Shown here: piece by piece, positions 1 through 64,000 of the stretch
Layout: each line of letters begins with the position of its first letter
How positions within the stretch are numbered: the first letter of the stretch is position 1
Source of the DNA: Streptomyces sp. B21-105
GTDB taxonomy: Bacteria; Actinomycetota; Actinomycetes; Streptomycetales; Streptomycetaceae
Length of the DNA: 64,000 bases
Direction of reading: 5' to 3'
NCBI RefSeq assembly: GCF_036898465.1
Contig: NZ_JARUMJ010000001.1
Coordinates: forward strand, 2,914,001 to 2,978,000
Made by a program: the position numbers and the translations under genes
Notes under the pieces: model-generated
What the model was told of the DNA's origin: nothing
Database searches by the model: none
What the model saw: only the letters and a program-made list of their open reading frames with translations

Positions 1-406
1 AGTCCCTTTGAGCGTATGGGTGAGAGGGGAAGTCTGTGCGGCGGTCGGAGAAGACGGGCAGCATGTACCGCCGGACGGGATCGGCGTAGAAGGCGTCGGT
101 CAGGCTCCCCGGCCCGCGCGGCGGCGCGTCCGGTGCCACGGTGTTGATCATATGCGGTGTGATGAGCAGCGACATCGTGGCACGTTCCTTTTGGTCGCGC
201 TCGAGGTCGGCGAAGAAGGAGTCGCTGAGGAGGTTGCCGGTCAGGGCACGCAGCTGGCCTATGTTCTTCACACAGTGCGTACGCTGCCACTGGACGCAGT
301 TCCACTCCGCTGCGGTGACGTCACGCCATCCCGGTAGCCGATGAGGATCGGGTTCCCGCGCTTCGCGGTATTGGTAGGAGTAGGGCTGCTGCAAGCTGTC
401 AGACAT
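1..406 (-). CDS. Lysine 2,3-aminomutase-like radical SAM protein (N-terminal part only)
   Basis: Translating the minus strand from ATG 404-406 gives an uninterrupted reading frame to the window edge, about 135 residues. It contains PGWRDVT, EWNCVQWQRTHCVKN, the segment DLERDQKERATMSLL, and later DAFYADPVRRYMLPVF with SHP. These match the N-terminal region of the KamA family (lysine or glutamate 2,3-aminomutases: PLP, SAM and a 4Fe-4S cluster; they move an amino group from C2 to C3). The CX3CX2C cluster motif would lie beyond the window, so radical SAM chemistry is inferred from the family. The gene begins 13 bp after the stop of the frameshifted small gene and is probably in the same operon. 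The true substrate is unknown. Confidence 0.8.
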   Translation of the reverse strand, partial: MSDSLQQPYSYQYREAREPDPHRLPGWRDVTAAEWNCVQWQRTHCVKNIGQLRALTGNLLSDSFFADLERDQKERATMSLLITPHMINTVAPDAPPRGPGSLTDAFYADPVRRYMLPVFSDRRTDFPSHPYAQRD

Positions 407-419
407 ACGTTGAGAAGCC

Positions 420-721
420 TCACTGATCCACATCGAGGTTCGTTCGGCGTGCTGCTGCGCGAACGGCCTCGGCGTAGGGGGCGTCGGCAGCGCGTGTGTC
501 TGGATCAAGGTCCTTGTACGGGACCAGGGCACCACGGGCGCTGTTCACTACTGCATCCACGCGGTCCAGGCATTGTGAATGTCTTCGTCGGTAACCTGTT
601 CTCCCTTAGCCTGCAGCAGCACGGCGTAGATGCGGAACAGGTCGTCAGAGTCTGCAGGAGGCTTGGCAGGCGGGGAGAGGCAGGACCGGATCAGGTCGGC
701 GAGGCGATCGAGGTAGGTCAC
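420..721 (-). pseudogene. Small DUF7701-like protein gene with a frameshift
   Basis: Reading starts at GTG 719-721, which overlaps the stop of the upstream membrane-protein gene (GTGA), and gives 57 residues ending IHNAWTAWMQ-stop at 548. Immediately beyond, in another frame, the sequence continues VNSARGALVPYKDLDP and DAPYAEAVRAAARR to TGA 420-422. Joined, the two parts resemble the roughly 95-residue actinobacterial family I recall as DUF7701 (pattern LFRxYAVLxxAKG, HNAWxAWM, LVPFxxL, DxPFxxAIRxAA). A one-base change near 550-555 therefore appears to split the gene; programmed frameshifting or a sequencing error is also possible. Function unknown. The family name is from memory; the split itself is seen directly. 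Confidence 0.7.
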
Positions 722-1188
722 ACGGTCAGTGTGCCTACAAACAGGATCAGGTGCGCTACAGCGAACACCAGAGGCACCACGCGTTCGGAGGCACCCAACT
801 CCACGTAGCGCTTGCGCTGGCTGGGGGTCGGTTCGCTCTTCAGGGCCTGCCATTCGTGAGTGTAGATCTTGACCGAGAGGTCTTCCTCCAGCTTGTTTAT
901 GACGGTGAATTTAGCGGTGTTGAGGTTTCGGTAACTGCGAAGCTGCATCCACCAGGTGGCAGACAAGGTGCAGCCGGCCAAGGCCACGGCCAGGGACACC
1001 CACCAAGGAGACTGCGAGAGCTTCGGGGTCCCGAAGCCGATCAGGGTGACGAGCGCGGACTGCACTGAGAGGAAGAAGGCGTTGGCGCTTCCACGACGCG
1101 CCGAGACTCGGTCGGCCATTTCCACGGCGAGTTTGTAGAGGTCGAGTACCTCCGACCGTTCCAGCGGTTCAGGCTGTTTGTTCACCAT
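718..1188 (-). CDS. Small multi-pass membrane protein, RipA/SLATT-like
   Basis: 156 residues. The N-terminal segment LYKLAVEMADRVSARR followed by a hydrophobic stretch (about 35-55), a second membrane segment (about 62-82) and a C-terminal one (about 136-156) give a three-helix membrane protein with a charged middle region. The 'YKLxVEMADRxSARR' signature matches proteins I know under the name RipA family octameric membrane protein; the layout also resembles SLATT proteins, which occur beside nucleotide-signalling defence genes. No catalytic residues are visible. It is the first gene of the minus-strand operon and is translationally coupled to the DUF7701-like gene. Role unknown; a membrane pore or sensor is only a guess from the fold class. 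Confidence 0.75.
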   Translation of the reverse strand: MVNKQPEPLERSEVLDLYKLAVEMADRVSARRGSANAFFLSVQSALVTLIGFGTPKLSQSPWWVSLAVALAGCTLSATWWMQLRSYRNLNTAKFTVINKLEEDLSVKIYTHEWQALKSEPTPSQRKRYVELGASERVVPLVFAVAHLILFVGTLTV

Positions 1189-1348
1189 GCCCCCCGACGA
1201 GCTTTTGAGGTTCTCCCAGCCACTTCTGGGGGATTCTGCCGTAGGAAACGCGGCGCCGTCATCCCCCTCGTGTGGCGGCGGGTGACCACCGAACGAACGG
1301 CCGACGGTGGCCCCGGATGCCGATGGTCGGCGACCATTGGATCGAGGC

Positions 1349-1377
1349 TTGGGCGGCCGGGACCCAAGACATAGGAT
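1349..1377 (+). promoter_or_regulatory. Candidate sigma-70 type promoter of the nine-gene cluster
   Basis: TTGGGC (1349-1354) and TAGGAT (1372-1377) are separated by exactly 17 bp and lie about 55 bp upstream of the start codon at 1431. This is the only good -35/-10 pair I see in the 242-bp gap between the divergent operons. The match is partial (TTGnnn, TAnnnT), so this is a candidate only. Confidence 0.4.
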
Positions 1378-1430
1378 CGCCGCGACGTGGTTCGCCTCGG
1401 CGGGGTGGGACAGGCCCAGAGGGAGTTGGC

Positions 1431-2381
1431 ATGCGGATCGCGGTGGATGCCGACACCGGGCAGCCCCTGATCGTCGGCGACGGCAGATCGTGGTCGGTGG
1501 CCGAACTTCTGCCGGATGTCCCTTCGATCAGGTCCGCAACCATCGCCGATGTGATCGCCGCCTGGGCTGAGTTGGGCCCCCGCTGCGAGCGCGCGATCTC
1601 CGGTGCCGGTCCGTTCGTCCCCGGCCGGGTTCGCAGGTTGGGACCGCCGGCTGGTCCGGCCACTAAGATCATCTGTGCGATCGACAACTACCGCGACCAC
1701 GCTGCGGAATTCGCCACCGAGATCTTTCCGAAGCCGATATTCTTCCTCAAGCCGGCGACCACGCTCATCGGGGAGGGCGCCACTGTTCTGCTGCCGCAAA
1801 ACGCTCGTCGCGTCGACTACGAGTTAGAGCTGGCCACCGTCATCGGCACCCGATGCCGTGACGTTCGCCCGCAGGACGCTGCGGAGGTCATCTTCGGCTA
1901 CACCGTGTTTCTGGACATGTCCGCCCGCGACTTCCGCTCGATCCCCTACACCTGGTTCGGGATGAAGGCGTGGGACACGTTTGGGCCGATCGGGCCTTAC
2001 GTGGTCGAAAAGCAGGATATCGGGGAGGCACAGGCGCTCAGGATGACGCTGACCGTCAATGGCGAGACCAGGATGACCGGCCACACCGGCGACATGATCT
2101 TCTCCGTCGCCGATCTGGTCTCTGCGGCCTCCGAGGTCGTCACACTCATGCCCGGCGATGTCATAGCCACGGGCACCATGGCGGGCGTCTGCCAGGCCGA
2201 GCACGGCGACGAGGTCGAGGCGACGATCGAGGAGACCGGGACCCTGCGAGTCAAGGTCGCGCGATCGGACGCGGCGACCCACTGGCACGATCGCTCGTTC
2301 CCGGAACAGTACGCGTCTTTCCGGGATCAGCCGCGCAGCGACAGTGGGCCCGACCCGATCGCCCCAGCTGATGGCGAGTGA
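1431..2381 (+). CDS. Fumarylacetoacetate hydrolase (FAH) family protein
   Basis: 316 residues from ATG 1431, chosen because GGGAG lies 6-10 bases upstream; an upstream in-frame ATG at 1272 adds a non-conserved arginine-rich leader. The family signatures are present: DNYRDHAAE (85-93), FFLKPATTLIG (104-114), the acidic metal-binding patch VDYELELATVIG (E131, E133) and FLDMSARDF (D162). FAH-fold enzymes hydrolyse or decarboxylate C-C bonds in 2,4-dioxo acids using Mg2+ or Ca2+. The substrate cannot be read from the sequence. It is the first gene of the plus-strand cluster; the aminotransferase start follows 10 bp after its stop, with its ribosome site immediately behind the stop codon. Confidence 0.85.
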   Translation: MRIAVDADTGQPLIVGDGRSWSVAELLPDVPSIRSATIADVIAAWAELGPRCERAISGAGPFVPGRVRRLGPPAGPATKIICAIDNYRDHAAEFATEIFPKPIFFLKPATTLIGEGATVLLPQNARRVDYELELATVIGTRCRDVRPQDAAEVIFGYTVFLDMSARDFRSIPYTWFGMKAWDTFGPIGPYVVEKQDIGEAQALRMTLTVNGETRMTGHTGDMIFSVADLVSAASEVVTLMPGDVIATGTMAGVCQAEHGDEVEATIEETGTLRVKVARSDAATHWHDRSFPEQYASFRDQPRSDSGPDPIAPADGE

Positions 2382-2390
2382 GGAGATCGG

Positions 2391-3560
2391 GTGGACGTAG
2401 CCGAATATCTGTCCCACCGCGTGGCGTCCACGGCCGAGCCACCGGACGAGGTCAGCCTGCCGGACGGCGTCATCGACGCGTCGTTCGGCGAGCCCGATCC
2501 CGCTCTCTTCCCGCTCGACCTGATCAGGGACGCCGCGTCGGCCGTCCTGGCCGCGCCGTCCGCTGCACTGCAGTACTCGCCCCTGCGCGGGCATACGAAC
2601 CTCATCGAGGCCGTCGCGACGTGGACGCGCCCCCAGGCGGAACCGGCCGAGATGGTGCTCACCAGCGGCTCGATCCCCGCTTTGCTGCTGCTCACCCACG
2701 CAATGGTGGATCCGGGGGACACCGTACTGTTCGAAGATCCCGGCTATTTCCGCGCGAGCGCGATCCTGAGGGCGCACGGAGCGAACCTGTTGCCGCTACG
2801 GCACACGCGAGACGGTCTCGACCTGGACGCGATGCGGCATGCGTTACCCACCGGGCGGACGCTGAGGAGCTTTGCGTACGTTCACCCGTCGTTCCAGAAC
2901 CCGAGCGGCTACACGTGGTCGTTGGAGGAACGCCGGGAGTTCCTCGCGTTCTGTGCACAGCGTGGGATCGTCGTCGTGGAGGACACCGCCTACGACGAAC
3001 TCTGGTGCGCCGAGCCGCCGCCGCCCTCGCTGCGTTCCCTCGCTGATGGTCACCCGGTCATCCAGATCGGCACGTTGTCGAAGATCATTGCACCCGGCAT
3101 GGGCGTCGGCTGGATCATCGCGCCGGCCGCGCTCGCGTCTGTTCTGGTTGACAACCGGGTCGAGTTCGGTGGCGTCGGTGGTCTGACGAGCGCCATGGCG
3201 GCGGCCGTCCTGCGTGACGCGCGGTTCGGCACGCATGTGCGCGACATGCGCCGCGAGTACGCGGAACGCTGCCGGCGGTTCGCCGACGGGGTCCGATACA
3301 TCCCCGAACTCGCCGACTGGTCTCCGCCGGGCGGCGGTTACTATGCCTGGCTGCCGTTGCCCGAGACGGTCAGCGACGACTGCTTCGCCCGTGTGGCGCT
3401 CTCGGCAGGCCTGCGAGTGCTTGAAGGCCGCCATTTCTTCCAACCGAGCGACCGCGAGCGGGACTTCGTCCGCCTGACGTTCGGTCGCCTTGCTCCGCAG
3501 GCCGTCGACAGAGCCGTGTCGCGGCTTGCGACGACGTATCGCCGGATCGGCGGCCGATGA
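2391..3560 (+). CDS. Class I/II PLP-dependent aminotransferase (MocR-like catalytic domain)
   Basis: 389 residues from GTG 2391, with AGGAG directly after the previous stop. Fold-type I features are in order: LQYSPLRGH (about 60-68), TSGSIPALLL (91-100), EDPGYF (115-120), the N170-P171 pair in PSFQNPSGY, VVEDTAYDEL (D198, Y201) and the PLP lysine K231 in GTLSKIIAPG. The sequence looks like the catalytic half of MocR-type proteins but has no N-terminal winged helix, so it is probably a free-standing enzyme. It would transfer an amino group to or from an amino acid or an amino-bearing intermediate of the cluster. Specificity is not visible. The stop overlaps the next start by four bases (ATGA). 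Confidence 0.9.
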   Translation: MDVAEYLSHRVASTAEPPDEVSLPDGVIDASFGEPDPALFPLDLIRDAASAVLAAPSAALQYSPLRGHTNLIEAVATWTRPQAEPAEMVLTSGSIPALLLLTHAMVDPGDTVLFEDPGYFRASAILRAHGANLLPLRHTRDGLDLDAMRHALPTGRTLRSFAYVHPSFQNPSGYTWSLEERREFLAFCAQRGIVVVEDTAYDELWCAEPPPPSLRSLADGHPVIQIGTLSKIIAPGMGVGWIIAPAALASVLVDNRVEFGGVGGLTSAMAAAVLRDARFGTHVRDMRREYAERCRRFADGVRYIPELADWSPPGGGYYAWLPLPETVSDDCFARVALSAGLRVLEGRHFFQPSDRERDFVRLTFGRLAPQAVDRAVSRLATTYRRIGGR

Positions 3561-4348
3561 CCATGGCCCCGTTCTTGCACGTCCTGCTGCTGGACGAGCG
3601 TGGCGTCGTCCGGTCCATGGCCGCGAACCTCTCCGAGCGGGAGGTTGCCGACTTCGTCCGGCAGGTGGGCCGCTGCAAGCCGTTCCAGTTCAAGGCCGCT
3701 GTCATCAACCCGCTGGAGGCCCGGACCATCCAGGTGCGCCAGACGGACCGGCCGACGTCGGACATGCTGGAGGCGGCCCGCGCCGCGCGCCGGCTCGTAC
3801 CGGCTGACGATGTCAACGCCGACGCGAGCGACGAGATCCGGGCCGCGCTGATGGGGCGGGAGGTGACCGATCGCCACATCAGCCAGGAGGCGCAGAGCCG
3901 CAGCCCCGCGAAACCCGATCCTTCGATCGGCGTCTTCATCGTCCACGGCCACGAGGAACTGGCCCTCAAGACCGTAGAGCGCATCCTGACGCAGGACTTC
4001 GGGGTCGCCGTCCGGATCCTGAAGGAGCAGGCGGGCGGGGGCATGACACTCATCGAGAAATTCGAGCATGCCGCGACGGAGGTGGACTATGCCATCGTCC
4101 TGCTGACTGCCGACGACTTCGTCCGCAACGGTGATGAGGAGTACTGGCAGCCGCGTCCCAACGTGCTTTTCGAACTCGGCTGGTTCTGTGGCCGACTGGG
4201 GCGCGATCGGGTGTGCCTGCTTGCGCAGCGTGGCCTGCGCATCCTCAGCGACATGCGAGGCGTGATCTGTCATGAGTTCACCAACGACGTGGCCGAGTGC
4301 ACGCTGCCGCTGTTGCGCGAGCTCAAGGCCGCCAAGTATGTGGATTGA
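3557..4348 (+). CDS. TIR-like domain nucleotide-binding protein
   Basis: 263 residues. The C-terminal half (about 124-258) has the TIR-like fold of Pfam PF10137: SIGVFIVHGHEE, LKEQAGGGMTLIEKFE, DYAIVLLTADDF, RPNVLFELGWFCGRLGRDRVCLL, with E206 in the FELG motif at the position of the proposed catalytic glutamate. Homologous domains serve as NAD-degrading effectors or nucleotide sensors in CBASS (Cap12-like) and other antiphage systems. The first 120 residues are not a domain I recognise. The gene is coupled (ATGA) to the aminotransferase and sits in the middle of metabolic genes, which is unusual. NAD cleavage is inferred from the family, not shown. Confidence 0.85.
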   Translation: MTMAPFLHVLLLDERGVVRSMAANLSEREVADFVRQVGRCKPFQFKAAVINPLEARTIQVRQTDRPTSDMLEAARAARRLVPADDVNADASDEIRAALMGREVTDRHISQEAQSRSPAKPDPSIGVFIVHGHEELALKTVERILTQDFGVAVRILKEQAGGGMTLIEKFEHAATEVDYAIVLLTADDFVRNGDEEYWQPRPNVLFELGWFCGRLGRDRVCLLAQRGLRILSDMRGVICHEFTNDVAECTLPLLRELKAAKYVD

Positions 4349-4370
4349 CCGGGCGTCCGGAGGATAACGA

Positions 4371-5498
4371 GTGGGAGAGAGAGCCTTGCGAGTAACCGCG
4401 CGACAGCTTGGCGTCGTCCTGGGGCAGTTGCCCACCGGACCGCGGAACACAATCACCGATGTTCCCGGCGTCCTCGTCGGACACGAGACGATCATCGAAG
4501 GCCAGGGCGCGCACCGGCCCGGCATCGGCCCGGTGCGCACTGGCGTCACCGTGATCCAGCCCCACCCGGGCGACACCTATCTGGACCGCGTCTCCGCGGC
4601 GGTGGAGTGGTTCAACGGCTTCGGTGAATGTCTCGGGGCCGGTCTGGTGCACGAGTTCGGGCTCATCATCGGCCCGATCACACTGACCAACTCCTTCAAC
4701 GTCTACAGGGTGGCTGACGCGTTGCAGGACTGGAGCATTCGGCAGCATCCGGAAGTGGGCATCGACACACACGGTTTGCTCTGTCTCGTCGCCGAGTGCA
4801 GCGACGACTATCTGAACGACATTCAGGGCAGGCACGTGCATGCGGAACATGTGGAGCGAGCCCTGGGCGCTGTCACGGCCGACGCCCTCCAGGGAGCGGT
4901 CGGCGCCGGCACCGGCATGGAGGTGTACGGCTTCAAGGGCGGCATCGGCACCTCCTCGCGGGTGGTGGATGCCGAAGACCGGGCCTACACGGTGGGAGTC
5001 CTGGCGTTGGCCAACCACGGCATCAAGGAACAGCTGACCATCCTGGGTGTCCCGGTCGGCCGTGAGCTGGAGCGGCATCCGGCTGGACGCCCCGACCGCC
5101 GTGAGGACGGTTCGTGCGTCCTCGTCGTGGCCACCGACGCACCTCTGCTCCCACATCAGCTCCGGCGCCTTGCCCGGCGGTCCTTTCTCGGCATGGCCCG
5201 CACCGGCGCAACTGCCCGCAACGGCAGCGGAGATCTCGCCATCGCGTTCTCCACCACAAACCGGATCATGCGTGACCCAGGACCCGTCGCGACGTTCCCG
5301 TTCGTACCAGACTTCCACGAAGACGTGATCAACCCGCTGTTCAGCGCCGTGTGCGAGGCCTCCGAGGAGGCCATCGTCAATGCACTGTTCACGGCCGAGT
5401 CGATGACCGGGAGGGACGGCCACCATCTGGAAGCCCTCCCCATCGAGCCGACCCTGGCAATGCTGCGCAAGCACGGACAACTCGCCGCGCATGCCTGA
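4371..5498 (+). CDS. P1 family peptidase (S58, DmpA/BapA-like aminopeptidase)
   Basis: 375 residues from GTG 4371, with GGAGG seven bases upstream. Landmarks of the S58 Ntn-hydrolase family: NTITDVPGVLVGH near the N-terminus, GAGTGMEVYGFKGGIGTSSR (178-197), LALANHG, and EDGSCVLVVATDAPL with S248 as the expected autocleavage residue that becomes the N-terminal nucleophile. Family members release N-terminal residues from small peptides; some (BapA, DmpA) cleave beta-peptides or D-residues. No signal peptide is visible, so it is likely cytoplasmic. The next gene starts eight bases before its stop. It might process a peptide made by the ATP-grasp ligases downstream, or confer self-protection; both are inferences. 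Confidence 0.9.
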   Translation: MGERALRVTARQLGVVLGQLPTGPRNTITDVPGVLVGHETIIEGQGAHRPGIGPVRTGVTVIQPHPGDTYLDRVSAAVEWFNGFGECLGAGLVHEFGLIIGPITLTNSFNVYRVADALQDWSIRQHPEVGIDTHGLLCLVAECSDDYLNDIQGRHVHAEHVERALGAVTADALQGAVGAGTGMEVYGFKGGIGTSSRVVDAEDRAYTVGVLALANHGIKEQLTILGVPVGRELERHPAGRPDRREDGSCVLVVATDAPLLPHQLRRLARRSFLGMARTGATARNGSGDLAIAFSTTNRIMRDPGPVATFPFVPDFHEDVINPLFSAVCEASEEAIVNALFTAESMTGRDGHHLEALPIEPTLAMLRKHGQLAAHA

Positions 5499-6822
5499 CC
5501 GGTCGCCTCCCGGCCCGGGATTCGCAGGGCGACTTCGGGCGGTGGAGATCCCCGGCGCGCACCTCGCTGCGGATCTCCACTTCAACGATGCCGCGCCGGT
5601 CCGGCTTCGCATGGTCGCGCGCGAGCCCCTGAACCCGCCCGGGGCGGCCGTCCGCGGGCTCTTCGCCGCCCTCTGCGCAACGTTCGCCGGACAGCTGTCG
5701 CTGGCGCGGACCATCGAGATCGACGGGCCGGAGCTCCCGCTCAGTGCGATGGGCTGGCTGGAGGAACTCCGGCGCTACCTCTACGCCGTCCGCTCGTACC
5801 GGGACGGGCGTGCCGTCGCGGCGTACGGGTGCTTCGCCGATCGTTCCGCGGGCCCGGACCCCTCCCACCTGGACCGCGACGACTCTCGAACCGCGCTGCT
5901 GTTTCTGTCCGGCGGTATCGACTCGGCGCTGAGCGCGCTGCTGCTCGATGCAAACGGCTATCAGGTAGTGCCCGTCCATGTGACCGGCGTCAACGGCGAT
6001 GTCGCGGTGAGCGAGACGGAGGAACGGGCGGCCACCCGGGTGGCGGGCGAACTCGGCCTGCCACTGACGGTCTTCGACATCGTCTCGGAGCCGCCCCTGG
6101 CAGAGCTGGCAGCAGGCTGGACCACCGTTCCCCCCTCATTCCCGAGCGTGAACACGGTGCCGCACGGCCGCGAACTGCTCCTGCTGTCTGCCGCTGCCTG
6201 GTGGTGCGAGAGCGCCGGGACCGCGGCCTCAGTCGCCTTCGGTGTGGAGAACAGCGGGTGGTCCGACACGTTCCGGTTGAACGGCCACTCGTATCCCCGT
6301 TCGGACACCCAGAGCGAGCGTGGCCTGACGGCACTTCAGCGACTCTCGTCCTATTGCCAGCCGGGCATGCTGACGCTCGTCTCCCCGGTCGCGGGCTTGA
6401 CCGAGTACCGCAAGTTCGTCGACTTCTCGCGGTGGCGTCCCGACCTGCTGAACGTCTGCTCGTTCTGTTTCTGGGGCGTTTGTTGTGGTCTCTGCCAGAA
6501 GTGTTCGCTGTACTACGTCATCGGCCGTAGCCTCGGCTCGCTCGGCCCGCAGTACCGTAACAGCCCCATGAAGCTGCCGAGCGAGTACCTCGTCGATGCG
6601 TTGCGGCGCCCGCTCGACCCCCGCTACCGTGAGCGACAAGTCGCACTGATCGACATCGACAGCGCCGGGCTGTGGCGCGACGGTGAGTCGTCGCTCAGGT
6701 CTCTGGTTCGGAAGGTACGCCCCACCCTGCTCCACCATCGTGACGCGTGGCGCCGCGATCTGCTGAGGGCTCGATACAACGTATCGTTGCCGGCCAAGTT
6801 CGCCCTGAAACGATGGGGGTAG
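5491..6822 (+). CDS. QueC-like PP-loop ATP pyrophosphatase
   Basis: 443 residues, about twice the length of a housekeeping QueC. The adenylation PP-loop is LLFLSGGIDSALSA (SGGIDS 140-145), followed by a Rossmann-like region and a cysteine cluster CSFCFWGVCCGLCQKC (C323, C326, C331, C332, C335, C338), which matches the CGxCxxC zinc site of 7-cyano-7-deazaguanine synthase with extra cysteines. The first 130 residues are an unassigned domain. Related QueC-like proteins occur in the Qat and type IV CBASS defence systems and in small-molecule pathways; all adenylate a carboxylate or amide for nucleophilic attack. No other preQ0 genes are nearby, so true queuosine synthesis is unlikely. It overlaps the peptidase gene by eight bases. 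Confidence 0.8.
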   Translation: MPDRSPPGPGFAGRLRAVEIPGAHLAADLHFNDAAPVRLRMVAREPLNPPGAAVRGLFAALCATFAGQLSLARTIEIDGPELPLSAMGWLEELRRYLYAVRSYRDGRAVAAYGCFADRSAGPDPSHLDRDDSRTALLFLSGGIDSALSALLLDANGYQVVPVHVTGVNGDVAVSETEERAATRVAGELGLPLTVFDIVSEPPLAELAAGWTTVPPSFPSVNTVPHGRELLLLSAAAWWCESAGTAASVAFGVENSGWSDTFRLNGHSYPRSDTQSERGLTALQRLSSYCQPGMLTLVSPVAGLTEYRKFVDFSRWRPDLLNVCSFCFWGVCCGLCQKCSLYYVIGRSLGSLGPQYRNSPMKLPSEYLVDALRRPLDPRYRERQVALIDIDSAGLWRDGESSLRSLVRKVRPTLLHHRDAWRRDLLRARYNVSLPAKFALKRWG

Positions 6823-6826
6823 CACG

Positions 6827-7798
6827 ATGAGTACGATGTCGACCCGCCAATCCATGCCCAGACTCGGCATGGGAACCTGGGCGTTCTCGGGGGACGTCTG
6901 GGGGGAACAGCCGGAGGCCGACTCCACGGCCGCCGTACTGGAAGCCCTCGATCGCGGTTGCACTCTGATCGACACGGCCCAGTCCTATGGTTCCGGCCGC
7001 AGCGAGCGCATCGTCGGCGCGGCTGTGAAGGGCCGGAGGGGCGATGTCGAGATCGTCACCAAGGTCCCTCCGCGCAACGAAGTCTGGGGGCCGCCGCCGG
7101 AGCAGCCGATTGGGGGCGGCTACGACGCTGCCTGGATCCGCGACTGCTGCGAGCAGAGCCTGCGCAACCTCGGCACCGACCACGTCGACACGCTGCTGCT
7201 GCACACCTGGAGCCGAGGATGGCCGGTGGACGGCGAGTGGCGCGATGCGCTGGAGGAGCTGAAGCAGGCAGGCAAGATCCGTGGCTACGGCATCTCAGTC
7301 GACGACCTCGGCACGTCGGACGCCGATGCGGCGATCGACGCCGGGCTGGACGCCGTCCAGCTGGTCTACAACGTCTTCTATCAGGAGGCGGCCGAGGGAA
7401 CCCTGGAGCAGGCGGCCGCAGCGGGCACTGCGGTCATCGCACGCTCGCCGCTGCAGGCGGGCATCCTCACCGGCAAGTACCAGGACCGTGCTTTTCCCGC
7501 GGGCGACTGGCGCGCCGACTGGACGCCCGACGACTGGCTGGAGCAGAACCGGAGCATGGTCCGGGAAGTGACATCGATCGCCGATGAGTTCGATATGACC
7601 ATCAGGGAACTGGCATTGCGCTTCGCACTCAGCCAACCAAAAATTGACACGGTCATCGTCGGCTGCCGCACCCGTGAGCAGGCTGCTGAGAATTTCTCGG
7701 CAGCCGCCCGGGAAGCACTCGCCCCGGGCCTTCTCGGCCGACTCACCAGTCTCTGGTCGGACGGGACAGTGCGGGGCACGTACCTCGGCTCGTCCTGA
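6827..7798 (+). CDS. Aldo/keto reductase
   Basis: 323 residues. The classical AKR tetrad is complete: D49 and Y54 in LIDTAQSYGSGRSE, K79 in IVTKVPP, and H126 in LLLHTW. The C-terminal NADPH-binding segment is also present (ALSQPKIDTVIVGCRTREQAAEN). It should reduce an aldehyde or ketone with NADPH in the cytoplasm. It begins four bases after the QueC-like gene and is followed by the STAND ATPase after 21 bases, so it belongs to the same transcript. An in-frame ATG nine bases downstream is an alternative start. Confidence 0.92.
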   Translation: MSTMSTRQSMPRLGMGTWAFSGDVWGEQPEADSTAAVLEALDRGCTLIDTAQSYGSGRSERIVGAAVKGRRGDVEIVTKVPPRNEVWGPPPEQPIGGGYDAAWIRDCCEQSLRNLGTDHVDTLLLHTWSRGWPVDGEWRDALEELKQAGKIRGYGISVDDLGTSDADAAIDAGLDAVQLVYNVFYQEAAEGTLEQAAAAGTAVIARSPLQAGILTGKYQDRAFPAGDWRADWTPDDWLEQNRSMVREVTSIADEFDMTIRELALRFALSQPKIDTVIVGCRTREQAAENFSAAAREALAPGLLGRLTSLWSDGTVRGTYLGSS

Positions 7799-7819
7799 AC
7801 CAGACCGGCGAGCTGGACC

Positions 7820-10594
7820 ATGAACGCACAGGCATCGAACCATGAGGGCGGTGGGCAGGCCACCGAGGCGATCCGTACCCGGCTGACCAATGAGGAGTTT
7901 CTGCGCCGTCGTCAGCTCCAGCAGTTCACCAACCGTGATGCCGAGAGGCGTGCGTTGGCGGCGGCCGTCAAACCCGACAGTCAGACGAGGCTGCTGCACC
8001 TGACCGGCATCGCGGGCATAGGAAAGAGCACGGTCCTCACCGCGGGGGAGGACTACTGCCGCCGCCATGGCATCGTCTACGCCCGGGTGAACCTCGGCGG
8101 CCAGCGGACGCCGGAGACGATCCTCGCCGAGCTCTTCGAGCAGCTCGCCGCGACTGACTCGGCGCTGCCCGGCGGCCAGACGTTCGCCAACGGCAGCTTC
8201 GCTCGGGAGCTGGCCCGGCTGCGGTCCGTTCGCAGCCTCGTGCAGAGCACGGAATCGGCCTCGCAGGACACCCGGGTGATGGCGGCGGGAAGCTACGCCC
8301 CGGTGCGTCAGGGCGAGTCGGCGGTGGTGGCCGAGCGGGTGCTCGCCGAGGTCGCGGAGATCGTCGGCCGGGGCGACGCGGAGTTCCTGTTCAACCCGGG
8401 CGAAGCCCTCACCCACGCCCTCATCGAGGACGTCGAGGCCTGGCACCGGGGCGACTCGCGCGTCTGTCTCTTCTTCGACCAGTACGAACAGGCCGGGACC
8501 TCCGTCGACGAGTGGATCCGCAACAGCCTTTTCCCGGGGCTCAGTTCGGCGCTGCTGGTCTTCGGCGGACGCGGGCAGCTCGCGCCCGGGTGGACTCGAT
8601 GGCGGTCGATGACTCAGGAGATCGCGATCGAGCCGTTGAGTAACGGCGACATGAGCCTGCTCATGGAAAAGGCGGCGGTCCGGGATTCGGCGATCGTCCG
8701 ACGGATCATGGAGCTTGCCGCCGGCCTGCCGCTCGCCGCCGGCATTGCAGTCGACCTGCTCAACGAGACGGGAGGCAAGCTGGAACTCGGCCGAGTGCAG
8801 GGCCGGGAAGTGGTCAAGCAACTGGTCGACCTCTTCCTCGCGGACGTACCACAGGATCTGGTGACCTGGGTGCAACGTGCCGCCATCGTACGGTCGTTCA
8901 ACGAGGACACTCTCCTGCAGATGGCCACCGATCCGGGCTTCGACCCGACACCCGTCTTCGAGCATCTGGCGAGACTCTCGATCACTCAGCTGCACGCCCG
9001 AGGACTGGCCATCCACGACGCCGTGCGGGCTTTCCTCAACCAGGACCTGCAGGTGCGAGCCCCCACCAGGTACGCCAACCTCCACCATCGCGCCTACCAG
9101 TACTACTCGCTGCTGCTCGGGAAGGGGCCGTCCGCGGAGGACCAGCGGGAGCTGCAGATCGAGCAGCTGTACCACCAGATCCGCTACGACCCCGACGCGG
9201 GCCTCGTCGCGATCCGCGAGCTAATCGAAAGCACCACCCTGCTGTCGCAGTTGGAGCTTTCCGAGGCGGTGCTCTCGCTGGCCACCGAGGCCACCTGGAG
9301 CGAGGCACAGTCCCTCTGGGTGCGTTACATGGACGCGCTGGTCCGCCAGCAGCGCAATACCGACAACCGCGGCTCGGCCCAGATCCTCGACGAGATCCTC
9401 ACCGACCCCCGTTGCACCGATCCCGATCTGCGGGTACGGGCGGCCGCGTACCTGGCGATGAACACCTGGTACCTCGGTGACTTCCAGAAGGCCCTGCACT
9501 GGGCCGCTGTGGCCATCGACAACGCGCAGCGAGTGGAGCGGGCCACGGGGTTCGAGCACATCGCCGTCGAGGCCAAGGCTCTGACCCAAGACCGGATGGG
9601 CCAGTTCGCCGAGGCGGTCGACACCCAGCAACGCTTGCTGGAGAGCGCACGCGCCACAGGCGACAAGGTCGCGGAGGCCTGGGGCCTGAACAACCTGGGC
9701 TACTTGAAGTGGCACACCGGTGACTGGCAGGAGGCCGTCGGTCACCTGAGTGAGTCGCGAAACACCTTCGAGGAGTTGCGGCACCCCTATGGCGCCACAT
9801 ACCCGCAGTGTCATCTCGCGCTGGTGCACATCGCGTGTGGCCAGCCGGACGAAGCCCGGGACCTGTTGCAGACGACCCTTGAGCTGTGCCGGGAACGCGG
9901 CAACCGGGAGATAGAGGCCAAGTGCCTGCAGAACCTCTCCGACTACTGGCTGGCGGTCGGCGACCCGAGGCAGGCTGAGGCGGCCGCGCTGGAGGCCCTT
10001 GGCATCTCGCGAGACCTGGACCTGCCCTTCTACGAGTGCGACACCTTGCGGCGCCTGGGCGAGGCGCGGCTCCGCTTCGACGCCGCCCAGGCCCACGCCG
10101 ACTTCACCGCCGGCAGCGACCTGGCGGCAGGCATGCACGCCCATTACACCCTGCTGCGCTGCCGACTCGGCCAGGCCCAGGCGGAGCTGGCCGGCGGTTC
10201 TGTCTCACCGGAGCTGCGCGCCGCCCTGCTCGACGCGGCGCGGGACGACCGTCAAGGGTACGGGGAACTGCGCTCCCGTGTCGCAGTGTTCACCGGCAGG
10301 CTCTGCTTGGCCGACGGTGATGCCGGGGCCGCCGACCTGTTCGTCGAGGCGCTGCATGCCGCCTCGACCTGCAATGCGGTCGCTCTGGAGCGCTGTGCGG
10401 AGGCGATCATCGCCTGCTGCGCCGACGCTGGCCGTCCCGACCTGGCCGACGATGTACGGGGGCGGTGGACGGGGGCCCTGACCGTACCCACGACGGTTTC
10501 GGCCGTCGAGCTCGCCCAGGCCCGCATCGGCGACTTGCGCCCCTGCCTGGCACCGGAGGTCATGCTGGAACGCATGAGGAGAACCAGTCGGTGA
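7820..10594 (+). CDS. STAND-type ATPase with C-terminal TPR repeats
   Basis: 924 residues. A P-loop GIAGIGKST lies at 63-71 and a Walker B strand VCLFFDQYEQ at 215-224, followed by a winged-helix-like region (about 350-420, ending LAIHDAVRAFLNQDL). From about 530 to 830 helical repeats of TPR type occur (for example AEAWGLNNLGYLKWHTGDWQ, AKCLQNLSDYWLAVGDPRQA). This order is that of STAND signalling ATPases, which use the repeat domain to sense a ligand or protein and the NTPase to oligomerise. No DNA-binding or effector domain is evident at either end, so it may act as a cluster regulator or as a sensor working with the TIR-like protein. Its stop overlaps the next start (GTGA). Confidence 0.85.
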   Translation: MNAQASNHEGGGQATEAIRTRLTNEEFLRRRQLQQFTNRDAERRALAAAVKPDSQTRLLHLTGIAGIGKSTVLTAGEDYCRRHGIVYARVNLGGQRTPETILAELFEQLAATDSALPGGQTFANGSFARELARLRSVRSLVQSTESASQDTRVMAAGSYAPVRQGESAVVAERVLAEVAEIVGRGDAEFLFNPGEALTHALIEDVEAWHRGDSRVCLFFDQYEQAGTSVDEWIRNSLFPGLSSALLVFGGRGQLAPGWTRWRSMTQEIAIEPLSNGDMSLLMEKAAVRDSAIVRRIMELAAGLPLAAGIAVDLLNETGGKLELGRVQGREVVKQLVDLFLADVPQDLVTWVQRAAIVRSFNEDTLLQMATDPGFDPTPVFEHLARLSITQLHARGLAIHDAVRAFLNQDLQVRAPTRYANLHHRAYQYYSLLLGKGPSAEDQRELQIEQLYHQIRYDPDAGLVAIRELIESTTLLSQLELSEAVLSLATEATWSEAQSLWVRYMDALVRQQRNTDNRGSAQILDEILTDPRCTDPDLRVRAAAYLAMNTWYLGDFQKALHWAAVAIDNAQRVERATGFEHIAVEAKALTQDRMGQFAEAVDTQQRLLESARATGDKVAEAWGLNNLGYLKWHTGDWQEAVGHLSESRNTFEELRHPYGATYPQCHLALVHIACGQPDEARDLLQTTLELCRERGNREIEAKCLQNLSDYWLAVGDPRQAEAAALEALGISRDLDLPFYECDTLRRLGEARLRFDAAQAHADFTAGSDLAAGMHAHYTLLRCRLGQAQAELAGGSVSPELRAALLDAARDDRQGYGELRSRVAVFTGRLCLADGDAGAADLFVEALHAASTCNAVALERCAEAIIACCADAGRPDLADDVRGRWTGALTVPTTVSAVELAQARIGDLRPCLAPEVMLERMRRTSR

Positions 10595-11904
10595 AGCGGC
10601 GGGACTGTTTCGTCGCCAACATCAGCGAACCCTTCCTGCCGTTCCTTCGGCGCGAGACCGATCCGGCGCGTCGTAACCACATGATCGCCGAGGAGCATGC
10701 TCTCTCGGAACGAACGGCACTGTGGGGCGGGGTCGACAAGATCTGCCTGCTGCCCCAGCCACCGCACACCATCGGGCTCCTCGAATCCCGGTTCGGCTAC
10801 CGAGTGTCGGCCAAGGCCCTCGAAACCCCCGACGATCGTCTGAGCCGTGCCATCACACGGTCGGACGACGCGATCGCCTGGCTGGCCGCAGCCGGGCGAA
10901 CCGCTCCGCTCGCCCTCAGCAGTTACGCGGCCACTGAGGACTTCGTCGACCTGGTAGCGACCCTTCGCAGCAGCGGGGTCGACTTCGCCGCAGACGACGC
11001 CACTGTGAGCCCGGAGGGCTTGAGCGTCCTGCGCCGGATCGAGAGCAAGTCTGGTTTCCGGCAGGTCGCGGCCGTCCTGCTGAACGGCTTGCCCTGTCGG
11101 CTTCCTGCGGGCACGACCTGCGAATCGCCAGGCGCCGCGCTGGGCGCTGCGCGCCGGCTGAGCCGGGCCACCGGTGCCGTGATGATCAAAGCGGACGACG
11201 GTGAAGGTGGGTTCGGCAACGTGGCCCTTTCTGCTCGCGAACTGGAGCGGATCGATACGACCCGCCTGTTGGAGGTCTGCCCGTTCCTGGGGCTTCGGTC
11301 GGTGGTCGAGCAGCTCATACCGTGCGTCGGTGCGCCGTCCGTCGAGTTCTTCGTGCCGTCGGCGCCGAGGTCGCCCGTGGTGACATACGCGTGCACCCAG
11401 ATCTTCGACCGGAACAACTACTTCATCGGCGTCCGGCTGAGCCCTGCGGACCGCGACGCTGCCTGGTTCGAACCGCTCGCCGAGTTCGGCTGCCGCCTCG
11501 CGGCGCACCTGCAACAGCGCGGCTTTCGCGGCCACTTCGACATCGACGCCATCGTGACGGCCACCGGTGACCTCTACGTCGTCGAGGCGAACCTGCGCCG
11601 GACCGGCGGCACTCACGTGCATGACTTCGCCCGCACGGTCCTCGGCAGTGACTACGCGTCCCGCGTCGAGATACTCAGCCGGTCGATCACCATACCGCCG
11701 TGCTCCCCGGCCGAGGCGCTGCGCCGGCTGGAACCTCTGCTGGTCGATCCCGGATCCGGCACCGGTGTGCTGCCGGTCGTCGTCGGTACAGCTCAGGATG
11801 GCGCAGTCGAGCTGATGGTCTTCGCAAGGGACGAACACGGCCTGCAGGAGACCCTCGCGGCCGCCGTCGGAACCCTGACCGTGGGAGGCGCAGCCCATGG
11901 CTAG
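10591..11904 (+). CDS. ATP-grasp domain protein, first of a pair
   Basis: 437 residues from GTG 10591, which overlaps the preceding TGA; a longer in-frame start at 10465 lies inside the ATPase gene and is unlikely. ATP-grasp features: the lysine and glycine-rich loop AVMIKADDGEGGFGN (K200, 204-210), an adenine-region strand SVVEQLIPC (about 237-245), and metal ligands at FDIDAIV ... YVVEANLRRTGG (E332, N334). Such enzymes form an acyl phosphate and then an amide or thioester bond. The N-terminal 190 residues are a pre-ATP-grasp region of unknown partner. It is immediately followed by a second ATP-grasp gene, overlapping by eight bases, suggesting two consecutive ligations. Confidence 0.82.
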   Translation: MKRRDCFVANISEPFLPFLRRETDPARRNHMIAEEHALSERTALWGGVDKICLLPQPPHTIGLLESRFGYRVSAKALETPDDRLSRAITRSDDAIAWLAAAGRTAPLALSSYAATEDFVDLVATLRSSGVDFAADDATVSPEGLSVLRRIESKSGFRQVAAVLLNGLPCRLPAGTTCESPGAALGAARRLSRATGAVMIKADDGEGGFGNVALSARELERIDTTRLLEVCPFLGLRSVVEQLIPCVGAPSVEFFVPSAPRSPVVTYACTQIFDRNNYFIGVRLSPADRDAAWFEPLAEFGCRLAAHLQQRGFRGHFDIDAIVTATGDLYVVEANLRRTGGTHVHDFARTVLGSDYASRVEILSRSITIPPCSPAEALRRLEPLLVDPGSGTGVLPVVVGTAQDGAVELMVFARDEHGLQETLAAAVGTLTVGGAAHG

Positions 11905-13174
11905 GGGGAATTTCCCGGCAGTCGTGTGGATCGGACCGCGCGCGGCGGACGGGGCCGTCGTCGGCGCGGGTGACCACCCGGTCGCGGTCTTCTCCGCAGA
12001 TACGGCTCAGCCGCACGGGCCGGGTCGGACCGCACCGTCCCTGGAGACGCGTACCGGCGTACGGCAACGGTGGGGAGCGGCCAGCGTGGGCGACGTGGTG
12101 GCGGCCTTCGGCGCGGAGATCCGCCAGGCGGCAAGGCGAGCCGCCGCGGTGCTGCCCTACACAATGGACGAAGCGCTGCCCGCTCTGATCGGCGACACCG
12201 GCGCGAAACTACTCGGGCCCGCCCCGCGCCTGCGGCACTGGCTGGACGACAAGCGTGCGGCGCTGCAGGTCTTCGACGGCGTTGGTTCACCCAGGCTTGC
12301 CTACCGGGAGATGTCCGCGAGGCAGCTCCCGAGCCTGGCGGCAAGGGACCGCATCGGCCGCCGACTCGTGGTGCAGATCCCGCGCGCCTCCGGCGGCAAG
12401 GGCACCCACTTCGTCCGGGCGGACGCGGAGAGCCTTGGCCGACTCGCCTCACGACTGGCTGCCGGCACCGTGCTGGTCACGGACTACGAGGAGGGCTCGT
12501 ACTCGCTCAACGCACACGTCGCTGTGCTGCCGGGGAGAATCCTGGTCGCCCCGATGTCGGTCCAGCTCGTCGGTATCGCGCCGTGCACGTCGCACGCGGC
12601 CGCGTACTGCGGAAACAACTTTGCGGCCATGGCGGACATCGGCGCGGGCGTGGTGAGCCGCGCACGGGAGATCACCACCAGGGTGGGCGAGTCGCTCGCG
12701 GCTCGGGGGTACCGGGGCTTCGCGGGCCTCGACCTGCTAGTCACCGCGCGCCCGGACGGGATCTTTCCCATCGACCTCAATCCCCGTCTCCAGGCATCGA
12801 CGAGGGCCTTGGCTTTGGCCGAGCGCTCCGCCGGCAACGGGCCGGGCTTCGTTGACCTCGCCGTCGGCGCCGAACTAGGCGTTTACGGTCGTGAAGACCT
12901 GGACCGTTACGTGGCCCCGGGCGCACTCGCCATGGCTCAGCTGGTCTTCTACAACCGGTCCTCCTACTCACTGAGCCGGAGACCCGGGGCCGCCCGGACG
13001 ACGGCAATCGTCGACGGCTGGTCGCTGACCGGTCTCGCTCCGGCAGGCGTACGGGTGGAGAGCGGAGCGGTCCTGGCCACCGCGACGCGATGCTCCTCGG
13101 ACCGGGCCCCGCTCGAGACGGCAGCACAGGAGCTGGTGGTTTCGGTAGAGGACGGCTACGAAGCCGCTCAATAG
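11897..13174 (+). CDS. ATP-grasp domain protein, second of a pair
   Basis: 425 residues from ATG 11897, with GGGAGG eight bases upstream inside the preceding gene. The ATP-grasp loop is LVVQIPRASGGKGTHFV (SGGKGT 165-170), with the adenine strand TVLVTDYEEG (191-200) and the metal-binding end GFAGLDLLV ... PIDLNPRLQAST (D279, N295, R297). The two tandem proteins share this fold but little sequence, so they probably use different substrates. Amide ligation of amino acids or short peptides is the usual activity. Last gene of the plus-strand run; it ends inside the 3' end of the convergent radical SAM gene (7-bp overlap). Confidence 0.82.
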   Translation: MARGNFPAVVWIGPRAADGAVVGAGDHPVAVFSADTAQPHGPGRTAPSLETRTGVRQRWGAASVGDVVAAFGAEIRQAARRAAAVLPYTMDEALPALIGDTGAKLLGPAPRLRHWLDDKRAALQVFDGVGSPRLAYREMSARQLPSLAARDRIGRRLVVQIPRASGGKGTHFVRADAESLGRLASRLAAGTVLVTDYEEGSYSLNAHVAVLPGRILVAPMSVQLVGIAPCTSHAAAYCGNNFAAMADIGAGVVSRAREITTRVGESLAARGYRGFAGLDLLVTARPDGIFPIDLNPRLQASTRALALAERSAGNGPGFVDLAVGAELGVYGREDLDRYVAPGALAMAQLVFYNRSSYSLSRRPGAARTTAIVDGWSLTGLAPAGVRVESGAVLATATRCSSDRAPLETAAQELVVSVEDGYEAAQ

Positions 13175-14346
13175 CTTCGGTATGCCAGTCCTGTGGGCAG
13201 GGAAAGGACATTGTTCTGGCATCCGACGCAGGTCGGGCCGAGAACCAGCCCGGCGCCGGTCGCGATCTCCTGGCACTGCTCATACAGGTTCCAGTACTCC
13301 GGGCCGGTCAAACCCCGCCGGTCGGCCAGCGTGGTACCGGCGAGGGGCCGGAACGGCGAGATGATCGGCATGACACCGAGTTCGCAGAGCCTGGTGACCC
13401 CGCGAACGGTCTCCTCGACCGGCTCCAGCCCGGCGATGAGAATGGAACGGGCCCGGTACGGTCCGAAGAGCCGCGCCGCGTGGCTCAGCGCCTCCAAGTA
13501 CCGACCCCTGCCGATCAGATCGCGTTTGCCGGGGATGAAACCGTCCCACGCGGCGTCGCTCCAGAACTCCAGGTTCATGCCGAGTTCGTCCACCCCCGCG
13601 TCGAAGAGCTCGTCGATGTGCCGGTTGTGGAGTGGTGCGGCGATCATGACGTAGACGGGGATGTCGTAGCGGCTCTTCACGATCCGGGTGAGCCGGGCGG
13701 CAAGGGACGCCCCCATGTCGTCGCCGGGCGGCGTACCACCGCCGATGAGCAGGTGGCGAGCCGGGCGAACACTGTCCGACCATGCCTGTTCCACCACCTC
13801 CAGGAAATGCCGCTCCAGCTTGCGGGAGGCGTCTGCGTCGTAGTTGAAGCCGATCGAGCAGTACGCGCAGCGCTTGTGGCGTGCCCAGAAGCTGCACCCC
13901 GGGCCGGTCATGCCAAAACATAGCCGGTCGGGCGAGCACATCTGCGCGATGCGGGAAAGCGGGATGGTGCCGTCCGAGACCGTGCGGCCGTAGTACTCCG
14001 GCTCGGGAACTCCGACGACGTCATGTCTCTTCCTGCCTGGTGCGCTGAGGTACAGCCGTCCATCGGCTGCTTCGAGGCGGTATGGGGAGGACACGGCGAT
14101 CGCCTCGCGGACGGGAACGTTGACGTACAAGCCAAGGTCCTCATCGAGGGCAAGATCGAGGCCGCCAGACACGCCGGAGCGGGTTCTGAGGATTGTCGTG
14201 CCGGCACGGTGCCCGGTCCCCGATGCGAAGAGGAACGTCTCGGCGCTGGGGTCGAGCCGGGCGCCCCGAGCCAGCAGATCGAACTTCAGCCGGCCCAGCT
14301 CGGTCAGCCGCCGCCACCGTTCCGGTGACCAGCCGTCAGGATCCAT
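13168..14346 (-). CDS. Radical SAM protein with a CX8CX2C cluster motif
   Basis: 392 residues from ATG 14346, chosen because GGGAGG is eight bases upstream; ATG 14352 is an alternative and the longer ORF to 14505 lacks support. The only suitable cluster motif is C151-SFWARHKR-C160-AY-C163, followed by an aromatic-rich segment, then HLLIGGGTPPGDDMG (the GGE-like SAM-binding strand), ELGMNLEFWSD and SILIAGLEPVEE. A C-terminal GPTCVGCQNN could hold an auxiliary site. The first and second cysteines are eight residues apart instead of three, so the family is not a standard one; I do not recognise its product. Cleavage of SAM to a deoxyadenosyl radical is inferred. It is convergent with the ATP-grasp genes. 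Confidence 0.82.
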   Translation of the reverse strand: MDPDGWSPERWRRLTELGRLKFDLLARGARLDPSAETFLFASGTGHRAGTTILRTRSGVSGGLDLALDEDLGLYVNVPVREAIAVSSPYRLEAADGRLYLSAPGRKRHDVVGVPEPEYYGRTVSDGTIPLSRIAQMCSPDRLCFGMTGPGCSFWARHKRCAYCSIGFNYDADASRKLERHFLEVVEQAWSDSVRPARHLLIGGGTPPGDDMGASLAARLTRIVKSRYDIPVYVMIAAPLHNRHIDELFDAGVDELGMNLEFWSDAAWDGFIPGKRDLIGRGRYLEALSHAARLFGPYRARSILIAGLEPVEETVRGVTRLCELGVMPIISPFRPLAGTTLADRRGLTGPEYWNLYEQCQEIATGAGLVLGPTCVGCQNNVLSLPTGLAYRSY

Positions 14347-14496
14347 CGCCATCGCCTCCCAGCGCGTGGGGACGGCGCGGCACCCAGGACACCGTGTGTT
14401 GGGGGATGGGCAGTCCCGAACTACATTGCAGCATCGCCGAGCGGCGCAGGCCAGAGGCTGGCTCCGCGAAGCAGTCGAAGGCACGATCTCGAGCCA

Positions 14497-14667
14497 GCCA
14501 CGCACTTCTTCGCCGATCTACACCAGCGCATCGCGCAAGGCTCCGCTCCGCTGACCGCCTTCCGCAGGGCGCAACTCGCCACACGGGCCGTCTTCCCCGT
14601 ATACCGGGACTGGGGGGCCTTCGTGTTCCTTAACGGCTGGCACTACACCGCGCAGGAGGCAACATGA
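14497..14667 (+). pseudogene. C-terminal remnant of a CHAT-domain protein
   Basis: In frame to TGA 14665-14667 the sequence reads ATHFFADLHQRI, APLTAFRRAQLATR and YRDWGAFVFLNGWHY. This is the typical end of CHAT (caspase HetF associated with TPRs) protease-like domains, where a helix with 'ALRxAQ' is followed by 'WAAFVLxG'. No N-terminal part or catalytic His/Cys is present upstream, so it is a truncated relic. Its stop overlaps the start of the next ORF (ATGA), preserving the original operon junction. Confidence 0.65.
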
Positions 14668-15101
14668 CGGCGGCGAACGGCTGGACCATTCCCTTGCAGG
14701 AGGTCCCCCTCATCCCCGAACGCACCCTGGGCACGCCACCGGTGTCCGGACACCTGGCGCGTAGGCTGTCGTTCGGCCAGGACCTGTTGCCTGTGTCCGA
14801 GACCTACGCTCCCGCCGAGTGGTGCGCCTGCACTGCGGGGCTCACCCCCGAGCGCACGTTCCGACTACGCGCGCTGGTGTGCTCCTTCTACCCGCCGGAC
14901 AGTCCCTGGATCATGAAAACGGGCTCAATCGGGCTGTCCCTCAGCACGGTCGGTGAAATACCCGCCAGGGCCGTCGCTCGCCGCATCGACCCGGGTCGGC
15001 GGAGTCAACCGGTAAATTTCACACCCTCCACCTTCAACGCGGGATTGTTCAGCGCAGGGGTGGAGCACCCGATCGGGGGCTCCACCATTGGCTCAGAATG
15101 A
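14664..15101 (+). CDS. Hypothetical protein downstream of the CHAT relic, probably truncated
   Basis: 145 residues from ATG 14664, overlapping the CHAT relic's stop. The sequence contains GLTPERTFRLRALVCSFYPPDSPWI and ARRIDPGRRSQPVN, and looks like real coding sequence in composition, but I cannot name the family. It has no signal peptide or obvious membrane segment. The reading frame ends shortly before the STAND remnant begins in another frame, so the 3' part has probably been lost by deletion. In the intact ancestor it was presumably the partner of the CHAT protein. Expression is doubtful. Confidence 0.5.
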   Translation: MTAANGWTIPLQEVPLIPERTLGTPPVSGHLARRLSFGQDLLPVSETYAPAEWCACTAGLTPERTFRLRALVCSFYPPDSPWIMKTGSIGLSLSTVGEIPARAVARRIDPGRRSQPVNFTPSTFNAGLFSAGVEHPIGGSTIGSE

Positions 15102-15102
15102 T

Positions 15103-15571
15103 GGCATCGCCCGGATTTTGCCGGACACGGACTCTCCCGTGGGCCCCGCGTCTGCCTGGGACCAGCACCGACGGCACAGCCTGTCGACGGGAGTCGTCTT
15201 CGGACTAGCCATGGGGTTGCGCCCCCGGGCTGACCGACGCCCTTGCCACGGCCTGCCATGATCCGCTCGGGATCGCGATACGGGTCGGGCTCATCACCGG
15301 AACGGTCATCAGCCTGCTGACCGGGGTCGCGGCAGGGCTCACCGTGTCCCACCGTTGGCGGACCGTAGTCGTGTTCGTACAGCTGTGGGCCAAGCGGGTT
15401 CTCCCGCTGCGGGCCATGCGGTTTCTGGACGATGCCTGCAGACTGGAGGTGCTGCGGGAGGCGGGCCCTTACTACGAATTCCGGCACGCGCGTCTTCAGG
15501 ACTATCTGGCCCGCCCGCGGGACCGAGAGGGCGGCAATGTCGGCCAGAGCCCAAGCCGGAGCCGAACGTGA
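15103..15571 (+). pseudogene. Remnant of a membrane STAND/NACHT ATPase C-terminus
   Basis: Two reading frames give consecutive pieces of one protein. 15103 to about 15220 encodes DTDSPVGPASAWDQHRRHS then STGVVFGLAMGL. From about 15227 a different frame encodes GLITGTVISLLTGVAAGL, LWAKRVLPLRAMRFLDDACR and VLREAGPYYEFRHARLQDYLA to TGA 15571. This tail (glycine-rich membrane segments, then 'LPxRxMRFLxDAxRxxVLRxxGPxYxFRHAxLQDxLA') is characteristic of large Streptomyces STAND ATPases. The ATPase domain is absent and there is an in-frame stop at 15206, so the gene is decayed. Confidence 0.7.
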
Positions 15572-15726
15572 GCGCCGGACAACAGGCCACGCGAACCGAC
15601 ACGACGGCCGACGCCGAGGCCACGTAATCCGGCCGAGCCAAGACCACCCCCTGCCAGCGGCTCCAACGCCATGCTCCGACGACTGTCGCGAACCGCCAGC
15701 TCATAGGCCTCGCCCACCACTCCGCT

Positions 15727-15780
15727 CCAGGGACTTTTCAGGGACTTTCAGCTCTGTCCGAGGGACTTCCGAGGGACTTT
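15727..15780. repeat. Four copies of AGGGACTT
   Basis: The octamer AGGGACTT occurs four times within 54 bp, preceded by C or G, in the gap between the STAND relic and the rnpB terminator. The spacing is irregular (about 13, 20 and 12 bp). It codes for nothing recognisable. It could be the scar of a mobile element or a recombination site; nothing here proves that. Confidence 0.5.
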
Positions 15781-15813
15781 TTGCCGCCTAACACGGCAAG
15801 CTCCTGAAAGATC

Positions 15814-15849
15814 GGAAAGGGCCTCCGTCGCAGATCAGAGGCCCTTTCC
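15814..15849 (-). terminator. Intrinsic terminator of rnpB
   Basis: GGAAAGGGCCTC (15814-15825) and its exact complement GAGGCCCTTTCC (15838-15849) form a 12-bp perfect stem with a 12-base loop, beginning 20 bases after the 3' end of RNase P RNA on the minus strand. The position and strength fit a terminator for rnpB. A short pyrimidine-rich tract follows. Confidence 0.8.
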
Positions 15850-15868
15850 CAGGCGAAGCCGCAGGTGG

Positions 15869-16291
15869 CGGCAGACGAGTCGGGCTGTACGCCGGGTTCT
15901 GTGCCGAGGGGTCTCGCGACGTCCTCGGTGACGGCCATCCATCTAGGGCCGGCGTTGCCGCCGGCCTCGTGCGGTCTACCCGCGGACTCGGGCGGGCAGC
16001 CCTCGAACGTCCGCGCAGAAACACCTTCACATCCTGGAAGGCGCTTCCTTTTGACCTTGCTCCGGGTGGGGTTTACCTAGCTGCCCAGGTCGCCCTGGGC
16101 ACTGGTGGTCTCTTACACCACCGTTTCACCCTTACCGAGGACCGAAATCCCCGGCGGTCTGTTTTCTGTGGCACTGTCCCGCGGGTCACCCCGGGTGGCC
16201 GTTAGCCATCACCCTGCCCTGTGGAGCCCGGACGTTCCTCGGGAAGTCCCGTAAGGGACTCCACGCGGCCGCCCGCCCGGCTCGTCTGCCG
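15869..16291 (-). ncRNA. rnpB: RNase P RNA (bacterial type A)
   Basis: The catalytic RNA of RNase P, which matures tRNA 5' ends. The minus strand begins CGGCAGACGAG and ends CTCGTCTGCCG, a perfect P1 helix. Between them are the conserved landmarks GAGGAACGTCCGGGCTCC, ACAGAAAACAGACCGCC, GGTAAGGGTGAAACGGTG, GTAAGAGACCACCAG, GGTAAACCCC and the 3' segment ACAGAACCCGGCGTACAG. The length (about 423 nt) is normal for Streptomyces. A TACCAT element (16300-16305, minus strand) lies seven bases before the 5' end and may be the -10 box. The EamA transporter ORF on the same strand runs into the first 90 nt. Confidence 0.95.
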
Positions 16292-17251
16292 TGTCGACCA
16301 TGGTACCGGGCGGAGGCCGCGCCTCGGGCCCGGGACGGCGTCCCGCTTCGGGCGGGAGGCCGCGTCGCGCTTCGGGCGGGAGGCCGCGTCGCGCTTCGGG
16401 CTCGACGCCGTGGCCAGGACGGAGCCGGTCAGGATCAGTGCGAAGGCCGCGAGGATGCCGGACGTCAGGGGCTCGTCCAGGAACAGGGCGCCTGCCGCCA
16501 CCGCGACCGCCGGGTTCACGTAGGTGATGACCGTCGAGCGGGTGGGGCCCACCTCCCTGATCAGTTCCAGGAAGCCGACGAAGGCCACCGCCGTGCAGAG
16601 GACGCCGAGGCCCGCGAGCGCCGCCAGCACCGAGGTGGAAGGGAGCTCGGCCGGCCAGGACGCGGCCGCTGCCGGGGCGTAGACCAGTGCCGCCAGGGCC
16701 AGGCAGGGGACGATGAGCTGGAGGGTGGGGACGTCCTTGAGGCGGCGGGCCGCGATCAGGGGGGCCGTGGCGTAGCCCAGCACCGTGAGCAGGACCTCGC
16801 CGAGTGAGCGGGCGTCTCCTCCCGTCAAGTGCGGGACCGTGAGGACCCCGACGCCGGCCAGGCCCAGGGCGAGGCCCGCGACGCGGCGTACGCCCAGCAC
16901 CTCCGCGTCGCCGAGGAAGCGGGCGGCCAGGACGCCGACGATCGGGACGCCCGCGATCAGCAGTCCGGCGGTGGAGCTCGACAGGTGCCGCTCGGCGTCG
17001 GTCAGGGTGAACCACGGGCCGATGATCTCGATGCACGCGAAGGCCAGCATGGGCGCCCAGTGCGCCCGCACGGTGCGGACCAGGCCGCCCTGGCGGAGCG
17101 CGAACGGGAGCAGGAGGAGGGCGCCGAGCGCGCAGCGCACGAACACCACCATGGACGGGGAGAGATCCTCCACCGCGATCTTTATCAGCAGATAGGGGAT
17201 GCCCCAGATCACTCCCATGAGGGAGAACAGCAACCAGCCGCGTGCAGTCAT
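16202..17251 (-). CDS. EamA/DMT-family transporter
   Basis: 349 residues from ATG 17251 (MTARGWLLFSLMGVIWGIPY); the longer ORF upstream to 17419 runs through the neighbouring AraC gene. Ten hydrophobic segments in two EamA halves are visible, as in drug/metabolite exporters (RhaT-like). After the last helix (SGILAAFALILTGSVLATAS) comes a repeated tail, PKRDAASR three times (a 24-bp DNA repeat near 16340-16400), then about 30 residues encoded within the 5' end of rnpB. The tail is not part of the family domain, so the original stop may have been lost. Substrate unknown; it may be controlled by the adjacent AraC-type regulator 25 bp upstream. Confidence 0.85.
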   Translation of the reverse strand: MTARGWLLFSLMGVIWGIPYLLIKIAVEDLSPSMVVFVRCALGALLLLPFALRQGGLVRTVRAHWAPMLAFACIEIIGPWFTLTDAERHLSSSTAGLLIAGVPIVGVLAARFLGDAEVLGVRRVAGLALGLAGVGVLTVPHLTGGDARSLGEVLLTVLGYATAPLIAARRLKDVPTLQLIVPCLALAALVYAPAAAASWPAELPSTSVLAALAGLGVLCTAVAFVGFLELIREVGPTRSTVITYVNPAVAVAAGALFLDEPLTSGILAAFALILTGSVLATASSPKRDAASRPKRDAASRPKRDAVPGPRRGLRPVPWSTRQTSRAGGRVESLTGLPEERPGSTGQGDG

Positions 17252-17276
17252 GCCCGCAGTGTCGACGCGGCCCGGG

Positions 17277-18098
17277 TCACGTGTCTTGAACGCTGTTGCG
17301 GTACGCCGCCGGGGTGACGCCGAGGACGCGGCGGAACCAGCGGGTGAGGTGGGCCTGGTCCGCGAAACCGACCAGGCCGGCGACCTCTGCGGGGCGCAGC
17401 CCCGACTCCAGCAGGCCACGGGCCCGGGCGACCCGGTGCTGGGCCAGCCAGGCGTAGGGCGGCATACCGGCCGCCGTACGGAAGGCGCGCAGGAGCTGGT
17501 AGCGGGACAGGCCCAGGTCCGTCGCCAGGTCGGCGAGCGAGGGCGGGGCGAGGAGTTCGTCGGCGAGGCGGGTCCGCACGGCGCGGGCGATGTGCTCGGC
17601 GCCGGGGATCGCGTCGCACACCGGACGGGCCGTGGAGTGGCGGCGGGCGAGGGCCGTCAGCAGCCACGGGAGGCGCGACTCGGCCTCCAGCGGGTCGGGA
17701 CAGGCGGACAGTTCCCTGTGCGCCCGGCGCAGGGCGGCGGCCAGTTCGGGGTCGTCGAGGAGGGGCTCACGGAAGTGCGGCACACCGCCGAGCGTGCCCT
17801 CGGTGAGGAGGGCGGGGCCGGCGTACAACGCGCGGTAGGCGTAACCGCCGACGGCGTCGCCCGGGCCGCCGGTGTGCGTCTCCCCCGGGGCCAGGACGAC
17901 GATGGAGCCGGGACCGGTCCGGATGTGGCCGCCTCGGTAGTCGATGATCTCCGAGCCGCCCACGCAGACACCGACGGTGAACTCCTCGTGGGCGTGCGGG
18001 GCGTAGACGTGCCGCTCGAAGCGGGCGGTGAGCAGGTCGAGGGGCGGTCCTTGACGGCCCAGCCGCGCCCTGGTCCACGACGCCTGTTCACGACTCAT
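17277..18098 (-). CDS. AraC family transcriptional regulator
   Basis: 273 residues. The N-terminal cupin-like ligand domain has HVYAPHAHEEFTVGV and GSIVVLAPGETHTGGP; the C-terminal two helix-turn-helix motifs are PSLADLATDLGLSRYQLLRAFR (about 186-207) and RPAEVAGLVGFADQAHLTRWFRRVLGVTPAAYR (about 236-268). This is a standard AraC-type sensor/activator. It lies immediately upstream of, and on the same strand as, the EamA exporter gene, a common regulator-transporter pair, so control of that exporter is likely but inferred. The inducer is unknown. Confidence 0.92.
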   Translation of the reverse strand: MSREQASWTRARLGRQGPPLDLLTARFERHVYAPHAHEEFTVGVCVGGSEIIDYRGGHIRTGPGSIVVLAPGETHTGGPGDAVGGYAYRALYAGPALLTEGTLGGVPHFREPLLDDPELAAALRRAHRELSACPDPLEAESRLPWLLTALARRHSTARPVCDAIPGAEHIARAVRTRLADELLAPPSLADLATDLGLSRYQLLRAFRTAAGMPPYAWLAQHRVARARGLLESGLRPAEVAGLVGFADQAHLTRWFRRVLGVTPAAYRNSVQDT

Positions 18099-18212
18099 CC
18101 GACGCCCCCTGCATGCTCTCGCGGCCCGCGCCCTTCGCGCCTTCGCGCCTTCGAACCTCCGGGGCTCCTGGCTCTCCCTGGGTGCCTGGGCCTCCGGACT
18201 TCCCGGATCTCG

Positions 18213-18276
18213 GGCTCCCCCGGCTCCCCGGCTCCCCCGGCTCCCCGGCTCCCCGGCTCCCCGGCTCCCCGGCTCC
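18213..18276. repeat. Short tandem repeat of CCCCGGCT
   Basis: Seven to eight head-to-tail copies of CCCCGGCT, some with an extra C, lie between the TetR stop and the AraC gene. On the minus strand they create an apparent collagen-like GEPGSRGAGEPG reading frame, which I regard as an artefact of the repeat. A variable-number tract of this kind could differ between strains. Confidence 0.7.
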
Positions 18277-18797
18277 TAGCGGTGCAACGCCTTCAGGCCG
18301 CGTTTCCATGCCGCCGGGAGCTCGGCGTCGTCCGGAAACCGGCTGTGGATCTCCAGGACCACCATGCCGTGGGCGAAGGCCCAGATCGCGCGGGCCAGGT
18401 CCAGGTCGCCGTCGCAGGCCAGCAGCAGGGGCATCGCGGCCCGGTCCTCCAGGCCGGCGGGCAGGGCGGCGCGGGGCAGCGGGCGTTCCGTGGCCAGGCA
18501 GTAGAGGTGGGGGTGGGCGAGGGCGTAGGCGCGGTACGCCTGTGCCAGTGCGGGCAGGGAACCCGGCTCTCGCGCCTCGGCCGCCTCCAGCGCCTCCGCC
18601 GACTCCTGCAGCATCTGCGCGACCAGTTCGACCTCGACGGCGTGCTTGTCGGGGAAGTGCTTGTAGAGCGAGGGCGCCTTGATGCCGAGGTGGTCGGCGA
18701 GTGCGCGCATGGTGAGCGCGGCGGGCCCGGCCTCCTCCAGGAGGGTCCGGGCGGCCGCCGCGATCTCGCGGGCGCGGGGCGTGAGCCGCTCAGTCAC
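18276..18797 (-). CDS. TetR/AcrR family regulator
   Basis: 173 residues. The N-terminal helix-turn-helix reads LTMRALADHLGIKAPSLYKHFPDKHAV (about 28-54), typical of TetR, and the C-terminal ligand domain is short (RAYALAHPHLYCLATERPL; WAFAHGMVVLEI), like TetR_C_33/WHG-type members. It overlaps the DUF4260 gene by eight bases and follows it in one operon. The two identical half-site palindromes upstream of the operon (19284-19336) are probably its operators, giving autorepression. The ligand is not known. Confidence 0.9.
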   Translation of the reverse strand: MTERLTPRAREIAAAARTLLEEAGPAALTMRALADHLGIKAPSLYKHFPDKHAVEVELVAQMLQESAEALEAAEAREPGSLPALAQAYRAYALAHPHLYCLATERPLPRAALPAGLEDRAAMPLLLACDGDLDLARAIWAFAHGMVVLEIHSRFPDDAELPAAWKRGLKALHR

Positions 18798-19233
18798 GCT
18801 GGAAGCCCTCCTTGGTGCGCAGTCCGTAGCCGAAGGCGCGATCGTACGAGATGTGGGCGAGCCATCCGCACAGTGCCGCGAACAGCGGGGGCCAGGCGGC
18901 GAACGGCCCGAACGTGTAGAGGACCATGAGGGCGAGCGGGACGACGGCGGCGTGCATCGTGTTGTAGTACGGCACCGCCCGGGGCGGGAGCTGCCCCTTC
19001 GCCATGCGGGGCGCCTCGTCGAGGGCGACCAGGAACGTCAGGTCCGGCAGGATCAGGAAAGCGAGGGCGAGACCGCCCGCGAGCCAGCCGTGGTTCACGG
19101 ACTCCAGTACCGCGAAGGCCGACCAGAACACGGCGTTCGCCAGCCAGGCCGCGCGGCGGACGCCACGGAAGCCGGAGCCCGTGCGCGTGCTGGTGCTGGT
19201 GTGGGTGCGCGAGCTGGTGGTGGCCGTGCTCAT
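18790..19233 (-). CDS. DUF4260 family membrane protein
   Basis: 147 residues with four membrane segments. The signature of DUF4260 is present: LAFLILPDLTFLVAL, YYNTMHAAVVPLAL, and the end CGWLAHISYDRAFGYGLR. No biochemical function is established for the family. A threonine/serine-rich N-terminus of about 20 residues precedes the first helix. It is the first gene of a two-gene operon with a TetR regulator, so it is probably an inducible membrane protein under that repressor. Confidence 0.88.
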   Translation of the reverse strand: MSTATTSSRTHTSTSTRTGSGFRGVRRAAWLANAVFWSAFAVLESVNHGWLAGGLALAFLILPDLTFLVALDEAPRMAKGQLPPRAVPYYNTMHAAVVPLALMVLYTFGPFAAWPPLFAALCGWLAHISYDRAFGYGLRTKEGFQRD

Positions 19234-19283
19234 GTCTGCCCCCTGGACGTCGTCTACTGGGTCTCGGCGGTGCGACCCATCAA

Positions 19284-19336
19284 GCTAACAGTGTTAGCCC
19301 GCCTGTCGTCACGACGGTACGGCTAACGCCGTTAGC
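19284..19336. promoter_or_regulatory. Two palindromic operators GCTAAC-N3-GTTAGC
   Basis: GCTAACAGTGTTAGC (19284-19298) and GCTAACGCCGTTAGC (19322-19336) share identical 6-bp arms and a 3-bp spacer, and their start positions are 38 bp apart. They lie 50-100 bp upstream of the DUF4260-TetR operon. The geometry fits binding sites for the encoded TetR protein. Confidence 0.8.
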
Positions 19337-19563
19337 CGTCAAGGTGGGCACGGGGCGGGCACCGGCGAGCACTCCCGGAGATGCCGGGACGAGGACGACG
19401 CCTCCCCTCCCGCACCTCGAACGCGGCACTTTTCCGCGACCCGATGACCGTCGGCCACCTCCACCTCCACCTCCACCGCCGCGTCGGCGTCGGAGCGGGG
19501 CGGAGGCCGGTGTGCGGCACGCCGTACGCTGGCGCGGCAGAGCTCTATCGAAGGAGATGTCCC

Positions 19564-20346
19564 GTGCTGGTCCTGCTGCCGCCCTCCGAAGGCAAGGCGT
19601 CCTCCGGGCGCGGCGCCCCGCTCAAGCCGGAGGCCCTGTCGCTGCCGGGACTGGGCGCGGCTCGTGAGGCCGTCCTCGACGAGCTGGTCGAGTTGTGCGC
19701 GGCCGACGAGGAGAAGGCGCGCGAGGTGCTCGGACTGAGTGAAGGGCTGCGCGGTGAGATCGCGAAGAACGCGCGGCTGCGGACGGCGGGCGCGCGGCCG
19801 GCCGGGGAGGTCTACACCGGCATCCTGTACGACGCCCTCGGGCTGGCCTCGCTCGACGCGGCGGCGAAGCGGCGTGCGGCCAGGTCGCTCCTCGTCTTCT
19901 CCGGACTGTGGGGCGCCGTCCGCGTGACGGACCGGATCCCGTCCTACCGCTGCTCGATGGGCGTGCGGCTGCCGGGGCTGGGCGCGTTGGGCGCGCACTG
20001 GCGCACGCCGATGGAGTCCGCGCTGACCGAGGCGGCCGGGGGCGGGCTGGTGCTGGACCTGCGGTCGGCGGCGTACGCGGCGGCGTGGAAGCCGAAGGGC
20101 GAGGTCGCGGCGCGGACGGCGAGCGTGCGGGTGCTGCACGCGCCGACGCGTAAGGTCGTCAGCCACTTCAACAAGGCGACGAAGGGGCGGATCGTACGGA
20201 GCCTGCTGACGGCGGGAATCGCCCCGAAGGGCCCGGCCGAGCTGGTGGAGGCCCTGCGGGACCTCGGGTACGTGGTGGAGGAGCACGCCCCGGCCCGGGC
20301 GGGCGCGGCCCGGACGCTGGACGTGCTGGTGGACGAGGTGCACTGA
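19564..20346 (+). CDS. yaaA: YaaA family peroxide stress protein
   Basis: 260 residues from GTG 19564, preceded by AAGGAG nine bases upstream; the ORF upstream is low-complexity. The family markers are LVLLPPSEGK at the N-terminus, GEVYTGILYDALG, LLVFSGLWGAVRVTDRIPSYRCSMG, LDLRSAAYAA, and HAPTRKVVSHFNKATKGRIVR. YaaA (DUF328) limits hydrogen-peroxide damage in E. coli by lowering intracellular free iron and binds DNA. Length is normal for actinobacterial members. It is followed by a dead aldolase gene. Confidence 0.93.
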   Translation: MLVLLPPSEGKASSGRGAPLKPEALSLPGLGAAREAVLDELVELCAADEEKAREVLGLSEGLRGEIAKNARLRTAGARPAGEVYTGILYDALGLASLDAAAKRRAARSLLVFSGLWGAVRVTDRIPSYRCSMGVRLPGLGALGAHWRTPMESALTEAAGGGLVLDLRSAAYAAAWKPKGEVAARTASVRVLHAPTRKVVSHFNKATKGRIVRSLLTAGIAPKGPAELVEALRDLGYVVEEHAPARAGAARTLDVLVDEVH

Positions 20347-20348
20347 GG

Positions 20349-20843
20349 GTGAGGACGGGCGAGGCGGGCACGGTGATCACATCGAAGCAGGTGACGGCGT
20401 GCGGGGCCGCCGGCGCCCGGTTCCTGGTGAGCCCCGGCTGGACGGGCGCCCTGCGGACGGCGTTGCCGGCGTCCGGGCTGCCCTTCCTGCCCGGGGTGTC
20501 GACGACGTCGGAGGTCGTGGCGCTGCTGGAGCGGGGCGTGCGGGAGATGAAGTTCTTCCCGGCGGAGGCGGCGGGCGGCGCCGCCTATCTGCGCTCGCTC
20601 GCCGGTCCGCTGCCGCAGGCCCGGTTCTGCCCGACGGGCGGCATCGGCCCGAAGAACGCACCCGACTACCTCGCGCTGCCCAACGTCGGCTGCGTGGGCG
20701 AGAGTTGAATGGTTCCGGCGGACGCGGTCGCGGCCCGGGACCGGCCTCGGATCGAGGAGCTCGCCCGGACCGCGTCCGGCCTCAGGGCCGAAGGCGTCAG
20801 GACCGCGTCCGGCCTCAGGGCCGAAGGTGGGACGTGTCGTTGA
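20349..20843 (+). pseudogene. eda: KDPG aldolase remnant with a nonsense codon
   Basis: The frame from 20349 encodes AGTVITSKQVTACGAAGARFLVSPG, GLPFLPGVSTTSEV, REMKFFPAEAAGG and FCPTGGIGPKN, ending LPNVGCVGES-TGA at 20708. Reading on in the same frame gives MVPADAVAARDRPRIEELART, the normal C-terminus, so the TGA replaces the expected tryptophan codon (TGG to TGA). The first 60 or so residues of the normal enzyme, including the catalytic glutamate region, are missing. The Schiff-base lysine (MKFFPAEAAG) remains. The 2-keto-3-deoxy-6-phosphogluconate aldolase is therefore inactive here. The 3' end overlaps the RNase H gene. Confidence 0.85.
20767..20827. repeat. 28-bp direct repeat, period 33
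   Basis: The 28 bases at 20767-20794 recur exactly at 20800-20827. The unit contains GGCCTCAGGGCC, able to form a small hairpin, and spans the aldolase remnant's tail and the last codons of the RNase H/phosphatase gene on the other strand. It duplicates TASGLRAEG at the end of the dead aldolase. Confidence 0.8.
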
Positions 20844-22479
20844 AGAGCCGGACGCTCGCGTTCCCGTCCGCGTAGTAGGCCACGGCCGACAGCGAGGCCG
20901 CCGACAGTTCCATGCGGAACAAGGACTCCGGCGGTGCGCCCAGGGCGAGCCGCACGAGCGTCTTGATCGGGGTCACATGGGTGACCAGCAGGACCGTGCG
21001 GCCCGCGTACGCGGCGACCAGCCGGTCGCGGGCGGCGGCGATCCGGAGGGCGGTGGCCGCGAAGCTCTCGCCGCCGCCGGTCGGCTCGGCCTCCGGGTCG
21101 GCGAGCCAGGCGTTCAGGTCGTCGGGGTAGCGTTCGCGGACCTCGCCGAAGGTCAGCCCCTCCCAGGCGCCGAAGTCCGTCTCGATCAGCCCGTCCTCGA
21201 CGGTGACCTGCAGGCCGAGGCGGTCAGCCACGATGCCGGCCGTCTCACGGGTACGGGCCAGCGGGGAGGCGAGGACGTGCTGGACGGTGCCGCGCCGGGC
21301 GAGCGCGGCGGCGACCCGCTCGGCCTGCCCCCTGCCGACGTCGGAGAGCGAGGGATCGGTGCCGCCGCTTCCGGAGAACCGCTTCTGCGGAGTCAGCGGC
21401 GTCTCACCGTGCCGCAGCAGCACGAAGGTGGCCGGCGCACCGAGATCGGGAGCCGCACCCCAGCCGACGGTCGGCGCAACGGCGGGCTCGGCGGCGGAAG
21501 CTGCGGCTTCTACGGTGGGCAGAGCGACCGCGCGGGCGGCACGCACGTCGTCGCCGGTCTTGGCGCCAGGCTCCGCAACGGCTTCCACAACGGTTCTCCG
21601 CACATCTTCCGCAACGGCTTCCACTCGGGTTCCCGGTGCCGTGCCCACGCGACCTTGCGAAACCGCTTCCGAACCTGATTCCCCGACGGCTCCCGCGCGA
21701 CCTTGCGAAACCGCTTCCGAACCTGATTCCCCGACGGCTCCCGCGCGACCTTGCGAAACCGCTTCCGAACGCGATCCCTCGACGGCTCCCAGCCCGCTTT
21801 GCCGAACCGCTTCCGAACCTGTTTCCCCGACGGCTCCCGCGCGACCTTGCGGAACGGCTTCCACGCGTTCTTCCGCGGCTGCCCCGGCACCGCCTCGCGC
21901 AGCCGCTTCCGTAATTCTTTCCGCCGCCGCCCGGGAAAGGGCCTCGCGGGCCTTCGCCGCGCCCGCGACGGCGTCGCCGGGAGGGCCGGACGGCTCGGGA
22001 GCCGCCGGGACCGCGGCGGGCGGGCGAGCGCCGAGCGCGGCTCGTGACGCGCCCTCGTCCCACTGCTCGCCCCGCTTGCCCGCGTCCATCGCCTCGTTCG
22101 CGAGGCGGTCGGCGTGCTTGTTCTGCGCGCGCGGAATCCACTCGTAGGTGACCTGCCCGGGCGGAAGCACCCGGGCAGCCTCCGCCGCAAGCGGCTTCAT
22201 GTCGGGATGCTTGATCTTCCAGCGGCCCGACATCTGCTCGACGACCAGCTTGGAGTCCATGCGCACGCGCACCCTGGCCGAAGGGTCGAGTTCGCGGGCG
22301 GCGCGCAGTCCGGCCAGCAGACCCCGGTACTCGGCCACGTTGTTGGTGGCGACGCCGATGAACTCGGCCCGCTCGGCGAGGGTCTCCCCCGTGGTCGCGT
22401 CGATCACCACGCTGCCGTAGCCCGCGGGCCCCGGGTTGCCCCGTGACCCCCCGTCGGCCTCGACGATGAACTCCCGCAC
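20815..22479 (-). CDS. Bifunctional RNase HI / acid phosphatase (histidine phosphatase) fusion
   Basis: 554 residues, GTG start. Domain 1 (1-135) is RNase HI: IVEADGGSRGNPGPAGYG (D9), NNVAEYRGL (E50), RMDSKLVVEQMSGRW (D75) and HADRLANEAMD (D124). Domain 2 (about 350-554) is a phosphoglycerate-mutase-like phosphatase: LLRHGETPLT (RHGE 356-359), FGAWEGLTFGEV, LLVTHVTPIK. This fusion is conserved in actinobacteria (Rv2228c-like; some also show cobalamin-phosphate phosphatase activity). Here the usual linker is expanded by five 16-residue repeats (207-286). It follows the zinc-ribbon gene by 19 bp and the NIF3 gene in a conserved operon. Confidence 0.95.
   Translation of the reverse strand: MREFIVEADGGSRGNPGPAGYGSVVIDATTGETLAERAEFIGVATNNVAEYRGLLAGLRAARELDPSARVRVRMDSKLVVEQMSGRWKIKHPDMKPLAAEAARVLPPGQVTYEWIPRAQNKHADRLANEAMDAGKRGEQWDEGASRAALGARPPAAVPAAPEPSGPPGDAVAGAAKAREALSRAAAERITEAAARGGAGAAAEERVEAVPQGRAGAVGETGSEAVRQSGLGAVEGSRSEAVSQGRAGAVGESGSEAVSQGRAGAVGESGSEAVSQGRVGTAPGTRVEAVAEDVRRTVVEAVAEPGAKTGDDVRAARAVALPTVEAAASAAEPAVAPTVGWGAAPDLGAPATFVLLRHGETPLTPQKRFSGSGGTDPSLSDVGRGQAERVAAALARRGTVQHVLASPLARTRETAGIVADRLGLQVTVEDGLIETDFGAWEGLTFGEVRERYPDDLNAWLADPEAEPTGGGESFAATALRIAAARDRLVAAYAGRTVLLVTHVTPIKTLVRLALGAPPESLFRMELSAASLSAVAYYADGNASVRLFNDTSHLRP
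21622..21861. repeat. 48-bp in-frame tandem repeats in the RNase H/phosphatase linker
   Basis: About five tandem copies of a 48-bp unit encode EAVSQGRAGAVGESGS with small variations (EAVPQ, EAVRQ, EAVAE). Two neighbouring copies are nearly identical. Because 48 is divisible by three, copy-number change would alter linker length without breaking the frame. Confidence 0.9.
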
Positions 22480-22498
22480 GTTGCAGGCCCCTTACCGG

Positions 22499-23242
22499 TT
22501 ACAGCCCCGAGTCGGACGTGCGCACGAGGATACGGCGGCAGTTCTCGCACCGTACGACCGTGTCGGGCGCGGCCGAGCGGATCTCGTTGATGTCGGTGAT
22601 GGCCAGCTCCTGGCGGCAGCCCTGGCAGGTGCGCTGGTGGAGCCGGGCCGCGCCGATGCCGCCCTGCTGCTCGCGCAGCTTGTCGTACAGCTTGAGCAGG
22701 TCGGCCGGCAGGGAGGCGGCGACGACCTCGCGCTCCTTGGTGACGGTGGCGGCCTCGCCGTCGAGCTCCTCGAAGGCGGCGTTCCGGCGCGCGGTGGCGT
22801 CGTCGATCTTGCCCTGCACGGAGCCGACCCGCTCGGTCAGCTCGGCGGCCCGCTCCTGGGCGCTCTCGCGGCGCTCCATGATCTCCAGGACGACGTCCTC
22901 GAGGTCGCCCTGGCGCTTGGCGAGGGAGACGATCTCCCGCTGCAGGTTCTCGAGGTCCTTCGGGGAGGTGACGGCGCCCGAGTCCAGTCGCTGCTGGTCA
23001 CGGGTGGCGCGCTGGCGCACCTGGTCGACGTCCTGCTCGGCCTTGGTCTGCTCGCGGGCGGTGTCGCTCTCCTCGGTCTGGGCGGCCACGAGAAGGTCGC
23101 GCAGCTGGGTGAGGTCCTTGGTCAGCGACTCGATCTCGGCGTGCTCGGGCAGGGACCTGCGCTTGTGGGCGAGCTGCTGCAGTCGGACGTCGAGGCCCTG
23201 GACGTCGAGGAGTCGGATCTGGTCGGCGGGCGCGGCGTTCAG
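22499..23242 (-). CDS. C4-type zinc ribbon coiled-coil protein (CdsZ-like)
   Basis: 247 residues. Coding similarity begins at NAAPADQIRLLDVQGLDVRLQQLAHKRR, so the start is most likely the CTG at 23240-23242, which overlaps the NIF3 stop (CTGA) and has GGGAG seven bases upstream; the first ATG/GTG codons are much further in. A long coiled coil (about 30-180) is followed by a zinc ribbon with C206, C209, C232 and C235 (TCQGC ... RCENC). This family (zf-RING_7) is conserved beside NIF3 and RNase H in Streptomyces and mycobacteria; members bind RNA or act in stress adaptation, but the role here is inferred. Confidence 0.88.
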   Translation of the reverse strand: MNAAPADQIRLLDVQGLDVRLQQLAHKRRSLPEHAEIESLTKDLTQLRDLLVAAQTEESDTAREQTKAEQDVDQVRQRATRDQQRLDSGAVTSPKDLENLQREIVSLAKRQGDLEDVVLEIMERRESAQERAAELTERVGSVQGKIDDATARRNAAFEELDGEAATVTKEREVVAASLPADLLKLYDKLREQQGGIGAARLHQRTCQGCRQELAITDINEIRSAAPDTVVRCENCRRILVRTSDSGL

Positions 23243-24096
23243 TTGGGGGCTCCCATTGAGCTAGAGGTGGCGGTGGACGCCGCGTGGGCGGTCCAGGGGT
23301 CGGTGACCGTGCGGGAGACGTGGACCCGCAGGTCCCATCCCCTCCGGTCGGAGATCTCGTCGAGCTGGGCGGCGGCCAGCTCGCACCAGGGCCACTCGGT
23401 GGCCCAGTGCGCCGCGTCGAGCAGCGCGAGAGGACTGTGGGCGCGGGCCTCGGAGACGGGGTGGTGGCGCAGGTCCGCGGTGAGGAAGGCGTCGACGCCG
23501 GCGGCCCGGACCTGCTCGAAGAGGCTGTCCCCGGAGCCGCCGCTGACGGCGACGGTCCGTACGAGCGCGTCCGGATCGCCGGCCACCCGGATGCCCTGCG
23601 CGGTGGCCGGCAGCCGCTCGGCGGCCCGGGCGGCGAGCTCGCGGACGGTGAGCGGGTGGTCGAGCTCGCAGACGCGGCCGAGGCCCCGGCGCCCTTCGCC
23701 GTCGCTCGGGTCCGGCACGAGGGGGCCGACGACCCGCAGGCCGAGCGCGCCGGCGAGGGCGTCGCTCACCCCGGGATCGGCGCTGTCGGCGTTGGTGTGC
23801 GCGACGTGCAGGGCGATGTCGTTCTTGATGAGGGTGTGCACGACGCGGCCCTTGAACGTGGAGGCGGCGACGGTGGTCGTACCGCGCAGATACAGCGGGT
23901 GGTGGGTGACGAGCAGGCCCGCGCCGATCTTCACGGCCTCCTCGACGACCTCCTGGACGGGATCGACGGCGAAGAGGACGCGGGAGACCTCCTGGTCGGG
24001 ATCGCCCACGACGGTGCCGACCGCGTCCCAGGACTCGGCCCGCTCGGAGGGCCACAGATCGTCCAGCGCGGCGATGACTTCAGACAGACGGGGCAC
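23239..24096 (-). CDS. Nif3-like dinuclear metal centre protein
   Basis: 285 residues. The NIF3/YbgI family fold is shown by LVTHHPLYLRG (H65-H66), HVAHTNADSADPG (H100, D104) and near the C-terminus LLDAAHWATEWP, which together hold two metal ions. GTP cyclohydrolase 1 type 2 is a frequent but unproven annotation. It heads the three-gene operon (NIF3, zinc ribbon, RNase H/phosphatase) and diverges from the hypothetical gene at 24274, with 177 bp between them for both promoters. Confidence 0.93.
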   Translation of the reverse strand: MPRLSEVIAALDDLWPSERAESWDAVGTVVGDPDQEVSRVLFAVDPVQEVVEEAVKIGAGLLVTHHPLYLRGTTTVAASTFKGRVVHTLIKNDIALHVAHTNADSADPGVSDALAGALGLRVVGPLVPDPSDGEGRRGLGRVCELDHPLTVRELAARAAERLPATAQGIRVAGDPDALVRTVAVSGGSGDSLFEQVRAAGVDAFLTADLRHHPVSEARAHSPLALLDAAHWATEWPWCELAAAQLDEISDRRGWDLRVHVSRTVTDPWTAHAASTATSSSMGAPN

Positions 24097-24273
24097 GAAC
24101 GAAAGGCTACCTGGCCGTTCTGCGGGGAGGTAACCGCCGGCTCGGCATGCACACGCCTTCCGCGACCCTCAGGCGAATCGCTTCTGCACCACTCTTACGA
24201 GGGAAGAAGACCGCCCGTGGGTCCCACGCCCGTGCGTGCGAAAACTAGCTTCGTCGCCGGAGGTGGCGGAACG

Positions 24274-25980
24274 ATGACGATGCCGGCCTGTGCGATCGAG
24301 CCCACCGCGGCGGACACGGAGGACCGGGAAGCCCCGGAGGACGGGGAGGACCCGGAGGAACGAGAGGACGAGGAGCGCCCCGAACACCCCGAGCACGCTG
24401 AGCGCCTCGAGTACACCGAGCGCCTCGAGTACACCGAGCGCCTCGAATACACCAAGTACACCGAGTACACCGAGTACACCGAGTACACCGAGCGCCCTGA
24501 ACACCCCGAGTACGCCGAAGACCGGGACCACCGGGAGCAGGGTGCCGGCGAGCCCTCGCCGCCCCCACCCGCACCCGCGATCACACCCGCACCCGCAATC
24601 ACACCCGCACCCGCACCTGTAACCGCGCCCACAAGCACGCCCCCGCCCACACCCGCGCCCCTGCGTCCATCCGCGCCTGTCCCGGCCCCCGTGTCCGCGG
24701 CGCACGGGCGGCGTGTGACGCCCCCGGCCGACGGGTACGGCGTCGCGCCCCCCGCCCCGTGTGTGCTGACCGCGAACGGCGCCTACGCCGCACGCCTCGC
24801 CGGGGACGGCGACTCCCTGTTCCCCGAGCGCTGGACCCTGGACGGTCCCGAGCCGTACGCCGTGCCCCTGGCCGGCAACCAGCCGGAGGAGCCCGGTACG
24901 GAGGTCCAGCCGATGGCCGACGGCCGGGTCCTGATCCGGCGGCCGACCGACGGACGACACGCGTTCTCCCTGCTGTACCCGACCGGACCCGGCACCGGCG
25001 AGCTGCCGCTGGGCGCCGTCGAGTGCCCGGACGACGGCGTCGAGCTGCGGCTGCTCCCGCCGGCCCCCTGCGGCGAGCGCGCGTACGCCCTCGCCGTCGG
25101 CCCCTGGACGACGGCCGTGTGGCTGGTGGCGGGCGGCGCCTTCGGCCCCGAGCGCGTCGCCGAGATCCCCGGCCGATGCTCCGGCGGCGCGTGGCTGGAC
25201 CGCACCGGCCGCATGCTCGCGCTGGACCGTGAGACCGGCGGGCTGACCAAGACCATCGTGGTGGACCTCGAGCGCGGTGGCGAGGTGTCGCCGCTGCTGC
25301 AGATCTCCGCCGACAGCGACGACCGTCTGCTGCTCGCCGACCCGGACAGCGGACTGCTGCTGATCAGCTCGGACGCCGCCTCGCCGGGAGAGGCCCGGCT
25401 GGGCTGGGGGGTCGTGGGCAGCACGCTGCCGGTCCGCTTCCCGGAGTCCCTGCGGCTGCCCGACCACGCCCTCACGCCCTTCGCGATCCAGCCGGGTCAG
25501 GCCCTGCTGCCGGAGGCGTGCGCGGTGGCTTTGCGCATCGACGGTCCCTTCGGCGCCTGGGTGGGGGTCTGGCGTCCCACCGAACGCCGGCTGCATCAGC
25601 TGGCCGCACCTGACGGCTGGCTGACGGGCAGTGGACTGTGGACACCGGACGGCGTGCTGCGGCTGCCGTACACCACGGCCGCGGAGCCCTGCGGGGTCGC
25701 GCCCCTGACGGCTCCGGTCATGACCTCCCCGGCGGCCGTCGAGGACACCTCGCCCCCGCACCCCGGACGTCCCGAATGCCCCGGGCGCCTTGGACACCCG
25801 GACAAAGCGACGACGCCCGACGCGACGGCGTACTGGGCTGCGCCGTACTGGGCCGAACCGAGCGAGGCGGCCGGGAGAACGTCAGAGCCGGAGCCGGGGT
25901 CGGAGCTGGGGTCGGTACCGGTCGCGGCCCGTCCTGTGCCTCTGCAACAGGCCCCGCTCGGCCGCCTTGTAACGAAGTAG
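24274..25980 (+). CDS. Hypothetical protein with EYTER repeats and a beta-propeller-like C-terminus
   Basis: 568 residues from ATG 24274, with GGAGG ten bases upstream; the frame is open much further back but overlaps NIF3. Residues 10-90 are acidic and repetitive (EDPEEREDEE, then LEYTER/YTEYTE repeats), 90-150 are proline/alanine-rich (PAITPAPAITPAP), and about 150-480 form a globular domain with repeated strands (LTANGAYAARL, WTTAVWLVAGGAF, GGAWLDRTGRMLALDRETGG) suggestive of a seven-bladed or similar propeller. No catalytic motif is visible. Similar unnamed proteins are encoded beside NIF3 in other Streptomyces. Cytoplasmic; function unknown. Confidence 0.75.
   Translation: MTMPACAIEPTAADTEDREAPEDGEDPEEREDEERPEHPEHAERLEYTERLEYTERLEYTKYTEYTEYTEYTERPEHPEYAEDRDHREQGAGEPSPPPPAPAITPAPAITPAPAPVTAPTSTPPPTPAPLRPSAPVPAPVSAAHGRRVTPPADGYGVAPPAPCVLTANGAYAARLAGDGDSLFPERWTLDGPEPYAVPLAGNQPEEPGTEVQPMADGRVLIRRPTDGRHAFSLLYPTGPGTGELPLGAVECPDDGVELRLLPPAPCGERAYALAVGPWTTAVWLVAGGAFGPERVAEIPGRCSGGAWLDRTGRMLALDRETGGLTKTIVVDLERGGEVSPLLQISADSDDRLLLADPDSGLLLISSDAASPGEARLGWGVVGSTLPVRFPESLRLPDHALTPFAIQPGQALLPEACAVALRIDGPFGAWVGVWRPTERRLHQLAAPDGWLTGSGLWTPDGVLRLPYTTAAEPCGVAPLTAPVMTSPAAVEDTSPPHPGRPECPGRLGHPDKATTPDATAYWAAPYWAEPSEAAGRTSEPEPGSELGSVPVAARPVPLQQAPLGRLVTK
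24402..24497. repeat. 9/18-bp in-frame repeats (GAGTACACC)
   Basis: Units of GAGTACACCGAGCGCCTC, then of GAGTACACC, repeat without interruption and encode LEYTER and YTE repeats in the acidic N-terminal region of the hypothetical protein. All units are multiples of three. Confidence 0.9.
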
Positions 25981-26077
25981 CGGCGGTTGGCGTGGCCGCC
26001 TGGATTCGCCCCGCGGTGTGCTGGATAAAATCGCCCGGCTGTAAAGAAAGATCATGTTGACGGGGTGAATTCTTCCG

Positions 26078-26248
26078 ATGAGCGACACCAGCACCATGCA
26101 GGCGCCGTCCTCCGACATCCAGGAGACGGCCGGACACGGCCGCCACCGGGGCCCGGTCTCGGCCCACGAGGCCGATTCGGCCCCTCACGGCCGGCATCGC
26201 AGGCCGGCCGAGAACAGGGCCGACGACACCGGCGAAGCGGCTGCCTGA
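26078..26248 (+). CDS. Small hydrophilic protein with GRHRGP/GRHRRP motifs
   Basis: 56 residues from ATG 26078. The sequence has two similar modules, GHGRHRGPVSAHEADS and HGRHRRPAENRA. I recall small Streptomyces proteins with this 'GRHRGPVSA-E ... GRHRRP' pattern, so it is probably a real gene, but no function is known. It stands alone, about 100 bp after the hypothetical gene and directly before a strong hairpin. No strong ribosome site is seen (GGGG at 26062). Confidence 0.6.
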   Translation: MSDTSTMQAPSSDIQETAGHGRHRGPVSAHEADSAPHGRHRRPAENRADDTGEAAA

Positions 26249-26259
26249 CAGTACGCCGC

Positions 26260-26316
26260 CGGGGGCCCGGCCGGCCGTGGACGACGCTGCGTCGTCCGTG
26301 GACGGCCGGGCCCCCG
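26260..26316. terminator. Large bidirectional terminator hairpin
   Basis: CGGGGGCCCGGCC ... GTGGACGACG pairs with CGTCGTCC ... GGCCGGGCCCCCG across a short loop, giving a very stable stem of more than 20 bp with minor bulges. It lies 11 bp after the small gene and 80 bp from the 3' end of the convergent SDR gene, so it can terminate both. Confidence 0.8.
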
Positions 26317-26396
26317 CGCATGTCGTGTGCGCTCAGGCCGGCCCGCCCCTAGGGATCCCGTACGTACCGCCGCCTGTCGACGTGGACGACTGTCCG

Positions 26397-27359
26397 CTAT
26401 CCGCGTCGCAGGCCCAGCACCTCGGCCGCCGCGAACGTCTCACCGTCCGGCCGGTCCGCGTAGTACCCGCCGAGGACGGCGTCCAGCTCGTCGAAGCTGA
26501 ACGCGTCCTGCTTGCTGTCGAACTTCGCCGCCACCCGGGGCCGTTCGACGACCGCGACGACACCCCCGTGCACGACGAGCAGCTGCCCGTTGATCCGCGC
26601 GGCGGCCGGTGACGCCAAGTAGCCGACGAGCGGGGCGACATGCTCGGGTGCGAGCGGGTCGAGCCCGTCGGCCGGCTGCTCGAACCCGGCGAAGACGTCC
26701 GCCGTCATCCGGGTGCGGGCGCGCGGGCAGATCGCGTTGGCTGTGACACCGTACTTGGCGAGCGCCAGGGCGGTGGAGGTCGTCAGGCCGACGATCCCGC
26801 CCTTCGCCGCCGCGTAGTTGGGCTGGCCCGCCGATCCGGCGAGGAACGCCTCCGACGAGGTGTTCACGATCCGCCCGTACACCGGCGCGCCGGCCGCCTT
26901 GGACCGCTCACGCCAGTGCGCGGCGGCGAAGCGGGTGGTGTTGAAGTGGCCCTTGAGGTGGACGCGGATCACCGAGTCCCACTCCTCCTCCGCCATGGAG
27001 AAGACCATGCGGTCGCGCAGGATGCCCGCGTTGTTGACGACGACGTCCAGTGTGCCGAACTCGGCGATCGCCGTCTCGACGAGCTCGCGGGCCTGCCGGA
27101 AGTCGGACACGTCCCCGGTGTGGGCGAGCGCGGCGCCGCCCGCGGCCCGGATCTCCGCCGCGACCTCCTGCGCGGGCCCTGCCGACGCCTCGCCGGAGCC
27201 GTCACGGCCGGGCTGCCCGTAGTCGTTGACGACGACGGCCGCGCCCAGCCGGGCCAGTTCCAGCGCCTCGGCGCGCCCGAGCCCGCGCCCGGCGCCCGTG
27301 ACGATCGCGGTCAGCCCCTCGAGCGGCACGGGTAGTGGCGATGACGGTGACGGTGGCAT
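26397..27359 (-). CDS. Short-chain dehydrogenase (17-beta-HSD4/hydroxyacyl-CoA dehydrogenase-like)
   Basis: 320 residues. The NAD site is TGAGRGLG (21-28) followed by VVVNDYG (43-49, acidic residue favouring NAD), NNAG (109-112), and the catalytic set S168/S169, Y182 and K186 in VNTSSE ... NYAAAKGG. The length and the VVVNDYG ... GDVSDF pattern resemble the SDR part of multifunctional enzyme type 2 and mycobacterial Hsd4A-like proteins, which oxidise a 3-hydroxyacyl-CoA or a 17-hydroxysteroid side chain. It lies 15 bp after the ADH gene in an operon led by a MaoC hydratase and a KstR-type site, supporting a role in steroid side-chain beta-oxidation. Confidence 0.88.
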   Translation of the reverse strand: MPPSPSSPLPVPLEGLTAIVTGAGRGLGRAEALELARLGAAVVVNDYGQPGRDGSGEASAGPAQEVAAEIRAAGGAALAHTGDVSDFRQARELVETAIAEFGTLDVVVNNAGILRDRMVFSMAEEEWDSVIRVHLKGHFNTTRFAAAHWRERSKAAGAPVYGRIVNTSSEAFLAGSAGQPNYAAAKGGIVGLTTSTALALAKYGVTANAICPRARTRMTADVFAGFEQPADGLDPLAPEHVAPLVGYLASPAAARINGQLLVVHGGVVAVVERPRVAAKFDSKQDAFSFDELDAVLGGYYADRPDGETFAAAEVLGLRRG

Positions 27360-27374
27360 CCGGACGGCCGCCTC

Positions 27375-28451
27375 TCAGATCTCGATGCACGTACGGAGCG
27401 CCGCCCCGGTACGCATCTGGTCCAGCGCCTCATTGATCTCGGTGAGCGCCACACGGTGGGTGATCAGGCCCCCGAGGTCGATGCGGCCGGCCCGCCACAG
27501 GGCGATCGTCCGCTCGTAGGAGCGCAGGACGTCGCCGCCGCCGTACATCGAGGGCAGGATCCGCTTCTCGTCGAAGAACAGCTCGAACATGCTGAGCTGG
27601 AGGTAGTCGTCCAGGGCGCCCGCGCCGACGACGACGAGGGTGCCGCCGCGCCGGGTGTTCTCGTAGGCGGAGCGGGCGGTGGCGGAGCGGCCGACGACCT
27701 CGAAGACGTAGTCGAACCCCTCGCCCCCGGTGACCTGCTGCTTCGCGTCGGGCAGCTCGTCAGGCGAGACGGCCTTGGTGGCGCCGAACCGCAGGGCGGC
27801 CTCCCGGCGGGCGGCGACCGGGTCGACGGCGACGATCTCGGCGGCGCCCTTGAGCCGCGCGCCCTGGATCGCGGAGACGCCGACGCCTCCGCAGCCGATG
27901 ACGGCGACCGACGAACCCGCTTCCACGTCCGCTGTGTTGAGAGCGGCGCCGAGTCCCGTGGTCACGCCGCATCCGATCAGGGCGGCGATGTCGAAGGGGA
28001 CGTCGTCGGGGATCGGGACCGCGCAGCCGGCGTCGACCACGACCTCCTCGGCGAAGGTCCCGGTGCCGGCGAAGCCGAACACGTCGCCGCCCGGGCGGCG
28101 GAAGTTGGGGGTGCCCGCGTTCATGAAGCCGGCCAGGCACAGTTGGGTCTGGCCGCGCTTGCAGGCCGGGCAGGCCCCGCAGGCCGGCAGCCAGCAGACC
28201 ACCACCCGGTCGCCCGGCTTCACCCGGGTGACGCCCTCGCCGACCTCCAGCACTTCGCCCGCGCCTTCGTGGCCGGGCACGAAGGGCGCGGGCTGGGGGA
28301 GCACGCCGCCCATCGCGGAGAGGTCCGAGTGGCACAGCCCGGTGGCCCGTACCCGGATCCTGACCCGTCCGGGGCCGAAGCCCACCGCCTCGACGTCGTC
28401 GTGGACCTCCAGCTTGTCCTGGCCGATCTCGTGCAGTACGGCTGCGCGCAT
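27375..28451 (-). CDS. Zinc-dependent alcohol dehydrogenase (MDR, class III-like)
   Basis: 358 residues from ATG 28451. Catalytic zinc ligands are in TGLCHSDLS (C near 38) and PGHEGAGEV; the structural zinc loop has four cysteines (CGACPACKRGQTQLC). The nucleotide site is AVIGCGGVGVSAIQGA followed by AVDP. The large size, LIGCGVTTGLGAALNTA and C-terminal GLITHRVALTEINEALD place it with NAD/mycothiol-dependent medium-chain enzymes. It is in the MaoC-ADH-SDR operon and would oxidise a primary alcohol, plausibly the C26/C27 hydroxyl of a sterol side chain made by the P450; that step is inferred from context. Confidence 0.9.
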   Translation of the reverse strand: MRAAVLHEIGQDKLEVHDDVEAVGFGPGRVRIRVRATGLCHSDLSAMGGVLPQPAPFVPGHEGAGEVLEVGEGVTRVKPGDRVVVCWLPACGACPACKRGQTQLCLAGFMNAGTPNFRRPGGDVFGFAGTGTFAEEVVVDAGCAVPIPDDVPFDIAALIGCGVTTGLGAALNTADVEAGSSVAVIGCGGVGVSAIQGARLKGAAEIVAVDPVAARREAALRFGATKAVSPDELPDAKQQVTGGEGFDYVFEVVGRSATARSAYENTRRGGTLVVVGAGALDDYLQLSMFELFFDEKRILPSMYGGGDVLRSYERTIALWRAGRIDLGGLITHRVALTEINEALDQMRTGAALRTCIEI

Positions 28452-28594
28452 GGTGCGGCTCCCCTCGGACCCCTGACGGGCGGTGTGACGGGCGGTGTTC
28501 TGACGGGCAATTCCCTTATGTGCGACGGGCGGATCGCCGGCTGTGCGACGGGCGGGTGCTCTGCGGTCGGTGTTTCGGCAGGTGCAGGGCGGTT

Positions 28595-29452
28595 CTAGAA
28601 GTGCTGGACGACGGTGTCGGCGAGGACCGCCGCGTCGTCCCGCTCGACCGCGCTCACCGCCGCCCGCACCTCGCCCTCCCCGCGCCACATCCGGATGCGC
28701 AGCGTCTCGCCGGGGTACACCACCCCGGCGAACCGCGTGGCGTAGGAGCGGACCCGGCCGACGTCGCCGTCGAGCAGGGTGTCGACGACCGCCTTCAGCG
28801 TGACGCCGTAGGTGCACAGGCCGTGCAGGATGGGCCGGTCGAACCCGGCGAGCTTTGCGAACTCGGGGTCGGCGTGCAGCGGGTTGTAGTCGCCGGAAAG
28901 GCGGTAGAGGAGCGCCTGGTCCTCGCGCAGGGACCGCTCGAGCGTCCTGTCGGGCTCACCGGCGGGCGGCTCGAGCCGGGCGGACGGGCCGCGTTCCCCG
29001 CCCCAGCCGCCCTCGCCGCGGACGAAGATCTGGGCGTCGTTGGTCCACAGCGGCCCGTCCGCGTCGGCGACCTCGGTGCGCATGACGAGGACGGCGGCGC
29101 TGCCCTTGTCGTAGACGGCGGCGATGCGTCCGGTGGCGGTGGCCCTGCCCTCGGCCGGGATGGCCCGGTGGATCTCCAGGCGCTGGCCGCCGTGCAGGAC
29201 CCGGGCGAGGTCGACCTCGACGCCGGGCATGGACAGCGAGCTGATCACGCCGGGTGAGCCCGAGCCCGCGACGGTGGCGAAGCTCGGCAGGACGTGCAGC
29301 CGGGACTCCAGCGTGTAGCGCAGTTCGTCGGGGTCGGTGGCCGGGACGCCCGCGCCGATGCCGAGGTGGTACAGCTGGACGTCCCGGCGGTCCCAGGCGA
29401 TCTCGCCGGTCCGGGGTTCGGCGGCGAGCGCCTTGGCTGCGTCGATGGGCAT
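28595..29452 (-). CDS. MaoC-like enoyl-CoA hydratase (double hotdog)
   Basis: 285 residues; ATG 29452 with AGGAG upstream. The hydratase-2 motif is YRLSGDYNPLHADPEFAKLAGFDRPILHGLC, with D188, N190 and H193 as catalytic residues. The N-terminal half (DVQLYHLGIGAG, PSFATVAG) is a degenerate second hotdog domain. The sequence resembles the mycobacterial Rv3538-type hydratase, a KstR-regulated enzyme of cholesterol side-chain degradation. It would hydrate a steroid enoyl-CoA to the 3-hydroxyacyl-CoA that the SDR then oxidises. First gene of its operon, with a KstR-like site 129 bp upstream. Confidence 0.9.
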   Translation of the reverse strand: MPIDAAKALAAEPRTGEIAWDRRDVQLYHLGIGAGVPATDPDELRYTLESRLHVLPSFATVAGSGSPGVISSLSMPGVEVDLARVLHGGQRLEIHRAIPAEGRATATGRIAAVYDKGSAAVLVMRTEVADADGPLWTNDAQIFVRGEGGWGGERGPSARLEPPAGEPDRTLERSLREDQALLYRLSGDYNPLHADPEFAKLAGFDRPILHGLCTYGVTLKAVVDTLLDGDVGRVRSYATRFAGVVYPGETLRIRMWRGEGEVRAAVSAVERDDAAVLADTVVQHF

Positions 29453-29580
29453 GGAGCTCCTGATCGTTCGGATCGGGCTGGTTCGATCTCACCGTTCGAA
29501 GACCTCGGCACGGCCGTCCGCACCGATCGGCCGCACCGAGGTCGTCACGGGGCCGCGGAACCCGCCCGAGCGAGCAGATC

Positions 29581-29594
29581 TAGAACGCGTTCCA
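29581..29594. promoter_or_regulatory. KstR-type operator TAGAACGCGTTCCA
   Basis: The site fits the KstR consensus TnnAACnnGTTnnA exactly and lies 129 bp upstream of the MaoC start codon. KstR represses sterol-catabolism genes in mycobacteria and rhodococci, and a KstR homologue is encoded at 43898 in this window. Confidence 0.75.
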
Positions 29595-29642
29595 GCGCGG
29601 CGACCCCCTGTATAGCCCAGGCCTCCGGAGTTGTGAAGACAC

Positions 29643-29657
29643 CTGACGGTATGTCAG
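29643..29657. promoter_or_regulatory. Palindrome CTGA-N7-TCAG (copy 1)
   Basis: CTGACGGTATGTCAG has arms CTGAC/GTCAG. The same CTGA-N7-TCAG pattern occurs upstream of the F420-type oxidoreductase, the aldehyde dehydrogenase and the P450. It lies 190 bp upstream of the MaoC operon start. Protein that binds it is unknown. Confidence 0.55.
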
Positions 29658-29817
29658 ATGAGGGGTCCGGTGCGCGCCGAGCGCAGCAGTACCGCCGACA
29701 TGTCGGCCGCGGCGACCGATGACATTTGTCCCGCCCCGGTCCGTACATCCGGCTCTCCCGCCGGCGGCCCGGGAAACGTAGCGTCGAAGACAGGCCCGAC
29801 CCGGTGGAACGGGCGAC

Positions 29818-29916
<99 letters not shown>

Positions 29917-29941
29917 AACCAGCGAATCGGGGGACACCACC

Positions 29942-31459
29942 ATGACGAGATCATCGGCGCAGTGGCCGCACGCACTCGCCCGCCGGACGGCGGCCTGGCG
30001 CTCGGCGGTGCGGACGGGGCGCGAGCGGCAGCGGTGCTGGAAGGAGGACAAGAACCGCCACAAGGCCGAGCTGAAGGCCGCCCGCAAGGCCGGGCACGTC
30101 CCCGAGGACCCCGGTCCGCCGCCCAACGGCTTCTCCCTGCTGCCCTGGCTGCTGATGGGGATGGGCGCGATCTCCCACCTCTTCCAGGGCGAGACGCCCA
30201 ACCCGTGGATCGGCGGCCTCGGGCTGCTGACGTTCAACTCCCTCTACATCTACGTCGCCTTCCGCGCCTTCACGCGGCAGACCCGCGACGCGGTGTCCAC
30301 GCGGGTGGCGCTGGTCCTGCTGGGCCTCGTGACCTGCGCACTCGCCCTCGGCTACGGCGGCAACTGGCTCCTCTTCTTCCCGCTGCTGGGCCTCGCGACG
30401 GGCGCGGTCATGCGCGGAGGCCGGCTGCGCGCTCTCGGCACCGCCTTGGCCGTCCTGGCGGGTGTGGTCTCCTCCGTCCACGACGGCTGGGGCGCGCTCA
30501 CCATCGCCTACGCCACCTGGATCTCGACGATGGTCACGGCCGCGATCCTGTCCCTCTCCGAGGCGGTGCGGGAGCTGCGCGCCGCCCGCGAGGAGCTGGC
30601 CCGGCGGGCGGTGGAGGAGGAACGGCTGCGGTTCTCCCGTGATCTGCACGATCTGCTCGGCCACACCCTCTCCGTGATCGTGGTGAAGTCGGAGGCGGCC
30701 AGACGGCTGGCGCCGCGCGACATCGACGCGGCGCTCTCCCAGGTCACGGACATCGAGGCGGTCGGCCGTCAGGCGCTGACCGAGATCCGCGAGGCGGTCA
30801 CCGGCTACCGCGAGGGCAGCCTGGCCACCGAGCTGGAGCAGGCCCGCTCGGCCCTGACGGCGGCGGGCGTCGAACCGACGGTGAACCGCTCCGGGCCGCC
30901 GCTGGAGCCGCAGACCGCGGCCCTGCTGGGCTGGGTGGTGCGCGAGGCGGTCACCAACGTCGTCCGGCACAGCGAGGCCGCCCGGTGTGCGATCACCGTG
31001 TCCCGCACCCCGGATCGGGTCCGGCTGACGGTGACGGACGACGGGGTCGGGCTCGGGCTCGGGCTCGGCAAGGACGAGGACGAGAACAAGGACGTGGGCG
31101 TGGACGTGGAGGTGGACAAGGACGTGGACGTCGAGGACTGCCGCGCACGCGGCGGCACCGGACTGACCGGTCTGCGCGAGCGTCTGACGGCGGCGGGCGG
31201 CTCACTGACAGCGGGCCGGGGACCGCGCGGCGGCTTCCAGGTCACCGCGGAGCTCCCGGCGGACGCCAGGGCGGACGCGGACGGGGACACCCTGGCGGAC
31301 ACGAACACGAACACGGACACCGACACGGCCACGGACGCCGACGGGGGCGCGGAGGACGGCGAGAGCCCGAGGTCCGGCGAGGGTGTTCGGACGTCCGTCG
31401 CGCCCGAGCTCCCGCGCGGGACGCGGTCGGTGGTCGGCGGCCCTAACCTGGGGCCGTGA
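29942..31459 (+). CDS. Sensor histidine kinase (HisKA_3 type) with acidic insertion
   Basis: 505 residues from ATG 29942. Five membrane segments lie between about 65 and 205. The dimerisation/phosphoacceptor helix is RFSRDLHDLLGHTLSV, H236. The ATPase domain has the N box VVREAVTNVVRHS (332-344) and DDGVG (366-370). Between this and the next conserved motif GGTGLTGLRERL (404-415) is an unusual acidic insert GKDEDENKDVGVDVEVDKD. A disordered Asp/Thr-rich tail follows (440-505). It should phosphorylate the response regulator that starts inside its last codon (GTGA overlap). The signal is unknown; DesK/LiaS-like class. Confidence 0.92.
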   Translation: MTRSSAQWPHALARRTAAWRSAVRTGRERQRCWKEDKNRHKAELKAARKAGHVPEDPGPPPNGFSLLPWLLMGMGAISHLFQGETPNPWIGGLGLLTFNSLYIYVAFRAFTRQTRDAVSTRVALVLLGLVTCALALGYGGNWLLFFPLLGLATGAVMRGGRLRALGTALAVLAGVVSSVHDGWGALTIAYATWISTMVTAAILSLSEAVRELRAAREELARRAVEEERLRFSRDLHDLLGHTLSVIVVKSEAARRLAPRDIDAALSQVTDIEAVGRQALTEIREAVTGYREGSLATELEQARSALTAAGVEPTVNRSGPPLEPQTAALLGWVVREAVTNVVRHSEAARCAITVSRTPDRVRLTVTDDGVGLGLGLGKDEDENKDVGVDVEVDKDVDVEDCRARGGTGLTGLRERLTAAGGSLTAGRGPRGGFQVTAELPADARADADGDTLADTNTNTDTDTATDADGGAEDGESPRSGEGVRTSVAPELPRGTRSVVGGPNLGP

Positions 31460-32121
31460 CCGAGATTCCGGGTGGGCCCGTGAACGAGATGCCCCGTGAC
31501 CGACGCCCCGCCAAGTCCATCCGGGTGCTGCTCGCCGAGGACCAGGGCATGATGCGCGGGGCGCTGGCACTGCTGCTGGGCCTGGAGGCCGACATCGAGG
31601 TGGTCGCCCAGGTCGGCGCGGGCGACCGGATCGTGGAGGCGGCCCTGCTCCACCGCCCGGACGTCGCCCTCCTCGACATCGAACTGCCCGGCATCAGCGG
31701 CCTGGACGCCGCCGCCGAGCTGCGCGAGCAGACGCCCGACTGCCGGGTGCTGATCCTGACCACGTTCGGCCGGCCCGGCTATCTGCGCCGCGCCATGGAG
31801 GCCGGTGCCGCCGGGTTCCTGGTCAAGGACGGCCCGGTGGAGGAGCTGGCGGAGGCGATCCGCCGGGTGCTGGCGGGCGAGACGGTCGTGGACCCGGCGC
31901 TCGCCGCGGCCGCGCTGGGCGCCGGCCCGAACCCGCTCACCGCCCGCGAGCGCGACGTCCTGAACGCGTCCGTCGACGGTGCGACGGTCGCCGACATCGC
32001 GGCCAGGCTGCACCTGTCGGAGTCCACGGTCCGCAACTACCTCTCCTCCGCCATCGGCAAGACGGGCACCCGCAACCGCATGGAGGCCATGCGCGAGGCC
32101 CGCCAGCAGGGCTGGCTCTGA
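31456..32121 (+). CDS. LuxR-family (NarL/DesR-type) response regulator
   Basis: 221 residues. The receiver domain has the acidic pair in VLLAEDQGMMR, phosphoacceptor D74 in VALLDIELPG, T102/T103 and K124 in FLVKDGP. The C-terminal LuxR helix-turn-helix is LTARERDVLNAS ... TVADIAARLHLSESTVRNYLSSAIGKTGTRNRMEA. It is translationally coupled to the sensor kinase. A GTG 33 bases downstream or the later ATG are possible starts, since the first 20 residues are not conserved. Targets are unknown; the secreted protein gene 30 bp downstream may be one. Confidence 0.93.
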   Translation: MTEIPGGPVNEMPRDRRPAKSIRVLLAEDQGMMRGALALLLGLEADIEVVAQVGAGDRIVEAALLHRPDVALLDIELPGISGLDAAAELREQTPDCRVLILTTFGRPGYLRRAMEAGAAGFLVKDGPVEELAEAIRRVLAGETVVDPALAAAALGAGPNPLTARERDVLNASVDGATVADIAARLHLSESTVRNYLSSAIGKTGTRNRMEAMREARQQGWL

Positions 32122-32151
32122 GATCCGGACGGCCGCTGGCATAGTGCCCGC

Positions 32152-33663
32152 ATGTCCTTACCGATACGGATCCTCGGGTGTACGGCGGTCCCGGCGGCGT
32201 TTCTCACTGCGGTGTTCACCCCGACGGTGTTCGCCACAGCAGTGGTCCCCACGACGGTGGCGCCCCCCGTCGCGCCCGCAGCCGTCGCTGCCGAGGCGTC
32301 CGGGCAGGTCGCGATGCGGTTCGAGACCGTGGGGACCTACGTCATGTACAGCGCCGACGAAGGGGCCGGGGCCTCGAACGACGACTTCGTCGTCCCGGTC
32401 TACGTCGAGCCGAGCGAGGGCGCCGAACCGGCCCGCAACGTCAGGGTCGTCGTCGACGCGTCGGGGCTGGCGGGTGTCGCCACGGTCGGTGACACGCGCA
32501 TGTGCGAGGCCGAGGGGACGGTCTTCACCTGCGTGTACGGCGACCTGCAGAACGGCGACGGAGAGAGCTACTCCCCCCTCTCCCTCGGCGGGGTGGACGG
32601 CGTCGAGCCGGGCGACAGCGGGACGGTGACGTACACCGCGACCGCCGACAACGCGCCCACCATCACCGGCACCACCCGGATGACCGTCGGCGGGCCGAGG
32701 CTTTCCGCGCCCGGACGGGAGAAGAGCGTGAGCGGGCTGGCGCCGGGGAAGTCCGCGAGGGTAACGGCCCGGCTGTCCAACAACACCCGTTTCCCGGCGG
32801 AACAAGGCGTCGCCCTCAAGGTCGACGCGTCGGACGGACTGACGCTCACCGCCCTGCACAGCAACTGTTTCTACGCGGGATCCGCGCCCACCTCCGCATG
32901 GTGCACGTTCCCCACGAAGGCCGCGCCGGGCACCTCGTACGCCTCCGACGCCTCGCTGGTCTACACGGTCACCGGGCCCAGGACGCTGACCGGCGAGGTG
33001 ACCTACACCTGGTCGTCGGCCCCGTCCCGCCCCGCCGGTCACACGGTGCGCGGCACCGGCCCCCCGCTCGGCCTGGTCCGCACCCCGGCCCAGAACTTCG
33101 GCGACAGCGAGGGCAGCGTCGCCGTGACCACCACCGTGCAGGTCGACTACCGTCCGGTCACCGCGACCGTCCGGGGGCGCGTCGGCGACACCGTGCACGT
33201 ACGGCTCGGGCTGGAGGACCTCGGCCCCGGCCGGATGACGGGCGACGAGGAACCGGGCCGGTTCGAGGTGGTCCCGCCACAGGGCACCACGGTCACCTCC
33301 GTCCCGTACCGCTTCGAGGAGGACGGCGGGAAGTGGGCCTGCGACCGGCCGGAGAAGCCCGGCGGGGCGTTCGTCTGCGAGATCGGCCGCGACCAGTTCC
33401 ACGAGGTGCGGCGCATAGGCGGCACGACCGCCATCGACTTCCACATCCGTATCGACCGGCAGGTCGCGGGCGCGCAGGGCGTCATCCGCACGGACAACCC
33501 GTACGACCGCACCCCGGCCAACGACGTCGCCGTCATCCCGCTCGACGCCTCACCGGCCCCGCCGCACCGGTACGCCTGGGCCTGGGCCGCGGGCGCACTG
33601 ACCGTCGTCCTCCTGGCCGCCGCCGCGTACGGGCGCCGCCGCCGGCAGGCGACCGTGTCCTGA
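32152..33663 (+). CDS. Secreted, C-terminally membrane-anchored protein
   Basis: 503 residues. An N-terminal signal peptide (about 1-48, ending PAAVAAEASG) is followed by repeated beta-sandwich-like segments with paired cysteines (CEAEGTVFTC, CFYAGSAPTSAWC, CDRPEKPGGAFVC) and phrases such as GDSGTVTYTATADN. The C-terminus is one membrane helix (YAWAWAAGALTVVLLAAAA) and a basic tail GRRRRQ, without an LPXTG motif. It should be displayed outside the membrane. No enzyme motif is seen. It follows the two-component genes on the same strand and may be regulated by them. Confidence 0.8.
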   Translation: MSLPIRILGCTAVPAAFLTAVFTPTVFATAVVPTTVAPPVAPAAVAAEASGQVAMRFETVGTYVMYSADEGAGASNDDFVVPVYVEPSEGAEPARNVRVVVDASGLAGVATVGDTRMCEAEGTVFTCVYGDLQNGDGESYSPLSLGGVDGVEPGDSGTVTYTATADNAPTITGTTRMTVGGPRLSAPGREKSVSGLAPGKSARVTARLSNNTRFPAEQGVALKVDASDGLTLTALHSNCFYAGSAPTSAWCTFPTKAAPGTSYASDASLVYTVTGPRTLTGEVTYTWSSAPSRPAGHTVRGTGPPLGLVRTPAQNFGDSEGSVAVTTTVQVDYRPVTATVRGRVGDTVHVRLGLEDLGPGRMTGDEEPGRFEVVPPQGTTVTSVPYRFEEDGGKWACDRPEKPGGAFVCEIGRDQFHEVRRIGGTTAIDFHIRIDRQVAGAQGVIRTDNPYDRTPANDVAVIPLDASPAPPHRYAWAWAAGALTVVLLAAAAYGRRRRQATVS

Positions 33664-33692
33664 ACACGGCCCCCGCACCGGGGGCCCGGCTC

Positions 33693-34343
33693 TCAGATCC
33701 CCTTGCCCGTCCGACGCAGGACCCGCAGTGAGCCGGTGTCCGAGACCTCCGTGAAGGCCCCGGACGCCAGGGCGCGCAGGTAGACGCGGTAGGGGGCCTG
33801 GCCGGTGAACTCGTCGGCCGGGTCGGGGAAGACGTCGTGGATGACGAGGAGCCCGCCCTCGGCGACGTGCGGCGCCCAGCCCTCGTAGTCGGAGCCGGCG
33901 TGCTCGTCGGTGTGGCCGCCGTCGACGAAGACCAGGCAGAGGGGCGTGTTCCAGAACGCGGCGATCTGCGGCGACCGTCCGACCAGCGCGACGACGTGCT
34001 CCTCCAGACCGGCCCGGTGCAGGGTGCGGCGGAAGGCCGGCAGTGTGTCCATGAGGCCGATCTCGGGATCGACGGTCTCCGGGTCGTGGTACTCCCAGCC
34101 GGGCTGCTGCTCCTCGCTGCCCCGGTGGTGGTCGAGGGTGAGCGCGCTGACCCCGGCCCGGCGGGCCGCGTCCGCGAGCAGGATCGCGGAGCGCCCGCAG
34201 TACGTGCCGATCTCCAGCAGCGGCAGCCCGAGCGCCCCCGCCTCGACGGCGGCGGCGTACAGCGCGAGCCCCTCGTCGACCGGCATGAACCCCTTCGCCG
34301 CCTCGAACGCGGCGAGGATCTCGGGCTGGGGCACCGCGGGCAT
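33693..34343 (-). CDS. Class I SAM-dependent methyltransferase (Methyltransf_24 type)
   Basis: 216 residues from ATG 34343, six bases after GGAAGG; upstream in-frame starts extend into a tetranucleotide repeat. The SAM site is LPLLEIGTYCGRSAILLADAA; downstream LTLDHHRGSEEQQPGWEYHD and LCLVFVDGGHTDEHAGSDYEGWAPHV ... LLVIHDVFPDP are typical of the family that methylates small molecules or glycans. It is monocistronic, convergent with the secreted-protein gene. Substrate unknown. Confidence 0.88.
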   Translation of the reverse strand: MPAVPQPEILAAFEAAKGFMPVDEGLALYAAAVEAGALGLPLLEIGTYCGRSAILLADAARRAGVSALTLDHHRGSEEQQPGWEYHDPETVDPEIGLMDTLPAFRRTLHRAGLEEHVVALVGRSPQIAAFWNTPLCLVFVDGGHTDEHAGSDYEGWAPHVAEGGLLVIHDVFPDPADEFTGQAPYRVYLRALASGAFTEVSDTGSLRVLRRTGKGI

Positions 34344-34361
34344 GGGGGTCCTTCCGACGGG

Positions 34362-34397
34362 CGAACGAACGAGCGAACAAACAAGCGAGCGAACGAG
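34362..34397. repeat. Tetranucleotide repeat GAAC/GAGC, nine units
   Basis: Nine consecutive 4-bp units (GAAC, GAGC, AAAC, AAGC variants) lie 19 bp upstream of the methyltransferase start codon. In the extended reading frame they would encode a LVRSLVCSLVRS-like leader; slippage could add or remove that frame. Confidence 0.75.
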
Positions 34398-34586
34398 CTC
34401 ACCCATGCTGCCCCACCCCGGATGAAGCCGGTGACCGGGGGTGCGGAAACGACGGGATGCGGTAACGGCGGGAGGGCTCCACGACCGCCGCCGCACCCTC
34501 TGACCGCACCCCCGTCGACAGCGCGACAGGAGGTGCGGAGGATGCGTGCGCCGAAGCGCCGGCGTGCCCACGCGGGCGGGCGGGGG

Positions 34587-36329
34587 TCAGACCGTGACGG
34601 TCTCGCCCGGGAGGGCCAGGTCCAGGTCGACCGGGCGGGCGTCGCCCGTGTGGGTCGCGGAGCTGGCCAGGGGGCCGTGGCCCGCGGCCTTCGCGGCGAG
34701 GACGTAGGGCCCCTGGGCCGGGACGGCGAGGGCGTAGCTGCCGTCCGGCTCCGAGAGGGTGGCGCCGGCCTGACGGCCTCGGCGGTCGATGAGGGTGACG
34801 CTGGCCCGGGCGACCGGGACGCCGTGGGCGTCCAGGACCCGTCCGCGGAAGCCCCGCAGGGCCTCCTCGGCGCGCTCCAGGTTGGCGTCCTCCTCGCTGC
34901 TGGCGCGCAGCTGCGACGCGCCGGACGGGCGCTGCTGCCGGGGCAGGAACAGCGCGAGGACCAGGCCGATCGCGACCGCGGCGGTGGCGATCAGGAAGGA
35001 GACGCGGAAGCCGTGCATGGTCGGCACGGCGACGCCGCCGACGTCGTTCGCGGTGTTGGCCAGCACCATGCCGATGACGGCGCTCGACACGGACGTCCCG
35101 ATGGACCGCATGAGGGTGTTGAGGCCGTTGGCGGCGCCGGTCTCGGAGGCCGGGACCGCGCCGACGATCAGCGCGGGCAGCGAGGAGTAGGCGAGGCCGA
35201 TGCCCGCGCCGAGGACGACCGCGATGACGAGGCTCTGCCAGGCGGCGCTCATCAGGCCGAGGCCGGCGCCGTAGCCGATCGCGATGATCAGCATGCCGAG
35301 GATCAGGGTGAATTTGGGGCCGTACTTGGCGGACAGCCGGGCGTAGACGGGCGCGGTGACCATCATCGTCAGGCCGAGCGGTGCGACGAGCAGGCCGGCG
35401 ACGACCATCGACTGGCCGAGTCCGTAGCCGGTGGCCTTCGGCAGCTGGAGCAGCTGCGGCAGGACCAGGGAGACGACGTAGAACGAGACGCCGACCATGA
35501 TCGAGGCCAGGTTGGTGAAGAGGACGGCCGGGCGGGCCGTGGTGCGCAGGTCCACCAGCGGGGCCTTCACGCGCAGCTCCATGACCCCCCACAGGACGAG
35601 GACGAAGGCTGCGGCGGCGAACAGTCCGAGGGTGGTGCCGGAGGTCCAGCCCCAGTCGCTGCCCTTGGTGATGGGCAGCAGGAAGAGGACGAGGCCGGCG
35701 GAGAGGCCGATCGCGCCGAGGACGTCGAAGGTGCCTTCCGCGCGCGCGGGGGACTCCGGGACGACGAGGAGGGTGAGGACGATGGCGAGCGCGCCGAGGC
35801 CGGCGGCGCCGTAGAACAGGGCGTGCCAGTCGGCGTTCTGGGCGATCAGGGCCGCGAGGGGCAGGGCGAGGCCGCCGCCGACGCCGATCGAGGAGCTCAT
35901 CAGGGCCATCGCCGAGCCGAGCTTCTCGCGCGGCAGCATGTCCCGCATCAGGCCGATGCCGAGGGGGATCGCGCCCATGGCGAAGCCCTGGAGGGTGCGG
36001 CCGGCGATCATCGTGACCAGGTCGCTGGTGAGCGCGCTGACCAGGGCGCCGACGACCATGACGGCGAGGCTGGCGATGAGCAGGCGGCGCTTGCCGTACA
36101 GGTCGCCGAGGCGGCCCATGATCGGGGTGGCCACGGCGCCGGAGAGCAGGGTCGAGGTCAGAACCCAGGTGGCGTTGCCGGGCGAGGTGCCCAGCAGTTG
36201 GGGCAGGTCCTTGATGACCGGGACCAGCAGGGTCTGCATCACCGCGACCACGATGCCCGCGAAGGCGAGGACCGGGACCACGGCTCCGCTCGTTTCGCGA
36301 GTGGGCCGGTCGGTCGTCGTGTGCGTCAT
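34587..36329 (-). CDS. MFS drug transporter fused to a carboxypeptidase-regulatory-like domain
   Basis: 580 residues from ATG 36329. Residues 15-475 form a 14-helix DHA2-type MFS transporter with the motif GRLGDLYGKRRLL in loop 2-3 and GRTLQGFAMG in helix 4. After a cytoplasmic linker (RASSEEDANLERAEEALRG) residues about 498-575 form a carboxypeptidase regulatory-like (transthyretin-like) beta-sandwich: FRGRVLDAHGVPVARASVTLIDRRGRQAG ... DGSYALAVPAQGPYVLAAKAAGH. Such soluble domains are usually extracellular, so its position after an even number of helices is odd. Proton-driven efflux is inferred. It is divergent from the amidase gene. Confidence 0.9.
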   Translation of the reverse strand: MTHTTTDRPTRETSGAVVPVLAFAGIVVAVMQTLLVPVIKDLPQLLGTSPGNATWVLTSTLLSGAVATPIMGRLGDLYGKRRLLIASLAVMVVGALVSALTSDLVTMIAGRTLQGFAMGAIPLGIGLMRDMLPREKLGSAMALMSSSIGVGGGLALPLAALIAQNADWHALFYGAAGLGALAIVLTLLVVPESPARAEGTFDVLGAIGLSAGLVLFLLPITKGSDWGWTSGTTLGLFAAAAFVLVLWGVMELRVKAPLVDLRTTARPAVLFTNLASIMVGVSFYVVSLVLPQLLQLPKATGYGLGQSMVVAGLLVAPLGLTMMVTAPVYARLSAKYGPKFTLILGMLIIAIGYGAGLGLMSAAWQSLVIAVVLGAGIGLAYSSLPALIVGAVPASETGAANGLNTLMRSIGTSVSSAVIGMVLANTANDVGGVAVPTMHGFRVSFLIATAAVAIGLVLALFLPRQQRPSGASQLRASSEEDANLERAEEALRGFRGRVLDAHGVPVARASVTLIDRRGRQAGATLSEPDGSYALAVPAQGPYVLAAKAAGHGPLASSATHTGDARPVDLDLALPGETVTV

Positions 36330-36543
36330 GAGGGGGTGCCTCCGGGCGGTGGTTCGGCGATTACATGGGAGCTGAACCTGTATGCACGGGCAACTATTCC
36401 GATGCTTCGGCGTACTAACGATTTCTTTGTCTTCTCTTGACCGGAGAACCGCCGGCGCCGCCCGTGCCCGGAGAACCCCCCGCACCGCTCCCCCGCCCAG
36501 CTGCTCGCGGCGCTCGCCTGGAGGGGCCGCTAGGGTGGCGGGC

Positions 36544-37539
36544 GTGTCGTACCCAGGCCCGCACTCCGACCCCTCCGGCTCCGATGCCTCCGGCCCGGCG
36601 GACGCCTTCGGGCCGTCCGGCTCCTTCGACTCCCCGCAGCCCCGGCGTTCCCGCCTGCGGCGTCCGCTGACGGTGGCGTTGGCGTTGCTGGTGCCCGGGG
36701 CGCTGGTGGGCTGGCTGGCGTACGAGGCGCTGGGCGCCTCGGGGAGTGCGGACGCGGGAGCCGGGGCGGCCGGGGCCGGCGCCTCCTCGAGCGCCGGCGC
36801 CACGGTACCGGCCGGCGGGGACGCGAAGTCCGGCACGCTCGCCGCGTCGCCGAGCCGGGCCGCCGCCCCCCTCGAGGGCAAGGTCGTCGTCATCGACCCC
36901 GGGCACAACCCCGCCAACGCGGAGCACGCCTCCGAGATCAACCGCAAGGTGGACATCGGCACCAACCGGAAGGAGTGCGACACCACGGGCACGTCCACGA
37001 ACGCCGGTTACAGCGAGGCGAAGTTCACGCTGGACGTGGCGCACCGGCTGCGCACGCTGCTCCAGGAGCAGGGCGCCACGGTGAAGCTGACGCAGGACGC
37101 GGACCGGCCGTTCGGCCCCTGCGTCGACGAGCGCGCCCGGATCGGCAACGCGGCGCACGCCGACGCGGTCGTCTCGATCCACGCGGACGGCGCCGGGGCC
37201 GGGCAGCGCGGCTTCCACGTGATCCTGCCGGGCGCGGTGCACGAGGGCCTGGCGGACACCCGGGCCGTCGTCGCCCCGTCGAAGGAGCTGGGAAAGCTGA
37301 TCGCCGGCGACTTCGCCCGTTCCACGGGCACGTCGCCGTCCAACTACGTCGGCGACGGCACCGGTCTCGTCACGCGTGAGGACCTGGGCGGTCTCAATCT
37401 GTCAACGGTTCCGAAGGTGTTCATCGAGTGCGGCAACATGCGCGATACCAAGGACGCGGCGCTGCTGACCAGCGGCGCCTGGCGGCAGAAGGCGGCACAG
37501 GGGATGTCTGAGGGAATCGTGAGTTTCCTGCGCGGGTAG
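36544..37539 (+). CDS. N-acetylmuramoyl-L-alanine amidase (Amidase_3)
   Basis: 331 residues from GTG 36544 (SYPGPHSDPSGSD). A short cytoplasmic N-terminus is followed by a signal-anchor helix (about 42-61) and a low-complexity A/G/S linker. The catalytic domain begins KVVVIDPGHNP with H121, then E158 (GYSEAKFTLD), H213 (VVSIHADG) and E295 (VFIECGNM), the complete zinc and catalytic set. It cleaves the bond between MurNAc and L-Ala of peptidoglycan outside the membrane. An insert with C145 and C193 may form a disulfide. It stands alone. Confidence 0.92.
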   Translation: MSYPGPHSDPSGSDASGPADAFGPSGSFDSPQPRRSRLRRPLTVALALLVPGALVGWLAYEALGASGSADAGAGAAGAGASSSAGATVPAGGDAKSGTLAASPSRAAAPLEGKVVVIDPGHNPANAEHASEINRKVDIGTNRKECDTTGTSTNAGYSEAKFTLDVAHRLRTLLQEQGATVKLTQDADRPFGPCVDERARIGNAAHADAVVSIHADGAGAGQRGFHVILPGAVHEGLADTRAVVAPSKELGKLIAGDFARSTGTSPSNYVGDGTGLVTREDLGGLNLSTVPKVFIECGNMRDTKDAALLTSGAWRQKAAQGMSEGIVSFLRG

Positions 37540-37717
37540 TGATCAGGGCGCTGATCCCGGCGGACAGTGCGATCGTACGGGCGATATGGTCGCTCCTACG
37601 ATGAGGGGCCACCCCCGCGCTTCACACCGGGGCCTGACGGCGACATGGTGACAGCGACGCCTCTACCGCTATGTACATGCGTGTACCGACGACGAGACGA
37701 CTGACGAAGGACCTGAA

Positions 37718-38560
37718 GTGAATATCCGCTCCCTCACTCGAGGCGACGGCGTGGTGATCGGAGCAGCGGTATTGCTGTTCATCGCGTCGTTCCTGGACAA
37801 CTACTCGTACGACAACGCGCCCAGCAGCCTCGACATCCCGAGCCTGTGGTCGAGCGGACCGGTCCTGCTCAGCGTCGTCCTGGCCGGCCTCATCGGAGCC
37901 GCGCTCATCGTCGTCGCCCGCAGCCTGCCGCAGCCCCGCAAGGTGGCCGGCCTGGACCTCGGCCCGTTCGGTGTCGCGTTCGCCGTGTTCGCCGCGTGGA
38001 GCGCCCTGGCCAACGTCATCGACCCGGTCGGCGGCCTGGACAACTTCGGCGGCGACAACTCGAACGCCCCGTCCGCCGGCACAGGCCTGATCCTGGCGCT
38101 CATCGCCACCCTGCTCCTCGCCGCCGCCGCTGTCGCCACCCCGCTCGCCCCGGCCCTGCAGGCCGGTCTCGTCCCGGCGCCCCGGCCGCAGGCCCCGCAG
38201 CCGTACGGCGCGCAGCCGCCCGCCGGTTACGGCTACCCGGGCGCCCCGCAGCCGTCGGGCTTCGGCGGCCAGCCGCAGCCGGGCCAGCCGGGTCAGCCGG
38301 GTCAGCCGGGTCCGCAGTCGTTCGGCGGCGGTCAGCCGGCTCCGGCGCAGCCGGCCGGCGGGGACTTCTCGCCGTTCTGGTTCGCCGTGCCGGTGCCGCG
38401 TCCGCTGTACGCGGAGGACGGCGCGCCGACGCCGATCGCCGAACTGGCCCCCGGCACCTGGTACCTGGCCGTCGAACAGGGCGCCCAGGGTCTCGTCGCC
38501 CAGACGCAGGACGGCCGGCGCGGCGTCCTGCGGGACTCCTCCGGCATCCAGCGCGGCTGA
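37718..38560 (+). CDS. DUF5336-like four-helix membrane protein with Pro/Gln-rich tail
   Basis: 280 residues from GTG 37718 (GAAGG upstream). Four membrane segments lie between 12 and about 150. A Pro/Gly/Gln-rich stretch (PGQPGQPGQPGP, 155-215) leads to a conserved C-terminal end DFSPFWFAVPVPRPLY ... GTWYLAVEQGAQGLVAQTQDGRRGVLRDSSGIQRG, which recurs in Streptomyces membrane proteins of this kind. No enzymatic motif; function unknown. A good terminator follows 36 bp after the stop. Confidence 0.8.
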   Translation: MNIRSLTRGDGVVIGAAVLLFIASFLDNYSYDNAPSSLDIPSLWSSGPVLLSVVLAGLIGAALIVVARSLPQPRKVAGLDLGPFGVAFAVFAAWSALANVIDPVGGLDNFGGDNSNAPSAGTGLILALIATLLLAAAAVATPLAPALQAGLVPAPRPQAPQPYGAQPPAGYGYPGAPQPSGFGGQPQPGQPGQPGQPGPQSFGGGQPAPAQPAGGDFSPFWFAVPVPRPLYAEDGAPTPIAELAPGTWYLAVEQGAQGLVAQTQDGRRGVLRDSSGIQRG

Positions 38561-38595
38561 GCCCCGCACCGCACGACTCCGCACCACGCCGGTGC

Positions 38596-38626
38596 ACGGC
38601 CCCTCGCCCTTCCGGGCGGGGGGCCG
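38596..38626 (+). terminator. Intrinsic terminator
   Basis: ACGGCCCCTCGCCC and GGGCGGGGGGCCGT form a long G:C stem with a 3-base loop (one mismatch), 36 bp after the DUF5336-like gene and before the F420-type oxidoreductase gene. Confidence 0.75.
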
Positions 38627-38650
38627 TTGCCGTACAGTCGCCCTCTCTGT

Positions 38651-38665
38651 CTGACACACCGTCAG
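38651..38665. promoter_or_regulatory. Palindrome CTGA-N7-TCAG (copy 2)
   Basis: CTGACACACCGTCAG directly abuts the AGGAGG ribosome site of the F420-type oxidoreductase, so a bound protein would block transcription or translation initiation. It matches the pattern upstream of three other steroid-type genes here. Confidence 0.55.
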
Positions 38666-38674
38666 GAGGCGGGC

Positions 38675-39685
38675 ATGCGGCTCGGTCTGGCGCTCGGCTA
38701 CTGGGGCCGCGGTCCCTCCCCCGATCACGTGGAGCTGGCCCGCGAGGCGGAACGGCTCGGCTACGACTCCGTGTGGACGGCGGAGTCGTGGGGCTCGGAC
38801 GTCTTCACCCCCCTCACCTGGATCGCCGCTCGGACGTCGACGATCAGGCTGGGCACCGCGGTCGCGCAGATGGCGGCCCGCTCCCCCACCACGACCGCGA
38901 TGCACGCGCTGACCCTGGACCACCTCTCCGGCGGGCGGGTGATGCTCGGGCTCGGGCTGTCCGGCCCGCAGGTCGTCGAGGGCTGGTACGGCCGGCCGTT
39001 CCCGAAGTCGCCCCTGACGGCGACCCGGGAGTACGTGGACGTCGTACGGCAAGTGCTGCGGCGGCAGGCTCCGGTGGAGCTCGACGGCCGCTTCCACACG
39101 CACCCCTACCGCGGCGCCGACGCGACGGGCCTCGGACGCCCGTTGAAGTCCATCACCCATCCCCTCCGCGCCGACTTGCCGGTGCTGCTGGGCGCGGAGG
39201 GGCCGAAGAACGTCGCCCAGACGGTCCGCATCGCCGACGGCTGGCTGCCGCTGTACTGGTCGCCGAACCGTCCGGACGCGTACGGGCCGGCGATGGCGGA
39301 GCTGCCGGAGGGCTTCCGGGTCGCCCCGCTGGCCCGGGTCAAGGTCTGCGACGACGTCGGCGAGGGCCTGTTGAGCGTGAAGGCCATGCTCGGCTTCTAC
39401 ATCGGCGGCATGGGCCACGCCACCCGCAACTTCCACGCCGACCTGATGGCGCGCATGGGCTACGAGGAGGAGGCCCGGCGTGTGCAGGAGCTGTTCCTGG
39501 CCGGCCGCCGCGAGGAGGCCGTGCTCGCCGTGCCGGACGCCTTCGCCGACGAGATCTCCCTCGTCGGCCCCCGCGAACGCATCGCCGAGCGGCTGGAGGC
39601 GTGGCGCAAGGGGCCGGTGACGGACCTGCTGGCGGTCGCACCGGACCCGACGACGCTGCGGGTGCTGGCGGAACTCAACTCCTGA
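38675..39685 (+). CDS. LLM-class F420-dependent oxidoreductase (Rv3520c-like)
   Basis: 336 residues from ATG 38675 with AGGAGG upstream. The TIM-barrel luciferase-like fold is shown by MRLGLALGYWGRGPS, YDSVWTAESWGSD, IRLGTAVAQMAARSP, LDHLSGGRVMLGLGLSGPQVVEGWYG and HPLRADLPVLLGAEGPKN. The sequence closely resembles M. tuberculosis Rv3520c, a coenzyme-F420 enzyme in the KstR regulon. It would transfer hydride between F420H2 and an unknown substrate, perhaps a steroid acyl-CoA intermediate. It carries the CTGA-N7-TCAG palindrome at its ribosome site. Confidence 0.9.
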   Translation: MRLGLALGYWGRGPSPDHVELAREAERLGYDSVWTAESWGSDVFTPLTWIAARTSTIRLGTAVAQMAARSPTTTAMHALTLDHLSGGRVMLGLGLSGPQVVEGWYGRPFPKSPLTATREYVDVVRQVLRRQAPVELDGRFHTHPYRGADATGLGRPLKSITHPLRADLPVLLGAEGPKNVAQTVRIADGWLPLYWSPNRPDAYGPAMAELPEGFRVAPLARVKVCDDVGEGLLSVKAMLGFYIGGMGHATRNFHADLMARMGYEEEARRVQELFLAGRREEAVLAVPDAFADEISLVGPRERIAERLEAWRKGPVTDLLAVAPDPTTLRVLAELNS

Positions 39686-39767
39686 CGCGGCCGCTTCCGC
39701 GCCGGCCGCGCCGACCGCCCTGGCCCGCCCGGGGTTTCATCCGGAATCGAACGGCAATCCGGAGAAC

Positions 39768-40058
39768 ATGTCTCGATATCGCAGTGGTTCCAACTCCGCC
39801 GGAACGGTCATCGCGGTGGTAGCGGACGTCATGGCCGTCATCCTCGGCCTGTGGATCGTGATGTACCTGCTGGAGGCCAACCGGGGCAACGACCTAGTCC
39901 AGTTCGTCCATCACGCCGCCGACTGGCTGGCCGGCTGGTCCCGTGACCTCTTCACGTTCGACGAGGCGTGGGCGAGGGTCGTGGCCGGCTACGGTCTGGC
40001 GGCGGTGGTGTACCTGTTCGTCGGCCACGCCATCGCGAACCGCGTCCACCGCCACTGA
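39768..40058 (+). CDS. Small two-helix membrane protein
   Basis: 96 residues. Two hydrophobic segments (about 12-34 and 70-88) flank an amphipathic region FVHHAADWLAGWSRDLFTF. Similar short proteins occur widely in Streptomyces without a known role. The start ATG 39768 has GGAG five to eight bases upstream (CGGAGAAC). No operon partner. Confidence 0.75.
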   Translation: MSRYRSGSNSAGTVIAVVADVMAVILGLWIVMYLLEANRGNDLVQFVHHAADWLAGWSRDLFTFDEAWARVVAGYGLAAVVYLFVGHAIANRVHRH

Positions 40059-40072
40059 CGTCCCCGAGCGCG

Positions 40073-40196
40073 GTCCGCCTCCTGACCGCTCTCGGAGCCA
40101 GTCCGCGCACCCCTGATCACTCTCGGACGCCAGTCCGCGCACCCCTGATCGCTCTTGAACACAGCGGTCCGCGCCCCTGACCGCTCCCGAACGCGG
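40073..40196. repeat. Degenerate tandem repeat, about 32-bp unit, four copies
   Basis: GTCCGC followed by GCACCCCTGATCxCTCTCGGA recurs at 40073, 40101, 40133 and 40167. The block fills the gap between the small membrane protein and the prenyltransferase-like gene, which converge. It has no coding or clear hairpin character. Confidence 0.75.
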
Positions 40197-40198
40197 CC

Positions 40199-41269
40199 TC
40201 AGACGCAGCAGTCCGCTTCGAGTCCTGCGGGGAGTTGCTCGCCGCCGAAGACGGCGCAGGTGGCCTCGTGGCCGCCGAGGGCCGCGACGGCGAGCAGCAG
40301 CGACCCCGCGGTCCAGGTGGTGAGTTCGCGGGGCCAGATCGCCTCGTCGTCGAAGACGAACCCGGTCCAGTACAGCCCCGAGTCCGCGTCCCGCAGGTGC
40401 TGGATGGACTGCAGGATCTCCAGCGCCCGGTCGGACTCGCCCATCGCCCACAACGCGAGGGCGAGTTCGGCCGATTCTCCGCCCGTCACCCACGGGTTGG
40501 GCACGACGCAGCGTACGCCGAGGCCCGGCACCACGAACCGCTCCCACTCGGCCTCGATACGGGACTTCGCCTCCGCGCCGGTCAACGCGCCGCCCAGCAC
40601 GGGGTAGTACCAGTCCATCGAGTAGCGGTCCTTGTCGAGGAACCGCTCGGGGTGCCGTCGTATCGCGTGGCGCAGCGTGCCGGCCGCCAACTCCCAGTCG
40701 GGCTGCGCCTCTTCGCGCTGCTCGGCGATGGCGAGCGCGCAGCGCAGCGCCTGGTGGATCGAGGAGGAGCCGGTGAGCAGCGCGTCGGCCGTGGGCGTGC
40801 CGTCGTCGTCGCGCCGCCAGCCGATCTGCCCGCCCGGCTGCTGGAGCCGCAGCACGTACTCGATCGCCGCGTACACGCTCGGCCACATCCGGTCGAGGAA
40901 GGTGTCGTCCCCGGTGGAGAGGTAGTGGTGCCAGACGCCGACCGCTATGTAGGCGACGAAGTTCGTCTCGCGCCCCCGGTCGGTGACGTCGTCGTGGGCG
41001 CCGTCGGCGTAGGCGGCGTACCAGGAGCCGTCTTCGTTCTGGTGCCGGGCCAGCCAGGCGTAGGCGCGGGCGGCGGCCTCGTGCTCGCCCGCGGCGTCCA
41101 GGGCCATGGCGGCCTCGGTGTGGTCCCAGGGGTCGAGGTGGTGGCCCCGGAACCACGGGATGGCGCCGTCCTCCCGCTGCGCGGCGAGGATGCCGGCGAC
41201 GGTCGCGGCGGCCTGCCCGGCGGTGAGGACCCCGGGCAGGACCAGATGCTCTGTCCGGGGAGTGGTCAC
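40199..41269 (-). CDS. Prenyltransferase/squalene-oxidase-repeat type alpha/alpha-barrel protein
   Basis: 356 residues from GTG 41269, overlapping the methyltransferase stop (GTGA). Repeated helical hairpins with aromatic motifs are visible: REDGAIPWFRGHHLDPWDHTEAAMAL, ARHQNEDGSWYAAY, RLQQPGGQIGW, and WERFVVPGLGVRCVVPNPWVTGGESAEL. This is the alpha6-alpha6 barrel seen in terpene cyclases and glycoside hydrolases, but no DxDD motif is present. It is the last of a glycosyltransferase-methyltransferase-barrel operon and might act on a glycan as a glycosidase-like enzyme. The annotation 'prenyltransferase' would rest on fold only. Confidence 0.8.
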   Translation of the reverse strand: MTTPRTEHLVLPGVLTAGQAAATVAGILAAQREDGAIPWFRGHHLDPWDHTEAAMALDAAGEHEAAARAYAWLARHQNEDGSWYAAYADGAHDDVTDRGRETNFVAYIAVGVWHHYLSTGDDTFLDRMWPSVYAAIEYVLRLQQPGGQIGWRRDDDGTPTADALLTGSSSIHQALRCALAIAEQREEAQPDWELAAGTLRHAIRRHPERFLDKDRYSMDWYYPVLGGALTGAEAKSRIEAEWERFVVPGLGVRCVVPNPWVTGGESAELALALWAMGESDRALEILQSIQHLRDADSGLYWTGFVFDDEAIWPRELTTWTAGSLLLAVAALGGHEATCAVFGGEQLPAGLEADCCV

Positions 41270-42000
41270 CGCGCGTCCACCGCGGGCAGGTGCGGCTTGG
41301 TCGCGTAGGCCACGAAGCTCTTGCCGATCAGCGGGTTGAGTGCCTGCTCGGCGACCCGGGTGGCCAGCGGCTTCTTCATGATGTCCCAGACCAGCAGCTT
41401 GTGGTACGCCCGCACCGGCAGCGCCTTGTCGTTGTCGACGCCGAACGCGCACTTCAGCCACCAGTACGGCGAGTGCAGCGCGTGTGCGTGGTGGGTGCCG
41501 TAGGGCTTGAGGCCGGCCTCGCGGATCTTCTCGAGGAGTTCGTCCGCCTTGTAGATGCGGATGTGGCCGCCCTCGACCTCGTGGTAGGCGTCGGAAAGGG
41601 TCCAGCAGACCTTCTCGGGGCCGTAGCGCGGGACGGTGATGGCGATCCGTCCTCCGGGCCTCAACACCCGGACCATCTCGGCGAGTACGCCCTTGTCGTC
41701 GGGGATGTGCTCCATCACCTCGGAGATGATCACCACGTCGAAGGACTCGTCCGGGAAGGGGAGGGCCAGCGCATCGCCCTCCATGGCCGTCGCGGTGGCG
41801 CCCTCGGGGGCCTCGCCGGCCTCCTTCATCGCCGCGAACCACTTGGCGACCTCGCGGATCTCCTCGGCGTTCTGGTCGAGGGCCACGACCTGCGCGCCGC
41901 GCCGGTAGCACTCGAAGGCGTGCCGCCCGGCCCCGCAGCCGAGGTCCAGGACTCGGTCGCCCGGGGCGAGCGGGAACCGGGAGAAGTCGACGGTCAGCAC
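41266..42000 (-). CDS. Class I SAM-dependent methyltransferase
   Basis: 244 residues from GTG 42000, overlapping the glycosyltransferase gene by seven bases. SAM-binding motifs: DRVLDLGCGAGRHAFE (16-31), VVALDQNAEEI, GDALALPFPDESFDVVIISEVMEHI and LRPGGRIAITVPRYGPEKVCW. The C-terminal half (HIRIYKADELLEKIREAGL, KALPVRAYHKLLVWDIMKKP) is like ubiquinone/sugar-type methyltransferases. The middle gene of a three-gene operon; it probably methylates the product of the GT4 enzyme. Confidence 0.9.
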   Translation of the reverse strand: MLTVDFSRFPLAPGDRVLDLGCGAGRHAFECYRRGAQVVALDQNAEEIREVAKWFAAMKEAGEAPEGATATAMEGDALALPFPDESFDVVIISEVMEHIPDDKGVLAEMVRVLRPGGRIAITVPRYGPEKVCWTLSDAYHEVEGGHIRIYKADELLEKIREAGLKPYGTHHAHALHSPYWWLKCAFGVDNDKALPVRAYHKLLVWDIMKKPLATRVAEQALNPLIGKSFVAYATKPHLPAVDAR

Positions 42001-43655
42001 GTGGCCCTGCTTTCGCGATCGGATGCTTCGGATACGACGTCGGCCGTCGCCACGGCCTCGGGGGTTCCGGCGGCCCCGGCGGCCTTGGAGGTTCCGGCGG
42101 CCTCAGTGATTCCGGCGGCGTCAGGGGTCCCGACGGCCTCGACGGTCCTGGCGGCCCCGACCGCATCGACGGTCCCGGCAGCGTCGGCGGCATCGGCGTC
42201 GTCGTGGGTTTCCGGGGTGCGGTGGGCACCGGTGCCGTGGGGGTCGTCGTGGGGGTCGTCGTGGGAGACGACGGCCGGGGCGTGGGCGTCGGAGGCCGGG
42301 GCGTGGGCGGCCGGGGCGTGGGGGTCGGCGGCCGGGGCGACCCGTGCGCGGCCGCCGTCGGCTATCGCCTCGCGGTACCGGGCGACGGTCCCCTCGGCGG
42401 CCCGCGCCCAGGTGAACCGCTCCAGCACGCGTTGCCGTCCCGCCGCGCCGAGCCGGGCCCGCAGGGCGGGGTCGCCCAGCAGCCGGCTCAGGCCCGCGGC
42501 GAGTGCGCCCGCGTCGCCCGGCGGCACGGCCAGGCAGGTGTCGCCGTCGCGCCCGGCGACCTCGGGGATCGCGCCGCCGGTCGTGGCGAGCAGCGGGGTG
42601 CCCGTGGCCATGGCCTCGGCGGCCGGCAGGGAGAAGCCCTCGTACAGCGACGGCACGCAGGCGACCTCGGCCGAGCGCACCAGGTCGACGAGTTCGGCGT
42701 CGGAGATGCCCTTGACGAACTCGACGGAGCCTTCCAGGCCGTACCGCTCGACCGCCTGGGCGACGGGCCCCTCCTGGGGGCGCTTGCCGACGACGACGAG
42801 GTGGGCGTGCGGATGCTCGGTGCGTACCTTCGCCAGCGCCTCGACGAGGAAGACCAGGCCCTTGAGCGGGACGTCCGCACTGGACGTCGTCACGATCCGG
42901 CCCGGTACGACGGCCACGGACGGGTCGGGCGAGAACAGGTCGGTGTCGGCGCCGATGTGGACGACGTGGATGCGGCCGTCGCGGACGCCGAGGTGGTCGG
43001 CGATCTCCTGCCGGGAGGTGCCGGAGACGGTGAGCACGGACGGCAGCCGGCGCGCCACCCGCTTCTGCATCCGGGTGAACGCGTACCAGCGGCGCACCGA
43101 GAGGCGTCGTCCCCGACCCTCGGCGGCGTCCAGCTCCAACTGCCGGTCGACGGTGATGGGATGGTGGATGGTGGTGACCAGCGGCGCGCCGACGTCGCCC
43201 AACAGCCCGTAGCCCAGGGTCTGGTTGTCGTGCACTACGTCGAACTCCCCGCGGCGGGCGCGCAGATGTCGGCGGGCGCGCAGGGAGAACGTCAGCGGCT
43301 CGGGAAACCCGCCGGTCCACATCGTCGCCACTTCGAGGGCGTCGATCCAGTCCCGGTACTCACCCCGCCCGGGGGTGCGGAAAGGGTCCGGCTGGCGGTA
43401 GAGGTCGAGGCTGGGGAGTTCGGTGAGGGTGAGGCGGTCCTCGAGGCCCGGGTCGAGCACGGGGTAGGGCTGGGAGCCGATCACCTCGACGCTGTGCCCG
43501 AGGCGGGCGAGTTCCCTCGACAGATGCCGTACGTAGACGCCCTGGCCCCCGCAGAACGGGTTCCCCTTATAGGTGAGGAGTGCGATCTTGAGCGGTCGCT
43601 CGCCGTCGGAAGCACGGTCACGCCGGGACCCCGCCTGACTGGCCTCAGCGGTCAC
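41994..43655 (-). CDS. GT4-family glycosyltransferase with long disordered tail
   Basis: 553 residues. Residues 20-425 form a GT-B glycosyltransferase: KIALLTYKGNPFCGGQGVYVRHLSREL (acceptor domain), DVVHDNQTLGYGLL, and the GT4 donor site VACVPSLYEGFSLPAAEAMATGTPLLA with the EGFSLPAAEA nucleotide-sugar motif. The remaining 125 residues are low-complexity (HAPAAHAPASDAHAP, DDPHDDPHG, then AAGT/VEAVG repeats). A retaining transfer of a sugar from a nucleotide donor, at the cytoplasmic side, is expected. It is divergent from kstR with a KstR-type site between them. Confidence 0.92.
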   Translation of the reverse strand: MTAEASQAGSRRDRASDGERPLKIALLTYKGNPFCGGQGVYVRHLSRELARLGHSVEVIGSQPYPVLDPGLEDRLTLTELPSLDLYRQPDPFRTPGRGEYRDWIDALEVATMWTGGFPEPLTFSLRARRHLRARRGEFDVVHDNQTLGYGLLGDVGAPLVTTIHHPITVDRQLELDAAEGRGRRLSVRRWYAFTRMQKRVARRLPSVLTVSGTSRQEIADHLGVRDGRIHVVHIGADTDLFSPDPSVAVVPGRIVTTSSADVPLKGLVFLVEALAKVRTEHPHAHLVVVGKRPQEGPVAQAVERYGLEGSVEFVKGISDAELVDLVRSAEVACVPSLYEGFSLPAAEAMATGTPLLATTGGAIPEVAGRDGDTCLAVPPGDAGALAAGLSRLLGDPALRARLGAAGRQRVLERFTWARAAEGTVARYREAIADGGRARVAPAADPHAPAAHAPASDAHAPAVVSHDDPHDDPHGTGAHRTPETHDDADAADAAGTVDAVGAARTVEAVGTPDAAGITEAAGTSKAAGAAGTPEAVATADVVSEASDRESRATC

Positions 43656-43709
43656 TCCGGGCCCCCTTCTGCCTGCATTGTCCCGCGAGACTACGACGGG
43701 ACGCTAATC

Positions 43710-43723
43710 TAGAACAAGTTTCA
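43710..43723. promoter_or_regulatory. KstR-type operator TAGAACAAGTTTCA
   Basis: Exact match to TnnAACnnGTTnnA, located between the glycosyltransferase operon (start 43655) and kstR (start 43898). It suggests that KstR controls its own gene, as in mycobacteria. Confidence 0.75.
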
Positions 43724-43897
43724 GACTTGATCGTTCGGGAGGCTCTGAATCTACCGGCAGGTAGGAGCGCTGAGCGCAGTGGATCAGGTGATTCACGCCA
43801 CGACCGGCACCGGCCGGCCGCTCTGCCGAGCCGCATGATCACCGCCCCCTCACCGACGGTCACCACGACCGTCACGGAACGGACCGGAGCGGGACCC

Positions 43898-44527
43898 ATG
43901 TCTGCGGATGCCACCCCACAACGCCCGGCGCAGTCGCCTCTCACCGAGCGTCAGGAGGCGCGCCGTCGCCGCATCCTGCACGCGAGCGCGCAGTTGGCCA
44001 GCCGGGGCGGCTTCGACGCGGTTCAGATGCGGGAGGTCGCCGAGTCCTCGCAGGTCGCCCTCGGCACGCTCTACCGCTACTTCCCCTCCAAGGTGCATCT
44101 GCTGGTCGCCACGATGCAGGACCAGTTGGAGCACATGCACGGCACGCTGCGCAAGAAGCCCCCGACCGGCGAGAGCGCCGCCGACCGCGTCGCGGAGACC
44201 CTGATGCGCGCCTTCCGTGCCCTGCAGCGTGAGCCGCACCTGGCCGACGCGATGGTGCGCGCGCTGACCTTCGCCGACCGCAGCGTGTCGCCGGAGGTCG
44301 ACCAGGTGTCCCGTCAGACGACGGCGATCATCCTGGACGCGATGGGCCTGACCGACCCGACGCCCGAGCAGCTCTCCGCGGTCCGCGTCATCGAGCACAC
44401 CTGGCACTCGGCGCTGATCACCTGGCTCTCCGGCCGCGCGTCCATCGCGCAGGTGCGGATCGACATCGAGACGGTGTGCCGGCTGATCGACGTGACCGAC
44501 CCGAAGCCCCCCGGCGCGCACCCGTAG
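43898..44527 (+). CDS. kstR: KstR-like TetR repressor of steroid catabolism
   Basis: 209 residues from ATG 43898 (GGAG nine bases upstream); in-frame starts at 43835 and 43727 are less likely. The N-terminal part ERQEARRRRILHASAQLASRGGFDAVQMREVAESSQVALGTLYRYFPSKVHLLVATM is highly like mycobacterial KstR (VQMRxVAxxxxVAxGTLYRYFPSKVHLLV). The ligand domain keeps MVRALTFADRSVSPEVDQVSRQ and RVIEHTWHSALITWLSGRAS. KstR represses cholesterol-degradation genes and is released by 3-oxo-cholestenoyl-CoA-type thioesters. At least four consensus operators lie in this window. Confidence 0.93.
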   Translation: MSADATPQRPAQSPLTERQEARRRRILHASAQLASRGGFDAVQMREVAESSQVALGTLYRYFPSKVHLLVATMQDQLEHMHGTLRKKPPTGESAADRVAETLMRAFRALQREPHLADAMVRALTFADRSVSPEVDQVSRQTTAIILDAMGLTDPTPEQLSAVRVIEHTWHSALITWLSGRASIAQVRIDIETVCRLIDVTDPKPPGAHP

Positions 44528-44530
44528 CCG

Positions 44531-44555
44531 CCGGCCCCCGTAGCCGCCGGGCCGG
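44531..44555. terminator. Hairpin between kstR and the ferredoxin gene
   Basis: CCGGCCC (44531-44537) pairs with GGGCCGG (44549-44555) over an 11-base loop, seven bases after the kstR stop and between convergent genes. A second small element, CCCC-N5-GGGG followed by ATTTTT, lies at 44771-44787 next to the ferredoxin stop. Confidence 0.45.
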
Positions 44556-44788
44556 GGGGAGTCTGCGCACACAGAAGACCTACGAGGCGACCGGGGTTCC
44601 CGTCCGGCCCTGGCCTGCGGCCTTCCGGTCCCTCAGTTCGTCCGTCGACGTCGGCCCCGGCGGATGCCCCTGTCCTGCGGCGTCTCGCCCGAGTCGGCTA
44701 CTCCGGTCGAACTCCCTCACTCGCCTCGTAGGCCTCTACCAGAATAGAACACACAAGACGGAATGGAACCCCCCAAAGGGGATTTTTC

Positions 44789-45022
44789 TCACTCGTCGGG
44801 CGGAAAGACCGCCTCGCCGTTCCCTGCCAGCGTGATCATGATCGCCTCCACCGGACAGCTCTCCGCCGCGGCCAGCACCCGCTCGTTGGCATCCGTGTCC
44901 GGGTCGGCCGGATGGGACTGCCGCGCGGTGTCCAGCCGGAAGCCCCCGGGCGCGTGGTGGACGCACTGGGCGGAGCCGATGCACAGGGCGCGGTCCACCT
45001 CGACGTGCCAGCGGTCGCCCAT
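44789..45022 (-). CDS. 3Fe-4S/4Fe-4S single-cluster ferredoxin
   Basis: 77 residues. Cluster cysteines are C14 and C20 in ALCIGSAQCVHHAP (the middle position is Ala/Gln rather than Cys, as in 3Fe-4S ferredoxins) and C56 in AAESCPVEAIMI. Such small acidic ferredoxins deliver electrons to bacterial P450s, and mycobacterial FdxD is in the KstR regulon. It follows the aldehyde dehydrogenase gene by six bases. A likely redox partner is the CYP125-like P450 at 57073, although the genes are 12 kb apart. Confidence 0.9.
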   Translation of the reverse strand: MGDRWHVEVDRALCIGSAQCVHHAPGGFRLDTARQSHPADPDTDANERVLAAAESCPVEAIMITLAGNGEAVFPPDE

Positions 45023-45028
45023 GACAGC

Positions 45029-46486
45029 TCAGCCCTCCCAGCCGGCCGGCAGGTGGATCATCTTGTGCTCCAGGTACTCGCCGAACCCCTCCGGCCCGAA
45101 CTCCCGCCCCAGTCCGGAGTTCTTGTAGCCGCCGAACGGGCCGAGCATGTCGAGGCTGAAGGTGTTCACGGAGTACGTCCCGGTGCGGACCTGGCGGGCG
45201 ATCTCGATGCCGTGCTCGACGTCGGCCGTCCACACGCTGCCGCTGAGCCCGTAGTCGGAGTCGTTGGCGATCTTCAGGGCGTCGGACTCGTCGCCGTAGG
45301 GCAGCAGGCAGATCACCGGGCCGAAGATCTCCTCGCGGGCGATCCGCATGGAGTTGTCGACGTCGCCGAAGAGGGTCGGCTCGACGTACCAGCCGCGTTC
45401 CAGGCCCGGCGGACGTCCGCCGCCCGTGAGGATCTTCGCGCCCTCCTCCTGGCCGATGCGGATGTAGTCGAGGTTGCGGCGCTGCTGGCGTTCGGCCACC
45501 AGCGGGCCGACCTGGGTCGCCGGGTCCAGCGGGTCGCCGACGACCAGCGCGGCCGCCGCGGCGGCGAAGGCGTCGGCGAACTCGTCGTAACGCGAGCGGG
45601 GCAGCAGGATGCGGGTCTGGGCGACACAGGCCTGGCCGTTGTTCATCCAGGCGGCCGAGACGATCCCGGGGACGGCGGTGGCGATGTCCGCGTCCGGCAG
45701 GACGACGGCCGCCGACTTCCCGCCCAGTTCGAGGGTGACCCGGGTGAGGTTGCGGGACGCGACCTCCATGACCCGCTTGCCGGCCGCGACCGAACCCGTG
45801 AAGGAGACCTTGTCGACGCCGGGATGCCCGACCAGGTACTCGCTCACCTCGCGGTCCGCGGGGAGGATCGACAGCACGCCCTCCGGGAGCCCCGCCTCCC
45901 GCGCGATGTCCGCGAGGACGTACGCGTCCAGCGGCGTCTCCGGCGACGGCTTGAGGATCACCGTGCAGCCGGTGAGCAGCGCGGGCGCGAGTTTGGCGGC
46001 GGCGACGAACTGCGGGACGTTCCAGGGGACGACGGCCGCGACCACGCCGACCGGCTCGCGCCGCACGAGGATCCTGCCGAGGACGCCGTCGCGCCGCTCC
46101 TCGTAGGTGAAGTCGCCGGCGACCTTGATCGCCGAGTCCCACACCATCATCGCGCCGAGGGCCTGCGCGAGGACGCTCCAGGAGTACGGCGAGCCGTTCT
46201 CCGTGGAGATCACCCGGGCGAGCTCCTCGTGACGGGCGAGGATGCCGTCCTTGATCCGGGTGACGACCGCGATCCGTTCGTCGAGCGGGAGCCGGGGCCA
46301 GGGCCCCTCGTCGAAGGCCTGCCGGGCGACCGCGACGGCACGGTCCACATCGGCCCGCGAGGCGTGCGGCACCCGCCCGATGACCTCCTCGGTGTGCGGC
46401 GAGACCACCTCGATGACGGCATCGCCCAGGGGGTCCGTCAACGTGCCGCCGATGAACAGCTTTCCGTGTTCCACGAGCTCGGCCAT
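45029..46486 (-). CDS. Aldehyde dehydrogenase family protein
   Basis: 485 residues from ATG 46486 (GAAGG eight bases upstream; GTG 46492 is possible). The NAD fold motif is FTGSVAAGKRV; catalytic E254 lies in TLELGGKSA and nucleophile C287 in NNGQACVAQTR; EIFGPVI and GGYKNSGLGREFGPEGFGEYLEHK complete the family signature. It oxidises an aldehyde to the acid with NAD(P). With KstR-like and CTGA-N7-TCAG sites just upstream and a ferredoxin downstream, it probably acts after P450 and ADH in sterol side-chain oxidation. Confidence 0.93.
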   Translation of the reverse strand: MAELVEHGKLFIGGTLTDPLGDAVIEVVSPHTEEVIGRVPHASRADVDRAVAVARQAFDEGPWPRLPLDERIAVVTRIKDGILARHEELARVISTENGSPYSWSVLAQALGAMMVWDSAIKVAGDFTYEERRDGVLGRILVRREPVGVVAAVVPWNVPQFVAAAKLAPALLTGCTVILKPSPETPLDAYVLADIAREAGLPEGVLSILPADREVSEYLVGHPGVDKVSFTGSVAAGKRVMEVASRNLTRVTLELGGKSAAVVLPDADIATAVPGIVSAAWMNNGQACVAQTRILLPRSRYDEFADAFAAAAAALVVGDPLDPATQVGPLVAERQQRRNLDYIRIGQEEGAKILTGGGRPPGLERGWYVEPTLFGDVDNSMRIAREEIFGPVICLLPYGDESDALKIANDSDYGLSGSVWTADVEHGIEIARQVRTGTYSVNTFSLDMLGPFGGYKNSGLGREFGPEGFGEYLEHKMIHLPAGWEG

Positions 46487-46503
46487 GGCCACTGCCTTCG
46501 TTT

Positions 46504-46518
46504 CTGACGGTATTTCAG
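46504..46518. promoter_or_regulatory. Palindrome CTGA-N7-TCAG (copy 3) next to a weak KstR-like site
   Basis: CTGACGGTATTTCAG lies 17 bp upstream of the aldehyde dehydrogenase start and shares CTGACGGTAT with copy 1. Immediately beyond, GATACCAGTTCC (46524-46535) resembles a KstR half-palindrome with one mismatch. Confidence 0.55.
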
Positions 46519-46595
46519 AAACTGATACCAGTTCCGGTCACACTAAGCCAGTCCCGCCACCGAACCCGCCCCCACCAGCAGGTTCTCCGGCTCGA

Positions 46596-46826
46596 TCAGC
46601 CGCCCGACGCGCCACCCTGCGCCATCAGCTCCTCCAGTCGCGCCAGCAGCCCCTGCAACGCCGCGATCCGCGGATCCGACGCCCCCGGCCCCTCGAGCTC
46701 AGCCCGGTCGCACCCCTCGACCACGCCGCCGAGCACCGCGAGCGCCGGCCCCGCCCACTCCCGCCTGGTCGGACAGTCAGGCCGACTGACCGACTGATGC
46801 GCATGCTCGTCCGACGTATGCGACAT
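46596..46826 (-). CDS. Small hypothetical protein
   Basis: 76 residues from ATG 46826, with GGGGGG upstream. An acidic helical C-terminus (RIAALQGLLARLEELMAQ) looks like a short coiled coil; there is no known motif. It lies between the divergent aldehyde dehydrogenase and metallo-hydrolase genes and points the same way as the former. It may be a genuine small gene but homologues cannot be checked here. Confidence 0.45.
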   Translation of the reverse strand: MSHTSDEHAHQSVSRPDCPTRREWAGPALAVLGGVVEGCDRAELEGPGASDPRIAALQGLLARLEELMAQGGASGG

Positions 46827-46922
46827 GACCGCCCCCCACCACCGATGCCGCTGATGCCGCTGATGCCGCCGACGTCACCGCACATTCAACCGCTCGCACG
46901 AACAGTCGACTTGGGCACCCAT

Positions 46923-46936
46923 TGAAACCAGTTCTA
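46923..46936. promoter_or_regulatory. KstR-type operator TGAAACCAGTTCTA
   Basis: Exact match to TnnAACnnGTTnnA, 36 bp upstream of the metallo-hydrolase start codon, which places it in the promoter region. Confidence 0.75.
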
Positions 46937-46971
46937 GTTATAGTGGGCGATGGTCGGGCGACGGAGGGCAG

Positions 46972-48057
46972 ATGAAGCGCAGTCAGGACGGACCCACCGG
47001 CGTTCCCGGCGACGAACCCGGCGGCGGAACCGGCACGTTCGACCACGGCGGCGGCGTCCGCTCGTTGCGGGTGCCGATCCCCGACAACCCCCTCGGTCAC
47101 ACCCTGGTGTACGTCGTCGACACCGACCGCGGGCCGGCGCTGATCGACACCGGCTGGGACGATCCGTCCGCCTGGGAGGCCCTGACCTCCGGGCTGGCGG
47201 CCTGCGGCACGTCCGTCGAGGCCCTGCACGGGGTGGTCGTCACCCACCATCACCCCGACCACCACGGTCTGTCCGGGAAGGTGCGGGAGGCCTCCGGGGC
47301 CTGGGTGGCGATGCACGCGGCGGACGCCGCGATCGTGCGGCGGACCAGGGGGACGAAGCCCGAGCGCTGGTACACGTACATGGCGGACAAGCTCACGGCC
47401 GTCGGCGCCCCCGAGGAGCACATCGCGCCCCTGCGCACGGCCCAGGCCCGCCGCCGCACGCTGCCCGGCCTGGCCCCCGCCCTCCCCGACCGGGAGATCG
47501 TCCCCGGCGAGTTCCTCGACCTGCCAGGACGCCGGCTGCGCGCGATCTGGACCCCCGGCCACACCCCGGGCCATGTCTGCCTGCACCTGGAGGAGGAACA
47601 CCCCGCCCGGCTCGGCGGCCACGGCCGGCTGTTCTCCGGCGACCACCTGCTGCCGGAGATCACCCCGCACATCGGCCTCTACGAGGACCCGGACGACGAC
47701 ACCGTCACCGACCCCCTCGGCGACTACCTGGACTCCCTCGAACGCGTCGGCCGCCTCGGCCCCGCCGAGATCCTCCCGGCCCACCAGCACGCCTTCACCG
47801 ACGCCCCCTCCCGTGTACGGGAGTTGCTCGCCCACCACGAGGACCGCCTGACCGGTCTTCTGGCTCTCCTCTCCGCCCCGCTCACCGCCTGGCAGGTCGC
47901 CGAACGCATGGAGTGGAACCGGCCCTGGGACCAGATCCCCTACGGCTCCCGCAACATCGCGGTCTCGGAGGCGGAGGCGCATCTGCGCCGACTCGTGAAA
48001 CAGGGCCGGGCGGAGGCGGTGACGGGAAGCGATCCGGTGACGTACATGGCGGTGTGA
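46972..48057 (+). CDS. Metallo-beta-lactamase fold hydrolase
   Basis: 361 residues. The zinc motif HHHPDHHG (near residues 91-98) and the later LIDTGWDD, TPGHTPGHVCL and LFSGDHLLPEITPHIG give the full metallo-hydrolase ligand set. The C-terminal region (about 280-361) is a winged-helix-like domain ending SEAEAHLRRLVKQGRAEAV, as in LACTB2/RNase Z-like hydrolases. Thioesterase or glyoxalase-type activity is possible. A KstR-type operator upstream makes it a candidate steroid-pathway hydrolase (acyl-CoA thioester or lactone); this is inferred. Confidence 0.88.
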   Translation: MKRSQDGPTGVPGDEPGGGTGTFDHGGGVRSLRVPIPDNPLGHTLVYVVDTDRGPALIDTGWDDPSAWEALTSGLAACGTSVEALHGVVVTHHHPDHHGLSGKVREASGAWVAMHAADAAIVRRTRGTKPERWYTYMADKLTAVGAPEEHIAPLRTAQARRRTLPGLAPALPDREIVPGEFLDLPGRRLRAIWTPGHTPGHVCLHLEEEHPARLGGHGRLFSGDHLLPEITPHIGLYEDPDDDTVTDPLGDYLDSLERVGRLGPAEILPAHQHAFTDAPSRVRELLAHHEDRLTGLLALLSAPLTAWQVAERMEWNRPWDQIPYGSRNIAVSEAEAHLRRLVKQGRAEAVTGSDPVTYMAV

Positions 48058-48073
48058 ACTCGGTAAACCGAGT
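48058..48073. promoter_or_regulatory. Palindrome ACTCGGT-AA-ACCGAGT
   Basis: A 7-bp inverted repeat with a 2-bp centre begins directly at the stop of the metallo-hydrolase gene, 35 bp before the SnoaL-like start codon. The tight spacing fits an operator better than a terminator. No partner regulator is identified. Confidence 0.5.
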
Positions 48074-48107
48074 CGCCGCACCGCGATCACGCCTGTTACA
48101 CAGACGT

Positions 48108-48566
48108 ATGGACCCCGTGCCACGCCTCCTCGCCGAACGCGCCTGCGAGCGCCTCGTCATCGATTTCGTCCACCGTCTCGACCTCGGCGAACCCGCCACC
48201 GTGGCCGACCTGTTCACCGAGGACGGCAGTTGGGAATGGCCGGCCGGCGAGCGGCTCGTCGTGGGACGCGCGGCCCTGCGGGAGTACTTCGGCTCGCGTC
48301 CCGCCGACCGGCTGTCCCGCCGCCTGATGGCGAACATCCTCGTCACGGCGACCGGGCCGGACTCCGCGCACGCGGTCTCGTACTTCTCGACGCACCGGGT
48401 CGACGGCTACGACGGCGTCGTCGTCCCCGCCGGGCCGCCCGTCCAGGTCGGCCACTACGAGGACGCGTTCCGGCGGGTCGACGGCGAGTGGCTGCTGGCG
48501 CGGCGGGTGCTGTTCCTGCCGTTCGGCGGGCCGACACCGCACGTGGCTACGCCGTCAGCGACCTGA
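48108..48566 (+). CDS. SnoaL-like/NTF2-like protein
   Basis: 152 residues from ATG 48108. The cone-shaped NTF2-like fold is indicated by ERLVIDFVHRLDLGEPATVADLFTEDGSWEWPAGERLVVGRAALREYF and the C-terminal strands GHYEDAFRRVDGEWLLARRVLFLPF. These small proteins act as isomerases, hydratases or dehydratases (ketosteroid isomerase belongs here) or as binding proteins. It follows the KstR-controlled metallo-hydrolase by 50 bp. It overlaps the convergent kinase gene by 20 bases. Confidence 0.85.
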   Translation: MDPVPRLLAERACERLVIDFVHRLDLGEPATVADLFTEDGSWEWPAGERLVVGRAALREYFGSRPADRLSRRLMANILVTATGPDSAHAVSYFSTHRVDGYDGVVVPAGPPVQVGHYEDAFRRVDGEWLLARRVLFLPFGGPTPHVATPSAT

Positions 48567-49212
48567 TCAACTCGACGCCCGGCGCGAGGAGTTCCGTCTC
48601 CTGTGAGCTCATCGTCGGGTTGGCGGCCCGTCGTCGCAGCGCCTCGGCCAGCCCCTCCTCGGTGAGGTCGGACGGGTCGGCGAGGAGCGCCGTCAGCATC
48701 GCTCGGGCCGGCGCCGCGAGCGGCTCGGCGGACACGGCGACCTGGGCGAGGATCACCGCCGACATCCCCCAGTCGAGGCCGGGGTCGCCCTCCTCCGCGT
48801 TCGCCCAGTCGATGACCCTCGGGCCGTCGGGGACGAGGATGACGTTGTCGGGGTGCAGGTCGAGGTGCAGGACGCGGGTGCCGTCCGAGACCCGCCCCGG
48901 CACCGCGTGCAGGGCGCGCAGCAGCCGGGCGAGCATCTCCCCCGCCTCCCCCGCGTCCAGCTCGCCCCCCGCGAACGCCTGGAGCATCGTCGGCCCGTCC
49001 AGCCGCTCCATCACCAGGTCGGCGGGCGAGTCAGGCGGCCGGACGTCCGGGGCCGGGTAGCCGTGGGCGCGCACATGCGCCATCACCGCCGCCTCGGCGA
49101 CCGCGTCGCCCCACCCCTGCCGGTCCCGGCGCAGCACCCAGGCCTCGTCGATCTCGTACACGTCGGCCGTGCGGCCCGAGCCGAGCAGTCTCCCCGTGGT
49201 TGGCATGGGCAT
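48547..49212 (-). CDS. Aminoglycoside phosphotransferase-like kinase
   Basis: 221 residues from ATG 49212 (GGGAG nine bases upstream; GTG 49233 also possible). The kinase-like fold shows VYEIDEAWVLRRDRQ (nucleotide lysine region altered to Arg), the catalytic loop LHLDLHPDNVILV and the metal motif RVIDWANAEEGDPGLDWG. It resembles small-molecule kinases of the APH/choline kinase family. Substrate unknown; no resistance context is seen. It is convergent with the SnoaL-like gene. Confidence 0.85.
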   Translation of the reverse strand: MPMPTTGRLLGSGRTADVYEIDEAWVLRRDRQGWGDAVAEAAVMAHVRAHGYPAPDVRPPDSPADLVMERLDGPTMLQAFAGGELDAGEAGEMLARLLRALHAVPGRVSDGTRVLHLDLHPDNVILVPDGPRVIDWANAEEGDPGLDWGMSAVILAQVAVSAEPLAAPARAMLTALLADPSDLTEEGLAEALRRRAANPTMSSQETELLAPGVELIRSLTA

Positions 49213-49254
49213 GAATCTACGCTCCCGGGGCACCCCTCGGGACGATTCCTACCT

Positions 49255-49400
49255 GCCGGTAGAGTGGCCGCGTCGTCCACGCCCGTACAGGGGGAAGCCG
49301 GTGCAATTCCGGCGCTGACCCTTCCCTGAGCCTCGGCTTCGCTCGCCGCGAGGAGGCTCCCGTCCGCAGAGCCGGATCGCCCGGTACGGGACGTGACCGG
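49255..49400 (+). promoter_or_regulatory. Cobalamin (B12) riboswitch
   Basis: The leader contains the conserved core GGGGGAAGCCGGTGCAATTCC followed by GGCGCTGACCC, and then GAGCCGGATCGCCCGGTA, which matches the GGGAAnCnGGTGnAAnnCCnGnGC core and 3' GCC...CCGGT box of cobalamin riboswitches in variant form. A likely expression platform of G:C hairpins runs to about 49500. It lies in the 301-bp gap upstream of a five-gene transporter operon, implying repression by cobalamin. Confidence 0.85.
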
Positions 49401-49513
49401 CTCGCGTGCGTCGGCAGGCCCGCCTTCGCACGGCACCGTCGAGGCATACGGAGCCGAGCCGCCGGGGTGTCCCGTGCCGCCGGCTCCCCGACCGGGAGAG
49501 GCACCCGCCGATC

Positions 49514-50785
49514 ATGAACGTCCGCCGTAGCGCCGCGGCTCTCGCCGCCGTCACCGTCGTGCTGGGCGCTGCCGTCCCCGCCGTCGCCGCCACTCCCTCC
49601 CCCGCCGCCCCGACGGCGCGGCCCGCCGGGCTGTACGGGACCTCCGACCCGACCTACGACGGCGTCTGGCGCCAGTCGCTGGCCCTGCTCGCGCAGCACA
49701 CCGTGGGCGTCACCCCGGCCGACGAGGCCGTGGCGTGGCTGACCGGCCAGCAGTGCGCGAACGGCGCCTTCGCCGCCTTCCGCGCCGACCCCGCGAAGCC
49801 CTGCGACGCGAAGGTGATGACCGACACCAACAGCACGGCCGCCGCCGTCCAAACGCTGGCCGCCCTCGGCGGTCACCGGGCCGCGGCGGAGAAGGCGGTC
49901 GGCTGGCTGAAGTCCGTCCAGAACGCCGACGGCGGCTGGGGCTACTCCGCGGGCGGGGCGAGCGACGCGAACTCGACGGCCGTCGTGGCGGGGGCGCTGA
50001 CGGCGGCCGGGCAGCAGCCCGCGCGGGTGCGGAAGGCCGGGAAGTCGCCGCTCGACGCGCTCGGAAAGCTCTCCCTCCCGTGCGGTGGGAACGGCGGTGG
50101 AGCCGGCGGGGGCGCGTTCGCCTATCAGCCGGACAAGAAGGGCGCCCTCGCAGCCAACGCGGACGCGACGGCGGCGGGCGTGCTCGGCGCGCTCGGCGAG
50201 GGCTTCGCGGCGAAGGCCGGCAAGACCGCCGCTCGCACAGAGGCGGCCCCCGTGTGCGGCGGTACGCCCGGCGCGCTCACGCCGGCCGACCTCGCCCGCA
50301 ACGGCGCCGCCCACCTCGTCCGGGCGGTCGCCGCCACCGGCTACCTCACGTCGTCCCTGCCCGGCGCCGCGGACCAGCCCGACTACGGCAACACAGCCGA
50401 CGCGGTCGTCGCGCTCGCCGCGCAGGGCGCGGTCGAGCAGGCGAAGAAGCCCCTCGCCTGGCTGCGGCAGAACTCGGCGGCCTGGGCGAAGCAGAGCGGC
50501 CCGGCCGCCTACGCCCAACTGATCTTCGCGGCCCACGCCACGGGCGCCGACCCGCGCGCCTTCGGCGGCACGGACCTGGTCGCACAGCTCGACGCGACGG
50601 GCCCGACCCCGCAGGCCACCGCGAAGACCGGCGACCGGGCCGCCGGCGGTGACACCGCGGACGCCGACAAGACGGACGACTCGGGTTCCGGCTACAGCGT
50701 CTGGCTGATAGTCGGCGTCTTCCTCGTCGCGGGCATCGGCATCGGGTTCCTCCTCAGCGCCCGCGGCCGGAAGCAGCAGCCGTGA
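49514..50785 (+). CDS. Surface-anchored alpha/alpha-barrel protein, putative cobalamin-binding
   Basis: 423 residues from ATG 49514. A signal peptide (1-26, ending VPAVAATPSP) is followed by repeated helical hairpins of the prenyltransferase/squalene cyclase type (DEAVAWLTGQQCANGAFAAF, VGWLKSVQNADGGWGYSAGG, KKPLAWLRQNSAAW) with paired cysteines. A C-terminal membrane helix (YSVWLIVGVFLVAGIGIGFLLSA) and basic tail RGRKQQ anchor it outside the cell. It is the first gene under the B12 riboswitch, followed by ECF transporter genes. The same barrel occurs in animal intrinsic factor and transcobalamin, so corrinoid capture is a reasonable inference. Confidence 0.85.
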   Translation: MNVRRSAAALAAVTVVLGAAVPAVAATPSPAAPTARPAGLYGTSDPTYDGVWRQSLALLAQHTVGVTPADEAVAWLTGQQCANGAFAAFRADPAKPCDAKVMTDTNSTAAAVQTLAALGGHRAAAEKAVGWLKSVQNADGGWGYSAGGASDANSTAVVAGALTAAGQQPARVRKAGKSPLDALGKLSLPCGGNGGGAGGGAFAYQPDKKGALAANADATAAGVLGALGEGFAAKAGKTAARTEAAPVCGGTPGALTPADLARNGAAHLVRAVAATGYLTSSLPGAADQPDYGNTADAVVALAAQGAVEQAKKPLAWLRQNSAAWAKQSGPAAYAQLIFAAHATGADPRAFGGTDLVAQLDATGPTPQATAKTGDRAAGGDTADADKTDDSGSGYSVWLIVGVFLVAGIGIGFLLSARGRKQQP

Positions 50786-51516
50786 CGCGCCGCCGCGTCG
50801 CCGTCGTCCTCGCCGCGCTGTCGCTCGTCCTCACCGGCGCGGTCGGCGTGATCGGCTCGGCCGTCCCCGCCCAGGCGGCGGGCTACCGCTACTGGTCCTT
50901 CTGGGACCGCGCCCGCGGCGGCGCCGGCGGCCACTGGACGTACGCGACCCAAGGGCCGTCCCTCGCCCGCCCGGCCGACGGCGACGTGCAGGGCTTCCGG
51001 TTCGCCGTCAGCGCGGACTCCCAGGACGCGTCGCAGCCGCGCGGCGCCGCCTCGTTCGCGGCGATCTGTGCCGGGACGCCCGCGCAGGACGGCACCAAGC
51101 GCGTGGCCCTGGTCATCGACTTCGGCACGCCGGCGGACGCCCCGGGCGGCGAGAGTCCGCCGTCGCCCGCGCAACGCACGGCGTGCGCCCGGGTCTCCCC
51201 CGCCGCGACGACGGCCGAGGCTCTCGCCGCCGTCGCCAAGCCCCTGCGCTACGACGCGAACGCCCTGCTGTGCGCGATCTCCGGCTACCCGGAGACGGGC
51301 TGCGGGGAGCAGGTGTCGACGGACGCCGCGGCGGACCGGACGAAGCAGCCCACGGCGCAGCCCAAGGCCGATGGCGACGCCGACGGCGACGTCGGCCACA
51401 GCGACAGCGACGGCGGCCCGTCGCTCGGCCTCTACGGCGGTGCGGCGGCCGTGGCCGTGCTGGCCGCGGCGGCGGTGTGGCAGGCACGACGGCGGGGTTC
51501 GCGCCGGAATGGCTGA
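50782..51516 (+). CDS. SCO2322-family secreted membrane-anchored protein
   Basis: 244 residues from GTG 50782, overlapping the previous stop (GTGA). A signal peptide ends near AQAAGYRYWSFW. The conserved region GYRYWSFWDRARGGAGGHWTYATQGP and LRYDANALLCAISGYPETGCGE (with three cysteines) is that of the SCO2322 family, seen next to cobalamin-type ECF transporters in Streptomyces. A C-terminal helix (LYGGAAAVAVLAAAAVW) and RRRGSRR anchor it. Role unknown; it may assist substrate delivery to the permease. Confidence 0.9.
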   Translation: MTRRRVAVVLAALSLVLTGAVGVIGSAVPAQAAGYRYWSFWDRARGGAGGHWTYATQGPSLARPADGDVQGFRFAVSADSQDASQPRGAASFAAICAGTPAQDGTKRVALVIDFGTPADAPGGESPPSPAQRTACARVSPAATTAEALAAVAKPLRYDANALLCAISGYPETGCGEQVSTDAAADRTKQPTAQPKADGDADGDVGHSDSDGGPSLGLYGGAAAVAVLAAAAVWQARRRGSRRNG

Positions 51517-52582
51517 CCGCCGCTCCCGCCCGCAACTCCACCCCGCCGCCTGGTGGCTCTGGGCCCTCGGCCTCGGGACCGCCGCCACCCGTACCTCCAA
51601 CCCGCTCCTCCTCGGCCTGCTCCTCGCGGTGTCCGCGTACGTCGTCGCCGTGTGCCGCCCGGACACGCCCTGGGCCCGCTCCTACACCGCGTTCCTCAGG
51701 CTCGCCCTCGCCGTGTTGGTCGTCCGGATCGTCTTCGTCGTCGTGCTGGGCTCCCCGATCCCGGGCACGCACGTCCTCGTCACGCTGCCCGAAGTCCCGC
51801 TCCCGCACTGGGCGCAGGGCATCCGGCTGGGCGGCGCGGTGACGGCCGAGGGCCTGCTCTTCGCGTTCTACGACGCCCTGCGCCTGGCCACCCTGCTGGT
51901 GTGCGTGGGTGCGGCGAATGCCCTGGCCAGCCCCTCCCGCCTGCTGAAATCCCTGCCCGGCGCGCTCTACGAGACGGGTGTGGCGGTGGTGGTGGCCATG
52001 ACGTTCGCCCCGAACCTCGTCGCGGACGTCCACCGGCTGCGCGCCGCCCGCCGACTGCGGGGCCGCCCGGACCGCGGCCTGCGCGGACTCCTCCAGGTGG
52101 GCCTGCCGGTGCTGGAGGGCGCGCTGGAACGCTCGGTGGCCCTGGCCGCCTCGATGGACGCCCGAGGATACGGCCGCACCGCCGACGTCCCCGCCCCCGT
52201 CCGCCGGACGACCGCCGCCCTCACGCTGGGCGGTCTGCTCGGCGTCTGCGCGGGAACGTACGGCCTGCTCACCGCCGCCGGCGGCACGTACGGCCTGCCG
52301 GTGCTGCTCGCCGGGGTCGTCGCCGCCCTCGCCGGGCTGCGTCTGGGGGGCCGCCGTTCTCCGCGCACCCGGTACCGTCCGGACCGCTGGACGCCGCGCG
52401 CCTGTCTGGTCGCCGCCTCCGGCGTCGCCGTCGCGGCTCTTCTCGTCGTCGCCGCGTCCGCGGACCCGGCGGCGCTGCGTCCCGGCGTGGTGCCGCTGAC
52501 CGCGCCCGCCCTTCCGCTCTGGCCGGCGGCTGCCGTCCTGCTCGGCCTGCTGCCCGCGTTCGCGTCCGAGGAGCCGTCGTGA
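51509..52582 (+). CDS. ECF transporter T component (EcfT/CbiQ-like)
   Basis: 357 residues from ATG 51509, overlapping the previous stop by eight bases. Six to seven membrane helices surround the coupling-helix signature ERSVALAASMDARGYGR (the Ala-Arg-Gly motif that docks onto the ATPases). EcfT links the two ATPase domains to the substrate-binding S component. Compared with core CbiQ it is longer, having extra C-terminal helices (about 290-357). It is the third gene of the B12-regulated operon. Confidence 0.92.
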   Translation: MADRRSRPQLHPAAWWLWALGLGTAATRTSNPLLLGLLLAVSAYVVAVCRPDTPWARSYTAFLRLALAVLVVRIVFVVVLGSPIPGTHVLVTLPEVPLPHWAQGIRLGGAVTAEGLLFAFYDALRLATLLVCVGAANALASPSRLLKSLPGALYETGVAVVVAMTFAPNLVADVHRLRAARRLRGRPDRGLRGLLQVGLPVLEGALERSVALAASMDARGYGRTADVPAPVRRTTAALTLGGLLGVCAGTYGLLTAAGGTYGLPVLLAGVVAALAGLRLGGRRSPRTRYRPDRWTPRACLVAASGVAVAALLVVAASADPAALRPGVVPLTAPALPLWPAAAVLLGLLPAFASEEPS

Positions 52583-54378
52583 TCCGTTTCGAGAACGTTT
52601 CCGTGACATACGAGGGTGGCTCCGAACCCGCCGTCAGCGGCGTCGACTTCGAGATCCCCGAAGGCGAACTCGTGCTGTTGGCGGGCCCGTCGGGGGTGGG
52701 CAAGTCGACGCTCCTGGGCGCGGTCGGAGGCCTCGTCCCGCACTTCACCGGCGGCACCCTGCGAGGCAGGGTCACCGTCGCCGGCCGCGACACCCGCACC
52801 CACAAACCGCGTGAACTCGCCGACGTCGTCGGCACGGTGGGCCAGGACCCCCTCTCGCACTTCGTGACGGACACGGTCGAGGAGGAACTCGCCTACGGCA
52901 TGGAGTCGTTGGGCCTGCCGCCGGAGGTGATGCGCCGCCGCGTCGAGGAGACCCTGGACCTGCTCGGCCTGGCCGGCCTGCGCGACCGCCCCATCGCCAC
53001 CCTGTCCGGCGGCCAGCAGCAGCGCGTCGCGATCGGCTCGGTGCTCACCCCGCACCCCCGGGTGCTCGTCCTGGACGAGCCGACGTCCGCGCTCGACCCG
53101 GCCGCCGCCGAGGAGGTCCTCGCGGTCCTGCTCCGGCTGGTCCACGACCTGGGGACGACGGTGCTGCTGGCGGAGCACCGGCTGGAACGCGTCCTGCAGT
53201 ACGCCGACCAGGTCGCCCTGCTGCCCGCTCCCGGCGCGGCTCCCGTGCTCGGCGCGCCGGCGGACGTCATGGCCGTGTCCCCGGTGATCCCACCGGTCGT
53301 GGCCCTGGGCCGGCTGGCGGACTGGTCGCCGCTGCCTCTGACGGTGCGCGACGCCCGACGAAGGGCGGCCGACCTGCGCGAACGCCTCGCCACTCGGGAA
53401 ACACCCCGAAACACCGGCAACGCGCCGGGCGACGCTCACGCCGGGTCGGCGGCGGCGACACCGAAACCTGCGACTGCGCCTGCGCCTGCGCCTGCGCCTG
53501 CGCCTGCGCCTGCACCGGTCGTCGAGCCCCCGGCACAGACGCCGTCCGCGAGGCTCTGGGCCCACCGCCTCCTACGCCGCGCCCCTTCCCCCACCCCTTC
53601 CCCCGACGTGCCCACCGCTCCTCCCGCACCCCCCGCCGAGGCCCGTGCCCTGGGTGTCCGCCGAGCCGGCGTCCAGGCGTTGCGCGACGTCGATCTCACC
53701 GTCGCGCCCGGCGAGACCATCGCCCTCATGGGACGCAACGGGGCCGGCAAGTCGACGCTGCTCAACACGTTCGTGGGCCTGGTCGAGCCGACCGCCGGAA
53801 CGGTCCGCGTGTCGGGCGCCGTCCCGCACCGCGCCTCGCCCCGCGACCTGGTCCGCCGCGTCGGACTGGTCCCGCAGGAGCCGCGCGACCTGCTGTACGC
53901 CGACACGGTCGCCGCCGAGTGCGCGGCCGCCGACCCGGACGCGCGGGCCGAGCCCGGCTCCTGCCGCGCCCTGGTCTCGGAGCTGCTGCCCGGCATCGCG
54001 GACGCCGTCCACCCCCGCGACCTCTCCGAGGGCCAGCGCCTCACCCTCGCGCTGGCCGTCGTCCTCACCGCGCGCCCGCCGCTCCTCCTCCTCGACGAGC
54101 CGACCCGCGGCCTGGACTATGCGGCGAAGGCCCGCCTGGTCGCCGTCCTGCGCGGGCTGTCGGCGGCCGGTCACGCGATCGTGCTGGCCACGCACGATGT
54201 GGAGCTGGCCGCGGAACTGGCCCACCGGGTGGTGCTGCTCGCCGAGGGCGAGATCATCGCGGACGGCCCGACGGCCGAGGTCGTGGTCTCCTCACCCTCC
54301 TTCGCCCCGCAGGTGACGAAGATCCTGGCCCCGCAGCGGTGGCTCACGGTCGCACAGGTGAGGGAGGCACTGCGATGA
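52579..54378 (+). CDS. ECF-type ABC transporter with two fused ATPase domains
   Basis: 599 residues from GTG 52579, overlapping the EcfT stop (GTGA). Domain 1: Walker A GPSGVGKST, signature LSGGQQQRVAIG, Walker B VLVLDEPTSALD. Domain 2: Walker A GRNGAGKST, signature LSEGQRLTLAL, Walker B LLLLDEPTRGLD. Between them is a long Ala-Pro linker (PAPAPAPAPAPAP, a 12-bp DNA repeat). Both ATPases energise uptake with EcfT and the S component. The second signature has E instead of G (LSEGQ), which is common in the CbiO-type second half. Confidence 0.93.
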   Translation: MIRFENVSVTYEGGSEPAVSGVDFEIPEGELVLLAGPSGVGKSTLLGAVGGLVPHFTGGTLRGRVTVAGRDTRTHKPRELADVVGTVGQDPLSHFVTDTVEEELAYGMESLGLPPEVMRRRVEETLDLLGLAGLRDRPIATLSGGQQQRVAIGSVLTPHPRVLVLDEPTSALDPAAAEEVLAVLLRLVHDLGTTVLLAEHRLERVLQYADQVALLPAPGAAPVLGAPADVMAVSPVIPPVVALGRLADWSPLPLTVRDARRRAADLRERLATRETPRNTGNAPGDAHAGSAAATPKPATAPAPAPAPAPAPAPVVEPPAQTPSARLWAHRLLRRAPSPTPSPDVPTAPPAPPAEARALGVRRAGVQALRDVDLTVAPGETIALMGRNGAGKSTLLNTFVGLVEPTAGTVRVSGAVPHRASPRDLVRRVGLVPQEPRDLLYADTVAAECAAADPDARAEPGSCRALVSELLPGIADAVHPRDLSEGQRLTLALAVVLTARPPLLLLDEPTRGLDYAAKARLVAVLRGLSAAGHAIVLATHDVELAAELAHRVVLLAEGEIIADGPTAEVVVSSPSFAPQVTKILAPQRWLTVAQVREALR

Positions 54379-55370
54379 CGGCCCGCCCCGGGCAGCGCCC
54401 CGGACCCGAGCGGTGCTCCGGACCCGGGCGGCGACCCGGACCCGGTGGGCGCTCCGGACCCGAACGACGTCCGCTCCCCGGGCGGCGTCCCCGTCCCGCC
54501 CGGCGTCCGCGTCCCGTCCGGCTGGGACCGCGTTCCCTCGCCGCGTTGGCGCTGGTCGGCGCGGTGGGCGTGGTCGCCTTCGGCTGGCCCTTCCTGGCCC
54601 CGCCCGCCTCCGCGCTGAACGCCCACGCCCAGGACGCCCCCTGGCTCTTCGCCGGCCTGCTGGTGCTGCTGGTGGCGGTGGTGGCGGCGACGATCTCGGA
54701 GTCCGGGCTGGGCGCGAAGGCGGTGGCGATGCTGGGCGTGCTGGCGGCGACAGGCGCGGCGCTGCGTCCGCTCGGCGCGGGGACGGCGGGCATCGAGCCG
54801 ATGTTCTTCCTGATGGTGCTGAGCGGGCGGGTCCTCGGCCCGGGCTTCGGCTTCGTCCTCGGCTCGGTCACGATGTTCGCGTCCGCGCTGCTCACGGGCG
54901 GGGTGGGCCCGTGGATGCCGTTCCAGATGCTGGCAATGGGCTGGTTCACGATGGGCGCGGGCCTGCTGCCGGGCGGCCACCGGCTGCGCGGCCGTGCCGA
55001 ACTGCTCGTGCTGTCGGCGTACGGCTTCCTGGCCGCCTTCGCCTACGGCACGGCGATGAACCTGGCCGGCTGGCCCTTCATGGGCACGCTGGCCTCGGGC
55101 GTCGCCTTCGATCCGGACGGGACGGTCCCGGCGAACCTGGCCCGCTTCCTGGCGTACTGCGTGGCGACGTCGCTGGGCTGGGACTTGGGCCGGGCGCTGG
55201 TCACCGTACTGCTGACGTACACGCTCGGTCCGGCGGTGCTGAAGGCGCTGCGCAGAGCGACCCGGCGGGCCGCCTTCGAGACCGCGGTCACATTCGAGGC
55301 CCCTCGGGCGACCCCTGGACCCTCGCGGACGGCCCCCGAACCCTCTCGGACGACCTCCGAACCCCGTTGA
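54375..55370 (+). CDS. ECF transporter S component (cobalamin-type substrate binder)
   Basis: 331 residues from ATG 54375 (ATGA overlap). A long cytoplasmic N-terminus is rich in Gly/Pro/Arg repeats ([15 protein letters not shown]). Six membrane helices follow from about residue 55, including GIEPMFFLMVLSGRVLGPGFGFVLGSVTMFASALLTGGVGPWMPFQMLAMGW, characteristic of actinobacterial S components in B12-regulated loci. It would bind the substrate, here most likely cobalamin or a cobinamide given the riboswitch. The first 50 residues may be disordered, and the real start could be further in. Confidence 0.88.
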   Translation: MTARPGQRPGPERCSGPGRRPGPGGRSGPERRPLPGRRPRPARRPRPVRLGPRSLAALALVGAVGVVAFGWPFLAPPASALNAHAQDAPWLFAGLLVLLVAVVAATISESGLGAKAVAMLGVLAATGAALRPLGAGTAGIEPMFFLMVLSGRVLGPGFGFVLGSVTMFASALLTGGVGPWMPFQMLAMGWFTMGAGLLPGGHRLRGRAELLVLSAYGFLAAFAYGTAMNLAGWPFMGTLASGVAFDPDGTVPANLARFLAYCVATSLGWDLGRALVTVLLTYTLGPAVLKALRRATRRAAFETAVTFEAPRATPGPSRTAPEPSRTTSEPR

Positions 55371-55706
55371 TCGGTGAACCACCCCACATGACCCACATCA
55401 CCTACTAACCGAACTAGTCGGGCAAATCGCAAGCCATGCGCATGCCATCATGGGGTCTGACCTGCACATTGAGAGCCAGGTCACACCGGGACCCCGCCCC
55501 CGACATACGACGTCCACTAGCAAAAGGGGTCTTTGCGGACAGCGGCCGATCCTGTTTCTGTGGATGACGTCGCACGGCGCCGACGAGCCCACGGGCCTCG
55601 GCGCCGCGGCATGCAGCCACTCACCGCACACCACGCGGTGCGGCCACGCACCGCGTGACTCCGGCATGCAGGCGACCGCCACCGTCCCCGAAAGAAAAGG
55701 TTCTTC
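55371..55706 (+). other. 336-bp leader upstream of the transglycosylase-like gene
   Basis: No gene. It contains hairpins GGCGCCGA-N14-TCGGCGCC (55576-55605) and GCGGTGCGGCCACGCACCGC near 55645. The position, before a secreted SLT-type protein, is where ydaO/c-di-AMP riboswitches occur in Streptomyces, but I do not find that riboswitch's conserved core. A long structured leader is likely. Confidence 0.5.
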
Positions 55707-56129
55707 GTGTCCGTCTCCGTCATCCGTCGCATCGCTTCCCCGAAGAAGGCCCTCACCGGCATCGCCGTGGCCGCCGCCGCCGCGGGTATGGCACTGTCCG
55801 CCGCCCCGGCCCACGCCGCGACGACGTCCGTGTCCTCCGCCTCCAAGGCCCAGGCGATCGCGCACAAGATGATCCCGGACGCCGCGCAGTACAAGGCCTT
55901 CTCCAACATCGTCAAGCACGAGAGCGGCTGGGACGTCGACGCCACCAACGCCTCCTCCGGCGCGTACGGCCTCGTCCAGGCCCTGCCCGGCTCCAAGATG
56001 GCCTCGGCCGGCTCCGACTGGAAGACCAACGCCAAGACCCAGATCAAGTGGGGCCTGGACTACATGAACTCCCGCTACGGCAGCCCGGTCGGCGCCTGGG
56101 CCTTCTGGCAGGCCAACGGCTGGTACTGA
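55707..56129 (+). CDS. Secreted lytic transglycosylase-like protein
   Basis: 140 residues from GTG 55707, with AAAAGG six bases upstream. A signal peptide ends PAHAATTSV (about 38). The small domain AFSNIVKHESGWDVDATNASSGAYGLVQALPGSKMASAG with E72 in HESGW is the lysozyme-like fold of SLT-type transglycosylases; the protein ends FWQANGWY as in many Streptomyces members. It would cleave or remodel peptidoglycan outside the cell. It stands alone after the transporter operon. Confidence 0.9.
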   Translation: MSVSVIRRIASPKKALTGIAVAAAAAGMALSAAPAHAATTSVSSASKAQAIAHKMIPDAAQYKAFSNIVKHESGWDVDATNASSGAYGLVQALPGSKMASAGSDWKTNAKTQIKWGLDYMNSRYGSPVGAWAFWQANGWY

Positions 56130-56327
56130 GCCCCGCCGACCACACCGCCTGCACGAACCTGCACCGCTGCACCACCTGCGCCGCCCGCACCCCTGGCACC
56201 ACCCGCGTGAGCCCCACCGTGCGACCCGCGCTTCGCGCCCCGATACGCGCCGAAGGTGACGCCCCCGATCCCCCGGGCCGTCGCCTTCGGCGCACACCGC
56301 GTGCTTGCGCACCCGCGTGCGACCGGC

Positions 56328-56714
56328 TCAGCGGTTGAGGTCCAGCACGGGCACGCCCCGCCCCTCGTACGCCTTCGGGTCCACGGTGGCGACAAGCGCT
56401 TCCGCACCCCATTCAGGCAGGTTGTGGGCGGCATGCATGACCGCCCCGACCCCCGCCGGGACGCCGTCGCGATGCAGTCGGGCCACCGCAAGCACCGCCG
56501 TGTAATCGAGGTCCACGGTGTGGAGGACCTCCAGTTGGCCGATGTGCTCGGCGATCCCGAAATGCTCGCGGTCCGCCTCCAGGACCGACAACGTCGGCAC
56601 CCACAAGCGGGTCTCCGTCTCGAAGTGCGCCCGGTGGATCAGCGCGGACACCTGCCGGTTGCCGGACAGGGCCAGAAGCGTCGGCGCGTCCAGAACGAGG
56701 TGGTGGAGGATCAC
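56328..56714 (-). CDS. PIN-domain toxin (VapC-like)
   Basis: 128 residues from GTG 56714, overlapping the antitoxin stop (GTGA). PIN-domain acidic residues are D9 (LVLDAPTLLAL), E46 (LSVLEADRE) and the C-terminal D112 region (EALVATVDPKAYEG). VapC proteins are Mg2+-dependent RNases kept inactive by their antitoxin. The gene is the second of a two-gene operon. Confidence 0.85.
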   Translation of the reverse strand: MILHHLVLDAPTLLALSGNRQVSALIHRAHFETETRLWVPTLSVLEADREHFGIAEHIGQLEVLHTVDLDYTAVLAVARLHRDGVPAGVGAVMHAAHNLPEWGAEALVATVDPKAYEGRGVPVLDLNR

Positions 56715-56974
56715 GCGACGGCGTCCTGCTGCCGGGCAAAGGCCTCCCGGAGCCTGCGCCCCATGGCCGCGCTCTCGTCGTCACTCACGTCGACACCGAA
56801 GTGTTCCGCGAGGTAGTTGCGGGTCCGCTCCGCCCGCTCCCGCCGCTCCTCGTCGGTCAGCGTCGATTCCGCGAACTCCTGAACCAGGGATCGGATCGAC
56901 GTCCCCCTCGACTCGGCGATCACCGCCAGCCGGTCCCGCACCTCGGCGGGAACACGAATCATCGCATCGCTCAT
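56711..56974 (-). CDS. Ribbon-helix-helix antitoxin (VapB-like)
   Basis: 87 residues from ATG 56974. The N-terminal RHH-type segment is MIRVPAEVRDRLAVIAESRGTSIRSLVQEFAE, the C-terminal part is acidic and helical (NYLAEHFGVDVSDDESAAMGRRLREAFARQ). It would bind the PIN toxin and autoregulate the operon. A palindrome directly upstream fits its operator. The longer ORF to 57430 is not supported. Confidence 0.85.
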   Translation of the reverse strand: MSDAMIRVPAEVRDRLAVIAESRGTSIRSLVQEFAESTLTDEERRERAERTRNYLAEHFGVDVSDDESAAMGRRLREAFARQQDAVA

Positions 56975-56981
56975 ACCGGGA

Positions 56982-56999
56982 GTATACGGCCGCGTATAC
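56982..56999. promoter_or_regulatory. Palindromic operator GTATACG-N4-CGTATAC
   Basis: GTATACGGCCGCGTATAC lies 8 bp upstream of the antitoxin start codon, a typical place for a toxin-antitoxin autoregulatory site. Its A+T-containing arms stand out in G+C-rich DNA and may overlap the -10 region. Confidence 0.75.
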
Positions 57000-57072
57000 G
57001 CCCGGCACCCGTCCCATGGCAGACCCGCCCGCAACAGACCCGCCGACAGTAGATGCGCCGGACAGCAGCCCC

Positions 57073-58329
57073 CTACTCCGCCGCGACCCTCAGCTCCTTC
57101 ACCCCGTTGATCCAGGCCGACCGCAGCCGTCGCGGATCGCCCACCAGCTTCATGCCGGGCATGGCGTCGGCGATGGCGTTGAAGATGAGGTTGATCTCGA
57201 GGACGGCGAGCGACTTGCCGAGGCAGAAGTGGGGTCCGCCGCCGCCGAACCCGAGATGCGGGTTGGGATCGCGGGTGACGTCGAAGGAGTCCGGGTTCTC
57301 GAACACCTCCGGGTCGCGGTTGGCGGAGGCATAGAAGATCCCGACCCGGTCCCCCTTCCTGATCAGCTTGCCGCCGAGCTCGGTGTCCTGGGTGGCGGTC
57401 CGCTGGAAGGCGACGACGGGCGTGGCCCACCGCACGATCTCCTCGGCGGCGGTGTCGGGCCGCTCACGCTTGTAGAGCTCCCACTGCTCGGGGTGGGTGA
57501 GGAAGGCGTGCATCCCGTGGGTGGTGGCGTTGCGGGTCGTCTCGTTTCCGGCCACCGCGAGCATGAGGACGAAGAACCCGAACTCGTCGGAGTTGAGGTT
57601 GCCCTCGTTCTCGGCGGCCACCAGTGTGGAGACGATGTCGCGGGCGGGGCACTGCTTGCGCTCCGCTGCCATGCCCATCGCGTACGCGATCACCTCGGCG
57701 GCCGACTGCCGGCCGACCTCGGCGGTGATGGCGTACTCGGGGTCGTCGTACGCGATCATCTTGTTGGACCACTCGAAGATCTTCGCGCGGTCGTCCTGGG
57801 GGATGCCGATCAGCTCGGCGATGGCCTGCAGCGGCAGTTCTGAGGCGACGGAGGTGACGAAGTCGAAGGAACCGCCGGAATCGCCGGAACCGTCGCCCTG
57901 TTCGCGCGCCCGCTCGACGATGTCGACGGCCCGCGCCCGCAACCGCTCTTCAAGGCCCCGGATGGCCCGCGGCGTGAACCCCCGCTGAACGATCTGCCGC
58001 ACGCGCGTGTGCTCGGGCGGGTCCATGTTCAGCAGGATGAACCGCTGGGCGTCGATCGAGGCGCGCTCGACGTGCTCGTTGAACCGGATGATCGCGGTGT
58101 TGAGGTAGGAGGAGAAGAGCTCGGGATGCGTGGAAACGTATTTCACATCCGCGTGCCGGGTGACCGCCCAGTACCCCTCATCCTGGAAGCCGGCGACGTT
58201 GCCCGACTGCGGGACCCAGCGGACCGGCTCGGCCTGCCGCAGTGCGGCGAACTCGGGCAGGGGCACATGGTGTTGCAGCAGGTCGGGGTCGGTGAAGTCG
58301 AACCCGTCGGGAAGCGCTGGACAGTGCAT
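57073..58329 (-). CDS. CYP125-like cytochrome P450 (sterol side-chain hydroxylase)
   Basis: 418 residues from ATG 58329, seven bases after GGAG; ATG 58371 (432 residues) is the alternative. The sequence is close to M. tuberculosis CYP125: LPxGFDFTDPD, RFILLNMDPPEHTRVRQIVQRGFTPRAI, oxygen-binding MLAVAGNETTRN, ERPDTAAEEIVRWATPVVAFQRTA, and haem ligand C369 in HLGFGGGGPHFCLG. CYP125 hydroxylates C26/C27 of cholesterol or cholest-4-en-3-one. It is divergent from the FadA5-like thiolase, with KstR-type and CTGA-N7-TCAG sites between them. Confidence 0.92.
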   Translation of the reverse strand: MHCPALPDGFDFTDPDLLQHHVPLPEFAALRQAEPVRWVPQSGNVAGFQDEGYWAVTRHADVKYVSTHPELFSSYLNTAIIRFNEHVERASIDAQRFILLNMDPPEHTRVRQIVQRGFTPRAIRGLEERLRARAVDIVERAREQGDGSGDSGGSFDFVTSVASELPLQAIAELIGIPQDDRAKIFEWSNKMIAYDDPEYAITAEVGRQSAAEVIAYAMGMAAERKQCPARDIVSTLVAAENEGNLNSDEFGFFVLMLAVAGNETTRNATTHGMHAFLTHPEQWELYKRERPDTAAEEIVRWATPVVAFQRTATQDTELGGKLIRKGDRVGIFYASANRDPEVFENPDSFDVTRDPNPHLGFGGGGPHFCLGKSLAVLEINLIFNAIADAMPGMKLVGDPRRLRSAWINGVKELRVAAE

Positions 58330-58381
58330 CGGCGGCTCCAGCCATCTGACGATGCCGACTGCGTTCGGCATCCCGCAGAAT

Positions 58382-58396
58382 CTGACGTGTCATCAG
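58382..58396. promoter_or_regulatory. Palindrome CTGA-N7-TCAG (copy 4)
   Basis: CTGACGTGTCATCAG lies in the promoter region of the P450 gene, 10 or 52 bp upstream depending on which start is used. Same pattern as the copies at 29643, 38651 and 46504. Confidence 0.55.
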
Positions 58397-58453
58397 AAAC
58401 AGATGGCGAGAAGGTAGTTCAGGAGCCTTGAGGCTGCAAGACCCTTGCGGTGA

Positions 58454-59963
<1,510 letters not shown>

Positions 59964-60052
59964 AGCGCTCCTCCATCACTCGCCGGATCAGCTCCGCAGA
60001 ATCCTTGAGGGAGAGAGCGGCAGCCCGGAGATGATCGTAACGGAGTGAACAG

Positions 60053-61420
60053 CAGGGCTTGATCAAGTTCCGTGAGTGTCCGGGTTGTTGGTGATGCCCA
60101 GGATGGCGAGTGCTCGTTCTGGTTCGTGGCGGAGGGCTCGGGTGGTCTTGGCGATGTTGTCGGCTCCGAGGATCTTCAGGGTGCCGATGGCGAGGTTGCG
60201 GATGGTGGCCATGGCGCGGGGTGCGGTTCCGGCGTGAATAGTCGAGGCGTCCTCAGCGAACGTGACATCTCGGATGTAGTGGGAGGAATTTTCGATTCCC
60301 CAGTGCTCGCGAATGGCGGCGGCGAGGTCGGCGGGGCGGGTTTGATGGGCGGCGAGGCTGGTGACCGCGTAGACGTTCTCGCGGGTTTCGGGCCGGCCGG
60401 TGGGCTTGCGGCGGCGGTGGACCCGGATGGCGAGGTGGGCGTGGGGGAAAGCGATGCCGCCGAGGTTGTCGGCGATGGCGCAGGTCTTGATCGAGCGGGA
60501 CTCGCGGCGGCCGTGGGCGGTGGCGGAGGCGGTGTGCTGGACCTTGATCGATGTCCAGGGCAGGGCGGCGAGCTGGGCGTAGGCGGTGGGCTGGTTGGTC
60601 TTGATGACGGCGATGTAGTGGGCCTTCTTCGTCTCGACCAGCCAGGTGATGTTGGCCTTCACCGAATGGAGGGCATCGAAGGTGACGACGGTGTCGGCGA
60701 GGTCGAGTGGTGCCAGCAGGGGCTTGAAGTGGCGCACTTCGTTGGTCTTCGCACCGACTTCGACCTGGGCGATCGTGGCGACGCGGTCGTGGGTGACCGC
60801 CGAGAGCAGGTGACGGCGCGGCGTGTCCAGGCGGGCTGAGCCCTTGAGGGCCTTGCCGTCCACGGCGATGACCTGCCGCGCTCGGGCCTCGGGCACGTCC
60901 GCGGACGCGGTGATGCGGTGCCGGTCGGCCAGGTAGGCGCCAACGGCCTGGTCCAGGGCGTCGCCGTCAAGTGCCTGAAGGACGCGTCCGAGAGTGACCG
61001 GTTTGGGGCTGCGCCGCCAGCCGAGCAGGTGACGGCGTACCCCGAGGGACGCCAGCAGCGAGTTCGTGGCCCGCTCGCCGAACTCGGCGAGTTCGTCGAT
61101 GCTCTTCGCGCCGCAGACGGCCGCGCAGGCGCACACCAGCAAGATCGCCGTCAGCGAGTACCACCGGCCCCGGCGTGAGCGCGGATCCGGAACCGATTCG
61201 AGGTAGGGACGCAGGTCAGCGATCCGGTCCGCATCCAGCGGCCCCAGCTTCTCCAGCACGGCAGGGATAGGGGAAGATGCAACAGCAGGCACGGGACGTC
61301 CTCGTGATCATCTGGCTTCGACACCACAATGATCACGAACCCCCGTGCCTGCTCTGGTATCCGCCCCTACCGGCCTGATCGCCAACCCTCCACGCAATCA
61401 CGGAACTTGACGGAGCCCTG
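60053..61420 (-). mobile_element. ISAs1-family insertion sequence, 1368 bp
   Basis: Terminal inverted repeats: the left end starts CAGGGCTTGATCAAGTTCCG and the right end, read inward, CAGGGCTCCGTCAAGTTCCG (three mismatches in 23 bases). The element is flanked by a perfect 9-bp target duplication AGTGAACAG (60044-60052 and 61421-61429). It holds one intact transposase gene, so the insertion is probably recent. Confidence 0.95.
60063..61292 (-). CDS. ISAs1 family transposase
   Basis: 409 residues, intact. DDE-type transposase of the ISAs1 family: PDPRSRRGRWYSLTAILLVCACAAVCGAKSIDELAEF near the N-terminus (DUF4338-like), VIAVDGKALKGSAR (first Asp), DTVVTFDALHSVK (second Asp), and REHWGIENSSHYIRDVTFAEDAS (catalytic Glu). 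The gene runs from near the right to the left end of the element. It catalyses excision and integration of the element. Confidence 0.95.
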   Translation of the reverse strand: MPAVASSPIPAVLEKLGPLDADRIADLRPYLESVPDPRSRRGRWYSLTAILLVCACAAVCGAKSIDELAEFGERATNSLLASLGVRRHLLGWRRSPKPVTLGRVLQALDGDALDQAVGAYLADRHRITASADVPEARARQVIAVDGKALKGSARLDTPRRHLLSAVTHDRVATIAQVEVGAKTNEVRHFKPLLAPLDLADTVVTFDALHSVKANITWLVETKKAHYIAVIKTNQPTAYAQLAALPWTSIKVQHTASATAHGRRESRSIKTCAIADNLGGIAFPHAHLAIRVHRRRKPTGRPETRENVYAVTSLAAHQTRPADLAAAIREHWGIENSSHYIRDVTFAEDASTIHAGTAPRAMATIRNLAIGTLKILGADNIAKTTRALRHEPERALAILGITNNPDTHGT

Positions 61421-61730
61421 AGTGAACAGTCCTTGACGGTGTCCGGGTTTGCGCTCGGATAGCCGATGCCATAACCCTCGGTGTAGACGATGGCAGGGTC
61501 GCCAGTAAAGCGAAAGATGGTGAACGCGCCTTGAGTGCCAGGGTGCGCCCCGGCGGCAAACGGCAGCACCTGCACGTTGATCCGAGGGTTCCCCTCGAAC
61601 GACAACAGATGGGCCAGTTGCTCGCGCATGACGGCCCGTCCGCCGATCTCCTGCCGGAGCGCCGCTTCGCTCAACACCAGCCAGAACACGGGGGGGATCC
61701 GCCTTGCCGAAAATTATGGAAGATGCTCAG

Positions 61731-62178
61731 ATGACCAGCAACAACGTGACCGAGGCCGAGTCCGTCGAGCCGTCTGAGGCGGTGCCGGCAAAGTCTGTGG
61801 ACGACCGGCCGATTGACGAGCTGATGGGGCCGGGCTCAGGCCGAGGGTCTTCAGCTGACCGGCGAGGGCGGCCTGCTCCAGCAGCTGACCAAGCGGCTCC
61901 TGGAGTCCGCTCTCGGGGGCGAGATCACCGACCATCTCGGCTATGACAAGCACGACCCGGCCGGGAAGAACGGCGGCAACGCACGGAACGGCACCCGGGC
62001 CAAGGCCGCGTTGACCGATGTCGGCCCGGTCGAGATAGCCGTGCCCCGCGACCGGGACCGCAGCTTCGGGCCCGAGGATCGTCAAGAAGCGGCAGAAGCG
62101 TCTGTCCGGCGTGGACGAGATGGTCATCTCGCTCGCGGCGAAGGGCCTGACGACCGGTGAGGTCCAGGCCCAACTGGC
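61731..62178 (+). pseudogene. IS256-family transposase fragment
   Basis: From ATG 61731 the frames give MTSNNVTEAESVEP, then AQAEGLQLTGEGGLLQQLTKRLLESALGGEITDHLGYDKHDPAGKN and RKAALTDVGPVEIAVPRDRDRSFGP, then RIVKKRQKRLSGVDEMVISLAAKGLTTGEVQAQLA. Two frameshifts (near 61830 and 62073) separate the pieces. The sequence is the N-terminal third of a mutator-type (IS256) transposase; the catalytic DDE domain is gone. It ends abruptly where the second ISAs1-type element begins. Confidence 0.88.
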
Positions 62179-63481
62179 CAGGGTTCTTGCGAAGTCGAAT
62201 CTCTCTGACGTTTGCGCTGGTCAGCGGGCGATGGCGAGGAGATCGAGCGGGCAGCGAAGGGTTCGTGGGACAGGTCGCGGACGGCTTCGGTGATGTTGGT
62301 GGTACCGGTCGCGCGGAGCCTGTTGAGGATGGCGTTGCGCAGGGTGGCCATGTTCTCGGGGCCGTGGCCGGTGTGGATCTGTGAGCGATCTTCGTCCCAG
62401 AGGTCATCCCGGATGTAGTGGATCTTGTTCTCGATCTTCCAGTGATCGCGAAGTCCCAGGGCGATGTCCTGCGGTTTTGCCTGCTGGGAGGGCAGGTCGG
62501 TGATCACGTAGACGGTCTCACGGGTTCGTTTTCCCGTCGCGGTATCGGTGCGGTGGCGGGTGACTCGGGCGACCTGGCGGACATGGGGAAAGTCCAGGTG
62601 GGAGACGCTCAGCACCTGAACGACGCGGGTCTCCTTGCGGCCGTGACCCTCGGTGCGGTCGTAGTGCTTCGTGGTGGCCTTCTTCCAGGGAAGGCGGCGG
62701 CAACTGTCGTACAGCGTCGGCTGGTTGAGCTTTACGGTGAGCAAGAAGTGGGCTGTCCTCGACGAGGAACCGCGCGGTCTCGGTCTGGGTGTGCAGCGCG
62801 TCCGCGCTGACCCAGGCGCCCTCGATGTCCAGTTCGCCGAGCACGTCGCGCAGGCAGGGAATCTCGTTCGTCTTGTCGGGGATGCGGAGCTGGGCGATGA
62901 CCTGGTCGTCCTGATCGATGACGGCTGGCAGGTGAGCCGCGGTGCGGGTACGGGTACGCGAGCCCCGCGCACTCTTGCCGTCCGCGGCCAGGCGCGTCGG
63001 GCGCGACGAGGCGCCGTCGGCCGGCCGCAGGAGCGCGGCCAGCCCGTCGGGGTGCAGGCGCTCGATGATCCGCCGAAGGGTGTCCACCGACGCGGCCGTC
63101 CGGATCCCCAACGAGCCGCGGGCGGGAAATCCCAGGCGGGTCAGGGCGTCCTGGGGCGCCCGACGCAGCCAGTGTCCGATCGCCGCGTACGAGCGGGGCG
63201 CCGGTCGCCACCGCGCAGGCAGCCGCCCTGACCAGCGCGATCAACGGATACCGCCGGCCGCGACGATCACGCGGATCAACATCCTCCACCATGCCGTCAC
63301 CCGACGGAACGACAGAGCACGACAACACGGACACGGACATGGAAGACTCACGAATCACTGAAGCTCCGTTGCGGGCAAGGGACTTGGTAGGTCACTTGCT
63401 GCAACGGGGCTTCAGCTCGTTCGGTCACACCCCTACCGACCAGCCACTACGCAAGATCGACTCGACCTTGCAAGAGCCCTG
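62179..63481 (-). mobile_element. Second, decayed ISAs1-family element, 1303 bp
   Basis: Left end CAGGGTTCTTGCGAAGTCGA and right end read inward CAGGGCTCTTGCAAGGTCGA are terminal inverted repeats related to those of the intact element (CAGGG start). No target duplication is seen: left flank CAACTGGC, right flank CAGGAAGC. The lack of a duplication suggests later rearrangement or a deletion at one end. Confidence 0.8.
62221..63340 (-). pseudogene. ISAs1 family transposase, frameshifted
   Basis: Pieces of one transposase appear in successive frames: VEDVDPRDRRGRRYPLIALVRAAACAVATG (63300 to about 63210), then IGHWLRRAPQDALTRLGFPARG and GIRTAASVDTLRRIIERLHP through ADALHTQTETARFLVED (to about 62755), then HFLLTVKLNQPTLYDSC through HWKIENKIHYIRDDLWDEDRSQ and RDLSHEPF (to about 62255), then RCPLDLLAIAR-stop at 62221. 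At least three frameshifts make it non-functional. Confidence 0.88.
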
Positions 63482-63530
63482 CAGGAAGCCCTACCAGAAA
63501 CAAACTCTGGTGGGGTTTCGCGGTTTCCAA

Positions 63531-64000
63531 TCAGTCAGGCAGCGGAGTTGCACAATCTTTGCCAGACATTAGAACCTGGAATCCATCCAACTCGCTGTCC
63601 GCCCCCATTCCAAGCCTATCGGAAAATTTAGCAGAAAAGAACGATACGTAGCCTGTGTACATGTCTGGATCCATCAAAATCGGCGCCACGGAGACGCGGG
63701 CTACTAGCGCTGATTCACACGGCAATGCATAGGCTGCATAGAGTGCATCCCAAGCAAAAGCAATACCCCGCCTCATAAGCGCATCGACACGCGCTTTACC
63801 CACCGCTTCAATATCTAGATCAGGAATCCCTCGCCCATTGACAGCCAGCTCATAACTTCCTGCATCCGCGAATGCCGACCGTTCGCCAAAGTAGGAATCG
63901 CGAAATTCGGCGAGCAGGGTGGCGCCGTCATCGGTCACCCAGCCTGCATAAACGACGGACTCCAGGGGAGAATACCTGTCCGACGCGCGAACGCCGTTCA
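63531..64000 (-). CDS. Hypothetical protein, start beyond the window
   Basis: The frame is open from the window edge: VRASDRYSPLESVVYAGWVTDDGATLLAEFRDSYFGER ... ending MSGKDCATPLPD at 63531, at least 156 residues. An internal GTG at 63938 is not a convincing start because coding similarity of composition continues upstream. Motifs such as DPDMYTGYVSFFSAKFSDRLG and ALYAAYALPCESALVARV suggest a compact alpha/beta protein; I do not recognise the family. Its base composition is clearly more A+T-rich than the rest of the window, a sign of recent transfer. Confidence 0.7.
   Translation of the reverse strand, partial: NGVRASDRYSPLESVVYAGWVTDDGATLLAEFRDSYFGERSAFADAGSYELAVNGRGIPDLDIEAVGKARVDALMRRGIAFAWDALYAAYALPCESALVARVSVAPILMDPDMYTGYVSFFSAKFSDRLGMGADSELDGFQVLMSGKDCATPLPD

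Follow-up and report, generated by a model that had tools for sequence, protein, structure and literature searches.

Amino acid chemistry genes and TIR, STAND and membrane-protein genes share a recently moved element at the rnpB gene of Streptomyces

The window (the whole 64,000-nucleotide stretch of Streptomyces sp. B21-105 DNA that was analysed) contains a cluster of biosynthetic and immune-type genes, carried on an element that has moved recently and sits at the 3' end of rnpB. The element, of about 21.5 kb, is bounded by a 43-bp direct repeat of the 3' end of rnpB, with one copy on the right (Table 1) and one at -5659 to -5617, 5.66 kb left of the window; the two are 97.7% identical. In Streptomyces stelliscabiei about 20 kb of the element is 99.9% identical (the compared locus, L002, starts at -4509), while the rnpB flank is only about 91% identical, which argues for recent movement. 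Both marks of an integrative element, direct repeats of the target and a sharp break in identity, are thus present at rnpB, and genome G013 has a near-empty integration site. The element also carries a DDE transposase and a VbhA/Fic pair, and no integrase gene was recognised among its scanned ORFs.

We propose, with a probability of roughly 0.37, that the cluster makes an intracellular, probably beta-lysine-derived molecule which is tied to an immune module of STAND, TIR and membrane proteins. The linkage of the genes is observed; their product and function we infer.

The nine plus-strand genes form one run (1431–13174) with the radical SAM gene convergent at its right end, as the preliminary description had it. 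All ten genes are present, their coordinates agree with the earlier ones apart from the choice of starts, and matches beyond chance in Pfam, NCBIfam and PDB comparisons support the ten families named. The short junctions that had been reported, overlapping or under 25 bp, were measured in order as +9, -4, +22, -8, +4, +21, -4 and -8 bp (range -8 to +22 bp), and the convergent pair, the second ATP-grasp and radical SAM genes, overlaps by 7 bp. The QueC-like gene may start 51 bp further downstream, and for the radical SAM gene, on the minus strand, either 14346 or 14352 is the start. The gene set proved larger than first described, continuing leftward on the minus strand with 8xMP, DUF7701 and KamA-type genes.

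Table 1. Position of the cluster genes, the right-hand repeat and rnpB in the window
Feature	Position	Strand	Remarks
KamA/lysine 2,3-aminomutase-type radical SAM gene, N-terminal part	1..535	-	Start 535, end about -1033, ~1 kb left of window
DUF7701 ORF between 8xMP and KamA	548..853	-	PF24792 E 5e-22; longest ORF, true start probably later
8xMP, octameric membrane protein family	718..1188	-	PF24838 E 1e-44
FAH-family hydrolase/isomerase	1431..2381	+	PF01557 E 2e-64
PLP aminotransferase class I/II (PdxR/MppQ-like)	2391..3560	+	PF00155 E 8e-33; none of the best 25 NCBIfam models listed reaches its cutoff
CAP12/Pycsar-type TIR protein	3557..4348	+	PF10137 E 1.5e-33
Peptidase S58 (DmpA/BapA type)	4371..5498	+	PF03576 E 5e-109
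QueC-like PP-loop enzyme with N- and C-terminal extensions	5491..6822	+	PF06508 E 2e-5, 24.5 bits (cutoff 22)
Aldo/keto reductase	6827..7798	+	PF00248 E 4e-57
STAND-type NTPase with TPRs	7820..10594	+	TPR_12 E 2.5e-16; AAA_16 32.5 bits (cutoff 32.6)
First ATP-grasp peptide ligase (PGM1-like)	10591..11904	+	PDB 8ynd E 1e-16, PGM1 E 3e-10; without Pfam match
Second ATP-grasp ligase	11897..13174	+	Closest NCBIfam model PRK06524 (NF005096) E 4e-21
Variant radical SAM, CX8CX2C	13168..14346	-	NF045502 170.6 bits (cutoff 125)
Right copy of 43-bp direct repeat	15851..15893		Overlaps rnpB 3' end
rnpB (RNase P RNA), integration site	15872..16284	-	RF00010, 297.7 bits

The TIR and STAND genes both lie inside the single run of nine. 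The TIR protein is of the CAP12/Pycsar type (PF10137 115.8 bits against a cutoff of 24.7; PADLOC PDC-S35 E 1e-44), its nearest solved relatives are Cap12 (PDB, E 8e-10), and it has an N-terminal region of about 100 aa of its own. The known prokaryotic members of the CAP12 and Pycsar TIR effector families respond to cyclic nucleotides; no CD-NTase family match was found among the cluster and left-hand proteins (Pfam, PADLOC, NCBIfam). The STAND protein combines an NTPase bearing a Walker A motif (GIAGIGKS, residue 63) and a Walker B-like motif (LFFDQ, residue 217) with superstructure-forming repeats, its AAA_16 score falling 0.1 bit below cutoff. As in Thoeris-like pairs of a TIR and a membrane protein, 8xMP adjoins a ThsB-type TIR gene in three of the six plasmid records read, of 27 matched; it also adjoins a CAP12-type TIR in L083, a locus chosen for its TIR. 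Such pairs occur elsewhere without this chemistry. Here, unlike in those pairs, 2.4 kb separates the TIR gene from 8xMP, the two lie on opposite strands, and biosynthetic genes both intervene and surround them.

Among the chemistry genes, KamA matches TIGR03820 at E 1e-49 but scores 169 bits, under the lysine 2,3-aminomutase equivalog cutoff of 525. Aligned to PDB 2a5h (E 4e-40) it keeps the CxxxCxxC cysteines and both aspartates, which we take to be the substrate aspartates; the lysine, presumably that binding PLP, is found in its motif just past the aligned part. The protein is 75–86% identical to KamA proteins encoded near PGM1-type ligases in three Streptomyces loci and 65% identical to that of a vioC/vioD cluster in S. 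globosus. Relatives of the PGM1-like ligase adjoin KamA or sit one gene away in L033, L034, L089 and L090, none of which gave TIR or STAND matches. S58 is close to a D-aminopeptidase (PDB 2drh, E 4e-102) and a beta-peptidyl aminopeptidase (3n2w, E 3e-77). The second ATP-grasp protein scores 23.0 bits with PF02655 (cutoff 23.2), and its PRK06524 match is far under the model cutoff.

The QueC-like protein is recognisable by its core at about residues 133–341 of 443 (hhalign to E. coli QueC, probability 94.6), around which it appears, as QatC does, to carry long N- and C-terminal extensions. In a five-sequence alignment SGGxDS and the CxGxCxxC part of the zinc site are invariant. The stretch aligned to the YPDC motif of QueC reads YPRSDTQSE, two residues longer, in a weak part of the alignment; its D and TQSE are invariant, and its Tyr is lost in P0004. 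The only PADLOC model matched is named QueC (E 1e-4).

On the reading we prefer, KamA would convert lysine to beta-lysine, the two ATP-grasp ligases would couple this to another amino acid or amine, and the QueC-like enzyme could form an amide, nitrile or conjugate by activating a carboxylate with ATP. Tailoring of the product may fall to the variant radical SAM enzyme, together with the reductase, the aminotransferase and the FAH protein, and the S58 peptidase may trim or destroy it. Since no exporter was recognised among the element proteins scanned, the product is most likely retained inside the cell, an argument weakened by a Thioflavicoccus KamA/ligase locus which also has no annotated exporter. 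The STAND-TPR protein would sense a threat and the TIR protein would act as an NADase with 8xMP as membrane partner; the molecule would then be either the ligand by which these proteins are set or triggered, or a poison that is set free once STAND fires. The earlier suggestion of a modified peptide or nucleoside, with sensing or cell-death control, fits the gene families present and is partly supported: the aminomutase and the kinship of S58 to D-aminopeptidases and beta-peptidyl aminopeptidases favour the peptide side, and no nucleoside pathway was recognised in the cluster.

The radical SAM protein carries C159-x8-C168-x2-C171 and a C-terminal GPTCxxCQNN. It has 84 relatives. Genomes with a match to it at E <= 1e-40 numbered three, that of the window, G145 and G185 (the last by profile). 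In G145 and G185 its gene shares a run with those for a large P-loop NTPase and a PRK06524-like ATP-grasp, in actinomycete loci (L070 and L075) from two species of one genus. The L070 run encodes the NTPase, a Ser hydrolase, a methyltransferase, an aldo/keto reductase, the radical SAM protein (55% identical), asparaginase II and the ATP-grasp, and the L075 run a FAD enzyme, the radical SAM protein (only 30% identical), an OTCase-like protein, SIR2_2, the ATP-grasp, a protein of no known type and nSTAND1. PRK06524 is also the best model for both ATP-grasps (E 6e-6 in L070, E 1e-7 in L075), although the second ATP-grasp of the window found no direct tblastn match to that of L070 at E <= 1e-4. 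The aldo/keto reductase is 38% identical (204 bits) to that of L070, against at most 114 bits among the five plasmid matches listed of 1436.

We tentatively call the L070 NTPase a putative STAND protein; only AAA_14 passes its cutoff, the nSTAND and AAA_16 models failing. It has no significant similarity to the window STAND protein, nor does the L075 NTPase pair with it at E <= 0.01. Weak PADLOC matches link the L070 NTPase to mad8 (E 1.5e-7), its methyltransferase to mad2 (E 4e-7), and the L075 nSTAND1 protein to mad8 (E 6e-4), a component of the MADS defence system. For two further relatives, P0091 (49% to STAND) and P0022 (63% to radical SAM), the longest contig listed has the same size, 52,610 bases, and no other size is common to the 83 radical SAM and 7 STAND entries. 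The size listed for P0090 (89% to STAND, S. phaeochromogenes) is in neither the QueC-like nor the radical SAM lists, which give one size per cluster and so do not prove absence. By a crude motif count, 24 other loci (430,865 bases) held one STAND-like ORF, and five loci around ATP-grasps like the second one (L076–L080, three on short contigs) held none. At E <= 1e-60 the radical SAM protein had no match in 35 + 307 further genomes, an outcome that is uninformative in the absence of a known positive.

The exact set is very rare: four QueC-like clusters were found, and the full set was seen only in the window genome and S. stelliscabiei. What recurs are its pieces, namely the radical SAM/ATP-grasp/STAND-like core, the KamA/ligase pair and TIR/8xMP pairs. 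The suggested test of whether TIR and STAND genes always accompany the chemistry gave a mixed outcome. In two further loci the radical SAM and an ATP-grasp are again accompanied by a STAND-like NTPase, but L075 has SIR2 in place of TIR, no NADase was recognised in L070, and the aminomutase/ligase pair exists without STAND or TIR matches.

The claim that no described system has this set needs qualification. The excerpt of PMC7159879 consulted describes actinobacterial conflict systems (FxSxx-COOH, VMAP-linked) in which AP-ATPase (STAND)-TPR and TIR proteins are likewise linked to radical SAM chemistry. Their substrate is a ribosomal peptide that a metallopeptidase cleaves, whereas the enzymes here (KamA, ATP-grasp, QueC-like) are those of free amino acids; no zincin metallopeptidase family was recognised among the scanned cluster and left-hand proteins, and no small precursor-peptide gene in the cluster, whose small ORFs were searched in part. 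With Nit1C (MSMEG_0568) clusters the locus shares a related radical SAM protein of about 30% identity. It is not one of them, scoring 130 bits with TIGR04043 (cutoff 303.7) and giving no nitrilase match among the cluster proteins; Nit1C-type loci L072, L093 and L097 showed no STAND. The beta-lysine-type clusters of S. globosus (vioC/vioD) and Streptomyces sp. SAT1 (KamA/PGM1-ligase) also combine KamA, ATP-grasp proteins and tailoring enzymes. They differ in having exporters (MFS or ABC genes; S. globosus also NRPS parts) and no annotated TIR in the stretch read, the window having TIR, 8xMP and STAND.

Nearly as likely as our preferred reading is a standard natural-product cluster that would make a peptide antibiotic containing beta-lysine, with the STAND-TPR protein as pathway regulator and TIR and 8xMP as passenger defence genes. 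The TPR region resembles those of AfsR and HaaT (HaaT-like 48.7 bits), which fits such a regulator; the KamA identities given above point the same way, antibiotic enzymes are known in the aminotransferase family, S58 might serve as a resistance peptidase, and mobile elements commonly collect unrelated cargo. This sits less well with the lack of a recognised exporter, with the lack of NRPS adenylation or condensation matches among the cluster proteins scanned, with a TIR gene placed between those for the aminotransferase and S58, and with the return of a STAND-like NTPase beside radical SAM and ATP-grasp in unlike clusters. That three unrelated cargo sets (KamA/ligase, TIR/8xMP and STAND/radical SAM) met on one element by chance and do not cooperate is unlikely. 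Each set does occur elsewhere without the others, but here genes of the different sets alternate within a single run and overlap at their ends. All 12 genes compared are also intact and 99.8–100% identical in S. stelliscabiei, a transfer too recent to speak for long-term selection.

Slightly more doubtful is protein conjugation by the logic of Cap9 and Qat, the QueC-like enzyme joining a carboxylate produced by the remaining enzymes to the N terminus of a partner such as TIR or STAND and so arming it. Cap9 is the best solved relative of the QueC-like profile (E 6e-7, narrowly ahead of MnmA at E 1e-6), and SGGxDS and the zinc cysteines are kept. According to the excerpts of PMC13279940 and PMC13329287, extensions flank the QueC core of QatC at both termini, and action on partner proteins, which bear MGGS or MGTS, has been shown for Cap9 and proposed for QatC. 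The cluster does resemble type IV CBASS and qatABCD in pairing a QueC-like enzyme, on a QatC-like extended scaffold, with an immune-type TIR. It fits neither, having no CD-NTase match beside the QueC-like gene and no match named Qat, whether QatA, QatB or QatD, in the ten proteins (PADLOC may not cover every Qat model). Where Cap9 has its active-site signature with YxDC, the weakly aligned stretch reads YPRSDTQSE. None of the ten as called starts with MGGS or MGTS, their start codons being uncertain, and L070, L075 and their extensions L108 and L109 gave no QueC-like match.

A broader idea, which we hold to be improbable, is a new form of immunity whose messenger or warhead is a built small molecule and not a nucleotide, made inside the cell by radical SAM and ATP-grasp enzymes and used by a STAND sensor, a membrane protein and an NADase, either TIR or SIR2; here the molecule would probably be beta-lysine-derived, its carboxylate activated by the QueC-like enzyme. 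If true, the window, L070, L075 and the 52.6-kb contig would be its first members. A mobile locus with no recognised cyclase that combines a CAP12/Pycsar-type TIR and a STAND protein with a multi-enzyme amino acid pathway would extend the range of chemistry used in immune signalling; alternatively, it would show immune proteins guarding a metabolite. The locus is also a handle on three little-known families, namely the variant radical SAM clade, the extended QueC-like clade and 8xMP.

All ten genes named in the preliminary description were present at their positions with matching families. The close packing of the nine plus-strand genes was also borne out, with junctions of -8 to +22 bp, and the convergent radical SAM gene overlaps the last of them by 7 bp. 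The strongest family matches were those of the S58 peptidase (E 5e-109), the FAH protein (E 2e-64) and the aldo/keto reductase (E 4e-57). The QueC-like gene gave a weak but consistent match (PF06508, E 2e-5), and the first ATP-grasp (gene 8), which matched no Pfam family, resembles ATP-grasp peptide ligases. A promoter scan of window positions 1100–1600 found none. The nucleoside product proposed earlier was dropped, no supporting family being recognised among the cluster proteins. Outside the cluster, a large ORF (51553–54378) contains two ABC ATPase stretches of the ECF type.

Genes flanking the nine-gene run, other genes of the element, and two runs with homologs of the radical SAM gene
Feature	Position	Strand	Match or gene content
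8xMP gene	left of nine-gene run	minus	PF24838, E 1e-44
DUF7701 gene	left of nine-gene run	minus	family match
KamA-type radical SAM gene	start 535, end about 1 kb outside window	minus	family match
DDE transposase gene	left of KamA gene, within element		family match
HTH_17/VbhA antitoxin and Fic protein pair	about 5.06–3.78 kb left of window (L015 14943–16222), within element		
Run in locus L070 (genome G145)		minus throughout	1027-aa P-loop NTPase, serine hydrolase, methyltransferase, AKR, radical SAM, asparaginase II, ATP-grasp_3
Run in locus L075 (genome G185)		plus throughout	FAD enzyme, radical SAM, OTCase-like, SIR2_2, ATP-grasp_3, 662-aa protein, nSTAND1 with pentapeptide repeats

The cluster and its flanking genes are carried by a mobile island of about 21.5 kb. 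A 43-bp stretch at the rnpB 3' end (15851–15893) is repeated at -5659 to -5617, left of the window, and no integrase was recognised among the element ORFs scanned. In one relative (G013) the left flank and rnpB lie about 2.2 kb apart, as against 23.5 kb here, and a different sequence of about 1.2 kb occupies the position of the element. The GC content is 64–70% over the first 16 kb versus 71–77% at 16–56 kb. The comparison with S. stelliscabiei DSM 41803, which covers the element from -4509 rightward, revealed 17 differences up to 14.5 kb and none from 14.5 to 15.77 kb, beyond which identity drops to about 91%. Since a near-identical element is followed by this fall, the two strains are probably different species with a common, recently moved element. 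Their eight differences across 12 genes are too few for any pN/pS inference. G110, the nearest relative at rnpB, has the rnpB side in common with the window and, within about 30 kb, nothing of the element or of the 40-kb left flank, the repeat itself excepted; rnpB may therefore be a hotspot for insertions.

Protein searches scored the best-matching 8000 candidates out of 5.8 billion proteins. Among these, the QueC-like protein returned four clusters at E <= 0.001, namely its own and others at 88%, 38% and 33%. None of 198 other relatives yielded this protein, and a two-pattern scan of the genome collection gave one record. No match came from plasmids searched with it and with its relative P0003, or from viral contigs searched with alignments of the QueC-like and radical SAM proteins. 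No contig of the QueC-like relatives equals in size one in the radical SAM list, and the one size common to the QueC-like and STAND lists (10,580,661 bases) is that of its own lineage. In 198 other Streptomyces genomes at E <= 0.001, gene 8 was matched in 40, the second ATP-grasp (gene 9) in 10 and the TIR gene in eight, all far more weakly than by their own copies; the best radical SAM match there was E 4e-27. Judged by these searches the exact gene set is nearly unique, and we therefore examined the subsets that travel together.

The radical SAM protein has 84 relatives among the 8000 candidates scored, with named hosts in Amycolatopsis, Micromonospora, Nocardia, Granulosicoccus and the Chloroflexota. 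At E <= 1e-40 it occurs in one of 344 other genomes of the class (G145), and a profile search added G185, among three genomes of its family. At E <= 1e-60 no match was found in 35 and 307 further genomes, sets that included no known positive, which makes this null uninformative. In the L070 run gene ends touch or nearly so wherever the starts are clear; its radical SAM is 55% identical to gene 10 and its AKR 38% to gene 6 (204 bits). In the L075 run the radical SAM is 30% identical to gene 10, the ATP-grasp_3 shows 37% identity with gene 9 across some 140 aa, and the 662-aa protein has no Pfam match. PRK06524 is the best NCBIfam model for the ATP-grasps of the window and both runs, well under its cutoff, and gene 9 is linked to the L070 ATP-grasp solely through that of L075. 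A contig of 52,610 bases is listed for two protein clusters, P0022 (radical SAM relative, 63%) and P0091 (STAND relative, 49%), and from the identical size we infer that they share one contig.

Whether TIR and STAND genes always belong to such sets had been asked earlier. A large P-loop NTPase recurs in both runs, nSTAND1 in L075 and tentatively STAND in L070, where AAA_14 scored above its cutoff and AAA_16 and the nSTAND models below; the TIR part did not hold, L075 carrying SIR2_2. No STAND was seen in the Nit1C-type loci L072 and L093 (by eye) and L097 (by annotation). The regular-expression count of STAND-like ORFs is crude in both directions: its second window hit, at 51553–54378, is an ABC ATPase, and the gene finder it relies on discards ORFs with lower GC3, a similar setting having missed the TIR of locus L083. 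Its 24 control loci are non-random, most having been fetched around hits to genes 3, 8 and 9 or Nit1C, and four being flanks. In PADLOC, L070 and L075 weakly matched components of MADS, and the SIR2 protein weakly matched ThsA; these matches name no system. By eye, HSP90-type ATPase and DGQHR-like genes follow the nSTAND1/SIR2/radical SAM run (L075/L108, G185:C63), which may thus lie in a defence island, and a tyrosine recombinase/integrase gene (L109 2044–3144, G145:C95) is not far from the L070 run, which may for that reason also be on an island.

Membership of the cluster in Nit1C was rejected on the radical SAM score and the neighbouring genes. A phage search with the radical SAM gave one match (24.5%), and plasmid searches with the window enzyme and its L075 counterpart gave, among the matches listed, Nit1C-type, other radical SAM or unannotated proteins. 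Klebsiella accounts for 373 of the 517 plasmid records matching the radical SAM, and all but one of its rows among the matches listed are annotated as MSMEG_0568 family.

The QueC-like enzyme keeps the PP-loop and the zinc cysteines. At the QueC YPDC motif the aligned stretch is YPRSDTQSE, two residues longer in a region of weak alignment, and its Tyr is missing in the relative P0004. Given this length and the variable Tyr, and the meaning that PMC13329287 and PMC13279940 give to the motifs, the enzyme may act on a substrate other than carboxydeazaguanine. Against the PDB the profile matched Cap9 best (E 6e-7), with MnmA only slightly behind (E 1e-6). The enzyme is like QatC in length and extensions, and PADLOC matched no Qat-named profile among the cluster proteins; membership in CBASS and in Qat was rejected.

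The TIR protein groups with the CAP12 and PycTIR effectors. An 8xMP search matched 27 plasmid records, and in three of the six read, from the unlike hosts Paenarthrobacter, Novosphingobium and Polaromonas (L103, L106, L107), 8xMP adjoins a ThsB-type TIR gene, the pair touching or within a few bp; no TIR was seen in the other three, one of them unannotated. At L083 9374–11062 (G109:C1) a CAP12-type TIR carrying an additional C-terminal portion comes after an 8xMP 70% identical to that of the window, the two forming a candidate compact two-gene defence pair; L083 was chosen for its TIR.

In Streptomyces sp. SAT1 a gene 80% identical to KamA lies one gene away from a PGM1-type ligase, and L090 and L089 contain genes 86% and 75% identical to it, both with such a ligase as neighbour (two of the six Streptomyces gene-8 loci tested by tblastn, a seventh, L071, being left out). 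A distant KamA (29.5%) encoded on a Thioflavicoccus plasmid has directly beside it a gene remotely related to gene 8. KamA retains the residues aligned to those that hold lysine and PLP in lysine 2,3-aminomutase. It falls below the equivalog cutoff for that enzyme, so lysine, which it would turn into beta-lysine, is its proposed substrate. The S58 protein closely resembles D-aminopeptidases and beta-peptidyl aminopeptidases, a kinship that would suit a peptide containing a beta-amino acid.

The gene content and order, the mobility and the recurrence of subsets are matters of observation. For the function, the reading to which we commit, at a probability of about 0.37, is that the pathway makes an intracellular product linked to a response by the STAND, TIR and 8xMP proteins. 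Each pathway enzyme would act on the substrate proposed for it, the product would stay inside the cell, as suggested by the lack of a recognised exporter, and it would be linked to the immune proteins. What weighs most against this reading is that each subset occurs elsewhere without the others; moreover, the recurrence of the core amounts to three loci read, two of them from one genus, and one coincidence of contig size. An antibiotic cluster, itself a tentative proposal, is nearly as good an explanation; KamA is 65% identical to a gene in the vioC/vioD cluster of S. globosus, which we take to be streptothricin-type.

The preliminary description knew of no described system with such a set. 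This needs narrowing: STAND/TIR with radical SAM peptide processing is described in PMC7159879, and a version with the chemistry of free amino acids (KamA, ATP-grasp, QueC-like) was not found in the open-licence full texts covered.
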